Below are positions 1 through 64,000 of a DNA stretch of 64,000 bases, in pieces. Position 1 is the first letter of the stretch. Each line of letters begins with the position of its first letter. The translations under genes and the position numbers were made by a program. The notes under the pieces are model-generated. The model did no database searches. It saw only the letters and a program-made list of their open reading frames with translations, and had not been told where the DNA came from. This DNA is from Rhizobiaceae bacterium (lineage in GTDB: Bacteria; Pseudomonadota; Alphaproteobacteria; Rhizobiales; Rhizobiaceae), in contig JAHBYY010000001.1 of the NCBI GenBank assembly GCA_019635715.1, forward strand, positions 62,001 through 126,000. The letters are read 5' to 3'.

Positions 1-117
1 ATCGCGCTGGCGAACGCCGAGGGGCTGGAGGCGCACGGCCGTTCGGTGGCGATCCGGCTGAACCGCTCCGGCGACGACGCCCGGGAGCCGACCGCCCTGC
101 CCGGGGCGGCTTCGTGA
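1..117 (+). CDS. hisD: Histidinol dehydrogenase, C-terminal end (partial)
   Basis: Only the last 38 codons are inside the window, ending in TGA. The reading frame gives a tail containing [15 protein letters not shown], which matches the usual carboxyl end of histidinol dehydrogenase, the enzyme that makes the last two oxidations of histidine synthesis (histidinol to histidine). The following gene begins 4 bases after the stop, which fits the rhizobial order hisD - UPF0262 - phosphatase - infA. The catalytic and zinc-binding residues lie outside the window, so the call rests on this tail and on gene order. Confidence 0.8.
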
Positions 118-121
118 CCGG

Positions 122-607
122 ATGGGTGCGCGCGACCAAATCACCGACCGGCTGATCGACGTCGAACTCGACGAGTCGATCGGCCGCTCGACGCCGGACG
201 TCGAGCACGAACGGGCGGTCGCCATCTTCGACCTCATCGAGGACAACAGTTTTGCGCCGATCAACGACAGCGGCGACGGCCCCTACAGGCTGAAGCTGTC
301 GCTCGCCGAGCAAAGGCTGATCCTCGCCGTGGCGCGCGCCGACGGGACGGCGGTGGTCACCCACATCCTGTCGCTGACGCCCTTCCGCCGGATCGTGCGC
401 GACTATCACATGGTCTGCGAGAGCTATTACGACGCCATCCGCTCGGCGACGCCGAGCCAGATCGAGGCGATCGACATGGGCCGCCGCGGACTGCACAACG
501 AGGGCTCGCAGACCCTTCTCGATCGCCTGTCCGGCAAGATCGACCTCGACTTCGACACGGCCCGACGGGTCTTTACGCTGATCTGCGTCCTCCACTGGCG
601 GGGTTAG
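122..607 (+). CDS. UPF0262 family protein
   Basis: A 161-residue protein without signal peptide or membrane segment. It has the features of the alphaproteobacterial UPF0262 family: an acidic N-terminus with [20 protein letters not shown], a central stretch [19 protein letters not shown], and a C-terminal segment with [10 protein letters not shown]. No biochemical function is established for the family. It follows hisD by 4 bases and precedes the phosphatase-like gene by 5 bases, so it is probably cotranscribed with both. Family assignment is confident, but the role is unknown. Confidence 0.85.
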
Positions 608-612
608 AGCCT

Positions 613-1038
613 TTGGCCGGGCCGCCCCGATCGATCCTGTTCATGTGCGGAATGAACGCAGTGCGTTCGCCGATCGCCGAGGCGGAGGCCCGCCGGCTGC
701 TTCCGTCGACCACCTACGTCGCTTCGGCAGGGGTGCGCCGCGGCGAGCGCGACCCCTTCGTCGACGCGGTGCTGGCGGAGGACGGGCTCGGCCCGGTCGG
801 CGGCGCACCGCGCACTCTGGACGATCTGGAGGACGACTATTTCGACCTGATCGTCACCCTCTCGCCGGAGGCGCACCATGCGGCGCTGGAGCTGACCCGC
901 TCGCTTTCAGTCGAGGTCGAGTACTGGCCGACGCCGGACCCGACCATCGCCACGGGGACGCGCGAGCAGATCATGGCCGCCTACCGGGCAGTGCGCGACC
1001 GCCTGAAGACGCGCATCACCCGTCGATTTGATGGCTGA
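613..1038 (+). CDS. Low-molecular-weight tyrosine phosphatase-like protein
   Basis: A 141-residue protein with the low-molecular-weight protein tyrosine phosphatase fold signature at its N-terminus: FMCGMNAVRSPIAE supplies the CX5R loop (C-G-M-N-A-V-R) followed by serine. Near the C-terminus, YWPTPDPT carries aspartate in the place of the family general acid (the DP pair). The start is TTG, 5 bases after the UPF0262 stop; no ATG lies upstream of the active-site loop. The physiological substrate is unknown. Arsenate reductases share this fold, but nothing in the context suggests arsenic. It is probably the third gene of a hisD-led operon. Confidence 0.75.
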   Translation: MAGPPRSILFMCGMNAVRSPIAEAEARRLLPSTTYVASAGVRRGERDPFVDAVLAEDGLGPVGGAPRTLDDLEDDYFDLIVTLSPEAHHAALELTRSLSVEVEYWPTPDPTIATGTREQIMAAYRAVRDRLKTRITRRFDG

Positions 1039-1058
1039 AACGCCAGTTCCGGCACGGA

Positions 1059-1089
1059 TTATGCGTGTTCACAAGAGCGACTTTATACT
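1059..1089 (+). promoter_or_regulatory. Candidate infA promoter
   Basis: The AT-rich stretch between the phosphatase gene and infA contains TATACT (1084-1089), a five-of-six match to the sigma-70 -10 hexamer. The only -35-like element, TTATGC at 1059-1064, is poor and 19 bases away. The position, about 60 bases before infA, suits a separate infA promoter. This is a pattern match only. Confidence 0.3.
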
Positions 1090-1150
1090 ATAGGTTCCGC
1101 CCACTTTTCGCGGCCGTCCGCCGCGCCTGAATCCTAGCCGAAGGTCACGA

Positions 1151-1369
1151 ATGCCGAAGGAAGAAGTCCTCGAGTTTCCGGGGGTGGTCATCGAACTGCT
1201 TCCGAACGCCATGTTCCGCGTGAAGCTCGAAAACGAACACGAGATCATCGCCCACACTGCCGGCCGCATGCGCAAGAACCGCATCCGCGTGCTGACGGGC
1301 GACAAGGTGCTGGTCGAGATGACGCCCTACGACCTCACCAAGGGGCGGATCACCTACCGCTTCAAATGA
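1151..1369 (+). CDS. infA: Translation initiation factor IF-1
   Basis: The protein is exactly 72 residues, the normal IF-1 length, and is a single S1/OB-fold domain. Typical segments are [37 protein letters not shown] and [23 protein letters not shown]-1 binds the ribosomal A site during initiation together with IF-2 and IF-3. An AAGG element lies just before the ATG. It is followed 31 bases later by maf, as commonly seen in rhizobia. Identification is secure. Confidence 0.98.
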
Positions 1370-1400
1370 GTGCGGCGATCCGCAGGCGGCGGGCCGTCCC

Positions 1401-2030
1401 GTGAGCGCGCGCCACGCGCTGGTGCTGGCTTCGGGGTCGCCGCGCCGCATCGAGCTCCTGCAGCAGGCCGGGCTGGAGCCGCATCGCATCCTTCCGGCAA
1501 ATGTCGACGAGACGCCGCAGCGTGCCGAGCATCCGCGCTCGCTGGCCAAGCGGCTGGCACGCGCCAAGGCCGACAAGGCGCATGCCTCGCTGGCCGCCGA
1601 GCCCGACCATGCGGGCGCCTTCCTGCTCGCCGCCGACACCGTCGTCTCGGTGGGGCGGCGCATCCTGCCCAAGGCGGAAAGCGAAGACGAGGCGGCGGAC
1701 TGCCTGAAACTGCTTTCCGGCCGTGCGCACCGCGTCTACACCGGTGTCTGCCTGATATCCCCGTCGGCCAAGGTGCGGCTGCGGCTGGTCGAAACGCGGG
1801 TGCGCTTCAAGCGGCTGTCGCGCGACGACATCGACAGCTACATCGCGTCCGGCGAATGGCGCGGCAAGGCCGGCGGCTACGCCATCCAGGGCCTCGCCGG
1901 CTCGTTCGTCATCAAGATGGTCGGCTCCTACAGCAATGTCGTCGGGCTGCCGCTCTACGAGACCGTGGCATTGCTGGCCGGCGACGGGTTCCCGGTCCAC
2001 GCCAACTGGGCGGCGGGCCAGCGTCTTTGA
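1401..2030 (+). CDS. maf: Maf family nucleotide pyrophosphatase
   Basis: A 209-residue Maf/Ham1-fold protein. It starts [15 protein letters not shown], the diagnostic SxSPRR substrate-binding motif. It then shows [15 protein letters not shown] with the catalytic aspartate, and the C-terminal [20 protein letters not shown]. Maf proteins hydrolyse non-canonical or damaged nucleoside triphosphates to monophosphates in the cytoplasm; the specificity subclass (dTTP/UTP versus m7GTP) cannot be assigned confidently here. The start is GTG at 1401. The stop overlaps the TTG start of yacG by three bases (TTGA), indicating coupled translation. Confidence 0.93.
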
Positions 2031-2245
2031 GCGGGCATCGCGCCTCCAACGTCGAGCCGCTGCGCCCCAAGCGGCCCTGCCCCGAATGCGGCCGGCCGTC
2101 CAGCCGGGACGCCTATCCCTTCTGCTCGACGCGCTGCAAGGACGTCGACCTGCACCGCTGGCTCTCCGGCGCCTATGTCATTCCCGGCACCGAAGAAGAG
2201 GCGGAGGACGCAACACCGCCGGACCGCAGCGCGGGCCGGGACTGA
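2027..2245 (+). CDS. yacG: DNA gyrase inhibitor YacG (zinc-finger protein)
   Basis: A 72-residue protein with the YacG four-cysteine zinc site: CPECGRP followed by [16 protein letters not shown], then GAYVIPG and an acidic tail. Family members bind GyrB and inhibit gyrase. The start is a TTG whose last two bases overlap the TGA of maf (TTGA); no other start lies between the maf stop and the first cysteine pair. The overlap implies dependence on maf translation. A small protein of this kind is easily missed in annotation. Confidence 0.9.
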
Positions 2246-2397
2246 TCAGAGGCCGCCGCCGGCCGGCGCGGACAATTCCCGCCGGACAAGGCCTTCCGAC
2301 GGCATCGGCCGGCTCCTGCGCCGCGCAGGAGAGCCTTGCAAAAACAAGCGGCTAAGGTCTCTGGCGGAAATCAGCGCCACTGGCGTGCTTTAGCTGC

Positions 2398-2425
2398 TGG
2401 ACAGCACGGAATCCCATGCTATAAG
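2398..2425 (+). promoter_or_regulatory. Candidate tRNA-Phe promoter
   Basis: TGGACA (2398-2403) and TATAAG (2420-2425), each five of six matches to the sigma-70 hexamers, are separated by 16 bases and lie 69 bases before the tRNA. The remainder of 2246-2494 shows no gene. Confidence 0.5.
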
Positions 2426-2494
2426 GCACCCGCTTTCGTCGGCAGGCTCCGCGCCGCGGTCGAAGGCGCGGGTATGGAGACCATCCCGCCGGTT

Positions 2495-2570
<76 letters not shown>

Positions 2571-2882
2571 TTTTCCATATCTCACGCCTGTTCGCTTCGC
2601 TCACCGCTCCGATGGGGCGGCCTGACCGGCCGGCGGGCGGTCGCCCTTGCGAACCCTCCGGGTTCGACGCGTCTCCGGAGAGGCGCACCACTTTCCAGAG
2701 GTCCGTTCCGGACACGTGGGTTACGTTTCATTCCGACGACATGGATAACACCTTTGGCCCGAAGGGTTCTGAAGGGGTTCGAGGCGGCAGGCCTGATCGT
2801 CGAAATATCGCAGATCGCAGTCCATGAAGCCGAGGAGCCATAGATGGTCGTCGGTCTGCTTGATTGCCGACGCTGCTCGCCG

Positions 2883-3027
2883 GCCGGCGTCTCAAACACC
2901 GCCACGCCCTTGCCGCGCATCTCGGCGCGCCGGGTCGGGATCGTTGCCGGCGGTACGCAAACCGGCAGCCATCTGGTTCGCAGCGATGGTGCTGCCCATG
3001 ATGCCCCAGGCCGCAGATGCCGATCAC
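2883..3027 (-). pseudogene. Decayed NAD(P)-dependent oxidoreductase fragment (6PGDH/3-hydroxyisobutyrate type)
   Basis: Read from 3027 downward, the frame opens VIGICGLG. An extra G in GGCCTGGGGCATCATG then shifts the frame, and MGSTIAANQMAAGLR and NDPDPARR continue in the second frame. After a further small deletion, EMRGKGVAVFETPA continues in another. Together these spell the N-terminal Rossmann segment (GxGxMG) of beta-hydroxyacid dehydrogenases. No catalytic domain follows. The remnant lies about 300 bases from tRNA-Phe in an otherwise gene-free gap (2571-3244), in which I see nothing else. The reconstruction is my reading of three frames and needs a protein search. Confidence 0.55.
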
Positions 3028-3244
3028 GGTCGGTGCCGCCGTGCGTCTTTCTCCCGGGCGGCGTCAGCCGTCGCCGAACAGGAAGCCGGCGGCGGCGGCC
3101 GGCACGATCGCGATGCGGCCGCCACCCGTCGGGGACGGTGCTTAAGGCGCGTCGCGTCAGATCGGACTCAGGCGACGCGCTTCAATTCTTGTTTTGATGC
3201 ATGTCGTTGTCCCGAAACCGGTTGCCACGTTCGGGCGACATGCA

Positions 3245-5299
3245 TCAGAAGCGCAGGGTGGCGCTGAGCCTGAACGAACGGCCGGGATCAAAGTGCGGCT
3301 TCGTCCCGTCGAAGTCCTGACCGTAGGACGCCCGATTGGTGTAGTTTTCGTCGAAGATGTTCTTGGCGTCGGCGCGCAAGGTGAAGTTCGGCTTGGACGG
3401 CGGCGTCCATTCCGCGAAGGCATTGACCACCTGGTAGCCGGGCAGAGCGAGCTTGGCGTCCGCATATTCCGGACGCACGAAGGTCGTGTCCTTATTCCTG
3501 AACGCGATCTCCATGTCGCCGCCGACCCTCAGGCCATAGTCGACGAAGGTATAGCCGGCGCCGATCATGACGGACTGACCCAGCGGCGTGGTGAGGTAGC
3601 GTCCGATGTCGCTGTCCGGGTAGTAGCCGTCGAGGTCCGCCGTGACGTCGGCGTATTTGATGCTGACGAAGCCGACGTCCCAGTCGTAGCGCCCGCCGAT
3701 CTCCCAGCCGCGCGTCTGCAGGTCATGCGTCGCCAGCGAGGTGGCGCCCGGGGTCGCACCGCCATAGACCGGCAGGCGGGCGTCGTCGATGTCGGTCCTG
3801 AACACGTTCGCTTCGAGCGAAAAGCCGTTGAAGCGCGCTTCGAGACCGGCAGTAAGATTGTTCGAGGTGACCGGCGCAGGCCCGTCGCCATAATTCCAGT
3901 TCGGATTCTGGATGAAGTTTTCGGCGAGCGCCACTCCGCCCCAGACGCGCGAAGCGCCTGCCTTGGCCGTCAGGACGTCCGGAACGATGTCGTACTCGCC
4001 GGACAAGTTGCCGCTGACACCGGCATTGGTCCAGTCGGATCCGTCGGTGCCGGTGAACCACTGGTGGTCGGCCCGACCGCCGAACGAAAGGCGCGCGCGC
4101 TCGGAAGGCTCCAGCCGTGCCTGCGCATAGATGCCTACATTGCTTGCCTTCTCATCCGACACATAGCCGTCGGCCGGATGGACATATTCGAACTTCGCCT
4201 CGTCGCGATAGAAGTCGAAGCCGGCGGTGACGCTGCCCAACTCCAGGGCAAAGCGATTCTCGACCTTACCGTTGAAGGAGGCGGTCTCGCCTATCGACGG
4301 CGCCGTGACGGCGAAGCGGATAAAGTCCGTGTCGAGCTTGGTGGCGCTGTAGGCGATCACGACCTTCGGATCCCACCAGCCCTCCGGCGACGTATCGGCA
4401 TAGGTGAAGACGGTGTTCTGCCGGGTGAGATCATACTCGCGCGTTTCCGGCTCGCCCGGCCTATTGAAGTAGAAATTGGCACGATAGGGGCGCGGATCGT
4501 CATCGCGAAGATGCTCGTGGCTGAGCTCGAAGCGGTGTCCCTCGACGCTCTCATAGGCGACTTTTCCAAGACCGCTCAGCAGGTCGATGCCGGTGCCCGG
4601 CATTTCAACGCCGCTGCCGGCGGTGAAATTCCCGCCATCGGCGTAGTTGATGTAGCCGAGGAATTCGAACCCGTCGCCACGCCCATAGCCGCTCAGACCC
4701 GTCGTGAAGGTGTTGCTGTTGGAATCCCACGTCCCGGTGACGAAGCCGCCGAAATTGCGGCCTTGCTCGAGAAGATCGGCTGCGTCCACCGTCTCGAAGC
4801 CGAGCGAACCTCCGAGCGCGCCCGGTCCGGCATCGGCCGGCGCGACGCCGGCAGAAACGGTCACGGCCTTCAGCAGGGCCGGGTCGATCAGGAAATTTCC
4901 GTTGTGGTGAAAGACCTTGTTATTCTGGCGTGAGCCGTCCACGGTGATGGCGAGATTGGTCTCCTCGACGCCGTTGACATAGAGCTTCTGGGTCATCGGG
5001 ATCGATCCACCGACCTGGACCTGCGGTTCGCCCGCGAAAATCTCGCGCAGATTCCCCGGCTTCCTGCGGTCCAGCTCCTCCTTGTCGACGGCGATGACGT
5101 CGGTGCCCGCGGTGCCCGCCGCGCCGGCGCCAACGTCGATCTGGTCGAGCACAATGACGCCGTTCCGGCTGACGGCAGGCGTTTCCTCGGCGGCGGCCCC
5201 GCGCTCCGGCTCATTGCTTTGCGCGAATGCCGCGCCGTGCAGGGCGAGCAGGCCAAGCGCGGTCCCCAGCGCCAGCGCGCGCGTTGAATTCGAAGTCAT
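3245..5299 (-). CDS. TonB-dependent outer-membrane receptor (iron chelate/heme type)
   Basis: The chosen start gives 684 residues. The N-terminal signal peptide (MTSNSTRALALG...FAQ) is followed by a TonB-box-like VIVLDQIDV. The plug domain contains YVNGVEETNLAITVDG, DPALLKAVTVSAGVAPADAG and PGALGGSLGFET. A 22-strand-type barrel ends in the outer-membrane signature RLSATLRF. A longer frame to 5371 exists, but only the 5299 start places the signal peptide at the N-terminus; GGGGG lies before it. The gene sits 207 bases downstream of the siderophore ABC ATPase on the same strand, so it most likely brings the same iron chelate across the outer membrane. The ligand (heme or siderophore) cannot be decided. 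Confidence 0.85.
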   Translation of the reverse strand: MTSNSTRALALGTALGLLALHGAAFAQSNEPERGAAAEETPAVSRNGVIVLDQIDVGAGAAGTAGTDVIAVDKEELDRRKPGNLREIFAGEPQVQVGGSIPMTQKLYVNGVEETNLAITVDGSRQNNKVFHHNGNFLIDPALLKAVTVSAGVAPADAGPGALGGSLGFETVDAADLLEQGRNFGGFVTGTWDSNSNTFTTGLSGYGRGDGFEFLGYINYADGGNFTAGSGVEMPGTGIDLLSGLGKVAYESVEGHRFELSHEHLRDDDPRPYRANFYFNRPGEPETREYDLTRQNTVFTYADTSPEGWWDPKVVIAYSATKLDTDFIRFAVTAPSIGETASFNGKVENRFALELGSVTAGFDFYRDEAKFEYVHPADGYVSDEKASNVGIYAQARLEPSERARLSFGGRADHQWFTGTDGSDWTNAGVSGNLSGEYDIVPDVLTAKAGASRVWGGVALAENFIQNPNWNYGDGPAPVTSNNLTAGLEARFNGFSLEANVFRTDIDDARLPVYGGATPGATSLATHDLQTRGWEIGGRYDWDVGFVSIKYADVTADLDGYYPDSDIGRYLTTPLGQSVMIGAGYTFVDYGLRVGGDMEIAFRNKDTTFVRPEYADAKLALPGYQVVNAFAEWTPPSKPNFTLRADAKNIFDENYTNRASYGQDFDGTKPHFDPGRSFRLSATLRF

Positions 5300-5506
5300 G
5301 CAAGCCCCCAATCGACGGTATGAAGCGAAATGCCTGGGCGGCGGCGCGAGCCGGCCGATTGGGTAGGCCATCCGTATGAGGAGTGCCGACGGAACTCAAT
5401 AAGCTGACAACAACAGTAATGTTATCGACAGGTGCTCGGCGAGGAGATGTGCTGTTTTGGCAACAGCCCTCCGGGTCCGCTGCGGATGGCTCGACGAGCG
5501 ATCGCG

Positions 5507-6265
5507 CTAGCGATGGTGGAGCACGACCCGGCGCCCGCCGATCGACTCAACCCGCATCCGGAAACCGAAGACCCGCTCAAGGAGGTCTGCGTCGATGATC
5601 TCGGCCGCAGTTCCCACCGCGACGACGCGGCCGCAGCGCATGGCGACGATGCGATCGGCATAGGCGGCGGCGTGGTTGATATCGTGCAGGACGATGAGAA
5701 TGCTGCGTCCATCGCCATCCGCCAGGCGGCGCAACGTGCCCATCAGCTCGCGGCCGTAGCGCATGTCGAGATTGTTGAGCGGCTCGTCCAGCATCAGGTA
5801 GTCGGTGCCCTGGCAATAGGCCATTGCCACGAGGGCGCGCTGCCGCTGGCCGCCGGAAAGCGTGTCGAGATAGCGGTCGGCGAGATCGGTCAGGTCGAAC
5901 CGGGCGATCGCCTCGGCCACCAGCGCGCGTTCCTTCGCATCGAGCCGTCCGCGGCTGTGCGGGAAGCGTCCGAAGCCGACGAGTTCCGCGACCCGCAGGC
6001 GGCTCGCCACCGCGTTGTCCTGGCGCAATATGGCGATACGGCGGGCAAGGACGGATCCCGGCGTGGCATCCACCGGCATGCCGTCGATGCGGATACTTCC
6101 GGTCTGCAGGGGGCTGAGCCGGGCAATCAGCGACAGCAGGCTCGACTTGCCGGCGCCGTTCGGCCCGACCAGGGCGGTGACTCCGCCCTTGGGAAGCGTC
6201 AACGAAATGTCGTGCAGGATCTGCGCGCCCTGCAATTGCAGCGACACCCGCTCGATCTCGATCAT
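5507..6265 (-). CDS. Iron-chelate ABC transporter ATP-binding protein (FepC/FecE type)
   Basis: A 252-residue single ATPase domain with Walker A GPNGAGKSS, signature [19 protein letters not shown], Walker B YLMLDEPLNNLD and the switch histidine in VLHDINHAAAYADRI. These features are typical of ATPases serving siderophore and heme importers. The start ATG overlaps the stop of the upstream permease by four bases (ATGA), indicating translational coupling. It energises the two membrane subunits encoded immediately upstream. The gene-free stretch after its stop (5300-5506) probably holds the receptor promoter. Confidence 0.9.
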   Translation of the reverse strand: MIEIERVSLQLQGAQILHDISLTLPKGGVTALVGPNGAGKSSLLSLIARLSPLQTGSIRIDGMPVDATPGSVLARRIAILRQDNAVASRLRVAELVGFGRFPHSRGRLDAKERALVAEAIARFDLTDLADRYLDTLSGGQRQRALVAMAYCQGTDYLMLDEPLNNLDMRYGRELMGTLRRLADGDGRSILIVLHDINHAAAYADRIVAMRCGRVVAVGTAAEIIDADLLERVFGFRMRVESIGGRRVVLHHR

Positions 6266-7230
6266 GGCCGGCGTCCGTTCAGCAGCATGAGGAGGAAAAG
6301 CAGCCCGCCGGCGAACTCGATGACGACGCTCAGCGCCGACTGGCCCTTGACGACATGCTGGAAGACGGTCTGTCCGCCGACCAGGGTGACGACCGCCACC
6401 AGGATCGCGGCGGGAAGCAGGACCGCGTGCCGCCGCGTGTCGACGATGCGTTCGGCGATGGCGACGACAAGCAGTCCGAAAAGGTAGATCGGGCCGACGA
6501 GCGCCGTCGACACGGCGACGAGGCTGGCGACGAGAAGCAAGGCCGCCGCCGCCGCGCGGGACCAGGAGACGCCAAGACCGACCGCCGTGTCGGGCGCGAG
6601 CCCCATGACGTCGAGAACATGCCGGTAGCGCCAGGCCAGCAGCGCGCCGACGCCGATGACGACGCCGCCCGCCGCCACGAGGTCGGCGCGGACGGTGTTG
6701 AAATCGGCGAAGCTGGCGCCCTGCAGAAGGGCGAAGTCGTTCGGATCGATCATGCGGGCCAGCAGGCTGGACAGCGACCGAAACAGCAGGCCGAGCACGA
6801 CGCCGGTGAGCAGCAACAGCATCACGTCGATCCGCGATCTCAGCATCGGCATGAACAAGGCGAGCGAAAAGCCGACCATCAGCGCGATCTCGCCGCCGAA
6901 CTTGAGCCGCGCGTCGAGGTTTGCGAAGCCGAAGCCGCCGAACACGAAGACCAGCACGGTCTGGCAAAGCAGATAGAGGCTGTCGAGCCCCATGATCGAC
7001 GGCGTGAGGATGCGGTTCGCGGTGACCGTCTGGAACAGAACCGTGGCAAGCGCGACGGCGACCGCAACCTCGATCAACGAGGCCAGGCGCATGGCGCGAA
7101 GCTCCAGCACAAACAGGAGGTTACCGCGCAGGCCGATCGACATGAACGCCGCGACGCATAGAAGCGCCAATGCCGCCAGTGCGGCGAGGCGCCAGGCGGC
7201 GCGGTCGGGCACGGGGCGGGCCTCAGCCAT
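6262..7230 (-). CDS. Iron-chelate ABC transporter permease, second subunit (FecCD family)
   Basis: A 322-residue polytopic membrane protein of the FecCD (BtuC-type) family, rich in hydrophobic segments. It carries the family segments GVVLGLLFRSLSSLL, VMGLAPDTAVGLGV (coupling-helix region) and GPIYLFGLLVVAIAERIV, where many paralogues have the GxIxFxGLxxPH motif. It resembles the YclO/CeuC/VctG subgroup, which pairs with a distinct first permease in catecholate-siderophore importers. It overlaps the first permease gene by 8 bases and the ATPase by 4 bases, so the three subunits are expressed as a unit. Confidence 0.85.
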   Translation of the reverse strand: MAEARPVPDRAAWRLAALAALALLCVAAFMSIGLRGNLLFVLELRAMRLASLIEVAVAVALATVLFQTVTANRILTPSIMGLDSLYLLCQTVLVFVFGGFGFANLDARLKFGGEIALMVGFSLALFMPMLRSRIDVMLLLLTGVVLGLLFRSLSSLLARMIDPNDFALLQGASFADFNTVRADLVAAGGVVIGVGALLAWRYRHVLDVMGLAPDTAVGLGVSWSRAAAAALLLVASLVAVSTALVGPIYLFGLLVVAIAERIVDTRRHAVLLPAAILVAVVTLVGGQTVFQHVVKGQSALSVVIEFAGGLLFLLMLLNGRRP

Positions 7231-8194
7231 GCGGCGTCTGCCTGGCCAGCAGCCAGAGGAAGATCACCGCGCCGACGACGCCGAGCACGGTGCCGACGGG
7301 AATTTCGTAGGGATAGCGCAGCACCCTCCCCAGAATGTCGCAGGCGAGCACAAGGCCGGCGCCGCAGACGCCGACCAGAGGCAGGGCGCCGCGAAGATTG
7401 TCGCCCGCGAGGCGGGCAACCACGGCCGGCACCACGAGGCCAACGAAGGGAATATTGCCGATGACGACGACGGTGACGGCGGAGATCACCGAGACGATGG
7501 CCAGGCCGAGCAACAGCATGCGACGGTAGTCGAGACCCAGCCCGACGCTGACCTGTTCGCCGAGCGACATGATCGTCAGGCGATCGGCGACCCACCACGC
7601 CAGGATCACCAATGCGGCGGCGATCCACAAAAGCTCATATCGGCCACGCAGCACGCCGGAAAACTCGCCTTGCGTCCAGACGGCGATCATCTGGAGGAGA
7701 TCGGCGCGCCAGGCGATGAAGGTCACCATGGCGCCGACGACACCGCCATAGACCAGGCCGACGAGCGGCACCAGGAACGGCTGCTGTGGCGGAAGGCGGC
7801 GCGCGATCACCAGAAAGACCAGCGTTCCCGCCAGGGCGGCCAGGCTGGCCAGCAGCGATTTCATGGCCAGGGAGGCGGCCGGGAAGACGAGCACGCCGAG
7901 CAGGATGCCGAACTCGGCGCTCTGAGCGGTGCCGGCCGTCGCCGGCTCGACGAAGCGGTTGCGCGCCAGGGTCTGCATGACCAGCCCGGCAATGGCGAGC
8001 CCGGCCCCGGCGAGAACCGCCGCGAGCGTGCGGGGCAGCCGGCTGACCAGCATGAGGCGCATCTGCTCGGGATCGCCGAACAGCCGGCCGGCGGAAAGTT
8101 CGCCGACACCGACGAACAGGCTGACGGCGCAAAGCAGGGCGAGCGCGAGCCCGACGCAGAGGTGCATCCGGACGCGGCCTATGGCTGTCGGCAT
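7223..8194 (-). CDS. Iron-chelate ABC transporter permease, first subunit (FecCD family)
   Basis: A 323-residue membrane protein of the FecCD family. Recognisable segments are SRLPRTLAAVLAGAGLAIAG near the N-terminus (the R-L-P-R-x-L-A motif), GLGLDYRRMLLLGLAIVS (coupling loop), and VVVIGNIPFVGLVVPAVVARLAGDN, a variant of the GxIxFVGLxxPHxxR motif lacking the usual histidine. It resembles YclN/CeuB-type subunits. Its ATG overlaps the TGA of the binding protein (TGATG). With the next gene it should form the heterodimeric transmembrane pore. Confidence 0.85.
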   Translation of the reverse strand: MPTAIGRVRMHLCVGLALALLCAVSLFVGVGELSAGRLFGDPEQMRLMLVSRLPRTLAAVLAGAGLAIAGLVMQTLARNRFVEPATAGTAQSAEFGILLGVLVFPAASLAMKSLLASLAALAGTLVFLVIARRLPPQQPFLVPLVGLVYGGVVGAMVTFIAWRADLLQMIAVWTQGEFSGVLRGRYELLWIAAALVILAWWVADRLTIMSLGEQVSVGLGLDYRRMLLLGLAIVSVISAVTVVVIGNIPFVGLVVPAVVARLAGDNLRGALPLVGVCGAGLVLACDILGRVLRYPYEIPVGTVLGVVGAVIFLWLLARQTPHG

Positions 8195-9093
8195 CACCGC
8201 GTCCGGGAGAACGCGTCGGTGATCGCCGCCAGAACCTTGGTCAGCGACTGGATGCCTCCCGCCGCGATGTAGAACTCGGCGGCCGGCAGATAGACGACCT
8301 GGCCTTTCCGCCAGGCGGTGGTGGCGGCCACCAGCTCGTTGTCGAGCGTCGCCCGTGCGTTCTGTTCGTCCGAGCCGATTGCCGCGGCACGGTCGAGCAC
8401 GATCAGCCAGTCGGGATTGGCGGCGCGGATGAACTCGAAGGAGATCGCCTCGCCATGGGTCGCCGATTCGACGTCTTCGACGGCGGCCGGCAGGTCGAGC
8501 GAAGCATGCACCCAGCCGAACCGCGAGCCCTTGCCGTAGGCGGTGACCTTGGGACCGCTGGTCATGACGATCAGGGCCGTGCCCTTGCCCGCCACCGCGC
8601 CGCGCGCCGCGCGCAGCGACCGGTCGAGCTCCGCGGCGATCCGTGCCGCATCGTCCGCCTTGCCGAAAAGCGCGCCGTAGGCGGCGAGCCTGTGAAGCGC
8701 CTGCGCGACGAGATCGTCGCCGTCCACCGTCATGTCGATGGTTGGCGCCAGTTGCGACAGGGGCTTCATCTGGGGCGACGAGCGGCCGCCGATGACGATC
8801 AGGTCCGGTTCCAGGGCGCTCAACGCCTCGAGGTCCGGCTCGAAAATGTTGCCGACGATCTCGGCGCCCTGCCTCATGCGCTGCAGTCGGGGCACGTAGA
8901 GGTCGTCCGGCACGCCCGCCGGCCTGATGCCCAGCCGGTCGAGCGTATCCAGAGCGGCAATGTCGAACACCGCGATTCTCGAGGGAACCCCTTCGATCGC
9001 GACGCGACCGGCGGCGGTGTCGATGTCGGCGGCCCAAGCCTGGAAAGCAAAGGTGCCGGCGAAGAGCGCCGGCAGAAGCCCGAAAAGTTTCAT
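8194..9093 (-). CDS. Periplasmic iron-chelate binding protein (FecB/CeuE type)
   Basis: A 299-residue protein with a signal peptide (MKLFGLLPALFAGTFAFQAWA) and the two-lobed siderophore-binding (peripla_BP_2) layout. Its segments include RIAVFDIAALDTLDRLGIRPAG, LDALSALEPDLIVIGGRSSP-like motifs and a C-terminal QSLTKVLAAITDAF. A start six codons upstream is possible, but the one chosen has GGAG at good spacing. It should capture the chelate in the periplasm and deliver it to the two permeases. The stop overlaps the first permease start. A promoter upstream of 9411 probably drives the whole set. Confidence 0.87.
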   Translation of the reverse strand: MKLFGLLPALFAGTFAFQAWAADIDTAAGRVAIEGVPSRIAVFDIAALDTLDRLGIRPAGVPDDLYVPRLQRMRQGAEIVGNIFEPDLEALSALEPDLIVIGGRSSPQMKPLSQLAPTIDMTVDGDDLVAQALHRLAAYGALFGKADDAARIAAELDRSLRAARGAVAGKGTALIVMTSGPKVTAYGKGSRFGWVHASLDLPAAVEDVESATHGEAISFEFIRAANPDWLIVLDRAAAIGSDEQNARATLDNELVAATTAWRKGQVVYLPAAEFYIAAGGIQSLTKVLAAITDAFSRTR

Positions 9094-9114
9094 TTGCACG
9101 TCTCCGGCCACCCG

Positions 9115-9411
9115 TCAGCCGTTCCAGACGAGTGGCGAGACGCTCTCGCGGAAGGCAAAGCGCGCCAGATGCGATTCGACGACGTGCTTGGTCTGCGCGA
9201 GGCTCTCGGCATCCGCGGCCGAGACTTCGATGCGGATATGCCCGTCATCCGCGTCGAGCATCGCGGTGCCGCAGGAAAAACGACACTCGCCATGGCGTTC
9301 GGTAAATTCGACGTCGACCTTGTGGGCGAAGTGCTTGCACAACTGCTGGAGGTATTTCGAACCGTGACTGGTCTCGAACGAGGCACCTGCTGCCAACATC
9401 GGCTTCCTCAT
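9115..9411 (-). CDS. DUF2218 domain-containing protein
   Basis: A small cytosolic-looking protein of 98 residues (94 if it starts at the ATG at 9399, which has AGGAA just upstream). It contains GSKYLQQLCKHFAHKVDVEF, the hallmark N-terminal stretch of DUF2218 proteins, then GECRFSCGTAMLDADDGHIR and VVESHLARFAFRE. The family has no assigned biochemistry but often occurs next to siderophore uptake genes. Here it is the first gene of the iron operon, 21 bases before the binding protein. A role in intracellular handling of the iron chelate is an inference from context. Confidence 0.8.
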   Translation of the reverse strand: MRKPMLAAGASFETSHGSKYLQQLCKHFAHKVDVEFTERHGECRFSCGTAMLDADDGHIRIEVSAADAESLAQTKHVVESHLARFAFRESVSPLVWNG

Positions 9412-9594
9412 ATGTTGAGTTTTGTAGTCCAGTTAACGCAGGTCCCCGACAGGTGCAAGCGCGTGCGAGGCGGGGCGTCGGGTGCGCCGGATGCCGCGGA
9501 TAATCTTCCCTGAGCCATCCCCGCCTGCGGTTCCCGACCTTTCTTCGTCCGCAAAGCCGGCTCGCAGGCCCGGCTCCGGCCGCGCTCCTCACGG

Positions 9595-9610
9595 TTAACA
9601 ATCGCTTAAC
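9595..9610. promoter_or_regulatory. CtrA-type box TTAA-N7-TTAA
   Basis: The 16 bases read TTAACAATCGCTTAAC, an exact TTAA-N7-TTAA match to the full CtrA binding motif of alphaproteobacteria, with C after both halves. It lies in the 446-base divergent gap between the iron operon (first codon at 9411) and bcsN (start 9858). A further TTAAC occurs at 9434. Nothing else clear is seen in this gap. Whether CtrA binds is untested. Confidence 0.45.
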
Positions 9611-9857
9611 TCTTCGGGTTTAGGTCGGGAGTATCGGTCAAGCCGTCCGGCGCCCGACGGAACCATGGGCGCAAGGGTCGCAGCGCTTCACGCTGCGGAT
9701 CGTCGGTCCACAAGCCGTGCTTCCAGTGTCGAAGCCGGCCGGGAACGTCGGAGAAGCCGAGGGCAACGACCGGCGGCGTCGGCGGAATGTGTGTGCAGAG
9801 TAAGGCGTATCTTGTGGCGAAAAGGCTAGCCCACGGGCCCGGAATACTCGGTACAGA

Positions 9858-10766
9858 ATGGACGCTGATCCGCTCACATCTGCCCTGAAGCTCGCGTCGA
9901 ACGGTGTCCCTGTCGTGGCGTTGATGGCCGCCGTGCTGTTTGCAGCGGGCTGCACGACAACCCCCGCCGGGGTCGAAACCGCATCCGTGATGACGACGGT
10001 GCCGACGACGAGCGCCTATGTCGTTCCGGCGCCCGGCGGACCCGCTGTGCTCGACATCACCCAGCGCAGCTATGCCAACGGCAGCGAGCAGCAGATCGCG
10101 CTGGCGACCGATTCCAGCGTGCCGGGACAGAACATGATCCGCGCCCGCATCTACGGCCGCACCGACATCACCGTCGAAGACAGGCCCAACCTGCCGCGAG
10201 GTTCGCTCGCCTACCCCCGCGTCTACCGCGACATGGTCTCGGCCGTCGGCGGCGTGCGCATGGCGAAGTCGCCCTACTACGTGCAGAACCAGTACGGTCC
10301 GTTCGGCTATGCGATGGGCCGTTCCGGCGACGACCTGTGCATGTATGGCTGGCAACAACTGCGCTCCAAGCCTCGCCTCGGCGCCAGCAACGGACGCGTG
10401 GACGTCCGCGTGCGGATTTGCCAGCGCGGCGCGACCGAGCAGCAGCTCCTGGCCTTCATGTACAGCTATTCGATCAACGCCTACGTCGCCGACAGCTCGT
10501 GGAACCCGTATGACCGGGGCCCGGCGATGCCGGCCCAACTCGGCGTGCCCGGAGCCGAGATCTTCCCGCTCGGGGAAACCCGGTTCGAGCAGGTGACGGC
10601 CGGACCGCCACGCGAACCGCGGCGGCGGCCCGCCGCCCGCGCGAGCCAGAGGATGGCCAACGAAGCATCGCCGGCGGAGCTGCCGGCTCCAACGGGGCCC
10701 ATTGTTCCCTCGCCGGCGGTTGCATCGAATACGGCCGTGCTGGTGCCGCCGCCAAGCAACGAGTAG
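9858..10766 (+). CDS. bcsN: Cellulose biosynthesis protein BcsN (lipoprotein)
   Basis: A 302-residue protein with a hydrophobic N-terminal stretch ending in LFAAGC, a plausible lipobox with the cysteine near residue 32. It then carries the BcsN-type core (GRTDITVEDRPNLPRGSLAYPRVYRDM, split here as GRTDITVEDRPNLPRG and YPRVYRDM; RSGDDLCMYGWQQL; RVRICQRGATEQQLLAFMYSY) and a proline-rich tail. BcsN accompanies the bcsABZ genes of rhizobia and Agrobacterium. Its exact role is not established; a periplasmic or envelope function is likely from the lipobox. It precedes bcsA by about 140 bases. A start at a later codon is possible. Confidence 0.82.
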   Translation: MDADPLTSALKLASNGVPVVALMAAVLFAAGCTTTPAGVETASVMTTVPTTSAYVVPAPGGPAVLDITQRSYANGSEQQIALATDSSVPGQNMIRARIYGRTDITVEDRPNLPRGSLAYPRVYRDMVSAVGGVRMAKSPYYVQNQYGPFGYAMGRSGDDLCMYGWQQLRSKPRLGASNGRVDVRVRICQRGATEQQLLAFMYSYSINAYVADSSWNPYDRGPAMPAQLGVPGAEIFPLGETRFEQVTAGPPREPRRRPAARASQRMANEASPAELPAPTGPIVPSPAVASNTAVLVPPPSNE

Positions 10767-10907
10767 CAGACCGGTGAACAGCCGACGGACAATATTTTAT
10801 TCACGCTGTCGGCAGGAAGTCGGGAGCCTCGCCGGCGTTAAGGGTATTTTGCATTCTCTCGGTTGTCCTTCCGAGACGGTCGAAGTCAGAGGTTGGAAGG
10901 TCGTCTC

Positions 10908-13109
10908 TTGCAGAAGCTGATCATCGTGGTTCTGTGGGGCATCATATCCTTTGCCGTCCTGGCACTGGTCAGCCTGCCGATCAGTCTTCAGACGCAACTC
11001 ATCGCCAGCGTCTTCGTCGTCATCCTGATGATGGTGCTGAAACTGGTGCGCCCAGAGGGCATCTGGCGGCTGATCGCGCTTTCCTTCGGCACCGCCATCG
11101 TCATGCGCTACGTCTACTGGCGCACAACCAGCACGCTGCCGCCGATCAATCAGCCGGAAGACTTCATCCCGGGCCTGCTGCTCTATCTCGCGGAAATGTA
11201 CAGCGTGATGATGCTGGCGCTGTCACTTTTCGTGGTGGCCTCGCCGCTTCCGCCCCGGCGGCCCCGCGCGCCCGATATGGATGCCAAGGATCCGGCCTCC
11301 TACCCGACGGTCGACGTCTTCATCCCGACCTACAACGAGGACGCCGACCTGCTCGCCAGCACGATCGCCGCCGCCAAGGGCATGGACTATCCGGCGGACA
11401 AGCTGACGATCTGGCTTCTCGACGACGGCGGGACGCTCCAGAAGCGCAACTCCACCAAACTGCCGGAATCGCATGCCGCCCTTGCGCGGCATGAAGAACT
11501 GAAGAGGCTGTGCGCCGAACTCGACGTGAACTATCTGACGAGGGCGAAGAACGAGCATGCGAAGGCCGGAAACCTCAACAACGGGATGGCCTTTTCGAGC
11601 GGCGAGCTGATCGTCGTGTTCGACGCCGATCACGCTCCGGCGCGTGATTTCCTGAAGGAGACCGTGGGTTACTTCGCCGAGGAACCGCGACTGTTCCTGG
11701 TCCAGACGCCGCACTTCTTCCTCAATCCGGATCCGGTCGAGCGCAATTTGCGCACCTTCGAGAAGATGCCGTCCGAGAACGAGATGTTCTACGGCGTCAT
11801 CCAGCGCGGTCTCGACAAGTGGAACGCCTCGTTCTTCTGCGGCTCGGCGGCGGTGCTCAGCCGGAAGGCCCTGGAAACGACCAACGGCTTCAGCGGCGTC
11901 AGCATCACCGAGGACTGCGAGACGGCCGTCGAGCTGCATGCGCGCGGCTGGAAGAGCATCTATGTCGACAAGCCGCTGATCGCCGGCCTGCAGCCGGCCA
12001 CCTTCGCAAGCTTCATCGGCCAGCGCAGCCGCTGGGCCCAGGGCATGATGCAGATCCTGCGTTTCCGCTTCCCGCCTTTGAAGCGCGGCCTGAGCATCCC
12101 GCAGCGGCTCTGCTACATGTCGTCGACCCTGTTCTGGCTGTTCCCGTTCCCGCGCGCGATCTTCCTCATCGCGCCGCTGTTCTACCTGTTCTTCGACCTG
12201 GAGATCTTCACGGCCTCGGGCGGCGAGTTCCTCGCCTACACGCTGAGCTACATGATCGTGAACCTGATGATGCAGAACTACCTCTATGGTGCGTTCCGCT
12301 GGCCGTGGATTTCAGAGCTCTACGAATATGTGCAGACCGTGCATCTGCTGCCGGCCGTCGTGTCGGTGATCCTCAACCCGCGCAAGCCGACATTCAAGGT
12401 CACCGCCAAGGACGAATCGATTTCGCAGAGCCGTCTGTCGGAGATCGGCATGCCGTTCTTCCTGATTTTCGGCATCCTGGTCATCGCGGTGCTCATGACC
12501 GGGTTCAAGATCTACCTCGAACCGTTCAAGTCGGACGTCACCCTGGTGGTGGGCGCCTGGAACCTGCTCAACCTCATCATTGCGGGCTGCGCGCTCGGCG
12601 TCGTCTCCGAACGCGGCCAGCGCGCGGCGACGCGACGCGTGAAGGTGTCGCGACGCTGCGAGTTCCACGTCGACGGGCAGGTGCTGCTCGGCACCATCGA
12701 GAATGTCTCCGTCCACGGGCTGCGGCTGCAGGTGCTCGGCATCGAGAGCGAGATGCTGCTGGGCAAGACCGGGGGCGTCCGCTTCGAGACGCATTTCGAC
12801 AAGCAGAACCATGAACTGCCGCTGGTCGTGCGCAATTTCGAGACCACCGGCGACATGATGGCGATCGGTTGCCAGTACATGCCCGAAGTGCCGCTGCATC
12901 ACCGGCTGATCGCCGATCTCATCTTCGCCAATTCCGACCAGTGGACGCAGTTTCAGCTATCGCGGCGGGGAAATCCCGGCCTGCTGCGCGGCACCGTCTG
13001 GTTCCTCGGCCTCGCCCTGTTCCAGACCTATCGCGGGCTCGTCTATCTCGTCCGGTCGTGGTCGCCCCGGCCGGCCCCCGCCCTGCAGGCCAAGGAGGCG
13101 GCCCGATGA
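10908..13109 (+). CDS. bcsA: Cellulose synthase catalytic subunit BcsA
   Basis: About 733 residues from a TTG start preceded by GGAAGG; an alternative upstream start at 10863 would add 15 residues. Membrane helices at the N-terminus precede the family-2 glycosyltransferase domain with all key motifs: DDG (about residues 172-174), FDADHAP with DxD (239-241), TED (334-336) and QRSRW (372-376). More membrane helices follow, then a C-terminal PilZ domain with basic RRVKVSRR and ENVSVHGL, indicating activation by cyclic di-GMP. The enzyme polymerises UDP-glucose to beta-1,4-glucan and extrudes it through the inner membrane. The stop overlaps bcsB (ATGA). Confidence 0.95.
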   Translation: MQKLIIVVLWGIISFAVLALVSLPISLQTQLIASVFVVILMMVLKLVRPEGIWRLIALSFGTAIVMRYVYWRTTSTLPPINQPEDFIPGLLLYLAEMYSVMMLALSLFVVASPLPPRRPRAPDMDAKDPASYPTVDVFIPTYNEDADLLASTIAAAKGMDYPADKLTIWLLDDGGTLQKRNSTKLPESHAALARHEELKRLCAELDVNYLTRAKNEHAKAGNLNNGMAFSSGELIVVFDADHAPARDFLKETVGYFAEEPRLFLVQTPHFFLNPDPVERNLRTFEKMPSENEMFYGVIQRGLDKWNASFFCGSAAVLSRKALETTNGFSGVSITEDCETAVELHARGWKSIYVDKPLIAGLQPATFASFIGQRSRWAQGMMQILRFRFPPLKRGLSIPQRLCYMSSTLFWLFPFPRAIFLIAPLFYLFFDLEIFTASGGEFLAYTLSYMIVNLMMQNYLYGAFRWPWISELYEYVQTVHLLPAVVSVILNPRKPTFKVTAKDESISQSRLSEIGMPFFLIFGILVIAVLMTGFKIYLEPFKSDVTLVVGAWNLLNLIIAGCALGVVSERGQRAATRRVKVSRRCEFHVDGQVLLGTIENVSVHGLRLQVLGIESEMLLGKTGGVRFETHFDKQNHELPLVVRNFETTGDMMAIGCQYMPEVPLHHRLIADLIFANSDQWTQFQLSRRGNPGLLRGTVWFLGLALFQTYRGLVYLVRSWSPRPAPALQAKEAAR

Positions 13110-15517
13110 ACCGGCTCGCCCTGGTCGCCACCGGCCTGCTGCTGTCGACGACGGCGGCGATGGCGCAGGTTGCGCCGTTCGACATGTCGCCGATGCCAGA
13201 GCCCGTTGCCGGCGGATCCCCTGCCGCGGAGCCGGCAGGGCCGCCGGCCGCCCCGCCTGCCGAACCGGAGGTGTCGGCACCCGCCGATCCGCCTGCGCAA
13301 CCCTGGGAGCAGGCCGCGCCGGCGGCGGAGCCGGCGACGCAGGCCTCGGCTCCCGCCGCGCCGCCGCGGCTCCGCTACCTGATCCCCTACCCAAAGCTCA
13401 CCCTGAGCGGTGAAACCGACACGCAGTCATGGTCGGTGTTCCTGACGCGCGAGCAGGCGGCGTCCGCCGCGAAGCTCAACATAGGCTATCAGAACGCGAT
13501 CGTCGCGGCGCCCGAACTCTCGACCCTCAAGGTGATGATCAACGACGTCGCCGTCGTGGACGAGCCGATCCAGTCCTCGGATGCGGTCCGCGACCTGACG
13601 GTCAATGTCCCGCCCGGCCTGCTCAAGGCGGGATCGAACTCGGTGACGATGTCCGCCATCATGCGCCACAGGACGGATTGCACCATCCAGTCCACCTATG
13701 AACTGTGGACCGAGGTCGCGTCGGCCGGCACCTACCTCTCGTTCGCGGATCCCGCGGCCTCCGGTTTCCGCCACGTCGGCGACATCGCCGCCGTGGGCGT
13801 CGATGCGCAGGGAGCCACCGAATACCGGATCGTCGCACCGGCGACGGAAGCCGCCGGAGCCGTCGCACCGGTCGTGCGGCTGGCGGAGGCTCTGGCCATA
13901 TCCGCCAACATGCCCAATCAATCCGTCTTCATCTCGCAGCAGGCGACCGGTCCCGGCGGGCCGGGCAAGCTCACGGCCGTCGTCGGCCTGCCCTCGGAGA
14001 TCGCCGGCGTGCTCGACCGCGTTCCGGAGGGTGCGACGGTGTCGCCGGTCATGGGATTCGTCGACGACGCCAAGACCGGGCCCTCCACCCTGGTGATCAG
14101 CGGGCCGACCTGGCCCTCCATCGCCAGCGCAATCGAAAGCCTCGTCATCCCGGTCGACCGTGAGGCGCAGAGCCGGCGGGCAACCTTGTCGACACGGACC
14201 TGGCGGCTGCCGGACGCGCCGATGCTGCGGGGCCAGAGCAATCTCACCTTCGCCCAGCTCGGCGCCGCGACCGAGGAGTTCGACGGCCGCCGCTTTCGCA
14301 CCGACTTCGCCTTCGGCATCCCGGCGGACTTCTATGCCGGAGCTTATGGCGAGGCGACGCTGCTGCTCGATGCCGCCTACTCGGCCGAGGTGCTGCCGGG
14401 CAGCCACATCGACGTCTACGTGAACGGCAACATGGCCGCCACGGTGCCGATCACCCAGGGCGGCGGCGCGATCCTTCGGCAGTTGCCGGTCAGCGTCACC
14501 ATGCGTCATTTCCGCCCGGGGGCGAACACGCTCGCATTGGAGGCGGTGCTGATGACGCGCGCCGACCAGGTCTGCGCGCCGGGCGCCACCGGCCTGACGA
14601 CACCGCGATTCGCACTGTTCGACACCAGCCAGTTCGTCATGCCGGACTATGCCCGCATCGCACGACGCCCGGACCTGGCCGGCATCGCGGGCACCGGCTT
14701 CCCCTACAACAGGGCCGAAAAGCCGGTAGCGCTGATCGTCCAGCATGCCGAGCCTGCCGCGTTGTCGGCAGCGGCAACGCTGATGGCCCAGATGTCGGTC
14801 GCCGCCGGCCGGGCGATTCCCGTCGACGGGACGCTGACCGCCGCCTCGGTCAGCGGCCGCGACGCCATCTTCGTCGGCGAGATCGACACCATGGCGCCGT
14901 CCGTGCTGGCGCAGGTCGGCGTGTCCGAGACGACCCGGACCGCCTGGAGTCCCATGGCCTTCGACGCGACCGAGACATCGAGCACGTCGATCACCGATGC
15001 CGCGTTCGACCGCTGGCGCAACGAGCTTTCGGGAAGCGGATGGCACGGCAGCGTCAGTTCGCTGGAGGACTGGCTCTACCGCAATTTCGGCCTGACGCTC
15101 GGCTCGCTGAAGCTGGCGCCAAGCGACAGCGCCGCCTATACGCCGCCGGGCAATGTCGGCATGATCATGGCGCAACAGGAAAGCCCGGATGAGTCGGGCA
15201 CATGGACGGTGGTCTCCGCACCGACGACCAGCGCCCTGGAGGCCGGGATGAAGACGCTGGGGGCGCAGGCGAACTGGAACCGCATCGGCGGCCGGATCAG
15301 CACCGTGGACAGCGATCTGCACGAGGTCGGAACCGTGGATGTCGGCCGGTTCCACTTCTTCGAAACCCAGCCCGCGTCGCTTTCCAACTACCGGCTGATC
15401 GTCGCCAACTGGCTGTCGGCGAACGCGCTGAGCTTCGGCGCCGCGCTGGTCGTCATGTGCTCGCTGCTCGGCCTGTCGACGAAGCTGCTGCTGTCGATGC
15501 TCGGGAGACGCGCGTGA
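13106..15517 (+). CDS. bcsB: Cellulose synthase regulatory/periplasmic subunit BcsB
   Basis: An 803-residue protein. It has a signal peptide (MNRLALVATGLLLSTTAAMA), a proline/alanine-rich linker of about 70 residues, a large periplasmic region with carbohydrate-binding-like segments (SVFLTREQAASAAKLNIGY, HRTDCTIQSTYELWTEV, FAFGIPADFYAG), and one C-terminal membrane helix near residues 770-795. BcsB binds BcsA through this anchor, guides the nascent glucan through the periplasm and is required for synthesis. The ATG overlaps the bcsA stop and its own stop overlaps the bcsZ GTG start, so the three are translated together. The Pro/Ala linker seems long. Confidence 0.92.
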   Translation: MNRLALVATGLLLSTTAAMAQVAPFDMSPMPEPVAGGSPAAEPAGPPAAPPAEPEVSAPADPPAQPWEQAAPAAEPATQASAPAAPPRLRYLIPYPKLTLSGETDTQSWSVFLTREQAASAAKLNIGYQNAIVAAPELSTLKVMINDVAVVDEPIQSSDAVRDLTVNVPPGLLKAGSNSVTMSAIMRHRTDCTIQSTYELWTEVASAGTYLSFADPAASGFRHVGDIAAVGVDAQGATEYRIVAPATEAAGAVAPVVRLAEALAISANMPNQSVFISQQATGPGGPGKLTAVVGLPSEIAGVLDRVPEGATVSPVMGFVDDAKTGPSTLVISGPTWPSIASAIESLVIPVDREAQSRRATLSTRTWRLPDAPMLRGQSNLTFAQLGAATEEFDGRRFRTDFAFGIPADFYAGAYGEATLLLDAAYSAEVLPGSHIDVYVNGNMAATVPITQGGGAILRQLPVSVTMRHFRPGANTLALEAVLMTRADQVCAPGATGLTTPRFALFDTSQFVMPDYARIARRPDLAGIAGTGFPYNRAEKPVALIVQHAEPAALSAAATLMAQMSVAAGRAIPVDGTLTAASVSGRDAIFVGEIDTMAPSVLAQVGVSETTRTAWSPMAFDATETSSTSITDAAFDRWRNELSGSGWHGSVSSLEDWLYRNFGLTLGSLKLAPSDSAAYTPPGNVGMIMAQQESPDESGTWTVVSAPTTSALEAGMKTLGAQANWNRIGGRISTVDSDLHEVGTVDVGRFHFFETQPASLSNYRLIVANWLSANALSFGAALVVMCSLLGLSTKLLLSMLGRRA

Positions 15518-16548
15518 AACGCATCGCGCTTGCCGCCGCCGCGTTGCTGCTCGTCTCGGGCCTCGCCCAGGCGCGCGAGCCGACGGTCATGGCCGGGGAC
15601 TGGGCCGCCTACAGAGCCAAGTTCCTGCAGCCGGAAGGCCGCATCGTCGACGACGCGAACGGCAACATCTCCCACAGCGAAGGCCAGGGATACGGCATGC
15701 TGCTCGCCTATCTGGCTGGCAGCCGCGCCGATTTCGACATCATCTGGGCGTTCACCCGCAACGAGATGCTGCTGCGCGACGACGGCCTGGTCGCCTGGAA
15801 ATGGGACCCGAATGCGACTCCGCGCGTAACAGATCCCAACAACGCCACGGACGGCGACATCCTGATCGCCTATGCGCTGGCCCTGGCCGGCAAGGAATGG
15901 GCAAACGCGGACTATTCGACGGCCGCCCTCGATCTGATCCAGGCGATCAGGGAGGCCGCGGTCGTCGAGGCGCAAGGCAGGGAGATCCTGCTGCCCGGCG
16001 TCAACGGCTTCAAGGTCGCGGATCGCCCCGACGACGGACCCGTCATCAATCCGTCCTACTGGATCTTCGAGGCGTTCCCGGTGTTTGCCCGGCTCGATGA
16101 GGGTGGCGGCTGGGACCGGCTTTCGCGCGACGGGCTCGCCTGGCTGCGCCAGACGCGGTTCGGGCCGCGCAAGCTGCCGGTCGACTGGGTATCGGTGCGC
16201 GGGCGGCCCGTGCCGGCAGCCGGCTTTCCCGCCGAGTTCGGCTACAACGCCGTCCGCATCCCGCTCTACCTGGTGCGCGCCGGCGTGAAGGATGTCGCGC
16301 TCATCAAGGGTCTAGGCCAAGGCATGTCGGACGGCGGCGACGTCGTCACCTCGGACATCAGGACAGGAAACTCCAAGGACCGCCTGGCCGACGCAGGCTA
16401 CCGCATCATCCCCGCGCTCGCCGCCTGCATCGCCGACGGCACGCCGGTGCCGGCCGAACTGCGGCGCTTCGCACCGACCAACTACTATCCCTCGACGCTG
16501 CACCTGCTGTCGCTGTCCTATCTCGCCCAGAACAAGGGGGCTTGCTGA
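15514..16548 (+). CDS. bcsZ: Periplasmic endo-beta-1,4-glucanase BcsZ (GH8)
   Basis: A 344-residue glycoside hydrolase family 8 protein with a signal peptide (MKRIALAAAALLLVSGLAQA). SHSEGQGYGMLLAY places the general acid at Glu56, and NNATDGDILIAYALA carries the conserved aspartate region. Later family motifs are INPSYWIFEAFPVFARL and FGYNAVRIPLYL. BcsZ trims mis-ordered glucan during cellulose export. The start is GTG inside the overlap GTGA with the bcsB stop, preceded by GGGAGA. The stop overlaps the next ATG (TGATG). Length and order fit bcsABZ operons. Confidence 0.93.
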   Translation: MKRIALAAAALLLVSGLAQAREPTVMAGDWAAYRAKFLQPEGRIVDDANGNISHSEGQGYGMLLAYLAGSRADFDIIWAFTRNEMLLRDDGLVAWKWDPNATPRVTDPNNATDGDILIAYALALAGKEWANADYSTAALDLIQAIREAAVVEAQGREILLPGVNGFKVADRPDDGPVINPSYWIFEAFPVFARLDEGGGWDRLSRDGLAWLRQTRFGPRKLPVDWVSVRGRPVPAAGFPAEFGYNAVRIPLYLVRAGVKDVALIKGLGQGMSDGGDVVTSDIRTGNSKDRLADAGYRIIPALAACIADGTPVPAELRRFAPTNYYPSTLHLLSLSYLAQNKGAC

Positions 16549-18830
16549 TGAAGACCTCCACCGGCCTCGTGCTGTTCCTGGGCCTGGCGGGCGGGTTGCT
16601 TGCCTTCGGGGTGCGCGGTTCGCTGAATGGATCCGGCACCGACCTGGCCCTGCAGTTTCCGAAGTCCGGCACCAGCCTCGGCACGGATGCCGACGTCGTG
16701 CCGGCGAAGCCTGCGGACCAGCCTCCTGCGATCGCCACCATCGCCGCGCCGCCGCCGGCCGCCATCGCCGCACCGGGGCAGGCCGAGACCCTTGCGGTCC
16801 CTGCCTCCACGGGTCCGCAGGTCGACGAGACCGCCCTGCGCTATTTCGCACGCCAGGGGGATACGAAACGTCTCGAAGCGGAGATCGCCCGCCTGCAGGC
16901 CTTGTACCCGAGCTGGACACCGCCGGCCGACCCCCTGGCGGTCAAGCCGCAGCCGGACGGCAAGCTCGACGCGATGTGGAAGCTCTATTCGGAAGGCAAA
17001 TATGCCGAGGTCCGCAAGGCGATCGCGGAGCGTCAGACGGCGGACCCGAAATGGCAGGTTCCGCAGGACCTGCTCGATCGCGTCGCGCTGGGCGAGTCGC
17101 GCCAGCGGCTGGCCAACGCTTCCGACCTCGAGCAGTTCGCGACCGTGATCAAGATCGCCACGGACAATGCCAGCCTGCTGACCTGCGGCGACGTCGACGT
17201 CCTGTGGCGGGTCGCCGAGGCCTTCGCCTCGACGGGCAAGGCCGACCGCGCCAAGGATGCCTACACCTACGTCCTGAAGAACTGCAAGGATCCGGCGGAA
17301 CGTCTGGCAACGGCGCAGAAGGCCAGCGTCGTGCTCGCTCCGCGGGAATTCGAGGGACTGCTGGCGTTGGGCGGGAAGGACACAAGCGGACAGGACGAGT
17401 TCCAGTCGCTGCGCGACGACCTGGTCCGGCGCACCGTCGGGGCCGCGGCGACCGATCCTTCGCTGACGGTGGCGCCGGAAGACGTCGCGCGCATGGAAGA
17501 GTTGGCCCGGGCCAGCAATCTCGCATCGGACGACAGCCTGCTCGGCTGGTACTACATCGGCCTCGAATCCTACGAAAAGGCGGCACAGTGGTTTAGCCAG
17601 GCGCGTGCCCGCGAGGACAACGCCGATACGGCGCAGGGATACGCACTGGCGCTGATCGCCCTCGGCGAACCCGGCAAGGCGGAGGAGATCGTCTATCCGT
17701 GGCGCGAGGCCAGCGACAACGTGCGGGCGGTCTATCTGGCGGCGGTCGCCAACCTGCTCGCCGTAAAGCCGCAACCGGAACTCGATCCGCAGGTGCTGGA
17801 GCGCATCGTACCGGTGGTCGTGCAGGCACGCGACGTGCCCTCGGCGCAGCAATTGGGATGGTACGCCCGCGGCTTCAACCAGTTCACGACGGCGGCGCAG
17901 TGGTTCCAGACGGCGCTGAGCTGGAAGGCGGACGACGAGCCCTCGGCCTACGGCCTGGCGATCACCCTCCAGCAACTCGGACGGCGCACCGACGTCGCGG
18001 AGATCAAGAGGCTGTGGAAGGGTCGGTCGCAACGCATCGCCGAGCTCGGCGAGCGTCAGCCGCGAACCACCATCATTCCGGACCCGAACGTCCACCAGCC
18101 CTCTGTCGACACCAGCATCGAGACGTCCGACACCGGCTTGCCGTCAAGACCCGCGGTGCGGCGCGATCCGCAGGTCCGGCACGACGGCGGGGTGCCGCCG
18201 AATGCGGCGCTGCCCGGCGCCGCGAAGCCGCGCCCGATGGCGGCGCCCGAGATCGACCCTGCCCCGACGCGCAGCATCCGGCGCGGCGTGCAGGTCGCGC
18301 AGTCCGGCGACGCGGACGTCGGCTGCGGCACCACCGATGCCAGCGCGCGCGCGTCGCCGCGCGCTGCCTTACGGCGGGGCTGGTGCCTGATGGACCTCAA
18401 TCGTCCGGTCGAGGCGGTGCAGGCATTCGAGCTCGCGCTGAACGGCGGCGACGCCAAGGCGCGCAGCGACGCGGCGTTCGGACAGGCGCTGGCCTATCTG
18501 CGCAATGAGCGGACCGACGAGGCTGCGATCGCCGCGGTCAAGGCGCCGCTCAGCCGGGAGCGGTCGATCACCGTACAGTCGGCAATCCTGTCGCAGCGCG
18601 CCGCTGCCTTCTACGAGGCCGGCCGGTACAGTGAAACGTTGCAGGCGCTCGACCAGCGCGCCGCCATCGCCGCCGATCGCTCCGACCTCATGGTGCTGCG
18701 GGGCTATGCCTATTTCAAGCTCGGCCGCCGCGCCGATGCACGTCGCGTCTTCGAGGCCCTCGCGGCGTTCGGCGATCGTGAGGGCCTGAAGGGCCTGGGA
18801 GTTCTGTACCAGGGCAACGGATCGCGCTGA
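16548..18830 (+). CDS. TPR-repeat protein of the cellulose operon
   Basis: A 760-residue protein with one N-terminal membrane segment or signal anchor (about residues 6-24, TGLVLFLGLAGGLLAFGVRG), a Pro/Ala-rich linker and many tetratricopeptide-like helical pairs, for example GLESYEKAAQWFSQARARED, FNQFTTAAQWFQTALSW and RPVEAVQAFELALNGGDAKA. The C-terminal domain lacks the long outer-membrane beta-barrel of classical BcsC. It is coupled to bcsZ by a TGATG overlap, which ties it to cellulose production, probably as a periplasmic scaffold. Rhizobial bcs operons often carry a similar TPR gene here. A weak stem-loop follows the stop near 18873-18888. Confidence 0.75.
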   Translation: MKTSTGLVLFLGLAGGLLAFGVRGSLNGSGTDLALQFPKSGTSLGTDADVVPAKPADQPPAIATIAAPPPAAIAAPGQAETLAVPASTGPQVDETALRYFARQGDTKRLEAEIARLQALYPSWTPPADPLAVKPQPDGKLDAMWKLYSEGKYAEVRKAIAERQTADPKWQVPQDLLDRVALGESRQRLANASDLEQFATVIKIATDNASLLTCGDVDVLWRVAEAFASTGKADRAKDAYTYVLKNCKDPAERLATAQKASVVLAPREFEGLLALGGKDTSGQDEFQSLRDDLVRRTVGAAATDPSLTVAPEDVARMEELARASNLASDDSLLGWYYIGLESYEKAAQWFSQARAREDNADTAQGYALALIALGEPGKAEEIVYPWREASDNVRAVYLAAVANLLAVKPQPELDPQVLERIVPVVVQARDVPSAQQLGWYARGFNQFTTAAQWFQTALSWKADDEPSAYGLAITLQQLGRRTDVAEIKRLWKGRSQRIAELGERQPRTTIIPDPNVHQPSVDTSIETSDTGLPSRPAVRRDPQVRHDGGVPPNAALPGAAKPRPMAAPEIDPAPTRSIRRGVQVAQSGDADVGCGTTDASARASPRAALRRGWCLMDLNRPVEAVQAFELALNGGDAKARSDAAFGQALAYLRNERTDEAAIAAVKAPLSRERSITVQSAILSQRAAAFYEAGRYSETLQALDQRAAIAADRSDLMVLRGYAYFKLGRRADARRVFEALAAFGDREGLKGLGVLYQGNGSR

Positions 18831-19042
18831 GACCGGTGCCGGGCGAGGCAGCGCCGCCACCAGCCTGCCGGCTGCAAAAGACCGGCGGCCATCGGCGTCA
18901 ACCGGACATCGAAATCCCGATCGTCACGGACGGCGCCCGCCGATTGCCGCGTGAGGTTCGTCACGCCTGACGGCACCTGAAATCCCTCATCATGCCGGCC
19001 GCGGCGATCGGCCCTTTTCGATCTTCCTAAGGCCGGCGTGAT

Positions 19043-19083
19043 CGATCTCCGTCTCGCAATGACCGATCTCCGCCCCGCAATGG
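19043..19083. repeat. Tandem 20-base direct repeat upstream of sugar ABC operon
   Basis: CGATCTCCGTCTCGCAATGA (19043-19062) and CGATCTCCGCCCCGCAATGG (19064-19083) differ at two positions and repeat with a 21-base period, two helical turns. They lie about 135-175 bases before the sugar transport operon in the 18831-19217 gap, which has no gene. A role as a regulator-binding array is possible. Confidence 0.4.
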
Positions 19084-19094
19084 CGGCTTTCTCG

Positions 19095-19124
19095 AAAGCA
19101 TCATTTTGAACATTTTGGTGCTTT
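19095..19124. promoter_or_regulatory. Inverted repeat AAAGCA-N18-TGCTTT, candidate operator
   Basis: Perfect 6-base arms at 19095-19100 and 19119-19124 flank an AT-rich core containing CATTTTGAACATTTTGG. It sits in the presumptive promoter region of the sugar ABC operon. No local regulator gene is present; family assignment is not possible. Confidence 0.3.
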
Positions 19125-19171
19125 GCGCACTCGATTTCTCATTCTGACAATACGGAATGATGCAGCGGATG

Positions 19172-19194
19172 GGTCGATACTCAATACTCCGACC
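19172..19194. promoter_or_regulatory. Inverted repeat GGTCG-N13-CGACC with internal ATACTC repeat
   Basis: The arms (19172-19176 and 19190-19194) enclose ATACTC-A-ATACTC, a direct repeat. It lies immediately before the GGAGGAGGAAG ribosome-binding stretch of the short leader frame, so a transcript starting upstream could fold here or a repressor could bind. Speculative. Confidence 0.25.
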
Positions 19195-19217
19195 GTGGAG
19201 GAGGAAGTATCTTGGCC

Positions 19218-19322
19218 ATGACCGCGAAGCCCTTCGCCGTGGGGGACTTTGGACTGTCGCCGCGACGGCGGCATTCCGTGCGAACACCGGACAGCTTCAC
19301 TCAGGCTGTCGGGGTTAGATGA
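19218..19322 (+). CDS. Possible 34-residue leader peptide coupled to sugar ABC operon
   Basis: A short frame begins with ATG at 19218 (TTG at 19212 is also in frame) after GGAGGAGGAAG, one of the strongest ribosome-binding stretches in the window. It encodes 34 residues, starting MTAKPFAVGDFGLSPRRRHS, and ends in TGA at 19320-19322. This stop overlaps the ATG of the ATPase gene at 19319 (ATGA). The ATPase itself has only a weak GGGG upstream. The peptide has no recognised family. Translational coupling of transport genes to a leader is the simplest reading, but a chance frame cannot be excluded. Confidence 0.4.
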   Translation: MTAKPFAVGDFGLSPRRRHSVRTPDSFTQAVGVR

Positions 19323-20866
19323 TGGTTCGCGCGCCGACTTCGCCGGAACCGCTGATCACGCTCGATGGCGTGGGCAAGAGCTTTGCAGGTGTGCGGGTCC
19401 TCAGAAACGTCAGCTTTTCGCTGCGACGCGGCGAACTGGTGGCGCTGGTCGGGGAGAACGGCGCAGGCAAGTCGACGCTGAAGAACATCCTGTGCGGCCT
19501 GCTGGCGCCCGATGAAGGCACCATCACCGTGAACGGCAAGGCGCAGTCCCGCATCACGCCGGACGATGCGCGGGAACTGGGCATCGCGGCGATCCATCAG
19601 GAACTCAGCCTCTTCCCCAATCTGTCGATCGCCGAGAACATCCATATGGGGGTGGGTTCCTTTCCCACCGGCCTCGGCCTGCTCGACCGCCGCTCGATGA
19701 AGACGAAGACCCGCGACCTTCTCGGCGGCTTCTTCGAGCGCGAGATCGATCCGGACGAGCCGGTCGAGCGGCTTTCGCTCGGCGAGCGGCAGCTTGTCGA
19801 GGTCGGGAAGGCGCTGCACCGTGCGTCGGCGATGCTGATCCTGGACGAGCCGACCACATCGCTCAGCCTGCCGGAGCGGCAGCGCCTGTTCGAGGTGACG
19901 CGCCAGCTAAGGACGCGCGGCTACGCGCTGATCTACATCACCCACTTCATGGAAGAGGTTTATGAGCTGGCCGACCGCATCGTCGTGCTGCGCGACGGCC
20001 AAATGGTCGGCTCGGGCACGCCGTCCGAGATCGACGAGAAGAGCCTTACCAAGCTGATGGTCGGCCGCGAACTGGCCGAGGTCGACACCGAGCTGGCCGA
20101 CAGCTACCTGCGCGCCAGCCGGGCGGGGCCGCGCGAACCGGTGCTCAAGGTGCGCGATCTCAGCGACGACAAGCTGCTCAACGGAGTCGACCTCGATCTG
20201 GCGCCGGGCGAGATCCTCGGGCTGGCCGGCCTGATGGGATCGGGGCGTTCCGAGGTGGCGCAGGCGATCTTCGGCATTTCCGAGGCGCAGGGCGTCGTCG
20301 AGATCGCCGGCGAGCGTTTCGAGAGCCGCACCCCGCAGACCGCCAAGGCGAAGGGCATCGCCCTGGTGTCGGAGGATCGGCGCGCCGACCAGGTGTTTGC
20401 CGGGCGCAGCGTGCGCGAGAACCTCACCTCGGCGATCATCGACAAGCTCGCGGCCGCCACCGGCCTGCTGCGGCCGGCCAGCCAGCGGACACATGCGGCG
20501 GAAATGGCCGGCGCCTATGCGGTCCGCCATCCGGGGCTGGAAGCGCCGATCGTCTCGCTGTCCGGCGGCAATCAGCAGAAATGCATCATCGCCCGCTGGC
20601 TGGCCACCGAGCCGCGCATCTGCATCCTCGACGAACCGACGAAAGGCATCGACGTCGGCGCCAAGGCGGAGATCCACCGGCTGGTCGCCCAACTGGCGGA
20701 GAAGGGTCTCGGCGTGCTGCTGATCTCGTCCGACCTTCCCGAACTGCTCGCTCTGTCGCACCGCGTGCTGGTCATGCACAAGGGCCACGTCGTCGGCGGG
20801 CTGGAGCGCGGCGAGTTCAGCCCGGCGGCAATCCTGCGCATGGCCTCGACGGGGAAGGCGGCATGA
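19319..20866 (+). CDS. Sugar ABC transporter ATP-binding protein, double domain (RbsA/XylG/MglA type)
   Basis: A 515-residue protein with two fused ATPase domains. The first has Walker A GENGAGKST, signature LSLGERQLVEVGKAL and Walker B MLILDEPTTSLS. The second has the degenerate Walker A GLMGSGRSE usual in this family, signature LSGGNQQKCIIARWL and Walker B ICILDEPTKGIDVGAKAEI. This architecture is specific for monosaccharide importers of the CUT2 class. The start is taken at the first of two adjacent ATGs because it overlaps the preceding short frame. The ATG of the permease overlaps its stop (ATGA). The substrate sugar is not indicated by sequence. Confidence 0.93.
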   Translation: MMVRAPTSPEPLITLDGVGKSFAGVRVLRNVSFSLRRGELVALVGENGAGKSTLKNILCGLLAPDEGTITVNGKAQSRITPDDARELGIAAIHQELSLFPNLSIAENIHMGVGSFPTGLGLLDRRSMKTKTRDLLGGFFEREIDPDEPVERLSLGERQLVEVGKALHRASAMLILDEPTTSLSLPERQRLFEVTRQLRTRGYALIYITHFMEEVYELADRIVVLRDGQMVGSGTPSEIDEKSLTKLMVGRELAEVDTELADSYLRASRAGPREPVLKVRDLSDDKLLNGVDLDLAPGEILGLAGLMGSGRSEVAQAIFGISEAQGVVEIAGERFESRTPQTAKAKGIALVSEDRRADQVFAGRSVRENLTSAIIDKLAAATGLLRPASQRTHAAEMAGAYAVRHPGLEAPIVSLSGGNQQKCIIARWLATEPRICILDEPTKGIDVGAKAEIHRLVAQLAEKGLGVLLISSDLPELLALSHRVLVMHKGHVVGGLERGEFSPAAILRMASTGKAA

Positions 20867-21849
20867 TCGGAAGCATGCAGATCAGCCGCGCCTGGGCGGT
20901 CAATCTCCAGCGCTATTCGATCGTGCTGATGCTGATCGTCGTGACGGTCGTCTTCGCGAGCATGTCGGACGTGTTCCTGTCGGCCCGCAACCTGTCCAAC
21001 ATCCTGCTGCAGGCGAGCGCCATCGGCATCGCGGCGGTGGGGGTGACCTTCGTTCTGATCATCGGCGAGATCGACATCTCGATCGGCGCGCTGATGTCGC
21101 TCGCCATGACCGTCGCCTGGATGGTCGCGGTGATCCCCGGAGCGGGCGCCGGCGAGCAGGCGGGCGTCGGCGCCTGGGTCTATCCGGTCGGAATCCTTGT
21201 GGGGATCGGGCTCGGTGCCCTCAACGGCCTGCTGATCAACGTGCTGAAGATCAACGCGTTCATCGCGACGCTGGCGACGATGTTCGCATTCCGCGGTCTT
21301 GCCTGGAAGATGGTGGGATCGAGCGACAAGGCCTTCGCCGACAGCCCGGTGATGTATCTGGCGCGCACCGAATTCCTCGGCATCGGCCTGCCGGTCTACC
21401 TGCTGGCGGCGGTCGCCATCGTCGCCATCGTCGTGCTGAACCGGACGCCGTTCGGCCGGCATCTCTTCGCCATGGGCGGTTCGCCGCGATCGGCCGTCGA
21501 ATCCGGCCTGCCGGTGGCCCGGCTGCGGGTCATCGCCTTCGGCATCGTCGGCCTGTGCAGCGCCCTGGCGGGGCTGGTGATCATCGGCCGGGTCGGCACC
21601 CTCCAGGCGGGTCTCGGAGTCGGGTTCGAATTCACGGTCATCACCGCGGTCGTGCTGGGCGGCACCAGCCTGCTCGGCGGGCGCGGCTCGATCGTCGGCA
21701 GCATCCTCGGCGCGATCCTGCTGGTGGTCATCGACAACGGCCTCAACCTGATCAACGCATCCATCTACATCTACGATGTCGTCAAGGGCGTCATCCTGAT
21801 CGTGGCCGTGGTGATCGACGTACTTTTGGTACGCAGGCTGAGGCTTTAG
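20863..21849 (+). CDS. Sugar ABC transporter permease, first (RbsC/XylH type)
   Basis: A 328-residue polytopic protein of the CUT2 permease family. It contains GEIDISIGALMSLAMTVAWM, the family GxxDLSVG-type motif with isoleucine, then GALNGLLINVLKINAFIATL and the C-terminal VVLGGTSLLGGRGSIVGSILGA. About eight to ten hydrophobic segments are visible. It overlaps the ATPase gene by four bases. A second permease lies at 24171-25247, so the transmembrane part may be a heterodimer, or each permease may pair with its own binding protein. Confidence 0.9.
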   Translation: MIGSMQISRAWAVNLQRYSIVLMLIVVTVVFASMSDVFLSARNLSNILLQASAIGIAAVGVTFVLIIGEIDISIGALMSLAMTVAWMVAVIPGAGAGEQAGVGAWVYPVGILVGIGLGALNGLLINVLKINAFIATLATMFAFRGLAWKMVGSSDKAFADSPVMYLARTEFLGIGLPVYLLAAVAIVAIVVLNRTPFGRHLFAMGGSPRSAVESGLPVARLRVIAFGIVGLCSALAGLVIIGRVGTLQAGLGVGFEFTVITAVVLGGTSLLGGRGSIVGSILGAILLVVIDNGLNLINASIYIYDVVKGVILIVAVVIDVLLVRRLRL

Positions 21850-21884
21850 AAGCATCTCCGGCAATGCCGGATGTACGGGAGAAC

Positions 21885-21926
21885 GTGCAGACCAGGAGAT
21901 ACATCCGTTTCACCCCGGATCTGCAC
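21885..21926. other. Stem-loop between permease and first binding protein gene
   Basis: GTGCAGA (21885-21891) pairs with TCTGCAC (21920-21926) in the 134-base gap before the first binding-protein gene. It could protect or separate the downstream message. The rest of the gap shows only the GGGAGG ribosome-binding site. Confidence 0.3.
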
Positions 21927-21983
21927 ACAAAGTTCCAACATTGCTCGCAATGACGCGACGCAACGTCTTCAAGGGAGGAAATC

Positions 21984-22970
21984 ATGAAGCTTCTAAAACT
22001 TGGACTCATCGGACTTGGCGCGCTGACGCTCGCCGCGACCATGCCTGCCGCCGCGCAGGACAAGCCCGGCGCGGGCCTGAAGGTCTGCCTGTCGCTCGAC
22101 AAGATGATCGCGTTCCGCGAAGGCCAGGTGGCATTCTGGCGCGCCGCCGCGGCGGATCTCGGCATCGAGCTGATCGAGCAGGTGGCCGGCGAGGACGCGC
22201 AGCGCCAGTCGTCGCAGATCGATACCTGCATCGCGCAGGGCGTCAACGGCATCGTGTCGATCCCGTGGGACTATGAGGCGGTGCTGCAGGACATCGAGCG
22301 GGCGCACGCCGCCGGCATTCCGTTCATCACCGCCGACCAGGCGCCGGCCGAGTTGGACACCGTCGACTTCCACATCGGCGGCGATCCCCATGCCGACGGT
22401 CTCGCCGCCGGCAAGCGGCTCGCCGAGCTGGTGGGCGACAAGCCGACCAAGGTCGTCAATCTCCAGGGCGCGCTCGGCGCCGTAAACGGCCAGCAGCGCG
22501 ACCAGGGCTTCAAGGACGGGATCAAGGACCATCCGAACATCCAGATCGTCTCGGAAGTCCCGACCGAGTGGCGCCCCGAGCCGGTGGTCGCCGGCATGGA
22601 GAACGCGCTGCAGGCCAATCCCGATCTCGGCGCCGTCTTCGCCGCCACGGACGGCCTGCTGCAGCCGGTCTGGGCCGCCCTGCAGAAGGTGGACCGCTAC
22701 AAGACGGTCGGCGAACCGAACCACGTCATCATCCTGTCCGTCGACGGCGACCCGCAGGGCTGCAAGGCCGCCAGGGACGGCTATCTGGATGCCGGCTATG
22801 CCACGCCGATCGCCCAGATGACGCGCCGCACTCTCGAGGTCATCGTCGACATCGCCAAGAACAACAAGAAGCCGGAGGGCGACGCCCGCATCGAGCTTCT
22901 GCCGGGCGTCGAATACACGCAGGCCAATCTGGCTGAGACCGAGGCGAACGTCTGGGGCTGCAAGAAGTAA
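21984..22970 (+). CDS. Sugar ABC transporter substrate-binding protein 1 (peripla_BP_4 type)
   Basis: A 328-residue periplasmic protein with a clear signal peptide (MKLLKLGLIGLGALTLAATMPAAAQ, given here as MKLLKLGLIG to PAAAQ). The fold is that of CUT2 binding proteins: LKVCLSLDKMIAFREGQVAF, an IDTCIAQGVNGIVSIPWDYE hinge segment, GGDPHADGLAAGKRLAELVG and NGQQRDQGFKDGIKDHPNIQ. GGGAGGAAATC precedes the ATG. The downstream neighbour is a close paralogue, colinear along its whole length, pointing to a tandem duplication. The ligand cannot be named. Confidence 0.9.
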   Translation: MKLLKLGLIGLGALTLAATMPAAAQDKPGAGLKVCLSLDKMIAFREGQVAFWRAAAADLGIELIEQVAGEDAQRQSSQIDTCIAQGVNGIVSIPWDYEAVLQDIERAHAAGIPFITADQAPAELDTVDFHIGGDPHADGLAAGKRLAELVGDKPTKVVNLQGALGAVNGQQRDQGFKDGIKDHPNIQIVSEVPTEWRPEPVVAGMENALQANPDLGAVFAATDGLLQPVWAALQKVDRYKTVGEPNHVIILSVDGDPQGCKAARDGYLDAGYATPIAQMTRRTLEVIVDIAKNNKKPEGDARIELLPGVEYTQANLAETEANVWGCKK

Positions 22971-22993
22971 GCCGCAGGCCGGGCGATCACCGC

Positions 22994-23020
22994 GACGGGC
23001 GCCGCCAGGCGGCGCCCGTC
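22994..23020 (+). terminator. Intercistronic GC stem-loop after binding protein 1
   Basis: GACGGGCGCCGCC (22994-23006) and GGCGGCGCCCGTC (23008-23020) are perfect complements around a single base, giving an effective loop of a few bases. No T-run follows, so it is more likely an mRNA-stabilising or attenuating structure than a full terminator. Confidence 0.55.
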
Positions 23021-23050
23021 GATACCTGGCAGTGAAACGGGAGGACCGAA

Positions 23051-24028
23051 ATGAAGACGTTTGGACTAGGGCTGGCCGCACTCGGTGCGCTGGCTTTCGT
23101 TGCGGCCCCAGCGGCCGCGCAGGACAAGCCCGGCGCCGGCCTCAAGGTGTGCCTGTCGCTCGACAAGATGAACGCGTTTCGCGAGGGCCAGCTCAACTAC
23201 TGGCGCAAGGCCGCGGCGGAACTCGGCGTCGAACTCGTCGAGCAGGTCGCCGGCGAGGACGCGCAGCGCCAGTCGTCGCAGGTCGACACCTGCATCGCGC
23301 AGGGCGTCAACGGCATCATCTCGATCCCCTGGGACTACGAGGCGGTGCTGCAGGACATCGAGCGCGCGCACGCCGCCAACATACCTTTCGTGACGGTCGA
23401 CCAGGCGCCGGCGGACACCTCGACGGTCGACTTCCATATCGGCGCCGATCCGCACGCCGACGGGCTGAACGCCGGCAAGCGCCTGGTGGCGCTGGTCGGC
23501 GACAAGCCGACCAAGGTCGTCGACCTGCAGGGCGCGCTCAGCCACAACAACGGCCAGGGCCGCGACCAGGGCTTCAAGGAAGGGATCAAGGACCATCCGA
23601 ACATCCAGATCGTCTCCGAGGTTCCGACCGAGTGGCGTCCGGAGCCCGTCGTCGCCGGCATGGAGAACGCGCTGCAGGCGCATCCGGACCTCCGCGCGGT
23701 GTTCTCCGCCACCGACGGGCTGCTGCCGCCGATCTGGGCGGCGCTGCAGAAGGTCAACCGCCACAAGCAGGTCGGCGACCCCGACCACGTCATCGTCCTT
23801 TCGGTCGACGGCGATCCGCAGGGCTGCAAGGCCGTCAAGGACGGCTGGATGGACGCCGGCTATGCCCAACCCGTGCCGCTGATGTCGAAGCGGACCATCG
23901 AGGTGATCATCGACATCGCCAAGAACGGCAAGAAGCCCGAGGGTGACGACCGCATCCAGCTCATCCCCGGCACCGAATACATGAAGAGCAACATCGACCA
24001 GGTCGAAGGCGACGTCTGGGGCTGCTGA
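23051..24028 (+). CDS. Sugar ABC transporter substrate-binding protein 2 (paralogue)
   Basis: A 325-residue protein colinear with the preceding binding protein. It shares the mature start QDKPGAGLKVCLSLDKM, QVDTCIAQGVNGIISIPWDY, KDHPNIQIVSEVPTEWRPEP and LSVDGDPQGCKA. Differences cluster in the signal peptide, in GALSHNNGQGRDQGF versus GALGAVNGQQRDQGF, and in the C-terminal third (LMSKRTIEVI, EYMKSNIDQVEGDVWGC), regions that may shape ligand choice. The ribosome-binding site is GGGAGG before the ATG. A rhizobial palindromic repeat separates it from the second permease. Duplicated binding proteins may widen substrate range. Confidence 0.9.
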   Translation: MKTFGLGLAALGALAFVAAPAAAQDKPGAGLKVCLSLDKMNAFREGQLNYWRKAAAELGVELVEQVAGEDAQRQSSQVDTCIAQGVNGIISIPWDYEAVLQDIERAHAANIPFVTVDQAPADTSTVDFHIGADPHADGLNAGKRLVALVGDKPTKVVDLQGALSHNNGQGRDQGFKEGIKDHPNIQIVSEVPTEWRPEPVVAGMENALQAHPDLRAVFSATDGLLPPIWAALQKVNRHKQVGDPDHVIVLSVDGDPQGCKAVKDGWMDAGYAQPVPLMSKRTIEVIIDIAKNGKKPEGDDRIQLIPGTEYMKSNIDQVEGDVWGC

Positions 24029-24040
24029 GCTCCCGACAGC

Positions 24041-24147
24041 TAGAGCGCCGTGCGTCCAATTGGACGCACAAAGGACGCTCTAAGATATTGAATCTGCTGC
24101 ATCGTGCTTTCCGAAAACCGATTCCGGTCTTCGGGCCGATGCAGCAG
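24041..24147. repeat. Rhizobial-type intergenic palindromic repeat (two hairpins)
   Basis: The first imperfect palindrome spans 24041-24082 (TAGAGCGCCGTGCGTCC, then GGACGCACAAAGGACGCTCTA, listed here as its two arms with a centre AATT). The second has arms CTGCTGCATCG (24094-24104) and CGATGCAGCAG (24137-24147) with an inner CCGAAAACCG / CCGGTCTTCGG pairing. I recognise this two-part structure as a common intergenic repeat in Mesorhizobium-like genomes. It lies between binding protein 2 and the second permease. Confidence 0.8.
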
Positions 24148-24170
24148 GAAACCCGGGCTTGAGGACCGAA

Positions 24171-25247
24171 ATGGCGACAGGCATGTCCACAGGCGTTCAC
24201 TCCGACCCGGCGCGCGCAGGCGCGCCGGGCCAGCTTCTGTTCAACCTGTTCCGCAACCTGCCGATGCTGCCGGTGGTGATCGTCGCGGCCATCCTGCTTT
24301 CGGCGACGGTGGACGGTTTTTCCTCCGGCGCGAACGCGCAGAACATCATGCGGCAGCTCTCCGTCATCCTCATCGCGGTTTCCGCGGAGACGCTGGTGCT
24401 GCTGATCGGTGGCATCGATCTGTCGATCGGCGCGATCATCGGCCTGGCCTCGGTGTGCGGCGCCTACACGATGCACGCCACCGATTCGGTGCTGCTCGGG
24501 CTGCTGGCCTGCCTCGCCGTCGGCGCGGCCGTCGGGGCCATCAACGGCATCGGCATCGCGGTGTTCGGCATCCAGCCCTTCATCATGACGTTCGGAACCA
24601 TGCTGACCGCCCGGGCGCTCGCCTTCCTGATCACCGGCGGCCGATCGGTCGGCCGGCTGCCCAAGGTGCTGCTCGAGGGCGGACGGACGGACGTGCTCGG
24701 CATTCCGCTGATCTTCATCCTCGGGCTTGCCGTCTGCGGTGTCATCGGCTTCATGCTCAGTCGAACGGCCTTCGGCCAGAAGATCTATCTCACCGGCTCG
24801 AATCCGCGCGCCGCGACGTTCTCGGGCATCAATGTCCCGCGCCTGACCTTCGCCATCTACCTGCTTTCAGGCACCCTGGCCGGACTGGCCGCCTTCGTGT
24901 TCATGATGCGGCTGGGCTCCGCCTCGCCGACGGCCGGCGATCCGCTCCTGCTGCAGATCATCGGGGCGGTCGTGCTCGGCGGCACGACCCTGACAGGCGG
25001 CGAGGGCGGCATCCTCCGCTCGATCACCGGCGCGCTGCTGATCGCCATGATCGTCAAGAGCCTCGAAATTCTCGGCGCGCAGTTCTGGGACCAGATGATC
25101 GTGATCGGCGTCCTGACGGCGCTCGGCAGCGCGCTGGGCTCATGGCTGGGCCGGCGGCGCGTCAGCGGCTCGGCGCGGCGACCGCCCAGCGACCCCGACC
25201 CGCCGCCGGCGGCGGCCAATCCGGGAAGCCTGTCCGGCTCCGGCTGA
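24171..25247 (+). CDS. Sugar ABC transporter permease, second (RbsC type)
   Basis: A 358-residue CUT2-family permease. The ATG at 24171 is preceded by GAGGACC. Family segments are LIGGIDLSIGAIIGLASVCG, GAINGIGIAVFGIQPFIMTF, GSNPRAATFSGINV and VVLGGTTLTGGEGGILRS. A proline-rich tail of about 25 residues follows the last helix and is absent from the first permease. It belongs with the ATPase at 19319 because no other ATPase lies near. The 131 bases after its stop, up to the convergent RTX gene, show no convincing terminator. Confidence 0.88.
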   Translation: MATGMSTGVHSDPARAGAPGQLLFNLFRNLPMLPVVIVAAILLSATVDGFSSGANAQNIMRQLSVILIAVSAETLVLLIGGIDLSIGAIIGLASVCGAYTMHATDSVLLGLLACLAVGAAVGAINGIGIAVFGIQPFIMTFGTMLTARALAFLITGGRSVGRLPKVLLEGGRTDVLGIPLIFILGLAVCGVIGFMLSRTAFGQKIYLTGSNPRAATFSGINVPRLTFAIYLLSGTLAGLAAFVFMMRLGSASPTAGDPLLLQIIGAVVLGGTTLTGGEGGILRSITGALLIAMIVKSLEILGAQFWDQMIVIGVLTALGSALGSWLGRRRVSGSARRPPSDPDPPPAAANPGSLSGSG

Positions 25248-25378
25248 GCTCGCCCGAGCGGACCGCGGCGACAGGACGCGACAGGCCCCTCCCCCGCCGG
25301 CGACCCGGATGGGGTGCGGCGGGCACGGCTCGGCCAACAACATCCTCACGCCGGCCACCGACGCTCGGCCGGCGCAGC

Positions 25379-27850
25379 CTATGTGATGACGAAATCGCCG
25401 GCGTTCATCGGCCCCGTGTTGCCGGTGATGACCGCGAAGGCCGTCCCGGCGGCTGCCCCCGTGCCGTCGGGATCGTAGTAGAGCCTGCCGGTATCGGTCT
25501 CCCAGATGATCCGGTCGCTGGCATCGCCGGCCTTGCCGCTGGTGTTGGCCCGGAAGGCGCTCGCCGCCAGCGCGCCGGCCGGCCCCGCTTTGGTGAAGAC
25601 CGACGAATTCAGAGAGATCAGATCGATCGACGAAAAGCCCTTGATGGTGTCGAGGTTGGTCGCCTCGTCCAGCGCATAGCTGAAGTAATAGATGTCGGCT
25701 CCTGTATTGCCGGCCAGCGTATCGTTGCCGAGGCCGCCGCTGATCCTGTCGGCGCCGGCGCCGCCGTTGATCTTGTCATTGCCGCCGTAGCCGCGCAGCG
25801 AATTGTTGCCGGCGTTGCCGTTGACCGTCTGGCCGAACTCGTTGCTGTAGAGCCCGATCGCCGCCGTGCCGGCGGCATTGGTCGTCTCAAGCACCTGGAT
25901 GTAGACGCCCTTGCCGACGGTGTAGTCGACCGCCGCCTCGACCGTATCGCTGCCGCCTCCCGCCGCTTCGACGATCTTTGTGCCGGAATTGTAGACGCGG
26001 AACGTGTCGTTGCCGCCGAGCCCGACCAGCGTGTCCGAGCCGCCCTTGCCGCCGTCCGACAGGATGTTGGCGCCGGCATTGCCGGTGATCTTCTGGGCCA
26101 CCTCGTTGCCGTAGAGGTTGATCTTGGCCGTACCCTTGGCGTTCGTCGTGGCCATCGTCTCGACGAAGACGCCGGCCACCAGATCGAAGGTCACGGCCGC
26201 CAGCACCGTGTCGTTTGCCCCTTGCGAAGCGCTCTCGACGATCTTGGTGGCGGAGTTGTAGACCCGGTAAGTGTCGTTGCCGCCCAGCCCGCGCAACGTA
26301 TCCGCGGCGCCCGTCCCTCCGTCGGAGATGAAGTTGGCGCCGGCATTGCCGGTGATCTCCTGCTTGAAACTGTTGCCGTAGAGGTTGATCGACCCGGTGC
26401 CCTTGGCGTTCGTGGTCGACAGGTGCTCGACATGGACGCCGGCCAGCAGATCGAAGGTGACCGATGCCTTGACCGTATCGTCGCCGCCATTCTTGAGTTC
26501 GATGACCTGATCGTTCGCGTTGTTGACGAAGAACGTATCGTTGCCGAGCCGTCCGAACATCGTATCGGCGCCACCCTTGCCGTCGATCTGGTCGTTGCCG
26601 TCCTGGCCGAACAGGGTTTCCGCGACGCTGGACCCCAGGATGGTCGAATCCGTCTTCAGTCCCGTCACCTGACCGTCGCCGACATCCGCCTGGATCGGCA
26701 GTTCGCGGGGGTCGAGGATCTGAAACTGAATGTCGTCGTAGCCATCCGAATCGTAGGTGAAGTAGGTCACCAGGATGCGCCCGTCCGTGGTGGTCCCCAG
26801 CTCCGGCTCGTAAGGTGTGTCGGCCGCGTCGCCGATGATGATCTCGTCGCCGATCTTTGCACCGGTCGTTCCGTCGAGAAGCTGCCCCCTGAGCCGGACC
26901 TCGTCGACATCCTGCCAGACGACGAAGAAGGTTCCGTCCTCGAGGCCGACGACGTCACCTTCCGACTGATAGCTTTCGCCGTCGCCGAGATCGATGAAGC
27001 CGCTTCGCTCGCTGCCGTCGCTGTTGAAGATCTGCGCGGCGATGGAGAACCCCTGGTGCTGCCAGACGACCACGAAGCCGCCGTCGGGGAGCGCCGAGAC
27101 CTTGGGATAATACCCCGGATCGCCGTCGGGCTCGGTGATGCTGACGGCCAGGCCATTGGAGCCGTCGGCGTTGCTCATCCGGAAGCCGATCCCGTCCTCC
27201 GTGTAGTCGTCGCCCACTTCCCATTGCTGGAAGACCGTCACATAGGTGCCGTTGACGAGCACGGCCGTGTCGTTGCGGGTCGGATAGGCGGAGGTCAATG
27301 CGTCGGTGGCAAGAACCCGCTCGGCTCCCGAAGCCACCAGGTCCGGCCCGAATTTCTGGCCCCGAATTGATTCGAGCCCGGTGTCGTCGTTCTCGCGCCG
27401 AAAGGTGACGAAGACCGAATTGTCGGCCTTGTCCACCTGAACCGAGGGAGGACCGAACAGGTTTCCATTCGTGTCGATGATGCTGGCTGAATCGACCAGA
27501 TCTCCAGCCGCGTCGTGACGTTCGATGTAGATCGCCGCCCCGCCGTCATAGGTCGCATAGGCGAGAACGAAGCCGCCGTCGTTGGTGGCGGCAATCGACG
27601 GCGCATACTCGTATTCATCGGAGAAGGCCGTGTTCAATTGAAAGGGGGAGCGGACGACGGAACCCTCCGCGTCATAGATCACGCCGCTGATATCCTGGCC
27701 GGCTCCGGGCGAAGTGACGTCGGACTGATCGGTATAGGCGACCAGAATATTGCCGTTGGACAGGCCGATGACCTTGAACCCGGCGCGTGCGTCCGAAGTG
27801 TTCGGATTGACCATTGTCTCGGGAAGCCACGTGGTCGGTGTCTGCGCCAT
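25379..27850 (-). CDS. Large RTX-type calcium-binding secreted protein
   Basis: An 823-residue protein without a cleavable signal peptide. Residues 1 to about 400 contain repeating aromatic and acidic beta-strand units such as DGGFVVVWQHQG, DGTFFVVWQD and DGRILVTYFTYD, suggesting a beta-propeller. From about 420 the protein has RTX units (GQDGNDQIDGKGGADTMFGR) and three long repeats of about 89 residues, seen as NAKGTGSINLYGN, NAKGTAKINLYGN and NAAGTAAIGLYSN. The final RTX block GGAGADRISGGLGNDTLAG is followed by the type I secretion-type C-terminus. Export by a type I system is expected, but no such transporter is encoded nearby. The function is unknown. Confidence 0.82.
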   Translation of the reverse strand: MAQTPTTWLPETMVNPNTSDARAGFKVIGLSNGNILVAYTDQSDVTSPGAGQDISGVIYDAEGSVVRSPFQLNTAFSDEYEYAPSIAATNDGGFVLAYATYDGGAAIYIERHDAAGDLVDSASIIDTNGNLFGPPSVQVDKADNSVFVTFRRENDDTGLESIRGQKFGPDLVASGAERVLATDALTSAYPTRNDTAVLVNGTYVTVFQQWEVGDDYTEDGIGFRMSNADGSNGLAVSITEPDGDPGYYPKVSALPDGGFVVVWQHQGFSIAAQIFNSDGSERSGFIDLGDGESYQSEGDVVGLEDGTFFVVWQDVDEVRLRGQLLDGTTGAKIGDEIIIGDAADTPYEPELGTTTDGRILVTYFTYDSDGYDDIQFQILDPRELPIQADVGDGQVTGLKTDSTILGSSVAETLFGQDGNDQIDGKGGADTMFGRLGNDTFFVNNANDQVIELKNGGDDTVKASVTFDLLAGVHVEHLSTTNAKGTGSINLYGNSFKQEITGNAGANFISDGGTGAADTLRGLGGNDTYRVYNSATKIVESASQGANDTVLAAVTFDLVAGVFVETMATTNAKGTAKINLYGNEVAQKITGNAGANILSDGGKGGSDTLVGLGGNDTFRVYNSGTKIVEAAGGGSDTVEAAVDYTVGKGVYIQVLETTNAAGTAAIGLYSNEFGQTVNGNAGNNSLRGYGGNDKINGGAGADRISGGLGNDTLAGNTGADIYYFSYALDEATNLDTIKGFSSIDLISLNSSVFTKAGPAGALAASAFRANTSGKAGDASDRIIWETDTGRLYYDPDGTGAAAGTAFAVITGNTGPMNAGDFVIT

Positions 27851-28403
27851 TTCAAGCCTCTCCTATTCCATCGGCCGATCGATCACGGATCGGCGATACC
27901 TCCAAAAGGAACCTGTGAACTGCAACCTACTTTGAGCCAACTTGCGCCCGACTGCAAGCAAGGGATGTGGCAATGCCGACGATACTCAAATGAACGTGAC
28001 ACCTGGCGCACGGCCGAGCCGGACTCCGAGACATCCGGACCGGATGCCGACCGGCCGTGCGGGGCGGATTTGACCCGCTCTATGTCGACACGACCAGGGG
28101 CTGGGGTTCGGCTATGCAACTGCTGAATGACCGGCCGCGACGAGGCTCGAAGGTCACGACCGTGCAAGCGGCCCGGATGTCACGCGCAGCGGGTTCAACG
28201 CCCTCCCGAGGGGGTGAAGGTCGGCGACGTCGGCCTGATCTTCGGACGGGCCGCGCCCGATCCACAACAGTCCACACGCCCTGCGGCTGCCACGACGGCG
28301 GCGATGCCGACGACAGGGCCTCGATGTTTCCCGGACCGGTCTTTGCGCGATCACCTCGCCCGCGACTGCGCGGCTCCGGGTGAGGTGCCGCGCATTCGCC
28401 GCA
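27851..28403. other. Gene-free interval between RTX gene and F420 region
   Basis: No convincing gene is visible in these 553 bases. The RTX ribosome-binding site (GAGAGG, reading minus) is at the left edge. A short palindrome CCGATC-N7-GATCGG lies at 27875-27893, in the presumed RTX promoter. The rest is GC-rich without clear repeats. Confidence 0.6.
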
Positions 28404-29405
28404 TCACCGGAAGGCAGGAATGACCTCGCGGCCGTAGCCGGCGATGATCTCCTCCTCCATGCCGCTGTCCAGATAGATGTTGAACTGCGTGACGCCGGCG
28501 TCCTTCAGCCGATGGATCTTGGCGATGTGCTCGTCCGGTTCGCCGAGCACGCAGAAATTCTCGACCACGTCGGGCGTGATGAAGTCGAGATACGGATTGC
28601 TGCTCTGCCCGTGCTTGGAATAGTCGTAGCCGCGCCGCTTCTCGATGTAGCTGGTCAGGCTGGCCGGAACGAGGCTGGTGTCCTTGCCGTATTTTTCGAC
28701 GATGTCGGCGACATGGTTGCCGACCATGGCCGGAAACCACTTGGTCGCCTCGATCGCCTTGTCCTTCGGTCCGAAATAGGCCGGGGCGCAGGACATGGAG
28801 CGGAAGGCCGACATGTCGCGGCCGGCCGCCTTGCCGGCGTCCAGGCACTGGTCGGTAAACCATTTGCACAGCCCCGGCTCGGCAATCTGCAGGACCACGC
28901 CGTCGGCGTGCTCGCCGGCCGTCTTGAGCGCCAGCGGGCCGTAGGCGGCGATCCAGGCCGGCATCTCGTGGCCGACCGCCCAGGGGAATTTTACCGGCTC
29001 GGGCGATTCGCCGTAGACGACCTCGTCGCCGCGCACCATCGCCTTGGTCTTGTGGATGAACTCGGCGACGCGCGCCAGCGTCGCCGGCTTGAAGCCCATG
29101 ACGCGCCGCGAAGAGTCTCCGCGGCCGACGCCGAGGTCGAAGCGGCCGCCGCTCTGCTTGGCCAGCGAGCCGAAGATCGACGCCGCCACCGACCAGTCGC
29201 GGACGTCCGGGTTGGTGACCAGCGGGCCGAAGCGCATGTCCTTCGTGTGTTCCATGCACATGGCGATGGCCGCGTAGCAGTCGCGCCAGAGGATGTGCGA
29301 ATCGTAGAACCAGCAATAGCTGAAGCCGGCATATTCGGCGGCGCGCACCAGATAGCGGGCCCGCTCGGCCTCGACGACGCCCTTGAAGGTGATCCCGAAT
29401 TCCAT
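28404..29405 (-). CDS. LLM-class, probably F420-dependent oxidoreductase
   Basis: A 333-residue TIM-barrel protein of the luciferase-like monooxygenase superfamily. Segments such as YCWFYDSHILWRDCYAAIA, RFGPLVTNPDVRDWSVAASI and GRFDLGVGRGDSSRRVMGFK match F420-dependent families that resemble methylenetetrahydromethanopterin reductase. I judge it closest to the CPS_4043-type group. AAGGGG precedes the ATG. It is the last gene of a minus-strand set that includes the F420 biosynthesis enzymes, supporting F420 rather than FMN as cofactor. The substrate is unknown. Confidence 0.8.
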   Translation of the reverse strand: MEFGITFKGVVEAERARYLVRAAEYAGFSYCWFYDSHILWRDCYAAIAMCMEHTKDMRFGPLVTNPDVRDWSVAASIFGSLAKQSGGRFDLGVGRGDSSRRVMGFKPATLARVAEFIHKTKAMVRGDEVVYGESPEPVKFPWAVGHEMPAWIAAYGPLALKTAGEHADGVVLQIAEPGLCKWFTDQCLDAGKAAGRDMSAFRSMSCAPAYFGPKDKAIEATKWFPAMVGNHVADIVEKYGKDTSLVPASLTSYIEKRRGYDYSKHGQSSNPYLDFITPDVVENFCVLGEPDEHIAKIHRLKDAGVTQFNIYLDSGMEEEIIAGYGREVIPAFR

Positions 29406-29429
29406 CGCTATTCCCCTTTATATTTAGAG

Positions 29430-29522
29430 CGCCGCCATCCTCGGGCTTGTCCCGAGGATCCGCCGCGCCTGAGCACTTGGCAAACGCAGCAGATCCTCGG
29501 GACAGGCCCGAGGATGGCGGCG
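29430..29522. repeat. Long inverted repeat (31-base arms)
   Basis: The left arm is 29430-29460 and the right arm 29492-29522. They are complementary over 31 bases with one mismatch. Core motifs are CCTCGGGCTTGTCCCGAGGA on the left and its complement on the right. The same core recurs at 30647-30763. Both lie in gaps on either side of the glucose-6-phosphate-dehydrogenase-like gene. Confidence 0.9.
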
Positions 29523-29573
29523 TTGCGGGTTGTGATCGGCATCAAGTTTCATCCGTAGAGCGCCCTCGCCCGA

Positions 29574-30581
29574 CTATCCGAACTGCTTGCGCAGCCTCGG
29601 CAGCACCTGTTCGCCGTAGAGTTTCAGAAACCGCTTCTGGTCGTGGCCAGGCGCGTGGAACACCAGGTGGTTGAAGCCCAGCTCGATATACGGCCTGATC
29701 TTCTCGACATGCTCGTCCGGATCGGTGGAGACGATCCAGCGCTTCGCGGCGCGCTCGATCGGCAGCGCGTCGGCGAGTTTCTCCATCTCCAGCGGGTCCT
29801 CGACCGACATCTTCTCCTCCGGCGACAGCGACAGCGCCGCCCAGAAGCGCGTGTCCTGAAGGGCCCGCTCGCGGTCGGTATCGAACGACACCTTCATCTC
29901 GATCATCCGGTCGATGGCGTCCGGCGCGCGGCCGCCTGCTTCCAGTCCGGCCGCGACATTGGGCAGCAGCGTCTCGCTGTAGAGCTCCGGCGCCTTGCCG
30001 CTGGTGCAGATGAAACCATCGGCGACACGGCCGGCATATTTGGCGATCTGCGGGCCCGCGCCCGCCACATAGATCAGGACGGGTTGGTCCGGCCGGTCGT
30101 AGATGGTGGCGTTCTCGGTCTGGTAGAACTGGCCCTCGAAGCTGACGCGCTCCTCGCAGAGCAGCCGGCGCATCAGGTCGACGGATTCGCGCAGCCGGGC
30201 GAAGCGCTCCTTGAGCTCCGGCCAGACGACTTTCGTCGCCGGCACCTCGTTGAGCGATTCGCCCGTGCCGATGCCAAGGATGAGGCGACCGGGGAACAGC
30301 GAGCCGAGTGTGCCGAAGGACTGCGCGACGATCGACGGATGGTAGCGGAAGGTCGGCGTCAGCACGCTGGTGCCCATCATGATGCGCGAGGTCTTCGCGC
30401 CCAGCGCGCCAAGCCAGGACATGGCGAAGGGCGCATGGCCGCCGGTGTGCCGCCACGGCTGGAAATGGTCGCTGATGAACACCGATTCGAAGCCGGCCGC
30501 CTCCGCCGCGACCGAATTGTCGAGGAGTTCCGAAGGGTTGAATTGTTCGGCGGACGCCTTGTAGCCAAGCCTCAGAGCCAT
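29574..30581 (-). CDS. F420-dependent glucose-6-phosphate dehydrogenase-like oxidoreductase
   Basis: A 335-residue LLM protein strikingly similar to mycobacterial FGD1. It opens [12 protein letters not shown], followed by [42 protein letters not shown] and [15 protein letters not shown]. Residues equivalent to the FGD1 active site are visible as His39, Trp43 and Glu108. FGD enzymes use F420 to oxidise glucose 6-phosphate and supply F420H2. The true substrate in this organism may differ, since family members vary at the phosphate-binding residues. AGGAGG lies before the ATG. It is flanked by two copies of an inverted repeat. Confidence 0.85.
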
Positions 30582-30646
30582 TTTGTCCTCCTGGCTTTTG
30601 AAATGCCTCTACGTGGCAATCTTGCCCTTCTCCGTGACACGATGGC

Positions 30647-30763
30647 GTCATCCTCGGGCTTGTCCGGAGGATCTGCCGAGGATGCCGCGTCCGGGGCTCG
30701 GCGCCTACGTAGGCGACGATCGGTCGCCGCAGGGTAGATCCTCGGGACAAGCCCGAGGATGAC
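30647..30763. repeat. Long inverted repeat (28-base arms), same family as 29430-29522
   Basis: Arms 30647-30674 and 30736-30763 pair over 28 bases with one mismatch and share the CCTCGGGCTTGTCC core with the repeat at 29430-29522. It occupies the 271-base gap between the CofC-CofE gene and the FGD-like gene, in which I see no other feature. Confidence 0.9.
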
Positions 30764-30852
30764 GGCGTTGGCACGGCCCGCCGAGCTCACATGCGACGGG
30801 CATGCGCTGGATACGTTCCGAGGCAGACGTGATGCCGATGCAGCAGGCTTGC

Positions 30853-32214
30853 TCACAGGAAAAGCTCCTGCTCGACCGGCCGCAGCACCTGGCGGGCGCT
30901 CGCCGCCGGATCATCCTGCCACGCGATGCCGCGCAGCACGACGACCGGCAGCCCCGCATCCTTCGCCATCAGCAGCCCGGCCGCCGCGGCGACCTCATCG
31001 GCGAAGGCCGGCAGCGTCGCCTTCAGGCCGCGTCCATAGGCGTCGGTACGCGTCGACCAGTCGACGAGAGCCGGCACGCCGGCGACGCCGATCGCGACGT
31101 TGACCAGGCCGTTGCGCCAGGGGCGGCCGAACGTGTCGGAAACGACGACGCCGATCGGCCCGCCGAAGCGCGCCTCCAGGCCGCTCCGGATGGCGCGGGC
31201 GCTGGCATCCGGATCCTCGGGCAGCAGCAGCAGCATTCCGGCGCGGCCATGGCCAAGGTTCGATTCGTCGATGCCGGCATTGGCACAGATCCAGCCGTGA
31301 CGGTGGCGGGTGATCAGCAGGCCCTCCGGCGGCTGGGCGCGGGCACGGACCACCGCGGTGGACTCCCGCAGGATGGACTCGACCTTGCGGGCATCCTTGC
31401 CGATCTCAGCGGCGAGCCGTTCCGCCTCGCCGGACGGTTCGAAGTCGGTGATCGGAACCATCCGCCCTTCGCTCTTCGACACGATCTTCTGGGCCACGAC
31501 CACGATGTCGCCGGGCACCAGCGGCACGGCGGCGTCAGCCGCATCCGCAATGATCGAGCCGAGTTCATCGCCGGCCGCGATCTCGGCGATGCCGGGAACG
31601 GCGAACACGCGCAGATTGTCGCCGGCGGAGGGAAGCCGAATGGCCTCCGCGAGATCCTCCGGGCGATCCACGTCGCGCGACAGATGCGTCAGGGCGAGCC
31701 GTGCAACGTCGAGCCCGGCGACCTTGGCCGCTGCTTCATGGGCGTCGGCCGATCGAGGCCCGAAGCGGAACGCGATCGCGCCGGGCGGGGAAAGCAGCAG
31801 GGCGTTGGTGCCGCCGTCGCGCGATGCCGCGATCACCACCGGCGCGCCTTGGCCCGCCGCGATAAGCTGCGTCAGCTCGTCGGCGGTCAGCATCGGGATG
31901 TCGGCATGCATGATGAGCAGCGATTGCGCGCCGATTGCCTGCGCCCAGCCGGCGGCGAAGCCGGCGGCGGCATTGATGTCGCCGCCGGACGCCTCCTCGA
32001 TCACCACCGCGCCCTGTGCCCGCGTCCGCTCGGCGATCGTCGCCGAGCGCGTCACCACGCCGACCGGGCCGTCATGGTGGGAGACAAGAAATGCGAGTGT
32101 GTTGTCGAAAAGGAGCAGCGCCAGGCTTTCGCGCGCATCATTGCCCAGGGCCGGCCGCAGCCGCGACTTGGCGTCGGCCGGGTCCTTCATCAGGATGGCG
32201 GCGGCGACCTTCAT
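30853..32214 (-). CDS. Bifunctional CofC-CofE: phospholactate-type guanylyltransferase fused to F420-0:glutamate ligase
   Basis: A 453-residue two-domain protein. Residues 1 to about 200 form a nucleotidyltransferase of the CofC/FbiD family: MKVAAAILMKDPADAKSRL, GDINAAAGFAAGW, LLIMHADIPML and LTHLSRDVDRPEDL. Residues from about 203 are CofE: LRVFAVPGIAEIAAGDELG, DIVVVAQKIVSKSEGRM, ICANAGIDESNLG and VVVSDTFGRPWRNGLVNVAI. The first domain activates the F420 side-chain acid with GTP; the second adds glutamates to F420-0. The two activities are usually separate proteins. The ATG overlaps the cofD stop (TGATG), so they are coupled. Fusion with CofC first differs from mycobacterial FbiB. Confidence 0.88.
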   Translation of the reverse strand: MKVAAAILMKDPADAKSRLRPALGNDARESLALLLFDNTLAFLVSHHDGPVGVVTRSATIAERTRAQGAVVIEEASGGDINAAAGFAAGWAQAIGAQSLLIMHADIPMLTADELTQLIAAGQGAPVVIAASRDGGTNALLLSPPGAIAFRFGPRSADAHEAAAKVAGLDVARLALTHLSRDVDRPEDLAEAIRLPSAGDNLRVFAVPGIAEIAAGDELGSIIADAADAAVPLVPGDIVVVAQKIVSKSEGRMVPITDFEPSGEAERLAAEIGKDARKVESILRESTAVVRARAQPPEGLLITRHRHGWICANAGIDESNLGHGRAGMLLLLPEDPDASARAIRSGLEARFGGPIGVVVSDTFGRPWRNGLVNVAIGVAGVPALVDWSTRTDAYGRGLKATLPAFADEVAAAAGLLMAKDAGLPVVVLRGIAWQDDPAASARQVLRPVEQELFL

Positions 32215-33185
32215 CAAGCGGCGCGCCCCGGCTGCACCGGCAGGGTCAGCGCGAACTCCAGCAGCTCGCGGGCCAGGCGTTCAGCGCCCGGCGGGCCGTT
32301 CATGAGGATGTCCGTCGACAGCACGGCGAGACCGTCCGCTTCGAGGGCGCCGGCATCGGCCCGGTCGCCCGCGTCGACCACGAAAGCATCGACGAGCCCG
32401 CCATAGCGGCGCGCCACCGCCGCCGACGTCACCTGGTGACCGAGATCGGCCATCAGCCGTGCCAGCGGTCCCTTCACCGCCTTGCCGCCGATCAGCGGCG
32501 ACACCCCGATGCAAGGGGCGGCGGCCGAGGCGATCGCCTCGCGCAGGCCCGAAACCGCGAGGATCGGTTCGATGGAGAGCAGCGGGTTGCTAGGGGCGAT
32601 GACGATCAGATCGGCCGCGGCCAGTGCCGCCAGTGCCGGGGCTCCCGGCCTCGCGTCGCCCGCCCCGTCGAAACGCAGTTCCTTCACCTTGGGCTTGCAG
32701 TGCCGGCCGACGAACCACGGCTGAAAATCCATCCAGCCCTCGTCGGTGTCGAGCCTTGTGCGCAGACGGTCGTCGGTGGCCGGCAGGATTTTCGCCGCCG
32801 CGCCGAAGCGCTTGGTCGCCTCCGCCGTGATCGCCGAAAGGCTGTCGCCCTCGCGCAGGCGCCAGGAGCGCCAGATGTGCAGGCCGAAGTCGGCATCGCC
32901 GAGCTTCATCCAGGTCGGCGCGCCGAGGTCGCGCAGCACGTCGAGCGCCTTGACGGTGTCGCCACCTACCCCCCAGCCCTGGCCGCGGTCGATGCGGTCG
33001 GACAGCGTGTAGAGCAGCGTGTCGATGTCGGGGCAGACGCGCAGCCCGTAGAACTCCTCGTCGTCGCCGACATTGGCGATCACGGTGAGCGACCCGGACG
33101 GCAGGGCCCGCGCCAGCCCCTCCGCCATGCGGGCGCCGCCGACGCCGCCGGCGAGCAGGACGACCGAGTTCCAGCGAACCGTCAC
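32214..33185 (-). CDS. cofD: CofD: 2-phospho-L-lactate (or analogue) transferase of F420 synthesis
   Basis: About 323 residues from a GTG start; a TTG 13 codons upstream is also possible. The N-terminus SVVLLAGGVGGARMAEGL and ANVGDDEEFYGLRVCPDIDT are the CofD/FbiA signature. DADFGLHIWRSWRLREGDSL, IAPSNPLLSIEPIL and VSPLIGGKAVKGPLARLMAD follow as in the family. CofD transfers the activated three-carbon acid from the guanylylated donor to the deazaflavin Fo, making F420-0 or its dehydro form. It lies directly upstream of the CofC-CofE fusion with overlapping stop and start. The donor (phospholactate, phosphoenolpyruvate or 3-phosphoglycerate) is not evident. Confidence 0.9.
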   Translation of the reverse strand: MTVRWNSVVLLAGGVGGARMAEGLARALPSGSLTVIANVGDDEEFYGLRVCPDIDTLLYTLSDRIDRGQGWGVGGDTVKALDVLRDLGAPTWMKLGDADFGLHIWRSWRLREGDSLSAITAEATKRFGAAAKILPATDDRLRTRLDTDEGWMDFQPWFVGRHCKPKVKELRFDGAGDARPGAPALAALAAADLIVIAPSNPLLSIEPILAVSGLREAIASAAAPCIGVSPLIGGKAVKGPLARLMADLGHQVTSAAVARRYGGLVDAFVVDAGDRADAGALEADGLAVLSTDILMNGPPGAERLARELLEFALTLPVQPGRAA

Positions 33186-33241
33186 GACGAGTGCCCGGCG
33201 GATTGCTTCGGGTCGATGACGCAACAGGCTCGGTTGCGCGC

Positions 33242-33388
33242 AAGCACCCCCTCACCGACCCTTCGGGCCACCTCTCCCCCTGCCCGGGGGAGAGGAACCC
33301 AAGCTGGATGAGCGTCCGCATGGCGGCAGCGATTCCTCTCCCCCGGGCAGGGGGAGAGGTGGCCCAAAGGGTCGGTGAGGGGGTGCTT
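33242..33388. repeat. Very long inverted repeat (55-base arms)
   Basis: Arms 33242-33296 and 33334-33388 are complementary over 55 bases with one mismatch, with a 37-base centre. The sequence contains CACCCCCTCACCGACCCTTC and CTCTCCCCCTGCCCGGGGGA, a motif I recognise from rhizobial intergenic spaces. It fills the gap between cofH and cofD and could fold into a very stable hairpin in the transcript. Confidence 0.92.
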
Positions 33389-33402
33389 CAACGCCGGTGC
33401 GT

Positions 33403-34653
33403 TCAAGGCGTCGGACCTTCGGTGGATCGCGCGACACCACCGCCGCGCCGGTCGAGAAATGCAACCGGGCTGGCCCCCTCGGCACGCCCGACCAGCGGCG
33501 CGATCTCCGCCGGATCGTGGTCGGAAAAGTCTTCCACGACCTCGTACAGCGTGTTGCGCTGGACCGGAACGCGGCCGGCCGAGCGGATGATGCGCACCAT
33601 CTCGGCGGGCGTGATCTCCTGCCCGTGCTTCGCCCCCGCTGCGCGCGAAATGCTCTCGTTCATCAGCGTGCCGCCGAGATCGTTGACGCCGCAGTCGAGC
33701 ATGGCGCGCGCCGTCTCCGGCCCGAGCTTCACCCAGGACACCTGGATGTTGTCGATATGGCCGGCCAGCATCAGCCGCGCCACCGCGTGCATGCGCACAT
33801 TCTCCAGCGCGGTCGGGCCGGGACGCGCCGAAGGATGGTTGCGGTAGAGCCGCGTCTGCTCGTGGACGAAGCCGAGCGGTACCAGCTCGGTGAAGCCGCC
33901 GGTGTCCTTCTGGATCGTGCGCAGCCGGTCGATGTGGGCCGCCCAATGCGCCGGCCCGTCGATATGGCCGTACATGATGGTGGCGGTCGAGCGAATGCCG
34001 GCGGCATGCGCGGCGCGGATGATGCGCTCCCATTCGTCGGCCGAGAGCTTGTTACGCGTCAGTTGCAGGCGGATCTCGGTGTCCAGGATCTCCGCCGCAG
34101 TGCCCGGCATGGAGCCGAGGCCCGCTTCCTTCAATGCCGCCAGATATTCGGACAGCGGCATGCGGGTCCTGCTGACTCCATACCAGATCTCGAAAGGCGA
34201 GAAGGCGTGGACGTGCATGCGCGGCACGCGCTCCTTCACGGCCCGCAGGAGCTGGAAATAGTGGTCGCCCGGTATGTCGGGATGAAGCCCGCCCTGGATG
34301 CAGACCTCCGTGGCGCCGCGCCGCCAGGCTTCCTCGGCGCGGTCGGCGACCGTTTCGAGCGACAGGAGTTCGGCGGTCTCGGCGTCCTTGCGGACCCCGA
34401 AATTGCAGAACTGGCAAGCCATGTAGCAGACGTTGGTGAAGTTGATGTTGCGCACTGTGACGAAGGTCACCCGGTCGCCGGCGCGCCGGCGCCGGACCTC
34501 GTCAGCGGTCGCGACCAGGGCCGCCAGGTCGGCTCCCTCGACGGAGAACAGCATCTCGCCGTCGGCACGGCTGATTTCCCGGCCTTCCAACGCCGCTTCA
34601 AGGATAGGGGCAATGGCGGGGGTCGCCGTGGAAATCGCCTTCTCCGGCGCCAT
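33403..34653 (-). CDS. cofH: CofH: radical SAM enzyme of Fo synthesis (5-amino-6-(D-ribitylamino)uracil transferase)
   Basis: About 416 residues. The radical SAM cluster motif CX3CX2C is Cys76, Cys80 and Cys83 in NVCYMACQFCNFG, following FVTVRNINFTN. CIQGGLHPDIPGDHY, MHVHAFSPFEI, SMPGTAAEILDTEI and GVNDLGGTLMNESISR identify it as CofH rather than CofG (the C-terminal half of FbiC). CofH joins a tyrosine-derived fragment to the ribityl uracil. The frame extends to 34833, but that part translates an inverted repeat of low-complexity sequence, so the ATG at 34653 is preferred. Confidence 0.9.
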   Translation of the reverse strand: MAPEKAISTATPAIAPILEAALEGREISRADGEMLFSVEGADLAALVATADEVRRRRAGDRVTFVTVRNINFTNVCYMACQFCNFGVRKDAETAELLSLETVADRAEEAWRRGATEVCIQGGLHPDIPGDHYFQLLRAVKERVPRMHVHAFSPFEIWYGVSRTRMPLSEYLAALKEAGLGSMPGTAAEILDTEIRLQLTRNKLSADEWERIIRAAHAAGIRSTATIMYGHIDGPAHWAAHIDRLRTIQKDTGGFTELVPLGFVHEQTRLYRNHPSARPGPTALENVRMHAVARLMLAGHIDNIQVSWVKLGPETARAMLDCGVNDLGGTLMNESISRAAGAKHGQEITPAEMVRIIRSAGRVPVQRNTLYEVVEDFSDHDPAEIAPLVGRAEGASPVAFLDRRGGGVARSTEGPTP

Positions 34654-34686
34654 GTTTGCTGCTTCGGACAGGACTTCTGTGACATC

Positions 34687-34780
34687 ACCCCCACCCCTTG
34701 CCCCTCCCCGCAGGGGGGAGGGGGATTCTGCAACGCCGGCGCGCCCCTCCCCCTTGTGGGGAGGGGTAAGGGGTGAGGGT
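34687..34780. repeat. Inverted repeat (37-base arms) inside a spurious 5' extension of cofH
   Basis: Arms 34687-34723 and 34744-34780 pair over 37 bases with four mismatches. The sequence is G/C runs of the type CCCCTCCCC and GGGGAGGGG. It lies in the 183-base gap between cofG and cofH and would be translated only if cofH began at 34833. Confidence 0.85.
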
Positions 34781-34836
34781 GAACCGCTCGGACTTCCCAT
34801 GTCTGACGCCTCGAACGAAGGTTGGACCCGCATCGC

Positions 34837-35961
34837 TCAGCCCACGAACTGGTCGCGCGCCAGCCCGTCGGGCCGCGCCATGCCTGCAAGGATCGCGTGG
34901 AGCGGGGCCGTCTCGACGCCGAGATGGGCGGGATAGACGGTCAGGCGCTCCACCAGATCGTAGCCGCGGGCGCGCGTGCGCCGCGCCAGTTCGGCAACGG
35001 CCGGCCAGGCGCGCTCCGGATTGATGTGATCGGCGGTCAGCGGCGACACGCCACCCCAGTCGTTGATCCCGCAGTCGACGTAATCCTCGAACGCGTCCTC
35101 CAGGTTGGGGGGCGCTTGCAGGCTGATGGACGGGTCGAGGACCAGCCGCGCCATCGTCAGGGTGCGCAGCATGTCGTCGCGCGCCGGCTCCGGCCAGTCC
35201 GCCATGGCCGTTCCGCGCTTGGCGCGGAAGTTCTGCACGATCACTTCCTGCACATGGCCGTGGCGCCGATGCAGCTCGTTGATGGCCACCAGGCTTTCGA
35301 CCCGTTCGTCCCAGGTCTCGCCGATGCCGATCAGGATGCCGGTGGTGAAGGGCACGCCGAGACGACCGGCGCTGTCGATGGTGCGCAGGCGCAGCCGCGG
35401 CGCCTTGTCCGGACAGGCATGGTGCGCCATGCCGGGCCGGCTCAGGCGGCGGCTGACATTCTCCAGCATCATGCCCATGGAGCCGGAGACGTCGCGCAGC
35501 CGGCGGATCTCCTCCTCGGTCAGCGTTCCCGCATTGACGTGCGGGACCAGCGACGTGTTGTCCAGCACCAGCCTGCAGGCATCGACCAGATAGTCGACGG
35601 TCGAGCCGTAGCCGAGGCGCGCGAGCGCATCGCGGGCTTCCGAGTAGCGCAGCTCCGGCCGTTCGCCGAGCGAGAACAACGCCTCCTTGCAGCCCAGCGC
35701 CTGGCCTTGCGACGCCACTTTCAGCACCTCGTCCGGCGTCATGAAATTGGCTCCGGCGTCGCCGGGATGCTTGACGAAGGTGCAATAGCCGCAGGTGTTG
35801 CGGCACATGGTGGTCAGCGGAATGAAGACCTTGCGGGAGTAGCTGATCGACCGGCCCCAATGGCAGTCGCGCAGCCCGGACGCGACATGCCTGAGCTGCG
35901 CAAAACCCTCAGCCGGGAGATCGCGGGCGGCGCACGCTTCGGAACCGCTGAACAACCCCAC
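34837..35961 (-). CDS. cofG: CofG: radical SAM enzyme, 7,8-didemethyl-8-hydroxy-5-deazariboflavin synthase subunit
   Basis: A 374-residue protein with radical SAM motif Cys53, Cys57 and Cys60 in TTMCRNTCGYCTF, preceded by ISYSRKVFIPL. CKEALFSLGERPELRYSEAR, HVNAGTLTEEEIRRLR, FTTGILIGIGETWDERVESL and DWGGVSPLTADHINPE fit CofG, the N-terminal half of FbiC. With CofH it produces the deazaflavin Fo. The start is GTG with GAGGA eight bases before it. It is the first F420-biosynthesis gene of the set; cofH follows after a gap containing a large inverted repeat. Confidence 0.92.
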   Translation of the reverse strand: MGLFSGSEACAARDLPAEGFAQLRHVASGLRDCHWGRSISYSRKVFIPLTTMCRNTCGYCTFVKHPGDAGANFMTPDEVLKVASQGQALGCKEALFSLGERPELRYSEARDALARLGYGSTVDYLVDACRLVLDNTSLVPHVNAGTLTEEEIRRLRDVSGSMGMMLENVSRRLSRPGMAHHACPDKAPRLRLRTIDSAGRLGVPFTTGILIGIGETWDERVESLVAINELHRRHGHVQEVIVQNFRAKRGTAMADWPEPARDDMLRTLTMARLVLDPSISLQAPPNLEDAFEDYVDCGINDWGGVSPLTADHINPERAWPAVAELARRTRARGYDLVERLTVYPAHLGVETAPLHAILAGMARPDGLARDQFVG

Positions 35962-35997
35962 TGGAATCCTCTGAGTCAGATTTTGACCATCCGATCA

Positions 35998-36026
35998 AAG
36001 TTTGAATGTTTGGCGGCGCAAGTCAA
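35998..36026 (-). promoter_or_regulatory. Candidate promoter of the cof genes
   Basis: Reading the minus strand, TTGACT (36026-36021) and AAACTT (36003-35998) are spaced by 17 bases and lie about 40 bases before the cofG start. The -35 is good, the -10 poor. The gap 35962-36158 contains no gene. Confidence 0.35.
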
Positions 36027-36158
36027 TCGCTAAACCGCAGGCCGCTGCAACTCCGTGCGTGGGACCGGCCGACGGGCACGCCGCGCCGGAGCGCGGCGCC
36101 GTCATCCGACGGAACGGCAAAGTCAGCCTGCCCCGAACCGCCGGCCAGGGCGGCCTCC

Positions 36159-37178
36159 TCAGCGCCAGCCGAGCGCCGGCGCGACATGCTTCAGGATCGA
36201 CTCGATCACATGCGCGTTGTAGTCGACGCCGAGCTGGTTCGGCACGGTCAGCAGCAGGGTGTCGGCCTCGGCGATGGCCTCGTCCTCGGCGAGCTGCTTC
36301 ACCAGAACGTCCGGTTCGGCCGCGTAGGAGCGACCGAAGACCGCGAGCGTATCGGCCTCGATATAGCCGAAATGATCGTCGCTCTCCGAGCGTCCGAAAT
36401 AGGCGCGGTCGCGGTCGTCCATCAGCGCGAAGATGCTGCGCGACACGGAGACGCGCGGCTCGCGCTGATGACCGGCAGCCTTCCACGCGGCACGGAAGGC
36501 GCGAATCTGCGCCGCCTGCTGGACGTGCAGGGGTTTTCCGCCCTCGTCGAACTTCAAGGTCGAGCTCTGAAGGTTCATGCCGAGCCGGCCGGCCCATTCG
36601 GCCGTGGCATTGGTGGCCGCACCCCACCAGATGCGGTCGCGCAGTCCCTCGGAATGCGGCTCGACACGCAGCATGCCGGGAGGATTGGGGAACATCGGCC
36701 GCGGATTCGGCTGTGCGAAGCCCTCACCTTTCAGTATCTGCAGGAAGACTTCGGTATGGCGGCGCGCCATGTCGGCGTCCGTCTGGCCGTCCTCGGGCTG
36801 GTAGCCGAAATAGCGCCAGCCGTCGATCACCTGCTCGGGCGAGCCGCGGCTGATGCCGAGCTGCAGGCGGCCGCCGGCGATCAGATCGGCGGAGCCGGCG
36901 TCCTCGACCATGTAGAGCGGATTCTCGTAGCGCATGTCGATGACGGCCGTGCCGATCTCGATGCGGCTGGTCCGCGCCCCGACCGCCGCCAGCAGCGGGA
37001 ACGGGGATGCAAGCTGCCGTGCGAAGTGGTGGACGCGGAAATAGGCGCCGTCGGCGCCGAGTTCCTCGGCGGCGACCGCCAGGTCGATCGACTGCAGCAG
37101 GGCGTCCGAAGCGGACCGCGTCGCCGAGTGCGGCGACGGTGTCCAATGCCCGAACGAGAGGAATCCGATCTTCTTCAT
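36159..37178 (-). CDS. LLM-class flavin/F420-dependent oxidoreductase
   Basis: A 339-residue luciferase-like protein starting MKKIGFLSFGHWTPSP, with AAGGACAG before the ATG. Segments include ELGADGAYFRVHHFARQLAS, RIEIGTAVIDMRYENPLYMV and GGRLQLGISRGSPEQVIDGW, typical of bacterial luciferase-like monooxygenases. It is not close to the two other LLM proteins in this region, and FMN could be its cofactor instead of F420. It sits 197 bases upstream of cofG on the same strand, between the cytochrome bd and F420 genes, so membership in the F420 set is likely but not certain. Confidence 0.75.
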   Translation of the reverse strand: MKKIGFLSFGHWTPSPHSATRSASDALLQSIDLAVAAEELGADGAYFRVHHFARQLASPFPLLAAVGARTSRIEIGTAVIDMRYENPLYMVEDAGSADLIAGGRLQLGISRGSPEQVIDGWRYFGYQPEDGQTDADMARRHTEVFLQILKGEGFAQPNPRPMFPNPPGMLRVEPHSEGLRDRIWWGAATNATAEWAGRLGMNLQSSTLKFDEGGKPLHVQQAAQIRAFRAAWKAAGHQREPRVSVSRSIFALMDDRDRAYFGRSESDDHFGYIEADTLAVFGRSYAAEPDVLVKQLAEDEAIAEADTLLLTVPNQLGVDYNAHVIESILKHVAPALGWR

Positions 37179-37238
37179 GTCACTGTCCTTCGAGCCGCAA
37201 AGGGCTCCGCGAAAAACGGTCGGCATCCCTGAATGCAC

Positions 37239-37312
37239 GGCAATCGGCGGGACGGCTTGCGTGGCGGCATCGTCAAGCCGTCCGCAGATAGGGCCTCGGC
37301 CGACGGATTGCC
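37239..37312. other. Nested inverted repeat after cyd genes
   Basis: GGACGGCTTG (37250-37259) and CAAGCCGTCC (37274-37283) are perfect 10-base arms. An outer pair GGCAATC (37239-37245) and GATTGCC (37306-37312) encloses them. The structure lies between the end of cydX and the LLM gene start. It could end cyd transcription, though no T-run follows, or act as an operator. Confidence 0.45.
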
Positions 37313-37386
37313 ACGACCGGCGGTCAGATGGGGTGTGAACGCACTGTGCTGCAATGCGGGCGGCGGCGGGGTCCTGGCCGGAAGGC

Positions 37387-37518
37387 TCAGGGAGTAGGCA
37401 TATCGATCGTCCCGTCGGCAGGTTCCTCGCGGACGGTTCGCAACTCGTACCAGAGGGCGTTGAGGATCCCTACGGAGGCGGCGAGGCCGAGGCCGAGGAT
37501 CCAGGCGAAGTACCACAT
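37387..37518 (-). CDS. cydX: Cytochrome bd oxidase small subunit CydX
   Basis: A 43-residue frame starting ATG at 37518, with GAGAGGAGCG upstream. It encodes MWYFAWILGLGLAAS, then ILNALWYELRTV and a short polar tail. The MWYFAWILG start, single membrane helix and WYE segment are the CydX/CbdX signature. The peptide lies at the haem-bearing side of subunit CydA and is needed for stable oxidase assembly. It follows cydB by 12 bases, the standard cydABX order. The gene is short enough to be overlooked by gene finders. Confidence 0.93.
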   Translation of the reverse strand: MWYFAWILGLGLAASVGILNALWYELRTVREEPADGTIDMPTP

Positions 37519-37530
37519 GGCGCGCTCCTC

Positions 37531-38691
37531 TCAATAGGCCGAGTGACCGGCGTCCTCGACGCTCTTCTCGCTGACCTTGCCCCACAGCACCCGATAGACC
37601 CAGGCGGTGTAGGCGAGGATCAGCGGCAGGAAGATCGCCGTCGCGATCAGCATGTTGCGTAGCGTGGCGCGGCTCGACGACGCGTCGAACACGGTCAGCG
37701 AGTGGTCGGGATTGGTGCTCGACGGCAGGAGCACCGGGAACATGGCGAGGCCGACGGTCGCCACGATGCAGACGACCCCGAGTTTCGACGCCAGGAAGGT
37801 CAGCCCCTCGCGGCCGCCCCGGAAGCCGAGCCAGGCGGCGAGCGGCGCGGCGATGCCGAGCGCCGGCACGATCCAGAGCAGCGGCCAGGCTTGGAAGTTG
37901 GCGAGCCAGGCGGCCGGATCGGCCACGACCGTCTTCAGCAGAGGGTTGGACGGCCCATCCCAGACGATCTCGCTGGTGACGCGATAGCCGCCGAGCAGGC
38001 CGGCCCAGACCAGAGCGCCGCCGCCGGCGAACAGCACGGCCGTCGCGATCGCCGCCCGGCCGCCGAAGGCCTTGGCGCGCTGCGACACGATTCCGTCCGC
38101 CTTGAACGCCAGCCAGGCTGCGCCGTGCATGACGATCATCGACAGCGACACCAGCCCGCAATACAGCGCCAACGGGTTCAACAGCCCGAACAGATTGCCT
38201 TCATAGACGGGCCTGAGTTCCGCGGTGAGATGGAACGGCACGCCCTGCAGCGTGTTGCCGATCGCCACGCCGAAGATCAGCGCGGGCACCGCGCCGCCGA
38301 TGAACAGCGCCCAGTCCCAACGTGCCCGCCAGGCAGGATCGGGCCTCTTGGAGCGGTACTTGAACCCGACGGGACGCAGGATCATCGCCGCGAGGATCAG
38401 GAACATCGCCAGGTAGAAGCCGGAGAAGCTCAGCGCGTAGAGCGCCGGCCAGGCGGCGAAGATCGACCCGCCGCCCAGCACGAACCAGACCTGGTTGCCT
38501 TCCCAGACCGGTCCGATCGTGTTGATGGCGACGCGCCGCTCGATGTCGGTGCGGGCGGCGAACGGCAGCAGCGCGCCGACGCCCATGTCGAAGCCGTCGG
38601 TCGCGGCGAAGGCGATGAGCAGCACGCCGAGCAGGCCCCACCAGACGATGCGCAGGGTCTGATAGTCGAAGAGGAAGTCGACGAAGGTCAT
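37531..38691 (-). CDS. cydB: Cytochrome bd ubiquinol oxidase subunit II (CydB)
   Basis: A 386-residue membrane protein with about nine hydrophobic segments. Family motifs are WWGLLGVLLIAFAATDGFDM (residues about 17-36), PVWEGNQVWFVLGGG, AALYALSFSG-like helix sequences and RPVGFKYRSKR. The TDGFDMG and PVWEGNQVW motifs are diagnostic. It forms the bd-type quinol oxidase with CydA, reducing oxygen to water with high affinity. cydA ends 13 bases upstream and cydX follows 12 bases downstream. Confidence 0.95.
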   Translation of the reverse strand: MTFVDFLFDYQTLRIVWWGLLGVLLIAFAATDGFDMGVGALLPFAARTDIERRVAINTIGPVWEGNQVWFVLGGGSIFAAWPALYALSFSGFYLAMFLILAAMILRPVGFKYRSKRPDPAWRARWDWALFIGGAVPALIFGVAIGNTLQGVPFHLTAELRPVYEGNLFGLLNPLALYCGLVSLSMIVMHGAAWLAFKADGIVSQRAKAFGGRAAIATAVLFAGGGALVWAGLLGGYRVTSEIVWDGPSNPLLKTVVADPAAWLANFQAWPLLWIVPALGIAAPLAAWLGFRGGREGLTFLASKLGVVCIVATVGLAMFPVLLPSSTNPDHSLTVFDASSSRATLRNMLIATAIFLPLILAYTAWVYRVLWGKVSEKSVEDAGHSAY

Positions 38692-38704
38692 GTCTGCCTC
38701 GTTG

Positions 38705-40282
38705 TCACTCGGCGGGGTGCAATTGGCCGGAGCGGCGCTGCGGCGTCATCATCCGGTCGACGACCTGGGATATCTCCGGCCCCTTGCGGATTGCCGCCAG
38801 CATGAGGCGCACCTCGATCACCGCCAGCGCCCCATAGAGCAGCGTGAAGCCGGCTATGGTGATCACCAGGTTCCAGACGCCGAGTTGCGACGTGGCGAGG
38901 AAGGTCGGCAGGACGCCTTCGATGATCCAGGGCTGCCGGCCGAACTCCGCGACGAACCAGCCGACCTCGGCGGCGATCCACGGCAGCGGCATGGCGAACA
39001 GCGCCAGCTTGAACAGCCAGCGCGGCGCCTCCGCCTCGCGCATCGTGTGCCAGAGCGACAGGCCGAAGACGCCGAGCAGCACGAAGCCGCACGCCACCAT
39101 GATGCGGAACGAGAAGAACAGCCAGGGCACGCCGGGCACGGTGGACCAGGCGGCATCCTTGATGTTCTGCTCGGTCGCCTGGCGGGGATCCTCGACGAAG
39201 CGCTTGAGCAGCAGCGCATAGCCCATGTCCTTGCCCGACGCCTTCAGGATTTCCCGCGCCTCCGCGTCCGACCGATCTACCTTCAGCCGCTCGAGCGCGT
39301 CGTAGGCGGGTATGCCGTCTCGGATGCGCTGTTCGGCATGCTCGACGAGCTGCTCGATGCCGGGAATCTGCTTGTCGATCGAGCGCGTCCCGATGATGCC
39401 CATCACCCAGGGGATGTGGATTGCGAAATAGGTCTTGCGATCCGCCAGGCTCGGGATGCCGACCGCGGTGAAGGAGGCCGGAGCCGGCTCCGTCTCCCAC
39501 ATGGCCTCGATCGCCGCGAGCTTCATCTTCTGGTTGTCGGTCAGCGCATAGCCGCTCTCGTCGCCGAGCACGATGACGGACAGCGCCGACGCCACGCCGA
39601 AGGCCGAGGCGACGACGAAGGAGCGCCTGGCCAGCTCGACATGCCGGTTGCGCAGCATGTACCAGGCGGAGACGCCGAGGACGAAGACCGCGCCGCAGAC
39701 ATAGCCTGCCGACACCGTATGGACGAACTTCGCCTGCGCGACGGGATTGAACAGGACGGCGACGAAATCCGTCACCTCCATGCGCATGGTGTCGGGGTTG
39801 AACTCGGCGCCGACCGGGTTCTGCATCCAGCCATTGGCGATCAGGATCCACAGCGCCGAGAAATTGGTGGCAATCGCCATCAGCCAGGTCACCGCGAGGT
39901 GGGCGCGCGCCGAAAGCCGCTCCCAGCCGAAGAAGAACAGGCCGATGAAGGTCGCTTCGAGGAAGAAGGCCATCAGGCCTTCGATGGCCAGCGGGGCGCC
40001 GAAGACGTCGCCGACATAGTGGGAGTAATAGGCCCAGTTCATGCCGAACTGGAATTCCATGGTCAGGCCCGTGGCGACGCCGAGGGCGAAGTTGATGCCA
40101 AACAACACGCCCCAGAATTTGGTCATGTCGCGCCAGATGGTGCGGCGCGTCATCACATAGACGGTCTCCATCATGGCGATCAGGATGGAGAGGCCGATCG
40201 TCAGGGGTACGAAGAGAAAATGATAAAGCGCCGTCAACGCGAACTGCAGCCGCGAAAGCTCGACGACGAGAGGATCAAACAT
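38705..40282 (-). CDS. cydA: Cytochrome bd ubiquinol oxidase subunit I (CydA)
   Basis: A 525-residue membrane protein. ALTALYHFLFVPLTIGLSIL carries the haem b595 ligand histidine (His21 here). FWGVLFGINFALGVATGLTM and FVHTVSAGYVCG give further haem-binding segments. The quinol-binding Q-loop with IPGIEQLVEHAE is present, and GRQPWIIEGVLPT is the conserved C-terminal motif. The length and extended Q-loop fit the long-loop subfamily. The start has AAGGACG upstream. The 100-base gap to the divergent cydD gene should hold both promoters; no clear FNR box was seen there. Confidence 0.96.
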   Translation of the reverse strand: MFDPLVVELSRLQFALTALYHFLFVPLTIGLSILIAMMETVYVMTRRTIWRDMTKFWGVLFGINFALGVATGLTMEFQFGMNWAYYSHYVGDVFGAPLAIEGLMAFFLEATFIGLFFFGWERLSARAHLAVTWLMAIATNFSALWILIANGWMQNPVGAEFNPDTMRMEVTDFVAVLFNPVAQAKFVHTVSAGYVCGAVFVLGVSAWYMLRNRHVELARRSFVVASAFGVASALSVIVLGDESGYALTDNQKMKLAAIEAMWETEPAPASFTAVGIPSLADRKTYFAIHIPWVMGIIGTRSIDKQIPGIEQLVEHAEQRIRDGIPAYDALERLKVDRSDAEAREILKASGKDMGYALLLKRFVEDPRQATEQNIKDAAWSTVPGVPWLFFSFRIMVACGFVLLGVFGLSLWHTMREAEAPRWLFKLALFAMPLPWIAAEVGWFVAEFGRQPWIIEGVLPTFLATSQLGVWNLVITIAGFTLLYGALAVIEVRLMLAAIRKGPEISQVVDRMMTPQRRSGQLHPAE

Positions 40283-40382
40283 GGCAACGTCCTTGCTGGA
40301 TGCCTGTTATCAGATCGGCTTCGGCTGGAGCCATCCGAATACGTTCAATCTGCACAAGGCGACGATGTATGAGAAGTGGGGC

Positions 40383-41969
40383 ATGATGCCGCCCGCCGCA
40401 GAATCGCCGCCCTCAGGCTTGTCCACGCAGTTTTCCGCCCTCGGTTTGGCAAGGGTGGTCGCCGGACAGGGCACCAGGATGGTGCTGGTCCTGCAGGCGC
40501 TGCGAACCCTTCTGAAGCTCGGCTTTTCCGGCTGCACGGCGCTTCTCGTCGGCTCGCTGGTGATGGAAGCCGATGTGCCGCCATGGCTGGCCGCGGCCGC
40601 GGCCGCCCTCGTCGGAGCCTGCGCGATCGCGGGATTGTTCGCCGACCGCCGCGTGGTCGCGACGGAAAGCCGCGTCGCCACCGGCCTGAGCGACGCAATG
40701 GCGCACCGCCTGGCGAGCATGCCGGCGCGGCAGATCCAGGCGCTGCCGGCCGGCGGCCTGATCGTCGCCATGCAGCGGCATCCCGAGGCGGTCGCGGCGC
40801 TCGTCGTCGGCCATCGCGCGGCGCGCACGATGATGGCAGCCGGCCCTCTGATCGCCGCGCTCGCCCTGCTGCTCGTTTCCTGGCAGTCGGCCCTGCTGGT
40901 CGTCCTGCTGACCCCGGTGATGATCATCTTCTTCGCGCTCGTCGGCGAGACGCTGCACCGGCGCGCCGAGGCGCAGGAGCGCGCCTTCGGACGCCTCGCC
41001 GGACAGTTTTCGGACCGCATCCGCGCGCTCCCCACCATCCTGGCCAATCACGCGCTCCAGGCGGAAGAGGCGAAGCTTGCCAGGCGCCTCGACGCCTATG
41101 CGGCGAACACGATGGGCGTGCTGCGCATCGCCTTCCTCAATGCCGCGATCATCGACTTCTTCGCGTCGCTGTCGATCGCGATGCTCGCCGTGTTCCTCGG
41201 CCTCGGCCATCTCGGACTGGCGAGGATCCCCGGCTTCCACGATCTCGCCCTGTGGCAGAGCCTGTTCATCCTGATGGTCGCGCCGGACTTCTTCGCGCCG
41301 TTCCGCCGTTTCTCGGAGCAGTACCACGCCAAGGCGGAAGGCGAGGCCGCGGCGGCCGCGCTCGACCGGCTGTTCGAGGACGGCAGCCGGCCGTTCATGC
41401 CCTCCGGGATGCTCGAGGCGATCGACCTTTCGCTGCCCGCCGCCGGGATGGTGGCGATCACCGGACCGAGCGGCGCCGGCAAGACGACGCTGCTGCGGCG
41501 GCTGGCCGGAGTGGACGGGGCGCCCGGCCCGATGAGCGGCGGGCGAGGCAGGCCGTCCTGGATCGGCACCGACAGTTTCGTTGCCGACGGCACGATCGCC
41601 GAAGCGATCGGCTCGAACGCCGACGCAGGCTCCACCCGGCTGGAGCTGGCCGCGCGCAGCGTCGGCCTGCTCGACGATGCGCTTCTGCCGGGCGGGCTCT
41701 CGGCGCGCGTCGGGGCGAACGGCGCGTCTCTGTCGGGCGGCCAGCGCCTGCGCATCGCGGTGGCACGGGCGATACTGGCCGACGGACCGATCTACGCGGA
41801 CGAGCCCACCGCCAAGCTGGATGCGGCGAGCGCGGCTTCGATACGCCGGGCGCTGGCCGACCTTGCCGCTTCCCGCCCGATCGTCGTGGCGACGCATGAT
41901 CCGAAGCTCGCGGCGCTGGCGCTTCGCCGCATCGACCTGCCACCGCGCGTCCACGGAGCCGCGACATGA
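40383..41969 (+). CDS. cydD: Thiol reductant ABC exporter subunit CydD
   Basis: About 528 residues. An N-terminal six-helix membrane domain (LRTLLKLGFSGCTALLVGSL onward) is followed by an ATPase domain with Walker A GPSGAGKTT, signature LSGGQRLRIAVARAI and Walker B PIYADEPTAKLDAAS, in which Walker B is atypical (YADEP). CydDC exports cysteine or glutathione and is needed for assembly of cytochrome bd. The frame is open to 40281, but the ATG at 40383 has GTGGGG before it and avoids overlapping cydA. It is coupled to cydC by ATGA. Confidence 0.88.
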   Translation: MMPPAAESPPSGLSTQFSALGLARVVAGQGTRMVLVLQALRTLLKLGFSGCTALLVGSLVMEADVPPWLAAAAAALVGACAIAGLFADRRVVATESRVATGLSDAMAHRLASMPARQIQALPAGGLIVAMQRHPEAVAALVVGHRAARTMMAAGPLIAALALLLVSWQSALLVVLLTPVMIIFFALVGETLHRRAEAQERAFGRLAGQFSDRIRALPTILANHALQAEEAKLARRLDAYAANTMGVLRIAFLNAAIIDFFASLSIAMLAVFLGLGHLGLARIPGFHDLALWQSLFILMVAPDFFAPFRRFSEQYHAKAEGEAAAAALDRLFEDGSRPFMPSGMLEAIDLSLPAAGMVAITGPSGAGKTTLLRRLAGVDGAPGPMSGGRGRPSWIGTDSFVADGTIAEAIGSNADAGSTRLELAARSVGLLDDALLPGGLSARVGANGASLSGGQRLRIAVARAILADGPIYADEPTAKLDAASAASIRRALADLAASRPIVVATHDPKLAALALRRIDLPPRVHGAAT

Positions 41970-43552
41970 CGGAGACGGGACCAGGATCTTCTCGCCGCTG
42001 GTGGCGCTATACGATTGCCTTGGCCGTTGTGGCGCTGCTCTGCGCCGTGTTGCTCGGCGGTCTCTCCGCCTGGTTCCTCGGCTCGGTGGCGCTGGCCGGG
42101 CTCACCGCCGCCGCCCTCACCTTCAACTTCCACATCCCCGGCGCCCTGATCAGGCTGCTGGCGATCGGCCGCACAGCGGCCAGGTATGGCGAACGGCTTG
42201 CCGGCCACCGGGCCGCGCTGACCGACCAGATCGAACACCGGGTGCGGCTGTTCGCCTCGATGGCGCAGGCCCCCGCCCTGCGCCGGGCCGGCTGGCAGTT
42301 CGGCGACCAGGCGACGCTCACCGACTATGTCGACGACGTGGAGGACGTCGATTTTTCGCGGCTGAGGGCCGGCATCCCGACGTTTACCGGCGCTGTCGGC
42401 GTCGCGCTGGGTCTCGCTGCGACGGCATGGGTCGCGCCTCTCGCCCTGCCGCCGATCCTCGCCATGCTCGCCGCGTCGATGCTCGCGGCGCGAAGCCTGG
42501 CGCATGCCGACGCCGTGTGGACCCGCAGCCGCACGCTGCGCCGCGAGGGTGCCGGCACTCTGGGAAGCGCGCTGACCTCGGTCGTGCCGCTCAAGGCAGA
42601 AGGCCTGTGGGGGCCACTGTCGCACGAGGCGATCGAGACCTTGTCCCGCGCCGATCGCGACTACGCGGCGCTGCGCCGCCGGCAGGCCTCGGTCGATGCG
42701 CTGGCCAGCCTGCTCGGCCCGCTGTCGGCGCTCGGCGTCGTGGCGGCGGCCTGGCTCGCCGGCGGGCGCGGCGCGGCGCTGCTTCTGCCGGTCTTCGTCG
42801 CCTTCGGCTGGCTGGCGCTCGGCGAGGCAGCCGCGGGCCTGTCGCGCATCCCCGTCGCCTGGCTGCGGCGGCGGACAGCGTCGCGGGAGCTCGGCCGGTG
42901 GGGCTCAGCGTCCCCACCCGCCGATGGTTCCTGCGAGCCCCATGGCGCCCCGCAGGCGCTTCGGCATCCGGGATTGCAGCGGCTGGCGCCCGACGGCCGC
43001 GGGCTCGGCCGTCCGCTGCCGATCATCCTCGAAGTCGGACGCCCGACGGTGCTCGTCGGCGCCAGCGGCAGCGGCAAGACGAGCCTGCTGAAGCAGATCG
43101 CCGGCTGGATCGGCGAGGATCCGATGGAGACGAGGGGCGGTCGCCTCGACGCGGCACCGCGCATGGCGCTCAGCGTGCTCTGCCTCCACGACGCGGCGAT
43201 CCTGGCGGACACGGTTCGCGCCAATCTCTTTGCCGGCACCCGCGCCGACGAAGACCTCTGGGCGGCGCTGGCGGCGGTCGAACTGACCGATCGCATCATC
43301 GAGGCCGGCGGGCTGGACGGCTGGGTGACGCAGTCGACCTTGTCGCTCGGCGAAGCGCAACGGCTCAACCTGGCGCGCGTCCTTTTGTCCGACCGGCCGA
43401 TCGTGCTTCTCGACGAGCCCACCGAACATCTGGACGCCGATCAGGGACGGCGAATCCTCGACGCAATGGTCGGGCGGCTTGCCGACCGGATCCTGGTGCT
43501 CTCAAGCCATACGGTCGGTGGGCTGCCGCAGGGCCGCACCATCGTGCTTTGA
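41966..43552 (+). CDS. cydC: Thiol reductant ABC exporter subunit CydC
   Basis: A 528-residue half-transporter. It has membrane segments from about residue 15 (IALAVVALLCAVLLGGLSAW), the segment LIRLLAIGRTAARYGERLAG typical of CydC, and an ATPase domain with Walker A GASGSGKTS, signature LSLGEAQRLNLARVL and Walker B IVLLDEPTEHLDADQG. It pairs with CydD. The ATG overlaps the cydD stop. The gene ends 26 bases before the convergent alcohol dehydrogenase gene; no strong terminator is seen in that gap. Confidence 0.88.
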   Translation: MTETGPGSSRRWWRYTIALAVVALLCAVLLGGLSAWFLGSVALAGLTAAALTFNFHIPGALIRLLAIGRTAARYGERLAGHRAALTDQIEHRVRLFASMAQAPALRRAGWQFGDQATLTDYVDDVEDVDFSRLRAGIPTFTGAVGVALGLAATAWVAPLALPPILAMLAASMLAARSLAHADAVWTRSRTLRREGAGTLGSALTSVVPLKAEGLWGPLSHEAIETLSRADRDYAALRRRQASVDALASLLGPLSALGVVAAAWLAGGRGAALLLPVFVAFGWLALGEAAAGLSRIPVAWLRRRTASRELGRWGSASPPADGSCEPHGAPQALRHPGLQRLAPDGRGLGRPLPIILEVGRPTVLVGASGSGKTSLLKQIAGWIGEDPMETRGGRLDAAPRMALSVLCLHDAAILADTVRANLFAGTRADEDLWAALAAVELTDRIIEAGGLDGWVTQSTLSLGEAQRLNLARVLLSDRPIVLLDEPTEHLDADQGRRILDAMVGRLADRILVLSSHTVGGLPQGRTIVL

Positions 43553-43578
43553 GCGCGGCAGCGGCGCCAGGCCGTGGC

Positions 43579-44688
43579 TCAGGCGCTGTTCCTCAGGATA
43601 TCCAGATATTCAGCCTGCGTGGCGATGCGCGGATTGGTGGCGTGGCAATGATCCTTCAGCGCCGCGTGGCTGATCGCCTCCATCATCGCGTCGGTGACGC
43701 CCATGGCGCGCAGACCGGCCGGCATGCCGAGGCGCATGTTGAGGTCGGCGATCACCCGGTCGGGCTCGCCGCCCATGCGCCGGGCCAGCATGTCCCATTT
43801 GCCGCCGATCGCGGCGCGGTTGAACCGCAGCACCTCGGGCATCAGCACCGCGTTGAGCGTGCCGTGATGCAGGTTGAGCTCGCGGATCGCGCCGAGCGGA
43901 TGGGTGAGCGCATGAACGGCGCCGAGCCCCTTCTGGAAGGCCATCGCGCCTTCCAGGGCGCACACCATCATGTCGCGGCGCGCCGCCTTGTCGGAGCCGT
44001 CGGCCTTCGCCCGTTCGATGGCGCCCAGGCCGCAATCGAGCCCATGCAGGGCTATGGCCTCCGCCGGCGGATTGAAGCTCGGCGCCATGTAGGTCTCGAG
44101 GCAGTGCGAGATCGCGTCCATGCCGGTCGCGGCGGTCAGGCCGGGCGGCAGGCCGTAGGTGAGTTCCGGATCGCAGAGCGCGATGCTCGGCAGGTTGAAG
44201 GGCGAGAGGATCCCCAATTTGCGCCCGTCGGCGGTGATGATGACGGCGGCGCGTCCGACCTCCGATCCCGTACCCGAGGTCGTCGGAACGGCGATCAGCG
44301 GGCAGATCCGGCCGTGGATCTTCGTCACGCCGCCGTTGACGGCGGCATATTGCCCGAGCGGCGGCGGATGGCCGGTGAGGATGCGCACCGCCTTGGCCAG
44401 GTCGAGCGAGGACCCGCCGCCGATGCCGACGATGCCGTCGCATTTGCCGGCCTCGTAGACGGCATGGGCCCGCAGCACGGAGTCTTCTGTCGGATTGGCC
44501 GGCGTGCCGTCGAAGACGACGGCCCCCGGCACCATCGCCTTGACCCGCTCGATGAGTCCCGTCCTCACCAGGCCCGCATCCGTGGCGATGAGCGGGCGCG
44601 ACACGCCGAGATCGGCCAGGAAGGCGGGAAGGCGGGCGAATTCGCCCTCTCCGAACTCGATGCGCGTCAGGTAGTTGATGGTACTCAC
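43579..44688 (-). CDS. Iron-containing alcohol dehydrogenase
   Basis: About 369 residues from a GTG start with GGAG eight bases upstream; a TTG six codons earlier is also in frame. The family signature is clear: GIVGIGGGSSLDLAKAVRIL (NAD(P)-binding), PTTSGTGSEVGRAAVI, and the metal ligands in DAISHCLETYM and GAVHALTHPLGA, where the histidines and aspartate expected for iron or another divalent metal are present. It is the last gene of the GntR-controlled set, so it probably oxidises or reduces an alcohol or aldehyde intermediate of that pathway. The substrate is unknown. Confidence 0.88.
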   Translation of the reverse strand: MSTINYLTRIEFGEGEFARLPAFLADLGVSRPLIATDAGLVRTGLIERVKAMVPGAVVFDGTPANPTEDSVLRAHAVYEAGKCDGIVGIGGGSSLDLAKAVRILTGHPPPLGQYAAVNGGVTKIHGRICPLIAVPTTSGTGSEVGRAAVIITADGRKLGILSPFNLPSIALCDPELTYGLPPGLTAATGMDAISHCLETYMAPSFNPPAEAIALHGLDCGLGAIERAKADGSDKAARRDMMVCALEGAMAFQKGLGAVHALTHPLGAIRELNLHHGTLNAVLMPEVLRFNRAAIGGKWDMLARRMGGEPDRVIADLNMRLGMPAGLRAMGVTDAMMEAISHAALKDHCHATNPRIATQAEYLDILRNSA

Positions 44689-44767
44689 CGGCGGTGCTCC
44701 ACGCAATTCGATCCGGCGCGTTCCATTGTTCCCATGGCAGCGCCCCGGCGAGGTTTTGAATCAGGGC

Positions 44768-46735
44768 TCAGGAGAAGCTTATGCGAGCCACCGCATAGGC
44801 GTCGAGGGTGACCGTACTCCCCCGAAACGTCGCCGCGGCGGTGTCGAGCCAGGCAGGATCTGTGGTCAGCCGTTCGAACCCGCTTGCGTCGACCATGGCA
44901 AGCTTGGCGCTGCCGGGCAGCGGGCCGAACTCGGCAGTGACGGCCGCGGCGGTGAGGTTGGCGATCCAGAGCTGGGTGCGCCCGTCCCTGCGGACGGCGA
45001 GCGCCTCGACCGACCCTTTCGAGGACAGGGTTGTGTCGAGCAGCTCGGCACCGCTGAGCGCGGCCAGACCCGCGATCACATGGAAACCGGGATAGACCGG
45101 CCTGCCCGACAGCTCGTCGAAATAGGGCGCGGAGGCATCGCTCCTGCGATGGATGTGGCCGAACGGACCGCTCGGGGCGCCGAGCGCCAGCCAGTCGACG
45201 CCGCCGCGGGCGCAGGCCGCGATGTAGCCCAGCATCCAGGCGGCATTGAACAGGCCGCGCTGCCGAGGGTCGATGTCGCTCAGGCAGACGCGGACATTGT
45301 CCGGGTTCGGCGTGTTGGCCTTGCCATACGGGTTCTCGCGGCAGCCGAGCTGGCTCGGACCGATGCGATATTCGAGCCCTCCGCCCATGAAGGCGCGGGT
45401 CGACAGGATCTGGTAGGGGATCGCCTCGTTGGTCTCCATCACTGAAATGTCGTCGGCCGCATGCACGTTCGGGCAGGTGGTGTGGCTGACATAGTCGAGA
45501 GGGCCGGCCGGCGGCCGCTTGCGGTTGAGTTCGGTGAAGTAGGCGGCCATGCCACCGCCGATCCTGGCGCGCGGGAACGCCTTGCGCGCCGCGGCATAAG
45601 TCTGCTCGAAGCTCGGCATCTCCGGCCAGGGCTGGTCCGGCTGATAGGATTTCAATTCCTGCTGCGGAAAGACCGAGACGGCGGCGGGCGACAGGCCAGC
45701 CTCGGACGTGGCGCGCGCCAGCCCCGCCAATTCGCCGTCCGGGTCCATCGAACCGAGAGTGATGATCTCCAGGACGATTTCGGCGCCGGTAGCCTCCCCC
45801 AGCTTGCGATAGGCGTCGAGTTCGGCCCTGCCGTGCCCCTTGCGCAGATCGACCTCGCAGACCAGCCAGCGCGGCGCGAGCCGCCTGACGAGCTCGATAT
45901 TGTCCAGTGCGAAGCCTGCTTCCGCGGCCTGCACGCCGAGCCCGAGGCGCGGCATGGCGCCGATCTTCTCGCCGACCGACACCGAGACCGCGCCGCCGGC
46001 GTCACCGCCTGCCGCCTCGGGGAGCGGACCTGAAATCGACAGGCGGACCGACTGGACGATCTTTTCGCCCTTGGGCAGCGTGTAGGGCCAGGGCTTGGTC
46101 AGCGGCCGGATGTAGGTCTTGTAGGAGGCGTCCGACCAGTTGCGCTGGTCCTCCGTCTCGTAAGCGTCACCCTCCATGGTGCAGGTCGCCCAGCAGCCCG
46201 GCGCGATCTCGTGCGACATGGCGCGCACGTCCTTGAAGGGGCAGCGCGGGTCGATCGTCTCGGGAAAGCGCGCCTCGCGGCGCGAGCCGTCGGTGTGCTC
46301 GATTCGGACGGGCGACCCTGCCACGCCCTCCACCGGATGAAGAACGATGAAGCCGGTGCGGTTGGTGAGCACGTCGGTCAGCGGCTCGGCGACCGCGTCG
46401 AAAGCGAGCGAGCCGTCGCTGCCGCCGGTGATCGTCGCATCATAGACGAGGTCGCGCTGGGCGTCGCGGCAACGGCCGCGGTAGCGCACCGAGAAGCTGT
46501 CCGCACCTTCCTCGATCTCCAGCCCGGTGATTTCCGGCGAAAAGGTTCCCCAGTTCTCGTTGCGCACCAGGAACGAGATGCCGCGCAGCACCTCGATGCC
46601 GGCGATGCGGACATAGCGCAGGCCGCCATTGTCGAACTCGACCGAGAGCGGACCGGCTTTCAGGGTGCGCAGCGGCGGATCGACCTGCTCCGTGCCGCAA
46701 AGAATGATGGCTCGCGAAACCATGGACGCCCCCAT
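44768..46735 (-). CDS. D-apionate lactonase-like protein (ApnL family)
   Basis: About 655 residues (ATG at 46735; ATG at 46723 with GGGGG is an alternative). The N-terminal region (LKAGPLSVEFDNGGLRYVRI, VRNENWGTFSPEI, EDQRNWSDASYKTYIRPLTK) and the middle TIM-barrel-like part (PRWLVCEVDLRKGHGRAELD, GGGMAAYFTELNRKRP, VSHTTCPNVHAADDISVMET) resemble the three-domain ApnL lactonases of D-apiose catabolism. These open D-apionolactone to D-apionate. I base this on recalled family features, not a search. The other known apionate enzymes are not seen here, so a different sugar lactone is possible. Confidence 0.55.
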   Translation of the reverse strand: MGASMVSRAIILCGTEQVDPPLRTLKAGPLSVEFDNGGLRYVRIAGIEVLRGISFLVRNENWGTFSPEITGLEIEEGADSFSVRYRGRCRDAQRDLVYDATITGGSDGSLAFDAVAEPLTDVLTNRTGFIVLHPVEGVAGSPVRIEHTDGSRREARFPETIDPRCPFKDVRAMSHEIAPGCWATCTMEGDAYETEDQRNWSDASYKTYIRPLTKPWPYTLPKGEKIVQSVRLSISGPLPEAAGGDAGGAVSVSVGEKIGAMPRLGLGVQAAEAGFALDNIELVRRLAPRWLVCEVDLRKGHGRAELDAYRKLGEATGAEIVLEIITLGSMDPDGELAGLARATSEAGLSPAAVSVFPQQELKSYQPDQPWPEMPSFEQTYAAARKAFPRARIGGGMAAYFTELNRKRPPAGPLDYVSHTTCPNVHAADDISVMETNEAIPYQILSTRAFMGGGLEYRIGPSQLGCRENPYGKANTPNPDNVRVCLSDIDPRQRGLFNAAWMLGYIAACARGGVDWLALGAPSGPFGHIHRRSDASAPYFDELSGRPVYPGFHVIAGLAALSGAELLDTTLSSKGSVEALAVRRDGRTQLWIANLTAAAVTAEFGPLPGSAKLAMVDASGFERLTTDPAWLDTAAATFRGSTVTLDAYAVARISFS

Positions 46736-46796
46736 ATTGCTCAATCGGCGGAATCACCGCGACCCCGAAAGCGGTTTCCCGCTTCGGAGTATCGCT

Positions 46797-47891
<1,095 letters not shown>

Positions 47892-47932
47892 CTTCGACTA
47901 TTCCCAAAAAACCGGATGTGATGCGGCATTGC

Positions 47933-48787
47933 TCATCCGCGTATCGCGCCGAGCGTCAGGCCGCGAACGAGATGCTTCTGGACCAGCACGCCGAGCACGA
48001 TCGACGGCACGAGAGAGACGATCGACAGGGCGCTGGCGGCGCCGTACTGGGCGCCCTGGAAGCTGAGGAAGGCTCGGAACACCGTGGGCAGCGTGTAGGC
48101 GTTGCGGCTGGTCAGCACGAGGGCGAAGAAGAACTCCGTCCAGCAGGCGATGAAGGTGAAGATCGCCGCCGCGACGATGCCCGGGACGGCCAGCGGCACG
48201 GCCACCCGCCAGAACGATGTCCAGCGCGTGCAGCCGTCGACCAGCGCCGCCTCCTCGAGCGAGCGCGGCATCTGGCGGAAATAGGCGAACATCATCCACA
48301 CCGAAACCGGCAGGGTGAACACGGTGTAGGCGAGGATCAGGCCGACATGGGTGTCGTTGAGCCCGAGTGCGCGATAGTTCAGGAAGATCGGCAGGACGAT
48401 CGCCACCGGCGGCAGGAAGCGCTGCGACAGCACCCAGAAGGACAGGTGCTGTCCGCCGGTGTTGAAGCGCGCCAGGCTGTAGGCCATCAGCGTTCCGAAG
48501 AGGCAGGACAGCACGGTCGCCGAAATCGACACGATGAGGCTGTTGATCAGCCCGTTCAGCCCCCGATAGGCGAACAATGCGGCGTTGTAGTGGACCAAAG
48601 TGGGGTTGTCGGGAAACCACACCGGAGGACTGGCCAGGAAGTCGTCGCTCGGCTTGATCGAAGTGACGAAGGTCCAGTAGAGCGGCGCCAGAACGAACAG
48701 GAAGCAGAGCGCAAGGAAGAGGATGCGGAAGATCGGGATGCGCCTCAGACGCGACCGGCGGACGCGGTTCACAACTGTGGTCGCCAT
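47933..48787 (-). CDS. Carbohydrate ABC transporter permease (MalG type)
   Basis: A 284-residue permease with six predicted membrane segments. The coupling motif is EEAALVDGCTRWTSFWRVAV followed by PLAVPGIVA (EAA loop, E-A-A-x3-G-x9-I/V-x-L-P type). The N-terminal helix LFLALCFLFVLAPLYWTFVT is followed by the periplasmic loop ending in INSLIVS. The ATG overlaps the upstream permease stop by one base (TGATG). It forms the membrane pore with the first permease. Confidence 0.9.
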   Translation of the reverse strand: MATTVVNRVRRSRLRRIPIFRILFLALCFLFVLAPLYWTFVTSIKPSDDFLASPPVWFPDNPTLVHYNAALFAYRGLNGLINSLIVSISATVLSCLFGTLMAYSLARFNTGGQHLSFWVLSQRFLPPVAIVLPIFLNYRALGLNDTHVGLILAYTVFTLPVSVWMMFAYFRQMPRSLEEAALVDGCTRWTSFWRVAVPLAVPGIVAAAIFTFIACWTEFFFALVLTSRNAYTLPTVFRAFLSFQGAQYGAASALSIVSLVPSIVLGVLVQKHLVRGLTLGAIRG

Positions 48788-49719
48788 CACCTGACCTCCG
48801 CCCTGAGCAGCCGGCGCACGAGGAAGAACACCACCAGCAGGGTGAGGATCATGAAGATCCAGGCACCGGCGGTGGCGCGCGACAGGTGGAACTGCGTGAA
48901 GCCGATCGTATAGAGATAGTAGGACGCGCTGTAGGTCGAGGTGCCGGGGCCGCCGCCGGTCATGATGAAGATCGTGTCGAACAGCCGGATCGCGTCGAGG
49001 AGCCGGAAGGTGACGGCGAGCAGCATCATCGGCGCGATGTAGGGAACGGTGATGTACCAGAAGGTCTGCCAGCGGCCGACCCCGTCCAGTTCGGCCGCCT
49101 CGTAGACATGCGGCGGGATCGAGGTCAGGCCCGCCAGCAGGATGACGAACATGAAGGGCGTCCACTGCCACATGTCTGCGAGGACCAGCGCCACGAAATT
49201 CCACGGGAAGGCGGTCAGCCATCGGATGTTGACCTCCTGCCCGAGCAGCAGTCCGAGCAGGTAGTTGGTCGGTCCGAACGGGCTGTGCAGCATGAGCACC
49301 CAGACCTGGCCGACGATGATCGGACTGATGAACAGCGGCACGATCAGGATGGAAATGAGCACGCCTCGGCCCCTGAACGTGTTGGCCATCGCCATGGCCA
49401 TCGCCAGGCCGAGCAGGAATTCGAGCACCACGTTGATCGTCGACAGCACGACCGTGACCCAGAGCGAATAGCGGGCGACGGGATCGGTGATCACCTGCGT
49501 GAAGTTCTTCAGGCCGACATAGGCGTGGCCGGGTATCTGGAAGTCGTAGTTGACGAACAGCACCCAGACGGAAAACAGCAGCGGATAGATCGAGATCGCA
49601 AGGATGAGCACGGCCGCCGGCGCGACCAGCAGCCATTTGAACCAATTGTCGCTTTTCCGCGCCGACGGATGCCGTCCCGGACCGGAAGTCCTGCCGTCTG
49701 CCGCAATGCCGTTCGCCAT
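48787..49719 (-). CDS. Carbohydrate ABC transporter permease (MalF type)
   Basis: A 310-residue permease. A polar N-terminus of about 27 residues precedes six membrane segments, starting LLVAPAAVLILAISIYPLLF. The EAA loop is YEAAELDGVGRWQTFWYITV followed by PYIAP. It partners the downstream MalG-type subunit. The upstream gap (49720-49834) contains two hairpins that separate it from the binding-protein gene, which would lower permease expression relative to the binding protein. Confidence 0.9.
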   Translation of the reverse strand: MANGIAADGRTSGPGRHPSARKSDNWFKWLLVAPAAVLILAISIYPLLFSVWVLFVNYDFQIPGHAYVGLKNFTQVITDPVARYSLWVTVVLSTINVVLEFLLGLAMAMAMANTFRGRGVLISILIVPLFISPIIVGQVWVLMLHSPFGPTNYLLGLLLGQEVNIRWLTAFPWNFVALVLADMWQWTPFMFVILLAGLTSIPPHVYEAAELDGVGRWQTFWYITVPYIAPMMLLAVTFRLLDAIRLFDTIFIMTGGGPGTSTYSASYYLYTIGFTQFHLSRATAGAWIFMILTLLVVFFLVRRLLRAEVR

Positions 49720-49758
49720 CCCGCCCTGCCGTCCCCAGTATCCTGCCAGTCTCGATGC

Positions 49759-49828
49759 AAGGTCCGCATCCCGCGGAGCCGGACCTTGCGCCGTGATCGA
49801 CGGGGCCGCCGCGCGAGGCGGCCCCGTC
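49759..49828 (-). terminator. Two stem-loops between binding protein and permease genes
   Basis: The first after the binding-protein stop (reading minus) has perfect 12-base arms at 49817-49828 and 49799-49810 with a 6-base loop. A second has 8-base arms AAGGTCCG (49759-49766) and CGGACCTT (49780-49787). No T-run follows either. They are good candidates for partial termination or protection of the binding-protein mRNA. Confidence 0.6.
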
Positions 49829-49834
49829 TCTTCC

Positions 49835-51493
49835 TCAGAGCTTGACTGCCATGCCGAGCTTCTCGACCGTGTTGGCCGCCGTCGCGCCCGGCAGCTTCAG
49901 GAATTCCTGATAGAAGCCCTTCTGCGCATCCACGCCAAGGTTTTCCGTCGTGGCGTCCCATTCGGCCGCCGCGGTCTTGAGCGCCTCCATGGGGTCCGTT
50001 CCGGCCCACACCGAGGTGCACATGCGGTCGAGAGAGAGCTGGTAGTCCTGCGCGCCGGGCATGATCGGATCGAGCAGGCCGACATTGGCCGAGGCGTTGA
50101 GGTTCGCCAGATATTCCGGCGCGCTCGGGAAGAGCTGCCCGTAGAGTTCCGACTTGAAGTGCGAGATCCGGTACGGGTCGCGCAGCGCGTAGGGCAGCAT
50201 GCAGCGGGCCAGAGACACCGGCGGCGAACAGGCCCACTGCATGAACAGGTATGCGGCTTCGGGATTGGCCGAATCGGCGGCCAGCGCCTTGTTGAAGCCG
50301 AAGGCATGCTCGGGGTTGCCGCCGGGCACGATCGCATAGCCGACCTTGCCGGCGATCGAGGACTGCGGGATGAACGAGATCGCCTTGTCGCTCTGCGAAT
50401 AGCCGGCGGACATGCGGCCGGTCGGCGGCCATGAATACATCATGGCGATCTTGCCCTGCAGCCATGCCACCCACAGCGACACCGCGTCGAGCTCCTCGTT
50501 GCCGGGAATCGAGGCCTTGTTGGCGGCGATCATGTTGTTGAGCGTCTTGACGCCGATATCGTTGGCGATCGAGGCCTTCATGCCGTCGTCGAAGAACATG
50601 CCGCCGTTCGAACGGAACTGCTGCATGAAATCGAACTGGTTGCCTGGGCTGCCCGCCTTGCGGAAGTGGCCGGCGCCGTAAACGTTGGGCGCCATCTGGT
50701 CGGTGATGAACTGGGCGACCTGGGCATAGTCCTCCCACGTCTTCGGCACTTCGAGCTTCTTGTTGAACTTGGCCTGGTAGGCCTCGTTGAGTTTCGGATC
50801 CTCGAAGATGTCCTTGCGGTAGTACAGGGCGAACATGTCGCCGTCGTCGAAGAAGCCCCAGATCTTGCCCTTGTAGGTGGGCAGGGCCTTGTAGAGCGGG
50901 TGGTAGTCCTCGAGATCCGCCATGTTCATGTATTTGGCGATGTAGTCGTCGAGCGGCGCGATCACGCCGCCGTCGGCGAGGGCCGGCGTCCACTGCGGCT
51001 GCAGATCCAGGATGTCGTAGGCGCCCGACTGCGCGATGTGCTCGGCGATCGGCTTGGAATACATGTCCGGCGACGGCAGTTCGACGACGGTCGACTTGAT
51101 GCCGGTGAGCTGCTCCCAGAGCGGGCCGGAGAAGTTGCGCGGATCGAGACCCTGCAGGCCGGCCTCGTAGGTCATGTTGAGGTTGACGCCGGCGAACTGC
51201 TTGGCGGCTTCGACGGCGCGGAAGGCCGAGCCGTCGGCCGGTCCCTCGGACGAGGCCTTCAGCGCGAGCGCCTGCGCCTTGCCCAGCGGCGTGTTGGGAT
51301 CCTCGAGCTCCATCTTGGCCTGTGCCAGCGCCCACTGGACGCCGGAGCCCAGCATGCCGCCGGCGATCGGCAGCATGCCCATGGCCTGGCCGAAGCGCTT
51401 GATGAAGGTCCGCCGCGTCGGTTCACCGCGCAGGAAGGCATCGACGTCGGCTTCGAGGCCTGCCTGGAAATCACGTTTCTCACGATCGTTCAT
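49835..51493 (-). CDS. ABC transporter substrate-binding protein, Tat-type signal
   Basis: A 552-residue extracellular solute-binding protein, longer than the usual 400-450. The ATG at 51493 is preceded by GAGTGAGGAC. A 35-residue polar N-region leads to TRRTFIKRFGQAMGMLPIAG, a twin-arginine signal (RRxFxK) with a hydrophobic core ending near ALAQA. The mature part has QPQWTPALADGGVIAPLDDY, WGFFDDGDMFALYYRKDIF and KIAMMYSWPPTGRMSAGYS, typical of family 1 solute-binding proteins. It supplies the MalFGK-type transporter encoded downstream. Tat export suggests folding or cofactor binding before secretion. The ligand is unknown. Confidence 0.87.
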   Translation of the reverse strand: MNDREKRDFQAGLEADVDAFLRGEPTRRTFIKRFGQAMGMLPIAGGMLGSGVQWALAQAKMELEDPNTPLGKAQALALKASSEGPADGSAFRAVEAAKQFAGVNLNMTYEAGLQGLDPRNFSGPLWEQLTGIKSTVVELPSPDMYSKPIAEHIAQSGAYDILDLQPQWTPALADGGVIAPLDDYIAKYMNMADLEDYHPLYKALPTYKGKIWGFFDDGDMFALYYRKDIFEDPKLNEAYQAKFNKKLEVPKTWEDYAQVAQFITDQMAPNVYGAGHFRKAGSPGNQFDFMQQFRSNGGMFFDDGMKASIANDIGVKTLNNMIAANKASIPGNEELDAVSLWVAWLQGKIAMMYSWPPTGRMSAGYSQSDKAISFIPQSSIAGKVGYAIVPGGNPEHAFGFNKALAADSANPEAAYLFMQWACSPPVSLARCMLPYALRDPYRISHFKSELYGQLFPSAPEYLANLNASANVGLLDPIMPGAQDYQLSLDRMCTSVWAGTDPMEALKTAAAEWDATTENLGVDAQKGFYQEFLKLPGATAANTVEKLGMAVKL

Positions 51494-51634
51494 AGTCCTC
51501 ACTCCTCCCATCGGCCGCTCCGCCGCCCCTTGCAGCGTCCGGCCTGCTGCCTACACTCGTCCGCGGGCGCGGCGGTCGAGCCTTCCTCCCATCGCCGCCG
51601 GCATCAGCCCGGCGCGGCGCACGCCCGAATCCTT

Positions 51635-52696
51635 CTACGCCTCCTGACCGCCGAAGCGGGCCGCATAGCCGGCCAGCCTCCTTTTCCACACCTCCGTGCC
51701 CAGCACGTCGCGATTGACCACGCCGCGCGGCTCCCTGCCCTGCATGACGTCGAGCACGGCCCTGACGTCCGCCGCGCCATTGCCGGCGAAGCATTGGTCG
51801 GTCCAGCAGAGCGCATGCGGAGCCAGGATGACATTGTCCAGCTTCAGGATCGGATCGTCGGCGTCCGGCGGCTCCAGTTCCAGGACGTCGAGCCCGGCAC
51901 CGGCAATGCGCCGCTCCTGCAGCACCTTGGTCAGCGCCTTCTGGTCGACGATCGGGCCGCGCGCCGTGTTGATGAGGTAGGCCGTCGGCTTCATCAGCGC
52001 GAGACGCTCGGCATTGACGATATGGCGCGTTTCCGGCGTCAGCGGACAGCTCACCGACAGGATGTCGGCGCGCCGGAACAGATCCTCCAGCCCGACCAGC
52101 TCGATGCCGAGCTCCTCGGCCACCTTACGGTCGGCGAAGGGATCGTGGGCGATGAACTTCATGTCGAAGGGTTTTGCCATGCGGAACACTTCGGCGCCGA
52201 TGTTGCCGATGCCGAGCGAGCCGAGCGTTCGCCCGACAAGGCCGACGCCCATATGTTCGGAGCGCCTGCCGAAGCCGTCCGGACCCTGCCGGGTCAGTTG
52301 ATCCTTGATCATCAGCTTGCCGGTCAGCGCCAGCATGAAGGTGACGACCGAAACCGCGACCGGACGGCGCACGCCGTCCGGCGTGATGCACAGCGCGATG
52401 CCCGCATCGGAACAGGCCTTCACGTCGACCGTGTCGTAGCCGACGCCGAACCGCGCGACGACCGAGAGGCGACCGCTCTTCGGCACGCTGCCGGCGTCGA
52501 ATTTGTGGATCAGCAGGATCAGCGCGTCGAAATCCTCGAGCTGGTCAGCGTTCAGCGGATTGCGCGATTCCAGATACGCCCACTCCAGACCAGGCGTCGT
52601 GTCGAGCGGCGTCAGGTCGAAATCCGGATAGGTCGGCGAGCCGTCGGGTTTGCGGAAGTCCCCGGAAAGCGCGACGCGGAAAGGTCTGTCGGCCAT
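51635..52696 (-). CDS. D-isomer specific 2-hydroxyacid dehydrogenase
   Basis: A 353-residue dehydrogenase. The N-terminal catalytic part contains FGVGYDTVDVKACSDAGIAL. The NAD-binding motif is LGSLGIGNIGAEVFRMAKPF, with DPF after the second strand suggesting NAD(H). Catalytic residues appear as Arg in NTARGPIVD, Glu in LDVLELEPPDADDP and His in APHALCWTD. It may interconvert a 2-hydroxy and a 2-oxo acid, perhaps glyoxylate- or pyruvate-type products of the neighbouring aldolase. It lies 12 bases after the aldolase gene and before the transporter set. Confidence 0.88.
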   Translation of the reverse strand: MADRPFRVALSGDFRKPDGSPTYPDFDLTPLDTTPGLEWAYLESRNPLNADQLEDFDALILLIHKFDAGSVPKSGRLSVVARFGVGYDTVDVKACSDAGIALCITPDGVRRPVAVSVVTFMLALTGKLMIKDQLTRQGPDGFGRRSEHMGVGLVGRTLGSLGIGNIGAEVFRMAKPFDMKFIAHDPFADRKVAEELGIELVGLEDLFRRADILSVSCPLTPETRHIVNAERLALMKPTAYLINTARGPIVDQKALTKVLQERRIAGAGLDVLELEPPDADDPILKLDNVILAPHALCWTDQCFAGNGAADVRAVLDVMQGREPRGVVNRDVLGTEVWKRRLAGYAARFGGQEA

Positions 52697-52707
52697 CGCT
52701 GCCTCCC

Positions 52708-53484
52708 CTACTTGCAGCCGGCGCGGATCTTCGACACGCCGTCGGCGAGCGCGTCGTGCAGCAGCCAGATGTCACCCTGGTAGCAGATGAAATCGAAGCC
52801 CTGGCCGTGGCAGTCGATGCCCTGCTGGACGTTGGCGACGAGCCGGCCGAGCGACTTGTTGTGTGTCCTGGCGGCAGCGACGACCTTGTCCATGGCGGCG
52901 AGGAAGACCGGGTTGGCGAATTCGCCGGGTATGCCGAGCGACACCGACAGGTCGAAATGGCCGACCCAGAGACAGTCGACGCCCTCGGCGGTGGCGATCG
53001 CATCGATATTGTCGACGCCTTCCGCCGTTTCGATCAGCGCGATGAAGGCGGTGTGGTTGTTCGCGGCCGCGAACTTGTCGGCAACCGTGCCGGGCCGATA
53101 GCGATCATGGGCGATCTGCAGCGCCACACCGCGCCCGCCGGCCGGATGGTACTTCATCGCCCGGACGATCTTCTTCACCTGGTCGACATTGCCGACCATC
53201 GGGACGATCAGACCCTCGACCCCCATGTCCATCGCCTGCGCGATGAAATGCGCGTCATGCGACGGCACGCGGACCATGACAGCGAGATCGGCAGCCTCGA
53301 AGTAGCGGATCGCGCTCTTCACCGTCTCCATGCCGAAGCCGGAATGCTCCATGTCGAAGAACACGTAGTCGCAGCCGGCGGATTTCAGGATATGTCCGAT
53401 CCCCGGCGTGGCGAACTCGGCCACGAGATGGCCGAGCTTCACCTTGCGGTGGCCGGTCATCTCCCTCAGTCCCTCGGCAGCCAT
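52708..53484 (-). CDS. HpcH/HpaI-type class II aldolase (2-oxo acid aldolase)
   Basis: A 258-residue TIM-barrel protein; the ATG at 53484 has GGGAGG upstream, favouring it over a start nine codons earlier. KLGHLVAEFATPGIGHILKS, CDYVFFDMEHSGFG, VRVPSHDAHFIAQAMDMGVE and IALIETAEGVDNIDAIA are the family motifs, with metal-binding glutamate and aspartate in the IETAEG and LWVGHFDLS segments. Family enzymes cleave 4-hydroxy-2-oxo acids to pyruvate and an aldehyde. Next to a hydroxyacid dehydrogenase and a sugar-acid lactonase it fits degradation of a sugar-derived acid. The exact substrate is unknown. Confidence 0.88.
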   Translation of the reverse strand: MAAEGLREMTGHRKVKLGHLVAEFATPGIGHILKSAGCDYVFFDMEHSGFGMETVKSAIRYFEAADLAVMVRVPSHDAHFIAQAMDMGVEGLIVPMVGNVDQVKKIVRAMKYHPAGGRGVALQIAHDRYRPGTVADKFAAANNHTAFIALIETAEGVDNIDAIATAEGVDCLWVGHFDLSVSLGIPGEFANPVFLAAMDKVVAAARTHNKSLGRLVANVQQGIDCHGQGFDFICYQGDIWLLHDALADGVSKIRAGCK

Positions 53485-53547
53485 TTGCGATCCTCCCCGC
53501 GGCGACGCCATTCTCCTCCGGCACCGCGCGCGTTCATGCGTTTGAGT

Positions 53548-53847
53548 TCAGCCCTCGCAGACGAGATCCCCGCGAATGACCAGCTTCGTGTCGACGAGCG
53601 GCGCGCTCGCGGCATCGAATTTTTCGAAATGCGGCGTCCGGCAATGCGCGTCGAAGGCAGCCGCGTCGTCGTAGATCTCGTAGAGCAGGATGCGGCCCGG
53701 CTCGCCTTGCGGCTCGACCACGTCGAACCGCCGGCACCCCGGCTCGTCGCGCACCGAAGCGCGGGCATTCTCGTCCATGAGAACGCGGAAGTCCGCCTGC
53801 GCACCCGGCTTGAGGCGAAAGTCCACGATGACGACGAAGCCGCTCAT
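53548..53847 (-). CDS. Antibiotic biosynthesis monooxygenase-like small protein (putative quinol monooxygenase, ABM)
   Basis: A 99-residue dimeric ferredoxin-like-fold protein. FVVIVDFRLKPGAQADFRVL, RDEPGCRRFDVVEPQGEPGR and EIYDDAAAFDAHCRTPHF are typical of the ABM/YgiN family. Members act as quinol monooxygenases, sugar mutarotase-like proteins (RhaM/LsrG group) or unassigned enzymes. In sugar operons a mutarotase- or isomerase-like role is plausible. The ATG overlaps the stop of the GntR regulator by four bases, so it is the first enzyme gene expressed after the regulator. Confidence 0.82.
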   Translation of the reverse strand: MSGFVVIVDFRLKPGAQADFRVLMDENARASVRDEPGCRRFDVVEPQGEPGRILLYEIYDDAAAFDAHCRTPHFEKFDAASAPLVDTKLVIRGDLVCEG

Positions 53848-54554
53848 TCCCCTGCCCCCACGACATCGGTGTAACGGCGCGCCACATAGTCGAGATGCTC
53901 GCGCATGGCCGCCTCGGCCCTGTCCGGATCTCCCGAGGCGACCGCTTCGAAGATCAGCCGGTGGGCCTCGAAGGCCTTCTGGTCCTCGCCGGCGGCGAGC
54001 GTGGTGCGCCGCTGCTCCAGAAGCCATTCGGCCAGCGCCGCGTGAATCGCCATGAAGATCGGATTGCGGCTGATCTCGGCCAGCACGAAGTGGAAATCGA
54101 CATCGGTGCGCTCGAAGCGGCGCAGGTCGCCGATCGACTGCCTGTTGACCTCGAGCGCCTCCTCCAGGCGCTTCAGGTCTTGCGGCGTTGCGTGCCGGGC
54201 GGCGTGGCGCGCCAGGCCGATCTCGAAGAAGGTCCGGGCGTTCTGGAAATCGTGGACGCCGCCGGGCGCCGCCATCATGTGACGCGCCGAACCCGAAAGC
54301 TGGTCGATGACCACTTGCGGCGTCGGCCGCGTCACGCGCGCGCGCTCGCCCGACCGCACTTCGACGAGGCCCATCTTGCTGAGGCGCAGCAGCGCCTCGC
54401 GCACCGACGGGCGACCAACGCCGAAATGGCGCATCAGATCGCGCTCCGACGGCAGGCGATCCGCCTCGAGGAATTCACCGTCGCGGATCATCCGCTCGAG
54501 ACGATCGGCGACATCCTCGGAAAGCCTGCGCTGCTTGACCTGGGCGATGCGCAC
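53844..54554 (-). CDS. GntR-family transcriptional regulator (FadR/FCD subgroup)
   Basis: About 236 residues from the GTG at 54554. The winged-helix domain (residues about 10-75) includes LPSERDLMRHFGVGRPSVRE. The C-terminal FCD all-helical ligand domain contains RTFFEIGLARHAARHA, DVDFHFVLAEISRNPIF and AHRLIFEAVASGDP, with metal-binding Asp/His positions visible. The frame is open to 54653, but a perfect palindrome of operator type lies at 54570-54582, which argues that translation begins after it. It probably represses its own gene and the downstream catabolic operon until an acid inducer binds. Confidence 0.87.
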   Translation of the reverse strand: MRIAQVKQRRLSEDVADRLERMIRDGEFLEADRLPSERDLMRHFGVGRPSVREALLRLSKMGLVEVRSGERARVTRPTPQVVIDQLSGSARHMMAAPGGVHDFQNARTFFEIGLARHAARHATPQDLKRLEEALEVNRQSIGDLRRFERTDVDFHFVLAEISRNPIFMAIHAALAEWLLEQRRTTLAAGEDQKAFEAHRLIFEAVASGDPDRAEAAMREHLDYVARRYTDVVGAGE

Positions 54555-54569
54555 TTTGGCGTACCTGTT

Positions 54570-54582
54570 ATACCAATGGTAT
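54570..54582. promoter_or_regulatory. Palindromic operator ATACCA-A-TGGTAT of the GntR regulator
   Basis: A perfect 13-base palindrome 16 bases before the regulator start, of the form bound by FadR-subgroup GntR proteins (NTGGTATACCAN-like, with one extra central base). A second half-site GGTAT occurs at 54586-54590. Its position suggests autoregulation. The 54583-54756 stretch upstream holds no gene. Confidence 0.6.
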
Positions 54583-54756
54583 GACGGTATGCTGACTGGG
54601 ACCGGCGTGTCAAATGCGTCCCGGGGCCAATTCAGGATTTTTTGATCATGCACCGCAGCAAAGGCGAATTGCCGCGCGCGAAGCCCTCAGCCGTTGGCGA
54701 GCCGGCCGCGCTCGGCTCCGCCTCTCCGCTTCCGAGGCCGGACCGGCAGCAGCCGA

Positions 54757-55224
54757 TCAGGGCTCGGAGACGTTCAGGTCGTAGCGCAGATAGTCCATCC
54801 GCCTGGCGACCTTGTCGTAGACGCGCTGCGCGTCGAAATTGTCCGGCTGCGTCATCCAGAAGATCTTGAACCAGCCGGCGGCTTCCCCGGTTTCCCTGAG
54901 CTGCCGGATCATCGCCTGCGCGGCGCCCTTGCCGCGTGCGCTCGACCGCACATAGATGTCCTGGAGGTAGCAGGCGTCGCCCCTGCTCCAGGTGAACGGG
55001 AACGTCAGGTAGAGGGTGAAGCCGATCGGCTCGTCGTTGCCGTCGACCGCCACGATGCCCCGCAGCCCGGTTCCGGCATCCATCATGCGGTTCCAATTGA
55101 GTTCGCCCATCTCGCGGTTTCCGGGTTCCGACGGCGCCAGGGCGACGAAGTCGTTCCACATGTCCAGAAACGCGGCCTGGTCGGTCTCGACGACGGGACG
55201 AACTGTGACGGCGGTCGATTTCAT
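54757..55224 (-). CDS. GNAT-family N-acetyltransferase
   Basis: A 155-residue protein starting MKSTAVTVRPVVETDQAAFL. The acetyl-CoA-binding segment is YLQDIYVRSSARGKGAAQAM (R-x-x-G-x-G/A type; here RGKGAA). The C-terminal ARRMDYLRYDL is also typical. AAGGGG lies before the ATG. It comes last on the strand after the MaoC-like genes, 52 bases downstream, and may be an unrelated tail gene of the operon. The substrate amine is unknown. Confidence 0.82.
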   Translation of the reverse strand: MKSTAVTVRPVVETDQAAFLDMWNDFVALAPSEPGNREMGELNWNRMMDAGTGLRGIVAVDGNDEPIGFTLYLTFPFTWSRGDACYLQDIYVRSSARGKGAAQAMIRQLRETGEAAGWFKIFWMTQPDNFDAQRVYDKVARRMDYLRYDLNVSEP

Positions 55225-55276
55225 GGAGAATTCCCCTTTTGGATCGGCAACGCGGCCGCTTTCGGCACGGTTCCGG

Positions 55277-55675
55277 TCAAAGCGTGATCCTGATGCTCGC
55301 TTCGCCGGCAAGCACCACGTCGTCGTCGCTTCGCCTCAGGGCAAGCGACAGATCCGCCAGGCAGCCGGTCCCGCCGTCCTCGCGCGCCAGCAGCCGCTCG
55401 CAGGTCGCCACCAGCCTGTCGCCGGGCCAGACGGGACTTCTGAACCGCACCGCATAGCGCAGCACGGAGCCCGCGCCGAACCATGTCGTCAGCGCGGAGG
55501 CCAGCAATCCGGCAGACAGCATGCCATGCGCCATCACGTCGGGCAGGCCGGCCTGGCGCGCGAAAGCGTGGTCGTGGTGGAGCGGATTGAAGTCGCCGGA
55601 TGCCCCGGCATAGCGGACGAGATCGGTGCGCGTCAGCGGCGGAAAGGCGATCGGGGCGGGTGCCGTCAGTGTCAT
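55277..55675 (-). CDS. MaoC-like hydratase/dehydratase, C-terminal-type hotdog protein
   Basis: A 132-residue single hotdog domain. RYAGASGDFNPLHHDHAFAR carries the hydratase-2 motif (GDxNPxHxD), with catalytic aspartate and histidine, and GLPDVMAHGMLSAGLLASAL follows. Its ATG overlaps the stop of the preceding hotdog gene by four bases. Paired single-domain MaoC proteins usually form a heterodimer that hydrates an enoyl-CoA or dehydrates a 3-hydroxyacyl-CoA. Confidence 0.87.
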   Translation of the reverse strand: MTLTAPAPIAFPPLTRTDLVRYAGASGDFNPLHHDHAFARQAGLPDVMAHGMLSAGLLASALTTWFGAGSVLRYAVRFRSPVWPGDRLVATCERLLAREDGGTGCLADLSLALRRSDDDVVLAGEASIRITL

Positions 55676-56091
55676 TGGCCGGCTTTCGCCTTCTCGATCG
55701 TCGTCGACACCTCGCGGCAGACGAGCTTGCCGGAAGCGACGGACACATATTCGGTCTCCGTCCTGAGGATGCGCATCGCCCCGCCGCGCCGGCCCTCCTT
55801 CATCTCGTCCGAAATCAGGCGAGCTCGGCACTGCAGCCGGTCTCCGGCATGGATCGGTGCGAAATATTCGTATTCCTGTTCGCCATGCACGGTGCGCGAC
55901 CGGTCGAGCGCGAGAATCTCGCTCACCAGCCGGGCCACGAAGTCGGCCGAGGCCACCACGGGAAAGGTCGGCGGCGCGATCGTCGGATTGTCGCCTCCGG
56001 CGGTATCATGGACGGCGCGCGCGAACTCGCGAACCTTGCCGGCCTCGACCTCGAACTCCCATTGGGCAAGCGTGTCGCCGACGGCAATCAT
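55672..56091 (-). CDS. MaoC-like N-terminal-type hotdog protein (FAS1-like dehydratase subunit)
   Basis: A 139-residue hotdog protein of the MaoC N-terminal type: VREFARAVHDTAGGDNPTIA, APPTFPVVASADF and HGEQEYEYFAPIHAGDRLQC. It lacks the hydratase-2 catalytic motif that its neighbour has, as expected for the non-catalytic partner. The ATG overlaps the permease stop and its own stop overlaps the partner gene, so subunit ratio is probably fixed by coupling. Confidence 0.85.
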   Translation of the reverse strand: MIAVGDTLAQWEFEVEAGKVREFARAVHDTAGGDNPTIAPPTFPVVASADFVARLVSEILALDRSRTVHGEQEYEYFAPIHAGDRLQCRARLISDEMKEGRRGGAMRILRTETEYVSVASGKLVCREVSTTIEKAKAGQ

Positions 56092-56891
56092 GTCATCGCC
56101 GCCAGCGTCCGGCTGCGCCGCGTGACCAGCAGAAGCAGCACGAGCGCGAGGATGTTGAACATGATGAGCAGCGTCGCCACGGCGGTGACGGTCGGGTTCA
56201 CCTGGAGCATCAGCTCGGCGAACATGCGCTTGGGGATGGTGACGTGGGTACCCGAGATGAACAGCGTCACCACCACCTCGTCGAAGCTCATGACGAAGCA
56301 GAAGATCCAGGCCGCCGCGGCGCTCGGCACGAGGTTGGGCAGCACGATCTTCGTCAGGATCTGCAACTGCGATGCGCCGAGCGTCGCCGCCACCTGTTCG
56401 ATGCGGATGTCGAAGCCGCGGATCGCCGCCTGCATGATCAACACCACATAGGGCGTCGCCAGGATCACGTGGCCGAGCACCAGGCCGAAAAAGCTGCCGA
56501 GCAGGCCGGTGCGGGCGAAAAAGATGTAGAGCGAGACGGCGACGATGATCGACGGCACGATCATCGGCGCCATGAAATTGGCCTCGACGATGCGCCGCCC
56601 GCGGAACTCGCCGCGCACCAGCACGTAGGCGGCGAGCGTCCCGCAAGCCAGCGCGGCGGTCGACGCCAGCGTCGCCAGCAGCAGCGAATTCTTGCCGGCG
56701 TCGATCCAGATCGGATTGCCGAGCAGGTTCTGGTACCAGCGCAGCGACCAGGCGGGCGGCGGAAACTCCAGCGACTTGGCGTCGGAGAACGACATCGGCG
56801 CAACGATCATGATCGGCAGGCAGAGGAAGACCAGCACGAGGATCGCGAAGGTCGCGAGCGGCAGGTCGGACAGTCTGAACCGGCCGCTCAC
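56088..56891 (-). CDS. ABC transporter permease (PotC type)
   Basis: A 267-residue permease with six membrane segments beginning LPLATFAILVLVFLCLPIMI. The coupling loop is IEQVAATLGASQLQILTKIV followed by LPNLVPS, the spermidine/putrescine-type EAA motif. FVMSFDEVVVTLFISG is also characteristic of PotC. The start is GTG within the GTGA overlap with the upstream permease. It imports a small, probably cationic or acidic, substrate with the other subunits. Confidence 0.9.
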   Translation of the reverse strand: MSGRFRLSDLPLATFAILVLVFLCLPIMIVAPMSFSDAKSLEFPPPAWSLRWYQNLLGNPIWIDAGKNSLLLATLASTAALACGTLAAYVLVRGEFRGRRIVEANFMAPMIVPSIIVAVSLYIFFARTGLLGSFFGLVLGHVILATPYVVLIMQAAIRGFDIRIEQVAATLGASQLQILTKIVLPNLVPSAAAAWIFCFVMSFDEVVVTLFISGTHVTIPKRMFAELMLQVNPTVTAVATLLIMFNILALVLLLLVTRRSRTLAAMT

Positions 56892-57781
56892 TGGTATTTC
56901 TCCCGAAGCCGCTGATAGACCGCATAGAGGGTGAGCGTGATCGCCATCAGCACCACCGAGACGACCGCGGCGATCTCCCAGCGCGCGAAACGGTTGATCA
57001 GCAGATCCATCATGTTGGCGATCAGCGGGACCTTGCCGCCGCCGAGCACCGCCGGGGTGATGTAGAAGCCGAGGCTGAGGATGAAGACGAGGATGCTCGA
57101 CGCCGCCAGCGTCGGCACGGTCAGCGGAAAGAATACCTGCCAGAAGATGCGCAGGCGGCTCGCGCCCAGCGTTTCGGCGACCTGCAGCAGGCGCTGGTCG
57201 ACGCGCAGCATGGCGGCATAGAGCGGCAGCACCAGGAAGGGCAGCAGGACGTTGGTCATGCCGATGACGATGCCCAGCTCGTTGTACAGGAATTCGACAG
57301 GCTTCGAGGTGATGCCCAGCCAGTGCAGCGAGCGGTTGACCAGCCCGGCATTGCCGAGGATGACGATCCAGGCATAGGTGCGCACCAGGATCGACACCCA
57401 GAAGGTCATCACCACCAGGGCGAGAACGATCATGCGCAGGCGAGGCCTGAGCTTCGTCGTCCAATAGGCGAGCGGATAGCCGAGCAGGATGGTGACGAGG
57501 GTCACCTCCAGCGACACGAACAGCGTGCGCCAGATGATCCGCATATAGGCGTTGGATTCCAGGAACTCCTGGAAGTGCCGGGTGGTCAGCGCGCCGCTCT
57601 TGGCGTCGCTGACCGCCCAATAGGCCGTGTTGAGCAGCGGAACGTCGAAGACGACCGCGGTGACGAGAAGCAGCGGCGCGATCAGCAGCAGGAGGTCCCA
57701 GCGGAACCGCCGGCGCGCCGAAGCGGGTGCGGCGGCCGGACCGGCCACCGCGCCGTCGATCGCAAGGGAGGCGTCGATCAT
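56888..57781 (-). CDS. ABC transporter permease (PotB type)
   Basis: A 297-residue permease. The ATG at 57781 is preceded by AGGAAT. After a cytosolic stretch of about 40 residues, WDLLLLIAPLLLVTAVVFDV is the first of six membrane segments. The coupling loop is LLQVAETLGASRLRIFWQVF followed by FPLTVPTL. GKVPLIANMMDLLINRFARW fits PotB-type subunits. It pairs with the downstream PotC-type permease by overlap of four bases. Confidence 0.9.
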   Translation of the reverse strand: MIDASLAIDGAVAGPAAAPASARRRFRWDLLLLIAPLLLVTAVVFDVPLLNTAYWAVSDAKSGALTTRHFQEFLESNAYMRIIWRTLFVSLEVTLVTILLGYPLAYWTTKLRPRLRMIVLALVVMTFWVSILVRTYAWIVILGNAGLVNRSLHWLGITSKPVEFLYNELGIVIGMTNVLLPFLVLPLYAAMLRVDQRLLQVAETLGASRLRIFWQVFFPLTVPTLAASSILVFILSLGFYITPAVLGGGKVPLIANMMDLLINRFARWEIAAVVSVVLMAITLTLYAVYQRLREKYQ

Positions 57782-57813
57782 GGACGCATTCCTGTCCGTC
57801 GCGCCGCCATCCC

Positions 57814-58836
57814 TCACTGCAGCAGCTTGAAGTCGTTCCAGCGCTTCTCGACCTCCTTGGCGTTGTCATACCACCACTGGCCGTTGATCAGCCACTGCAC
57901 CTTCTTGTTCTCCGCCGAGGTCGGGAAGGTCTTCAGGACCTCGGGCGTGACGATCTTCTCCAGCTCCGGGCTGGGGCCGGGATAGGGCAGATAGTCGAGC
58001 AGGCATTTCTGGGCCTCGGCCTTGGTCTGGTACTCGAGCCATGGATAGAGCAGGTCCTTCTGCTCGTCCGAAATGCCCTTGGCGACCACCCACCAGGAGA
58101 TGTCGAGCATGCCCTGGTTGTATGTCGCCGACACGCCCTCCTGACCGAGCACGCGGCCCGACCAGGCGATGGCGTACTGCGCCTCGTTGTCCTTCAGGAG
58201 CTGCGCCGGCTGCGCGCCCGACTGCCACCAGATCGTATCGCCCTTGATCTTCTCCAGCGTCTTGAAGGCCAGGTCGAGATCGACGCCCTTGGCCGCATCT
58301 TCGACCGACATGCCGCCGCCCATGGCGGCGAAGGCCAGCACGAATTCCGGATAGTCCGGCAGGGCGCGCTTGCCCGGGAATTTCTCGGTGTCGAAGAATT
58401 CCGCGAAATTGGCGGGTGCCTTGGCGTCGGAGCGCCAGGCCATGATGGTCGAATAGTAGCTCGCGCCGAAGCCGAACTTGTTCTTCGCCTCGTCGAACAT
58501 GGCGTCGCCGCCGACGCGCGCCCAGTCGATCGGCTCGGCCAGATCCTCGGCCGAGAGGCGGAACATGTCGCCGGTCGCGCCGTCCGTCGCGACGTTGGTG
58601 ATCACGCCGGACTTGGCCTGCGCGGTCATCTTGGCATAGCCGCCGGGCGTTTCCTGCACGACCTTGATGCCCTTCTCCTTGAGCAGCGGCTCGTGGATGC
58701 ACTTGTCGAGCGCGTCGGCGTATTCGCCGCCGGAGTCCATGATGTGCAGCACCTTCTCCTGCGCCGCCAGCGGGCCGGAGCATGCGAACAAAGTCGCGGC
58801 GCAGAAAAGTGACAGGTTCCCCAGATGTTTTTTCAT
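57814..58836 (-). CDS. ABC transporter periplasmic binding protein (PotD/PotF type)
   Basis: A 340-residue protein with a signal peptide (MKKHLGNLSLFCAATLFACS to LAAQ; the cysteine could also be a lipobox). The mature part starts KVLHIMDSGGEYADALDKCI and contains FGFGASYYSTIMAWRSDAKA, FAEFFDTEKFPGKRALPDYP and IWWQSGAQPAQLLKDNEAQY, as in spermidine/putrescine-type binding proteins. The acidic residues that bind polyamines are not obviously conserved, so the ligand may be another small molecule consistent with the neighbouring amidohydrolase and CoA ligase. Confidence 0.88.
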   Translation of the reverse strand: MKKHLGNLSLFCAATLFACSGPLAAQEKVLHIMDSGGEYADALDKCIHEPLLKEKGIKVVQETPGGYAKMTAQAKSGVITNVATDGATGDMFRLSAEDLAEPIDWARVGGDAMFDEAKNKFGFGASYYSTIMAWRSDAKAPANFAEFFDTEKFPGKRALPDYPEFVLAFAAMGGGMSVEDAAKGVDLDLAFKTLEKIKGDTIWWQSGAQPAQLLKDNEAQYAIAWSGRVLGQEGVSATYNQGMLDISWWVVAKGISDEQKDLLYPWLEYQTKAEAQKCLLDYLPYPGPSPELEKIVTPEVLKTFPTSAENKKVQWLINGQWWYDNAKEVEKRWNDFKLLQ

Positions 58837-58915
58837 GTCATCACCTTCGCTTAGCTGTTTCGACAGGGAGGTCAGTTTCGCATCCGGCGCCCTGCCACGA
58901 CGGGAATTGGCTGGT

Positions 58916-59977
58916 TCAGTGTCCTCCCTGCTCCGCCGCGCACTCGGGGAGCAGCCAGACGCTGGCCGGATCCCAGGACAGCGCGACGCGCTCGCCCTCG
59001 CGCATCGCGCCGCCTCCCGACCCGTTGGCGTTGATCATCCGGCCGCTGTCGAGCTCGACCGTGTAGCGGCGGATCTCCCCGAGAAAGACGACGTCGCGAA
59101 CGTTGCCTTGGAGAAACCCCTGATCGGGGTGGGTGCGGATGTCCTCGGGGCGGATCATGGCGCAGACCGTGCTTCCGGGGGTGCGGTCGGAGGCGGCGCC
59201 GGGAATGCGTTCGCCGTCGGAGGTCTGGACGATGCCGCCGTCCTGGAGGGTCCCATCGATGAGATTGGCCAGGCCGAGGAAGCCCGCGGCGAAGCGCGTC
59301 GCCGGCCGGTGGTAGATTTCGGACGGCGTGCCGATCTGCTCGACCCTGCCGCCCGACAGCAGGACGACGTGGTCCGACAGCGAGAGCGCCTCCTCCTGGT
59401 CGTGCGTTACCATGATGGTGGTGATGCCGAGACTGCGCTGCAGGGCGCGTATCTCCGAGCGCACCTCCTCGCGCAGCTTGCGGTCGAGGGCGGCAAGCGG
59501 CTCGTCGAGCAGCAGGATGTCCGGCTTGAAGACGATGGCACGGGCCAGCGCGACGCGCTGCTGCTGGCCGCCGGAAAGCTGGTGCGGCCGACGCTGCTCG
59601 AAGCCTTCGAGGCGGACAAGACGAAGCGCGTCGGTGACGCGGTCGCGGACCTCGGCGGCGGACAGTTTGCGGATGCGCAAGGGGAACGCGACGTTGTCGA
59701 AGATCGACATATGCGGAAACAGCGCATAGCTCTGAAAGACCAGGCCGATGTTGCGCTGCGCCGCCGGCACGTAGGTGATCTCACGGTCGCCGAGCTCGAT
59801 ACGCCCCGACGTCGGCTGGGCGATGCCGGCGATCAGCGACAGCATGGTCGTCTTGCCCGAGCCGCTCGGTCCGAGGATGGTGGTGAACTCGCCCGAGGCG
59901 ACCGACAGCGAGACCTCGCCGATGGCCTGGACCGGTCCGTAGGATTTCGAGACGCTGGAGAATCTGACGTTGGTCAT
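58916..59977 (-). CDS. ABC transporter ATP-binding protein (PotA type)
   Basis: A 353-residue ATPase with Walker A GPSGSGKTT, Q-loop VFQSYALFPHMSIF, signature LSGGQQQRVALARAI, Walker B ILLLDEPLAALDRKL, switch MVTHDQEEALSLS and a C-terminal TOBE domain containing MIRPEDIRTHP. It is typical of PotA/FbpC-type subunits. It is 24 bases downstream of the amidohydrolase gene and precedes the binding protein by 79 bases, giving an order catabolic genes - ATPase - binding protein - permeases. Confidence 0.91.
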   Translation of the reverse strand: MTNVRFSSVSKSYGPVQAIGEVSLSVASGEFTTILGPSGSGKTTMLSLIAGIAQPTSGRIELGDREITYVPAAQRNIGLVFQSYALFPHMSIFDNVAFPLRIRKLSAAEVRDRVTDALRLVRLEGFEQRRPHQLSGGQQQRVALARAIVFKPDILLLDEPLAALDRKLREEVRSEIRALQRSLGITTIMVTHDQEEALSLSDHVVLLSGGRVEQIGTPSEIYHRPATRFAAGFLGLANLIDGTLQDGGIVQTSDGERIPGAASDRTPGSTVCAMIRPEDIRTHPDQGFLQGNVRDVVFLGEIRRYTVELDSGRMINANGSGGGAMREGERVALSWDPASVWLLPECAAEQGGH

Positions 59978-60001
59978 CGGCGTTCCGCCCTTGCTCCTTC
60001 G

Positions 60002-61399
60002 TCAGGTGACGCGCGGCCAGTTGGACTTGGGTCTGAGATCGGCTCGTTCGGCCGTGCCTTCGGCGGAGCGGCGGGCGATCCGGTAGATTTCCTCCTCGTC
60101 CAGCCTGGTGAGGCGGCCGTGCCGGACGATGATCTCGCCATCGCACAGGACGGTGTCGACGCCGCGTGTGCGGGCGATCAGCGCCAACTGCTTGACGGGG
60201 TCGACGCCGGGTTGCGAATCCGGATGGTCGGCGCTGCGGATGACGATGTCGGCCCGCCGACCGGGCTCGATCGCGCCGAGTTCGCCCGGCATGCCGATGG
60301 CCCGCGCGCCGCCATGCGTAAACATCTCGAGGATCGCCTCGGACGACAGGAACTGGCCCCACTCGCGGCTGACCAGATAGGCAATGATGCCGAGGTCGCC
60401 GAACGCCCAGGCCTTGGCGATGTCGGTGCCGAAGGCAATCGACGTGCCGCGCGCATGCAGGTCGGGAAAGGCGCTGCGCCCGGTCTGCGAGATGCCGTAA
60501 TACATGAAGTTGCCGGGGTGCCAGACCAACGCCATGCCGCTCGCCGATATCGCCTCGACCTCGGCCTCGTCGAGCACGTTCATGTGGGTGAAGGCGCTGT
60601 TTTCCCCGATCAGGCCCTGTTCGGCATAGTGGACGAGCGCCGGCTTGCCGAAGCGATTGCGGTCATAATCCGCCTCCTCCTTGGTCAGGCTCTGGTGCTG
60701 GTGGTACATCACGCCTTCGCGGTCGGCGAGCGCCTTGGCCTCGCGCATCAGCTCGTCGGTGCCGCTGCCCGATCCGTAAAGGGCGACGTGGCCGCGGACG
60801 CGCGCGCCGGCGTCCTTGTTGCGCCCGAGCTGGCCTCCGAGGTCGCGCAGGCAGCGGGCGCGGTCGTTCGGCGCGCGCTCGACCTCGCCGGCCAGCGTCT
60901 CCATGCCGACCGTGTCCCACAGCATGCAGTCGGCCAGCGAGGCGCGGATGCCGACCGCGTTCACGGCTGCCGCGATGGCGTCGGGATAGAAACTCGTTCC
61001 GGCGTCGACGAAGCCGGTGAAGCCGTTGCGCGCCAGTTCCGCCGAGGCGAGCAGCGCGCTGGCGTGCTCGTCTTCCTCGGTGATCGCGTTGATCCAGCGC
61101 TTGAACACGCCGGTGCCGCCGCCCGGCGCGTCGGGAATCGATCCCCGGCAAAGATGCAGGCCGGCATGGTAGTGGCCGTCGATGTAGCCGGGATGGACGA
61201 CACCGCCCCCGGCATCGATGCGGCGGGCCGCGGTCCAGGCCTTCTCGATGGTCCGCGTCGGGCCGACCGCAACGATCGTGTTGCCGCTGATGGCGATGGC
61301 GCCGTCGGAATAGATCGTGCGGTTCACATCGACGGTCAGGACGCAGCCGCCGACGATCAGCAGGTCGCACTGTTCCGGAGGACCGGGCTGCTCCGTCAT
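60002..61399 (-). CDS. Amidohydrolase family protein (TrzA/AtzA/cytosine deaminase-like)
   Basis: A 465-residue metal-dependent hydrolase. The first metal motif is GYIDGHYHAGLHL (H-x-H), followed by MYHQHQSLTKEE (third histidine), FTHMNVLDEAE and IAFGTDIAKAWAFGD with the catalytic aspartate. LGAIEPGRRADIVI near the end is the composite beta-sandwich signature. Relatives deaminate or dechlorinate rings (triazines, guanine, adenosine analogues) or hydrolyse amides. Its position between a transporter and a CoA ligase suggests hydrolysis of an imported amide or cyclic compound before CoA activation. The ligand is unknown. Confidence 0.87.
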   Translation of the reverse strand: MTEQPGPPEQCDLLIVGGCVLTVDVNRTIYSDGAIAISGNTIVAVGPTRTIEKAWTAARRIDAGGGVVHPGYIDGHYHAGLHLCRGSIPDAPGGGTGVFKRWINAITEEDEHASALLASAELARNGFTGFVDAGTSFYPDAIAAAVNAVGIRASLADCMLWDTVGMETLAGEVERAPNDRARCLRDLGGQLGRNKDAGARVRGHVALYGSGSGTDELMREAKALADREGVMYHQHQSLTKEEADYDRNRFGKPALVHYAEQGLIGENSAFTHMNVLDEAEVEAISASGMALVWHPGNFMYYGISQTGRSAFPDLHARGTSIAFGTDIAKAWAFGDLGIIAYLVSREWGQFLSSEAILEMFTHGGARAIGMPGELGAIEPGRRADIVIRSADHPDSQPGVDPVKQLALIARTRGVDTVLCDGEIIVRHGRLTRLDEEEIYRIARRSAEGTAERADLRPKSNWPRVT

Positions 61400-61401
61400 G
61401 G

Positions 61402-63078
61402 TCAGGCTCCGACCTTGCCGGTCTCGCGATCCCAGGCCCCCTGCCGCAGGTCGCTCTTCTCCTTCAGCAGGGCCTGCTTCTGAACACGCATCGAAGGGGT
61501 GCGCTCGAAATCCGTGTCGCGGAACTCGATGAAGCGCGGAATCTTGAAGGCGGCCAGGTTCTCGCGACAGAAGGCGATCACCTGGTCGGGCGGGAAGCTG
61601 TCGCCGGGTCGCAATTGCAGATAGACCTTCACTTCCTCGCCGCGCAGCGTGTCGGGCACCGGCACGACGGCCGCCTCGACCACCTTGGGATGCGAGCGCA
61701 GCACACCCTCAACCTCGGCGGCGGAGATGTTCTCGCCCATGCGGCGGATGATCTCCTTCTTGCGGCCGACGAAGTAGAGCAGGCCGCGCTCGTCGCGCCG
61801 CGCCACGTCGCCGGAATGGTACCAGCCGCCGCGATTGGCCTCGGCCGTCACTTCCGGCCGGTTGAGATAGCCGGCATAGAGGTGAGGTCCGCCGATCAGG
61901 CACTCGCCGGCCTCGCCGTCGGGCACATCGACGTCGTCGTCGCCGACCAGCCGGATGGTGACGCCGGGCGGCTCGACGCCCATCGTGCCGGTGCCGACCA
62001 GCTCGTCGGCCAGATGATTCGGCACTCGGCTCATCACGCCGCCCTCGGTCGAGCCGTACTGGTTGTGCCAGTGGAAGCCGTAGCGCTCGACCATCTCGGC
62101 ATGCAGTTCCTTGGGCAGGCCAGCATGGATGGCGAGGCGGATGCGATGATCCTTCTCGGCTGGTCCCGGCTCGCCCTTCATCAGCAGCGCGGGGATCGAG
62201 GCGATGGAGAGGATCTCGGTCGCGTCGTACTGGGTCACCACGTCCCAGAAGCGCGACACCGAGAAGCGGCGCATGGCGACCAGCGTGCCGCGCGAGGCGA
62301 GCGAGGTCAGCAGTTGGATCGCCGGGTCGGCATAGTAGAACGGCAGGCAGCAAAGCTGGCGGTCCTGCCAGCCGCGGCGGAACATCCGAAGATCGAGGTC
62401 GACGACGCGCAGCCACCAGCCGTGATGCAGCATGCAGCCCTTCGGCGCGCCGGTCGTCCCGGAGGTGTAATAGACGGTGATGATGTCCTCGCGGTCGCAC
62501 TCGACCGTGGTGAAATCAAGCGGTTCGCCGGCGTCCTCAAAGGCCTTGAGCCCGTCCGGCTCCTCGCCGTCGACCACGATGATGCGCGCCAGCGCGGGCG
62601 AATTGCCGCGCACCGCCTCGATGATCGGCAGTTGCGGCGTGCCGCAGATCGCCACGGTCGGCGCCGCGTCGGTGACGATGTGGCCGGCGTCGTACTGCAT
62701 CGCCGTGGGCGCGATCGACACCATGGTGGCGCGGTTGGCGATGATGCCGAACAGCGCGATCATGAACTCCAGCCGGTTGTCGAGCATCATGACAACACGG
62801 TCGCCGGGCCTGACATAAGCCTTCAGATAACCGGCGAAGCGCTGGCAGCGGTCGAGCAGCTCGCGGCGCGTCATCACCGGGCCGTTCTCGATGATGATCG
62901 CCGGCCGCTCCGGATCCTCCAGGCAGCCTCGGGCGAGCAGGTCGATGACCGAATCGTGCGGCACCGCCGCCCAGTCCGGTGCGACGTTCTCGTGGCGGAT
63001 CCAGTCGGCCGGACGCTGCGGCGCGTTGGCGACGCCGAGTTCCATGCGCGGCGCCGAGTTCGGCAGGGGCACGCTCAT
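61402..63078 (-). CDS. AMP-forming acyl-CoA/aryl-CoA ligase
   Basis: A 558-residue ANL-superfamily adenylate-forming enzyme; the ATG at 63078 overlaps the MaoC stop (ATGA). The P-loop-like motif is VYYTSGTTGAPKGCMLHHGW. Core motifs WHNQYGSTEGG, WYHSGDVARRDERG and KEIIRRMGENISAAEVE follow, ending in TPSMRVQKQALL, where the usual catalytic lysine of the C-terminal domain is likely Lys in the VQKQ segment. It converts a carboxylic acid to its CoA thioester with ATP. Substrate class (fatty, aryl or carnitine-like) cannot be fixed; it resembles CaiC-type ligases. Confidence 0.88.
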   Translation of the reverse strand: MSVPLPNSAPRMELGVANAPQRPADWIRHENVAPDWAAVPHDSVIDLLARGCLEDPERPAIIIENGPVMTRRELLDRCQRFAGYLKAYVRPGDRVVMMLDNRLEFMIALFGIIANRATMVSIAPTAMQYDAGHIVTDAAPTVAICGTPQLPIIEAVRGNSPALARIIVVDGEEPDGLKAFEDAGEPLDFTTVECDREDIITVYYTSGTTGAPKGCMLHHGWWLRVVDLDLRMFRRGWQDRQLCCLPFYYADPAIQLLTSLASRGTLVAMRRFSVSRFWDVVTQYDATEILSIASIPALLMKGEPGPAEKDHRIRLAIHAGLPKELHAEMVERYGFHWHNQYGSTEGGVMSRVPNHLADELVGTGTMGVEPPGVTIRLVGDDDVDVPDGEAGECLIGGPHLYAGYLNRPEVTAEANRGGWYHSGDVARRDERGLLYFVGRKKEIIRRMGENISAAEVEGVLRSHPKVVEAAVVPVPDTLRGEEVKVYLQLRPGDSFPPDQVIAFCRENLAAFKIPRFIEFRDTDFERTPSMRVQKQALLKEKSDLRQGAWDRETGKVGA

Positions 63079-63917
63079 GCTGACACCTCGGCGTAGCCGT
63101 TCTTGATCACCAGATTTCCGTCTTGGTCCGCGGCCTCGAAGCCGACGAGGCCGCCCTCGCCCGCCCAGCGTCGGACGGTGACCGTCTGGCCCGGCGTGAG
63201 CAGCAGCGGATGGGCGAAGCGGCAACCGAGCCGCCTCAGACGCGCCACCTCGCCGCCGCAGGCGCCGTCGACGATCGCGCGCCCGGCATAGCAGAGCGTC
63301 AGCATGCCGTGGACGAGCGGCGCGGCGAAGCCGAGTTTCGCCGCGGCGGCCGGGTCCATCGTGTAGGGGGAGTAGTCGCGCGCCGCGTCGCCGTAGCGCC
63401 GCGTCTGGTCGGGCGCGAGCCCATAGGTGTCGCTCGTCGCCTCAGTCCGCGGGACCGCGGGCCGGGCCGGCACCGCCTCGCCATGCAGGATGTCGGACGC
63501 GGCGCCGCGCAGCAGGCAGGTCGAGTACTGCGTGCAGACCGGCGTACCATCGTGAAGGGCGGTCTCGGACCTGACGATGAAGGTCAGGCCGGCACGTGTT
63601 CCCCGGATGCCCCGCAGCGTCGAGACCGTGAACAGGCGCTGGCCCGGCGTGATCGTCCTGTGGAAGACAAAATCGTGCTCGCCATGCATGACGAAGCCGG
63701 CGGCGACCTTGCCGAGCACCTCCATCATGCTCTGCATCACCGGAATGTGGGCGAACACCGGCGGGGCGAAGGCGCCTGCCAGATGCTTCGGGTTCACGTC
63801 GTCGAACGAGCGTGCGAACTGCGCGAGACGGTGGCTGGAGGTGCGGAACTCTTCGGAGTCGCGCGAAAACCCGACCTGCGATCCGTCCACCGGCCTGTTC
63901 TCCACGGCGGCATTCAT
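63075..63917 (-). CDS. MaoC-family protein with two hotdog domains (acyl-CoA hydratase-like)
   Basis: A 280-residue protein with an N-terminal and a C-terminal hotdog domain, as in double-domain hydratases. FARSFDDVNPKHLAGAFAPP in the first and RRYGDAARDYSPYTMDPAAA with APLVHGMLTLCYAGRAIVDG in the second are recognisable. The second replaces the usual GDxNPxH motif with RDYSPYT, so the canonical catalytic pair may be altered. It overlaps the ligase gene by four bases, implying that it acts on the CoA thioester made by the ligase. Confidence 0.8.
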   Translation of the reverse strand: MNAAVENRPVDGSQVGFSRDSEEFRTSSHRLAQFARSFDDVNPKHLAGAFAPPVFAHIPVMQSMMEVLGKVAAGFVMHGEHDFVFHRTITPGQRLFTVSTLRGIRGTRAGLTFIVRSETALHDGTPVCTQYSTCLLRGAASDILHGEAVPARPAVPRTEATSDTYGLAPDQTRRYGDAARDYSPYTMDPAAAAKLGFAAPLVHGMLTLCYAGRAIVDGACGGEVARLRRLGCRFAHPLLLTPGQTVTVRRWAGEGGLVGFEAADQDGNLVIKNGYAEVSA

Positions 63918-64000
63918 AGCGGCAGTCCCTCGACGAAATCGCCCAGTTTCGGCAGGCGCGGCAGCCTGTGGTTCAGCACGAATTCGAGATCCTCGATCTT
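63914..64000 (-). CDS. Unidentified upstream gene of the CoA-ligase operon (partial)
   Basis: The last 28 codons of a minus-strand gene are present, translating KIEDLEFVLNHRLPRLPKLG and DFVEGLPL before TGA. The stop overlaps the ATG of the MaoC gene (ATGA). Such a close coupling makes it a member of the same operon. The fragment is too short for a family call; its 5' part lies outside the window. Confidence 0.6.
   Translation of the reverse strand, partial: KIEDLEFVLNHRLPRLPKLGDFVEGLPL

Follow-up and report, generated by a model that had tools for sequence, protein, structure and literature searches.

Gene content of the locus

The window, a stretch of DNA of 64,000 nucleotides, carries six minus-strand genes for the synthesis and predicted use of coenzyme F420, with a third LLM protein upstream of them and palindromic repeats at four of their junctions. 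The source is probably a rhizobial bacterium. The features are as follows, with profile scores in bits and the curated NCBIfam cut-off in brackets.

36159..37238 (start probably 37178), minus strand: third LLM protein, Bac_luciferase, outside the F420 set
34837..35961, minus strand: CofG, radical SAM FO synthase subunit; TIGR03550, 459.2 bits (213.35); CX3CX2C
34685..34782: palindromic repeat I3, CofG/CofH junction
33403..34833, minus strand: CofH, radical SAM FO synthase subunit; TIGR03551, 499.7 bits (374.1)
33242..33388: palindromic repeat I1, gap from CofH to CofD
32214..33224, minus strand: CofD, side-chain transfer to FO; TIGR01819, 297 bits (257.45); GGVGG
30853..32217, minus strand: CofC:CofE fusion, ORF of 454 amino acids; TIGR03552 and TIGR01916 above cut-off in one ORF
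30646..30764: palindromic repeat I7, gap from CofC:CofE to FGD
29574..30581, minus strand: FGD; TIGR03554, 505.3 bits (420); 61% identity to Mtb FGD1
29430..29522: palindromic repeat I2, gap from FGD to TIGR03842
28404..29405, minus strand: TIGR03842 LLM-class oxidoreductase, candidate F420H2 user; 473.9 bits (295.45)

In the profile search the curated NCBIfam cut-offs were exceeded by all seven domains (CofG, CofH, CofD, CofC, CofE, FGD and TIGR03842), and by this measure the five Cof proteins belong to the F420 biosynthesis pathway. The first-pass annotation had placed all the Cof genes on one strand with an FGD-like and an LLM gene, which was confirmed, and the motifs that it had called intact were all found: CX3CX2C at position 53 of CofG and position 136 of CofH, GGVGG at position 26 of CofD, and His39, Trp43 and Glu108 of FGD. 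For CofH, the MqnC and MqnE models remained below cut-off. The alphaproteobacterial setting is likewise supported, judging from the named relatives.

The ORF of CofH shares the frame of CofG and starts at 34833, a single codon past the CofG stop; a single-polypeptide FbiC is ruled out by the stop codon that separates the two. Because residues 18–50 or so of CofH coincide with the palindromic repeat at 34685–34782, translation may start downstream of the first codon of the ORF. Palindromes at four junctions may also disturb co-transcription of the F420 genes. A promoter and terminator scan of the locus gave no signal exceeding that of shuffled sequences.

The third LLM protein is a genuine Bac_luciferase, the top NCBIfam match of which is an FMN-type model (92.6 bits; 412.9). 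Its start at 37178 is plausible: close copies exist in 12 other genomes, and in ten of these the aligned region sets in at residues 16–21 of the longer ORF. The protein had been proposed as an F420 partner, a role that was rejected: within the family it is carried both by genomes that have CofE and by genomes that lack it, including copies of 83–88% identity in three CofE-less genomes of the same genus, and it is simply adjacent to the set. No close copy was found in the cof-bearing genomes G422, G022 and G108. The 'local F420 economy' suggested earlier has the support of gene association for FGD and TIGR03842, but not for this protein. The window genome encodes 17 LLM proteins. In the scans of these, no protein other than FGD and TIGR03842 attained the cut-off of an F420-class model; for five of the 17 (L001–L004 and L012) the matches were listed down to E = 1e-60, so that weaker F420-class matches would be invisible. 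For the cydB gene in the context of the locus, close relatives (59–61%) were found in G420 and G421 only, among the seven genomes searched.

The CofC:CofE fusion and the side chain

The fusion comprises a guanylyltransferase (about residues 1–200) and an F420-0:glutamate ligase (about residues 200–454), matched by TIGR03552 at residues 7–195 (148.1 bits; 105) and by TIGR01916 at residues 203–453 (258 bits; 180.65). The same fusion is present in five further loci (L052–L055 and L154). Its predicted structure, made with six sequences, has a mean pLDDT of 71 and a pTM of 0.51, and no claim is built on it.

According to published work, Ser or Thr at a diagnostic position of CofC (Mrhiz S162) accompanies the use of 3-PG. 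This position is Gly in the window protein in a multiple alignment of 39 loci including the window, and across 84 loci it is Gly in 82, Ala in one, uncovered in one and Ser or Thr in none. A 3-PG side-chain route is thus unsupported, and CofC looks to be of the 2-PL/PEP type, the residue not separating PEP from 2-PL.

A PEP-derived side chain would require a dehydro-F420-0 reductase. The set had been described as complete, which holds for the Cof enzymes but not for this reductase, of which none is recognizable. The FbiB-C reductase domain is above cut-off in none of the 63 CofE-bearing genomes sampled from the order (best match in the window genome, 26.6 bits), whereas genomes of Amycolatopsis and Nakamurella pass; the survey thereby exposes dehydro-F420-0 reduction as a step without a recognized enzyme across these genomes. 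The window genome has two Pfam nitroreductases, the top NCBIfam matches of which, BluB and PRK10828, are both below cut-off. If CofC takes PEP, these results together with the Gly at the diagnostic position would be consistent with cells that stop at dehydro-F420 or employ another reductase, which we regard as possible but short of probable. However, the residue is equally compatible with 2-PL, and a genuine stand-alone FbiE reductase could escape the search, because a genome of Sphaerobacteraceae, kin of the group with described stand-alone reductases, has a best FbiB-C match of only 57 bits.

Predicted charging and use of F420 across the order

Residues H39, W43 and E108 of the window FGD align to Mtb H40, W44 and E109, and the residues aligned to Mtb K198, K259 and R283 are kept; we take these to be the catalytic and phosphate residues of FGD. 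Together with a score above the TIGR03554 equivalog cut-off, they place the protein in the FGD family by sequence. However, the kept phosphate residues do not decide between FGD and FSD, because the phosphate-contact residues were reported to be alike in both classes (Sci Rep 2018; PMC6279831). An FSD-like enzyme with a wider sugar-6-phosphate range, rather than a strict glucose-6-phosphate dehydrogenase, would agree with these shared contacts and with the Met at Mtb position 260, where 18 of 98 aligned rows have His (a few genomes being counted twice). We consider it rather unlikely, given 505 bits against an equivalog cut-off of 420 and the identity to Mtb FGD1.

The survey covered 397 genomes of the order, 63 with CofE and 334 without. 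Among the 63, the NADPH:F420 reductase Fno alone was found in 41, FGD alone in 19, both in one and neither in two. FGD changes at least five times across starred branches of the tree, and the mutual exclusion of FGD and Fno rests on five independent pairs, of which on average 3.7 go in opposite directions, 1.3 show no difference and none goes in the same direction (median p = 0.125). The sample suggests a rule whereby F420-making genomes of the order reduce the cofactor with either glucose 6-phosphate or NADPH, rarely having both enzymes (1/63). No Fno (TIGR01915) above cut-off was found in the window genome or in G420–G423; a threshold of E = 0.001 brought up no TIGR01915 match in the window genome (G000) either, which at 85% completeness is not proof of absence. 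Its F420_oxidored-family proteins L134 and L135 were discarded as Fno, given this lack of a TIGR01915 match and no NCBIfam match at 1e-8 for either.

F420 chemistry is poorly assigned outside actinobacteria and methanogens, and the survey singles out TIGR03842, which is above cut-off only beside CofE: 39 of the 397 genomes carry it, corresponding to 39 of the 63 with CofE and none of the 334 without. The gene lies within 6 kb of cofE in 37 of its 39 occurrences. A search by the name of the family in the literature available for this analysis found no paper. The nearest relative in the PDB by both fold and sequence is Mer, which could point to a bacterial methylene-tetrahydropterin reductase resembling the archaeal enzyme. 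This appears very improbable: the identity is only 26–29%, the Mer model TIGR03555 gives 122.6 bits (348.7), and the residue aligned to Mer Glu6, the position mutated in PDB entry 8qq8 (E6Q) and presumably catalytic, is Thr or Cys in all 28 aligned members. Assignment as Mer is thus unsupported.

The strict tie to CofE and the place inside the operon would also suit a dehydro-F420-0 reductase that replaces FbiE and is fed F420H2 by the neighbouring FGD or Fno. If true, TIGR03842 would be a further solution to this reduction, unrelated to the nitroreductase FbiE, and the frequent order of cofE followed by an F420-charging enzyme and TIGR03842 would be explained. Nitroreductase matches of at least 39 bits occur in five of the 39 genomes with TIGR03842 and in 12 of the 24 without (p = 0.003), a weak anti-correlation also seen at 30 bits (p = 0.05) and 50 bits (p = 0.02), these p values ignoring kinship. 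However, 12 of the 63 CofE-bearing genomes have neither at 39 bits, and 17 at 50 bits, so that TIGR03842 and FbiE are unsupported as clean complements; furthermore, we know of no LLM-fold enzyme for this reaction. We judge this role very unlikely and retain TIGR03842 as a candidate F420H2 user.

Proposed working and origin of the operon

From sequence and gene context, the locus is probably a functional F420 operon in which FGD charges the cofactor in place of Fno and TIGR03842 spends F420H2. CofG and CofH would produce FO; the CofC half of the fusion (N-terminal) would activate a phospho-C3 acid with GTP, CofD would transfer the activated side chain to FO, and the CofE half (C-terminal) would attach the glutamate tail. 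FGD would reduce F420 to F420H2 by oxidizing glucose 6-phosphate or another sugar 6-phosphate akin to it, substituting for the Fno of sister operons, and TIGR03842 would most likely consume F420H2.

F420 synthesis and Fgd in alphaproteobacteria have already been published (PMC8498797); what is new here is the arrangement, with a cofC–cofE fusion and FGD at the Fno place in a known operon type. The cofG-cofH-cofD-cofC-cofE-npdG-TIGR03842 operons of two annotated plasmids, Paracoccus alcaliphilus p402633 and one of Leisingera aquaemixtae, share the order of the synthesis genes, the unfused CofG and CofH and the terminal TIGR03842, but the window differs in its cofC–cofE fusion and in having FGD in place of npdG (Fno). 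The FbiC-type proteobacterial clusters (such as Enterovirga L056 and Roseibium L110) also combine the pathway with FGD; unlike the window, they have CofG–CofH as one protein, as do 48 of the 60 loci in which CofG and CofH could both be located, and CofC and CofE not fused together. The same chemistry is expected of the actinobacterial FbiA/B/C/D and FGD1 set, whereas the window lacks the FbiB reductase domain and the FbiC fusion, and its CofE has another fusion partner. The Mycetohabitans 3PG-F420 pathway likewise has CofC, CofD and CofE without a recognized reductase, but the window CofC lacks the serine tied to 3-PG use.

The order CofG-CofH-CofD-CofC:E-FGD-TIGR03842 is identical in four named relatives (L052–L055, L054 being Corticibacterium sp. 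UT-5YL-CI-8). Three Fno-type loci share the leading genes: in L154 these are followed by a fused CofC:E, a different LLM protein with a match above cut-off to TIGR03619, an F420-class model, and then Fno, and in L156 and L160 by separate CofC and CofE, Fno and then TIGR03842. Outside the fused clade, the window CofG and CofH are 60–64% identical to those of L156 and L160 and at most 56% and 54% identical, respectively, to other loci among the matches listed.

The gene trees conflict. The CofE tree unites the six fused proteins in a single clade (100/100), separate from a 74-row clade (100/100) that contains most other proteobacterial CofE; CofE of L024 and L155 also falls outside the latter. 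The branch that joins the fused clade to the Fno-type CofG/CofH operons carries no star (83/64). In the FGD tree the FGD of the window clade is nested in a 62-row, mostly proteobacterial set (97/92), and the next FGDs among the matches listed (73–79% identity) belong to other cluster types. The window TIGR03842 is 81–89% identical to a 14-locus group (13 of FGD-bearing genomes plus G415), 67–72% identical to Fno-type loci and only 70–71% identical to the FGD-bearing loci L104 and L110, while the FGD of L155, a member of the 14-locus group, is only 69% identical to that of the window. Owing to these mixed identities, the genes downstream resemble a patchwork. The operon looks to be derived from the cofGHDCE-npdG-TIGR03842 type; in the window clade cofC and cofE appear to have been fused, and an FGD akin to those of other proteobacterial clusters appears to stand in the place of npdG, the swap presumably having run from Fno to FGD.

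Composition of the F420 operon and its surroundings

The genes on the minus strand at 28404-37238 encode, from the first to the last transcribed, an LLM protein, CofG, CofH, CofD, CofC fused to CofE, FGD and an LLM protein of the TIGR03842 family. In searches with NCBIfam and Pfam, every Cof domain, FGD and TIGR03842 exceeded the curated NCBIfam cut-offs, which bears out the complete Cof set with FGD and TIGR03842 claimed in the first-pass annotation; the motifs that it listed were all found in the window proteins. On CofH, the rival models from the futalosine pathway, MqnC and MqnE, remained below their own cut-offs. The operon is real and not a chance finding, and it is probably functional. 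The F420 literature drawn on here comprises PMC8498797, PMC8764529, PMC6450877 and PMC6279831. The operon is known in kind; what is new is the CofC:CofE fusion, the replacement of Fno (npdG, NADPH:F420 reductase) by FGD and the counted tie between TIGR03842 and F420 synthesis. The source assembly comprises 4.57 Mb in 151 contigs (85% complete), with the window in contig C1; its nearest named relatives (Mesorhizobium sp. MAG-134, Rhizobiaceae MAGs and Corticibacterium sp.) suggest that it belongs to the order Hyphomicrobiales.

The inclusion of the third LLM protein (36159-37238, minus strand) in the F420 set was not upheld. Copies with 83-88% identity are conserved in three same-genus genomes without CofE. 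Across the family, close copies occur in two CofE-positive genomes (G289 and G011) and four CofE-negative genomes (G006, G010, G012 and G017), with no close copy in the cof-bearing genomes G422, G022 and G108. Its membership was rejected on these grounds, and it is also missing from the operons of L052-L055, four loci compared with the window. Its top NCBIfam match, TIGR04027, is far below the cut-off; the protein is an operon neighbour and probably an FMN-type enzyme.

The operon contains four inverted repeats, one at the CofG/CofH junction and three in gaps, whose arms measure 32-56 bases. Part of the CofG/CofH repeat is found again at another place in the genome (L138; 92% over 37 bases). 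The gap between CofC:CofE and FGD is 271 bases in the window and 19-84 bases in L052-L055. Between FGD and TIGR03842 it is 168 bases in the window, 35 in L052, 36 in L053, 212 in L054 and 188 in L055; the last two values show that other loci, too, can be widely spaced here. These repeats and other features of the window are as follows.

Palindromic repeats and neighbouring features
34685-34782, 33242-33388, 30646-30764, 29430-29522: palindromic repeats at four operon junctions
37531-43552: cydA-cydB on the minus strand and, divergent from it, an ABC pair resembling cydD/cydC, neither member of which reaches its cut-off
25379-27850: protein of 823 aa lying downstream of the operon; its RTX calcium-binding repeat is all that Pfam recognises
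44768-46744: protein similar to D-apionate lactonase ApnL, under cut-off (634.7 of 750 bits)
9858-18830: cellulose-synthesis-like cluster (BcsN, PilZ-domain glycosyltransferase, GH8 enzyme)
21984-25247: two adjoining sugar-type periplasmic binding proteins, then a permease

Near relatives of CydB occur in G420 and G421, and the three same-genus genomes have distant ones only. The ApnL-like gene is flanked by a 4-hydroxybutyrate dehydrogenase-family gene and a sugar-type ABC transporter ATPase.

Gene order, fusions and the alternation of FGD and Fno

The distribution of CofE is patchy. Each of the three same-genus genomes examined lacks it, and in a set of 41, made up of the window genome and 40 relatives, seven carry it. 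Of the 397 genomes sampled from the order, 63 gave a CofE match, above the cut-off in 62. Plasmids from Paracoccus, Leisingera and Variovorax (L272, L273 and L274) carry complete cof gene sets, and a match to CofC:CofE was found in 56 plasmid records, 17 of which are predicted to be conjugative.

The order from CofG to TIGR03842 in L052-L055 is identical to that of the window. Among the 130 loci compared for fusions, some possibly of one species, CofG and CofH were both matched in 60 (48 fused as FbiC, 12 separate) and CofC and CofE in 80, of which five were fused (L052-L055 and L154), giving six CofC:CofE fusions with the window. This fusion is not named in the portions of the F420 literature found on CofC and CofE, and could still be in print. 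In L087, L104 and L173, CofC is in frame with CofG-CofH without an intervening stop, in ORFs of about 1000 residues, so that these seem to be triple CofC:CofG:CofH fusions.

Two annotated plasmids (Paracoccus alcaliphilus and Leisingera aquaemixtae) carry cofG-cofH-cofD-cofC-cofE-npdG-TIGR03842, with 4-base overlaps from cofG through npdG. In L154, CofG-CofH-CofD-CofC:CofE is followed by another LLM protein (TIGR03619; 170.1 versus a cut-off of 166.9 bits) and then by Fno (171.3 versus 149.8 bits). These arrangements make the window operon a member of the npdG type in which CofC and CofE are fused and FGD stands in the place of Fno.

Fno was searched for in the 63 CofE-positive genomes and seven further genomes. 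FGD was above the cut-off in 20 of the 63 and Fno in 42, with both in one (G257) and neither in two: G195, whose CofE is broken and under the cut-off, and G415, which has an FGD-like protein (219.7 bits) beside CofE. No CofE-negative genome among the 397 sampled had FGD above the cut-off. The two enzymes are therefore rarely found within a single genome of the sample (Fisher p 6.6e-13, kinship disregarded). With G195 left out, the CofE tree of the remaining 62 genomes has starred branches that require at least five changes for FGD and four for Fno. Across five independent pairs, Fno differed in the opposite direction to FGD in a mean of 3.7, did not differ in 1.3 and never changed the same way (median p 0.125), so that the exclusion is strong by count but not significant with kinship removed.

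Conflict between gene trees

In the CofE tree, the six fused proteins form one clade (100/100), apart from a 74-row clade (100/100) containing most other proteobacterial CofE, and are joined to a 16-row group of Fno-type CofG/CofH loci by an unstarred branch (83/64). L154, fused and Fno-bearing, groups with L054 and L055 (100/76, unstarred); L024 and L155 also fall outside the 74-row clade, next to Chloroflexi rows. The closest CofG and CofH to those of the window outside the fused clade are from L160 and L156. In the FGD tree, whose bootstrap is not settled, the window clade (five rows, 97/93) lies inside a mostly proteobacterial set of 62 rows (97/92), outside which other gammaproteobacterial FGDs are placed. 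The TIGR03842 tree unites the window clade with L155, from an FGD-type genome, at 100/100. The FGD of L155 is only 69% identical to the window type, and FGD and TIGR03842 therefore need not share a donor. Identity of TIGR03842 to the window clade is 81-89% for 14 loci, most of them outside the TIGR03842 tree, 67-72% for Fno-type loci and 70-71% for the FGD-bearing L104 and L110.

TIGR03842 and the side-chain route

TIGR03842 was above the cut-off in 39 of the 397 genomes, all CofE-positive, and lay within 6 kb of cofE in 37; 24 of the 63 CofE-positive genomes lack it. It accompanies FGD in 14 of the 39 and Fno in 24, the remaining one (G415) having neither above the cut-off. The protein is highly conserved (mean column identity of 80% over 28 sequences). 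The structures nearest to its model (pLDDT 85.7) are of Mer, archaeal methylene-tetrahydropterin reductase (TM to query 0.75-0.80, identity 26-29%); none of the 28 sequences keeps Mer Glu6, 15 having Thr and 13 Cys at that position. No paper was found under the names CPS_4043 or TIGR03842 in literature that excludes most subscription journals.

The PEP route to the side chain requires a dehydro-F420-0 reductase. The cut-off of FbiB-C, which is of this type, was passed by none of the 63 CofE-positive genomes and by 2 of the 27 genomes behind the named loci, both actinobacteria. Because the best match in a Sphaerobacteraceae genome reached just 57 bits, a weak match may be a true FbiE. At the position of Mrhiz S162, CofC has Gly in all 39 sequences of the multiple alignment, including that of the window; going by PMC8764529 (mBio 2022), this residue suggests 2-PL or PEP, and not 3-PG, as the substrate. 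In pairwise alignments to the window, Gly occupied this position in 82 of 84 loci, L098 having Ala and L264 not being covered.
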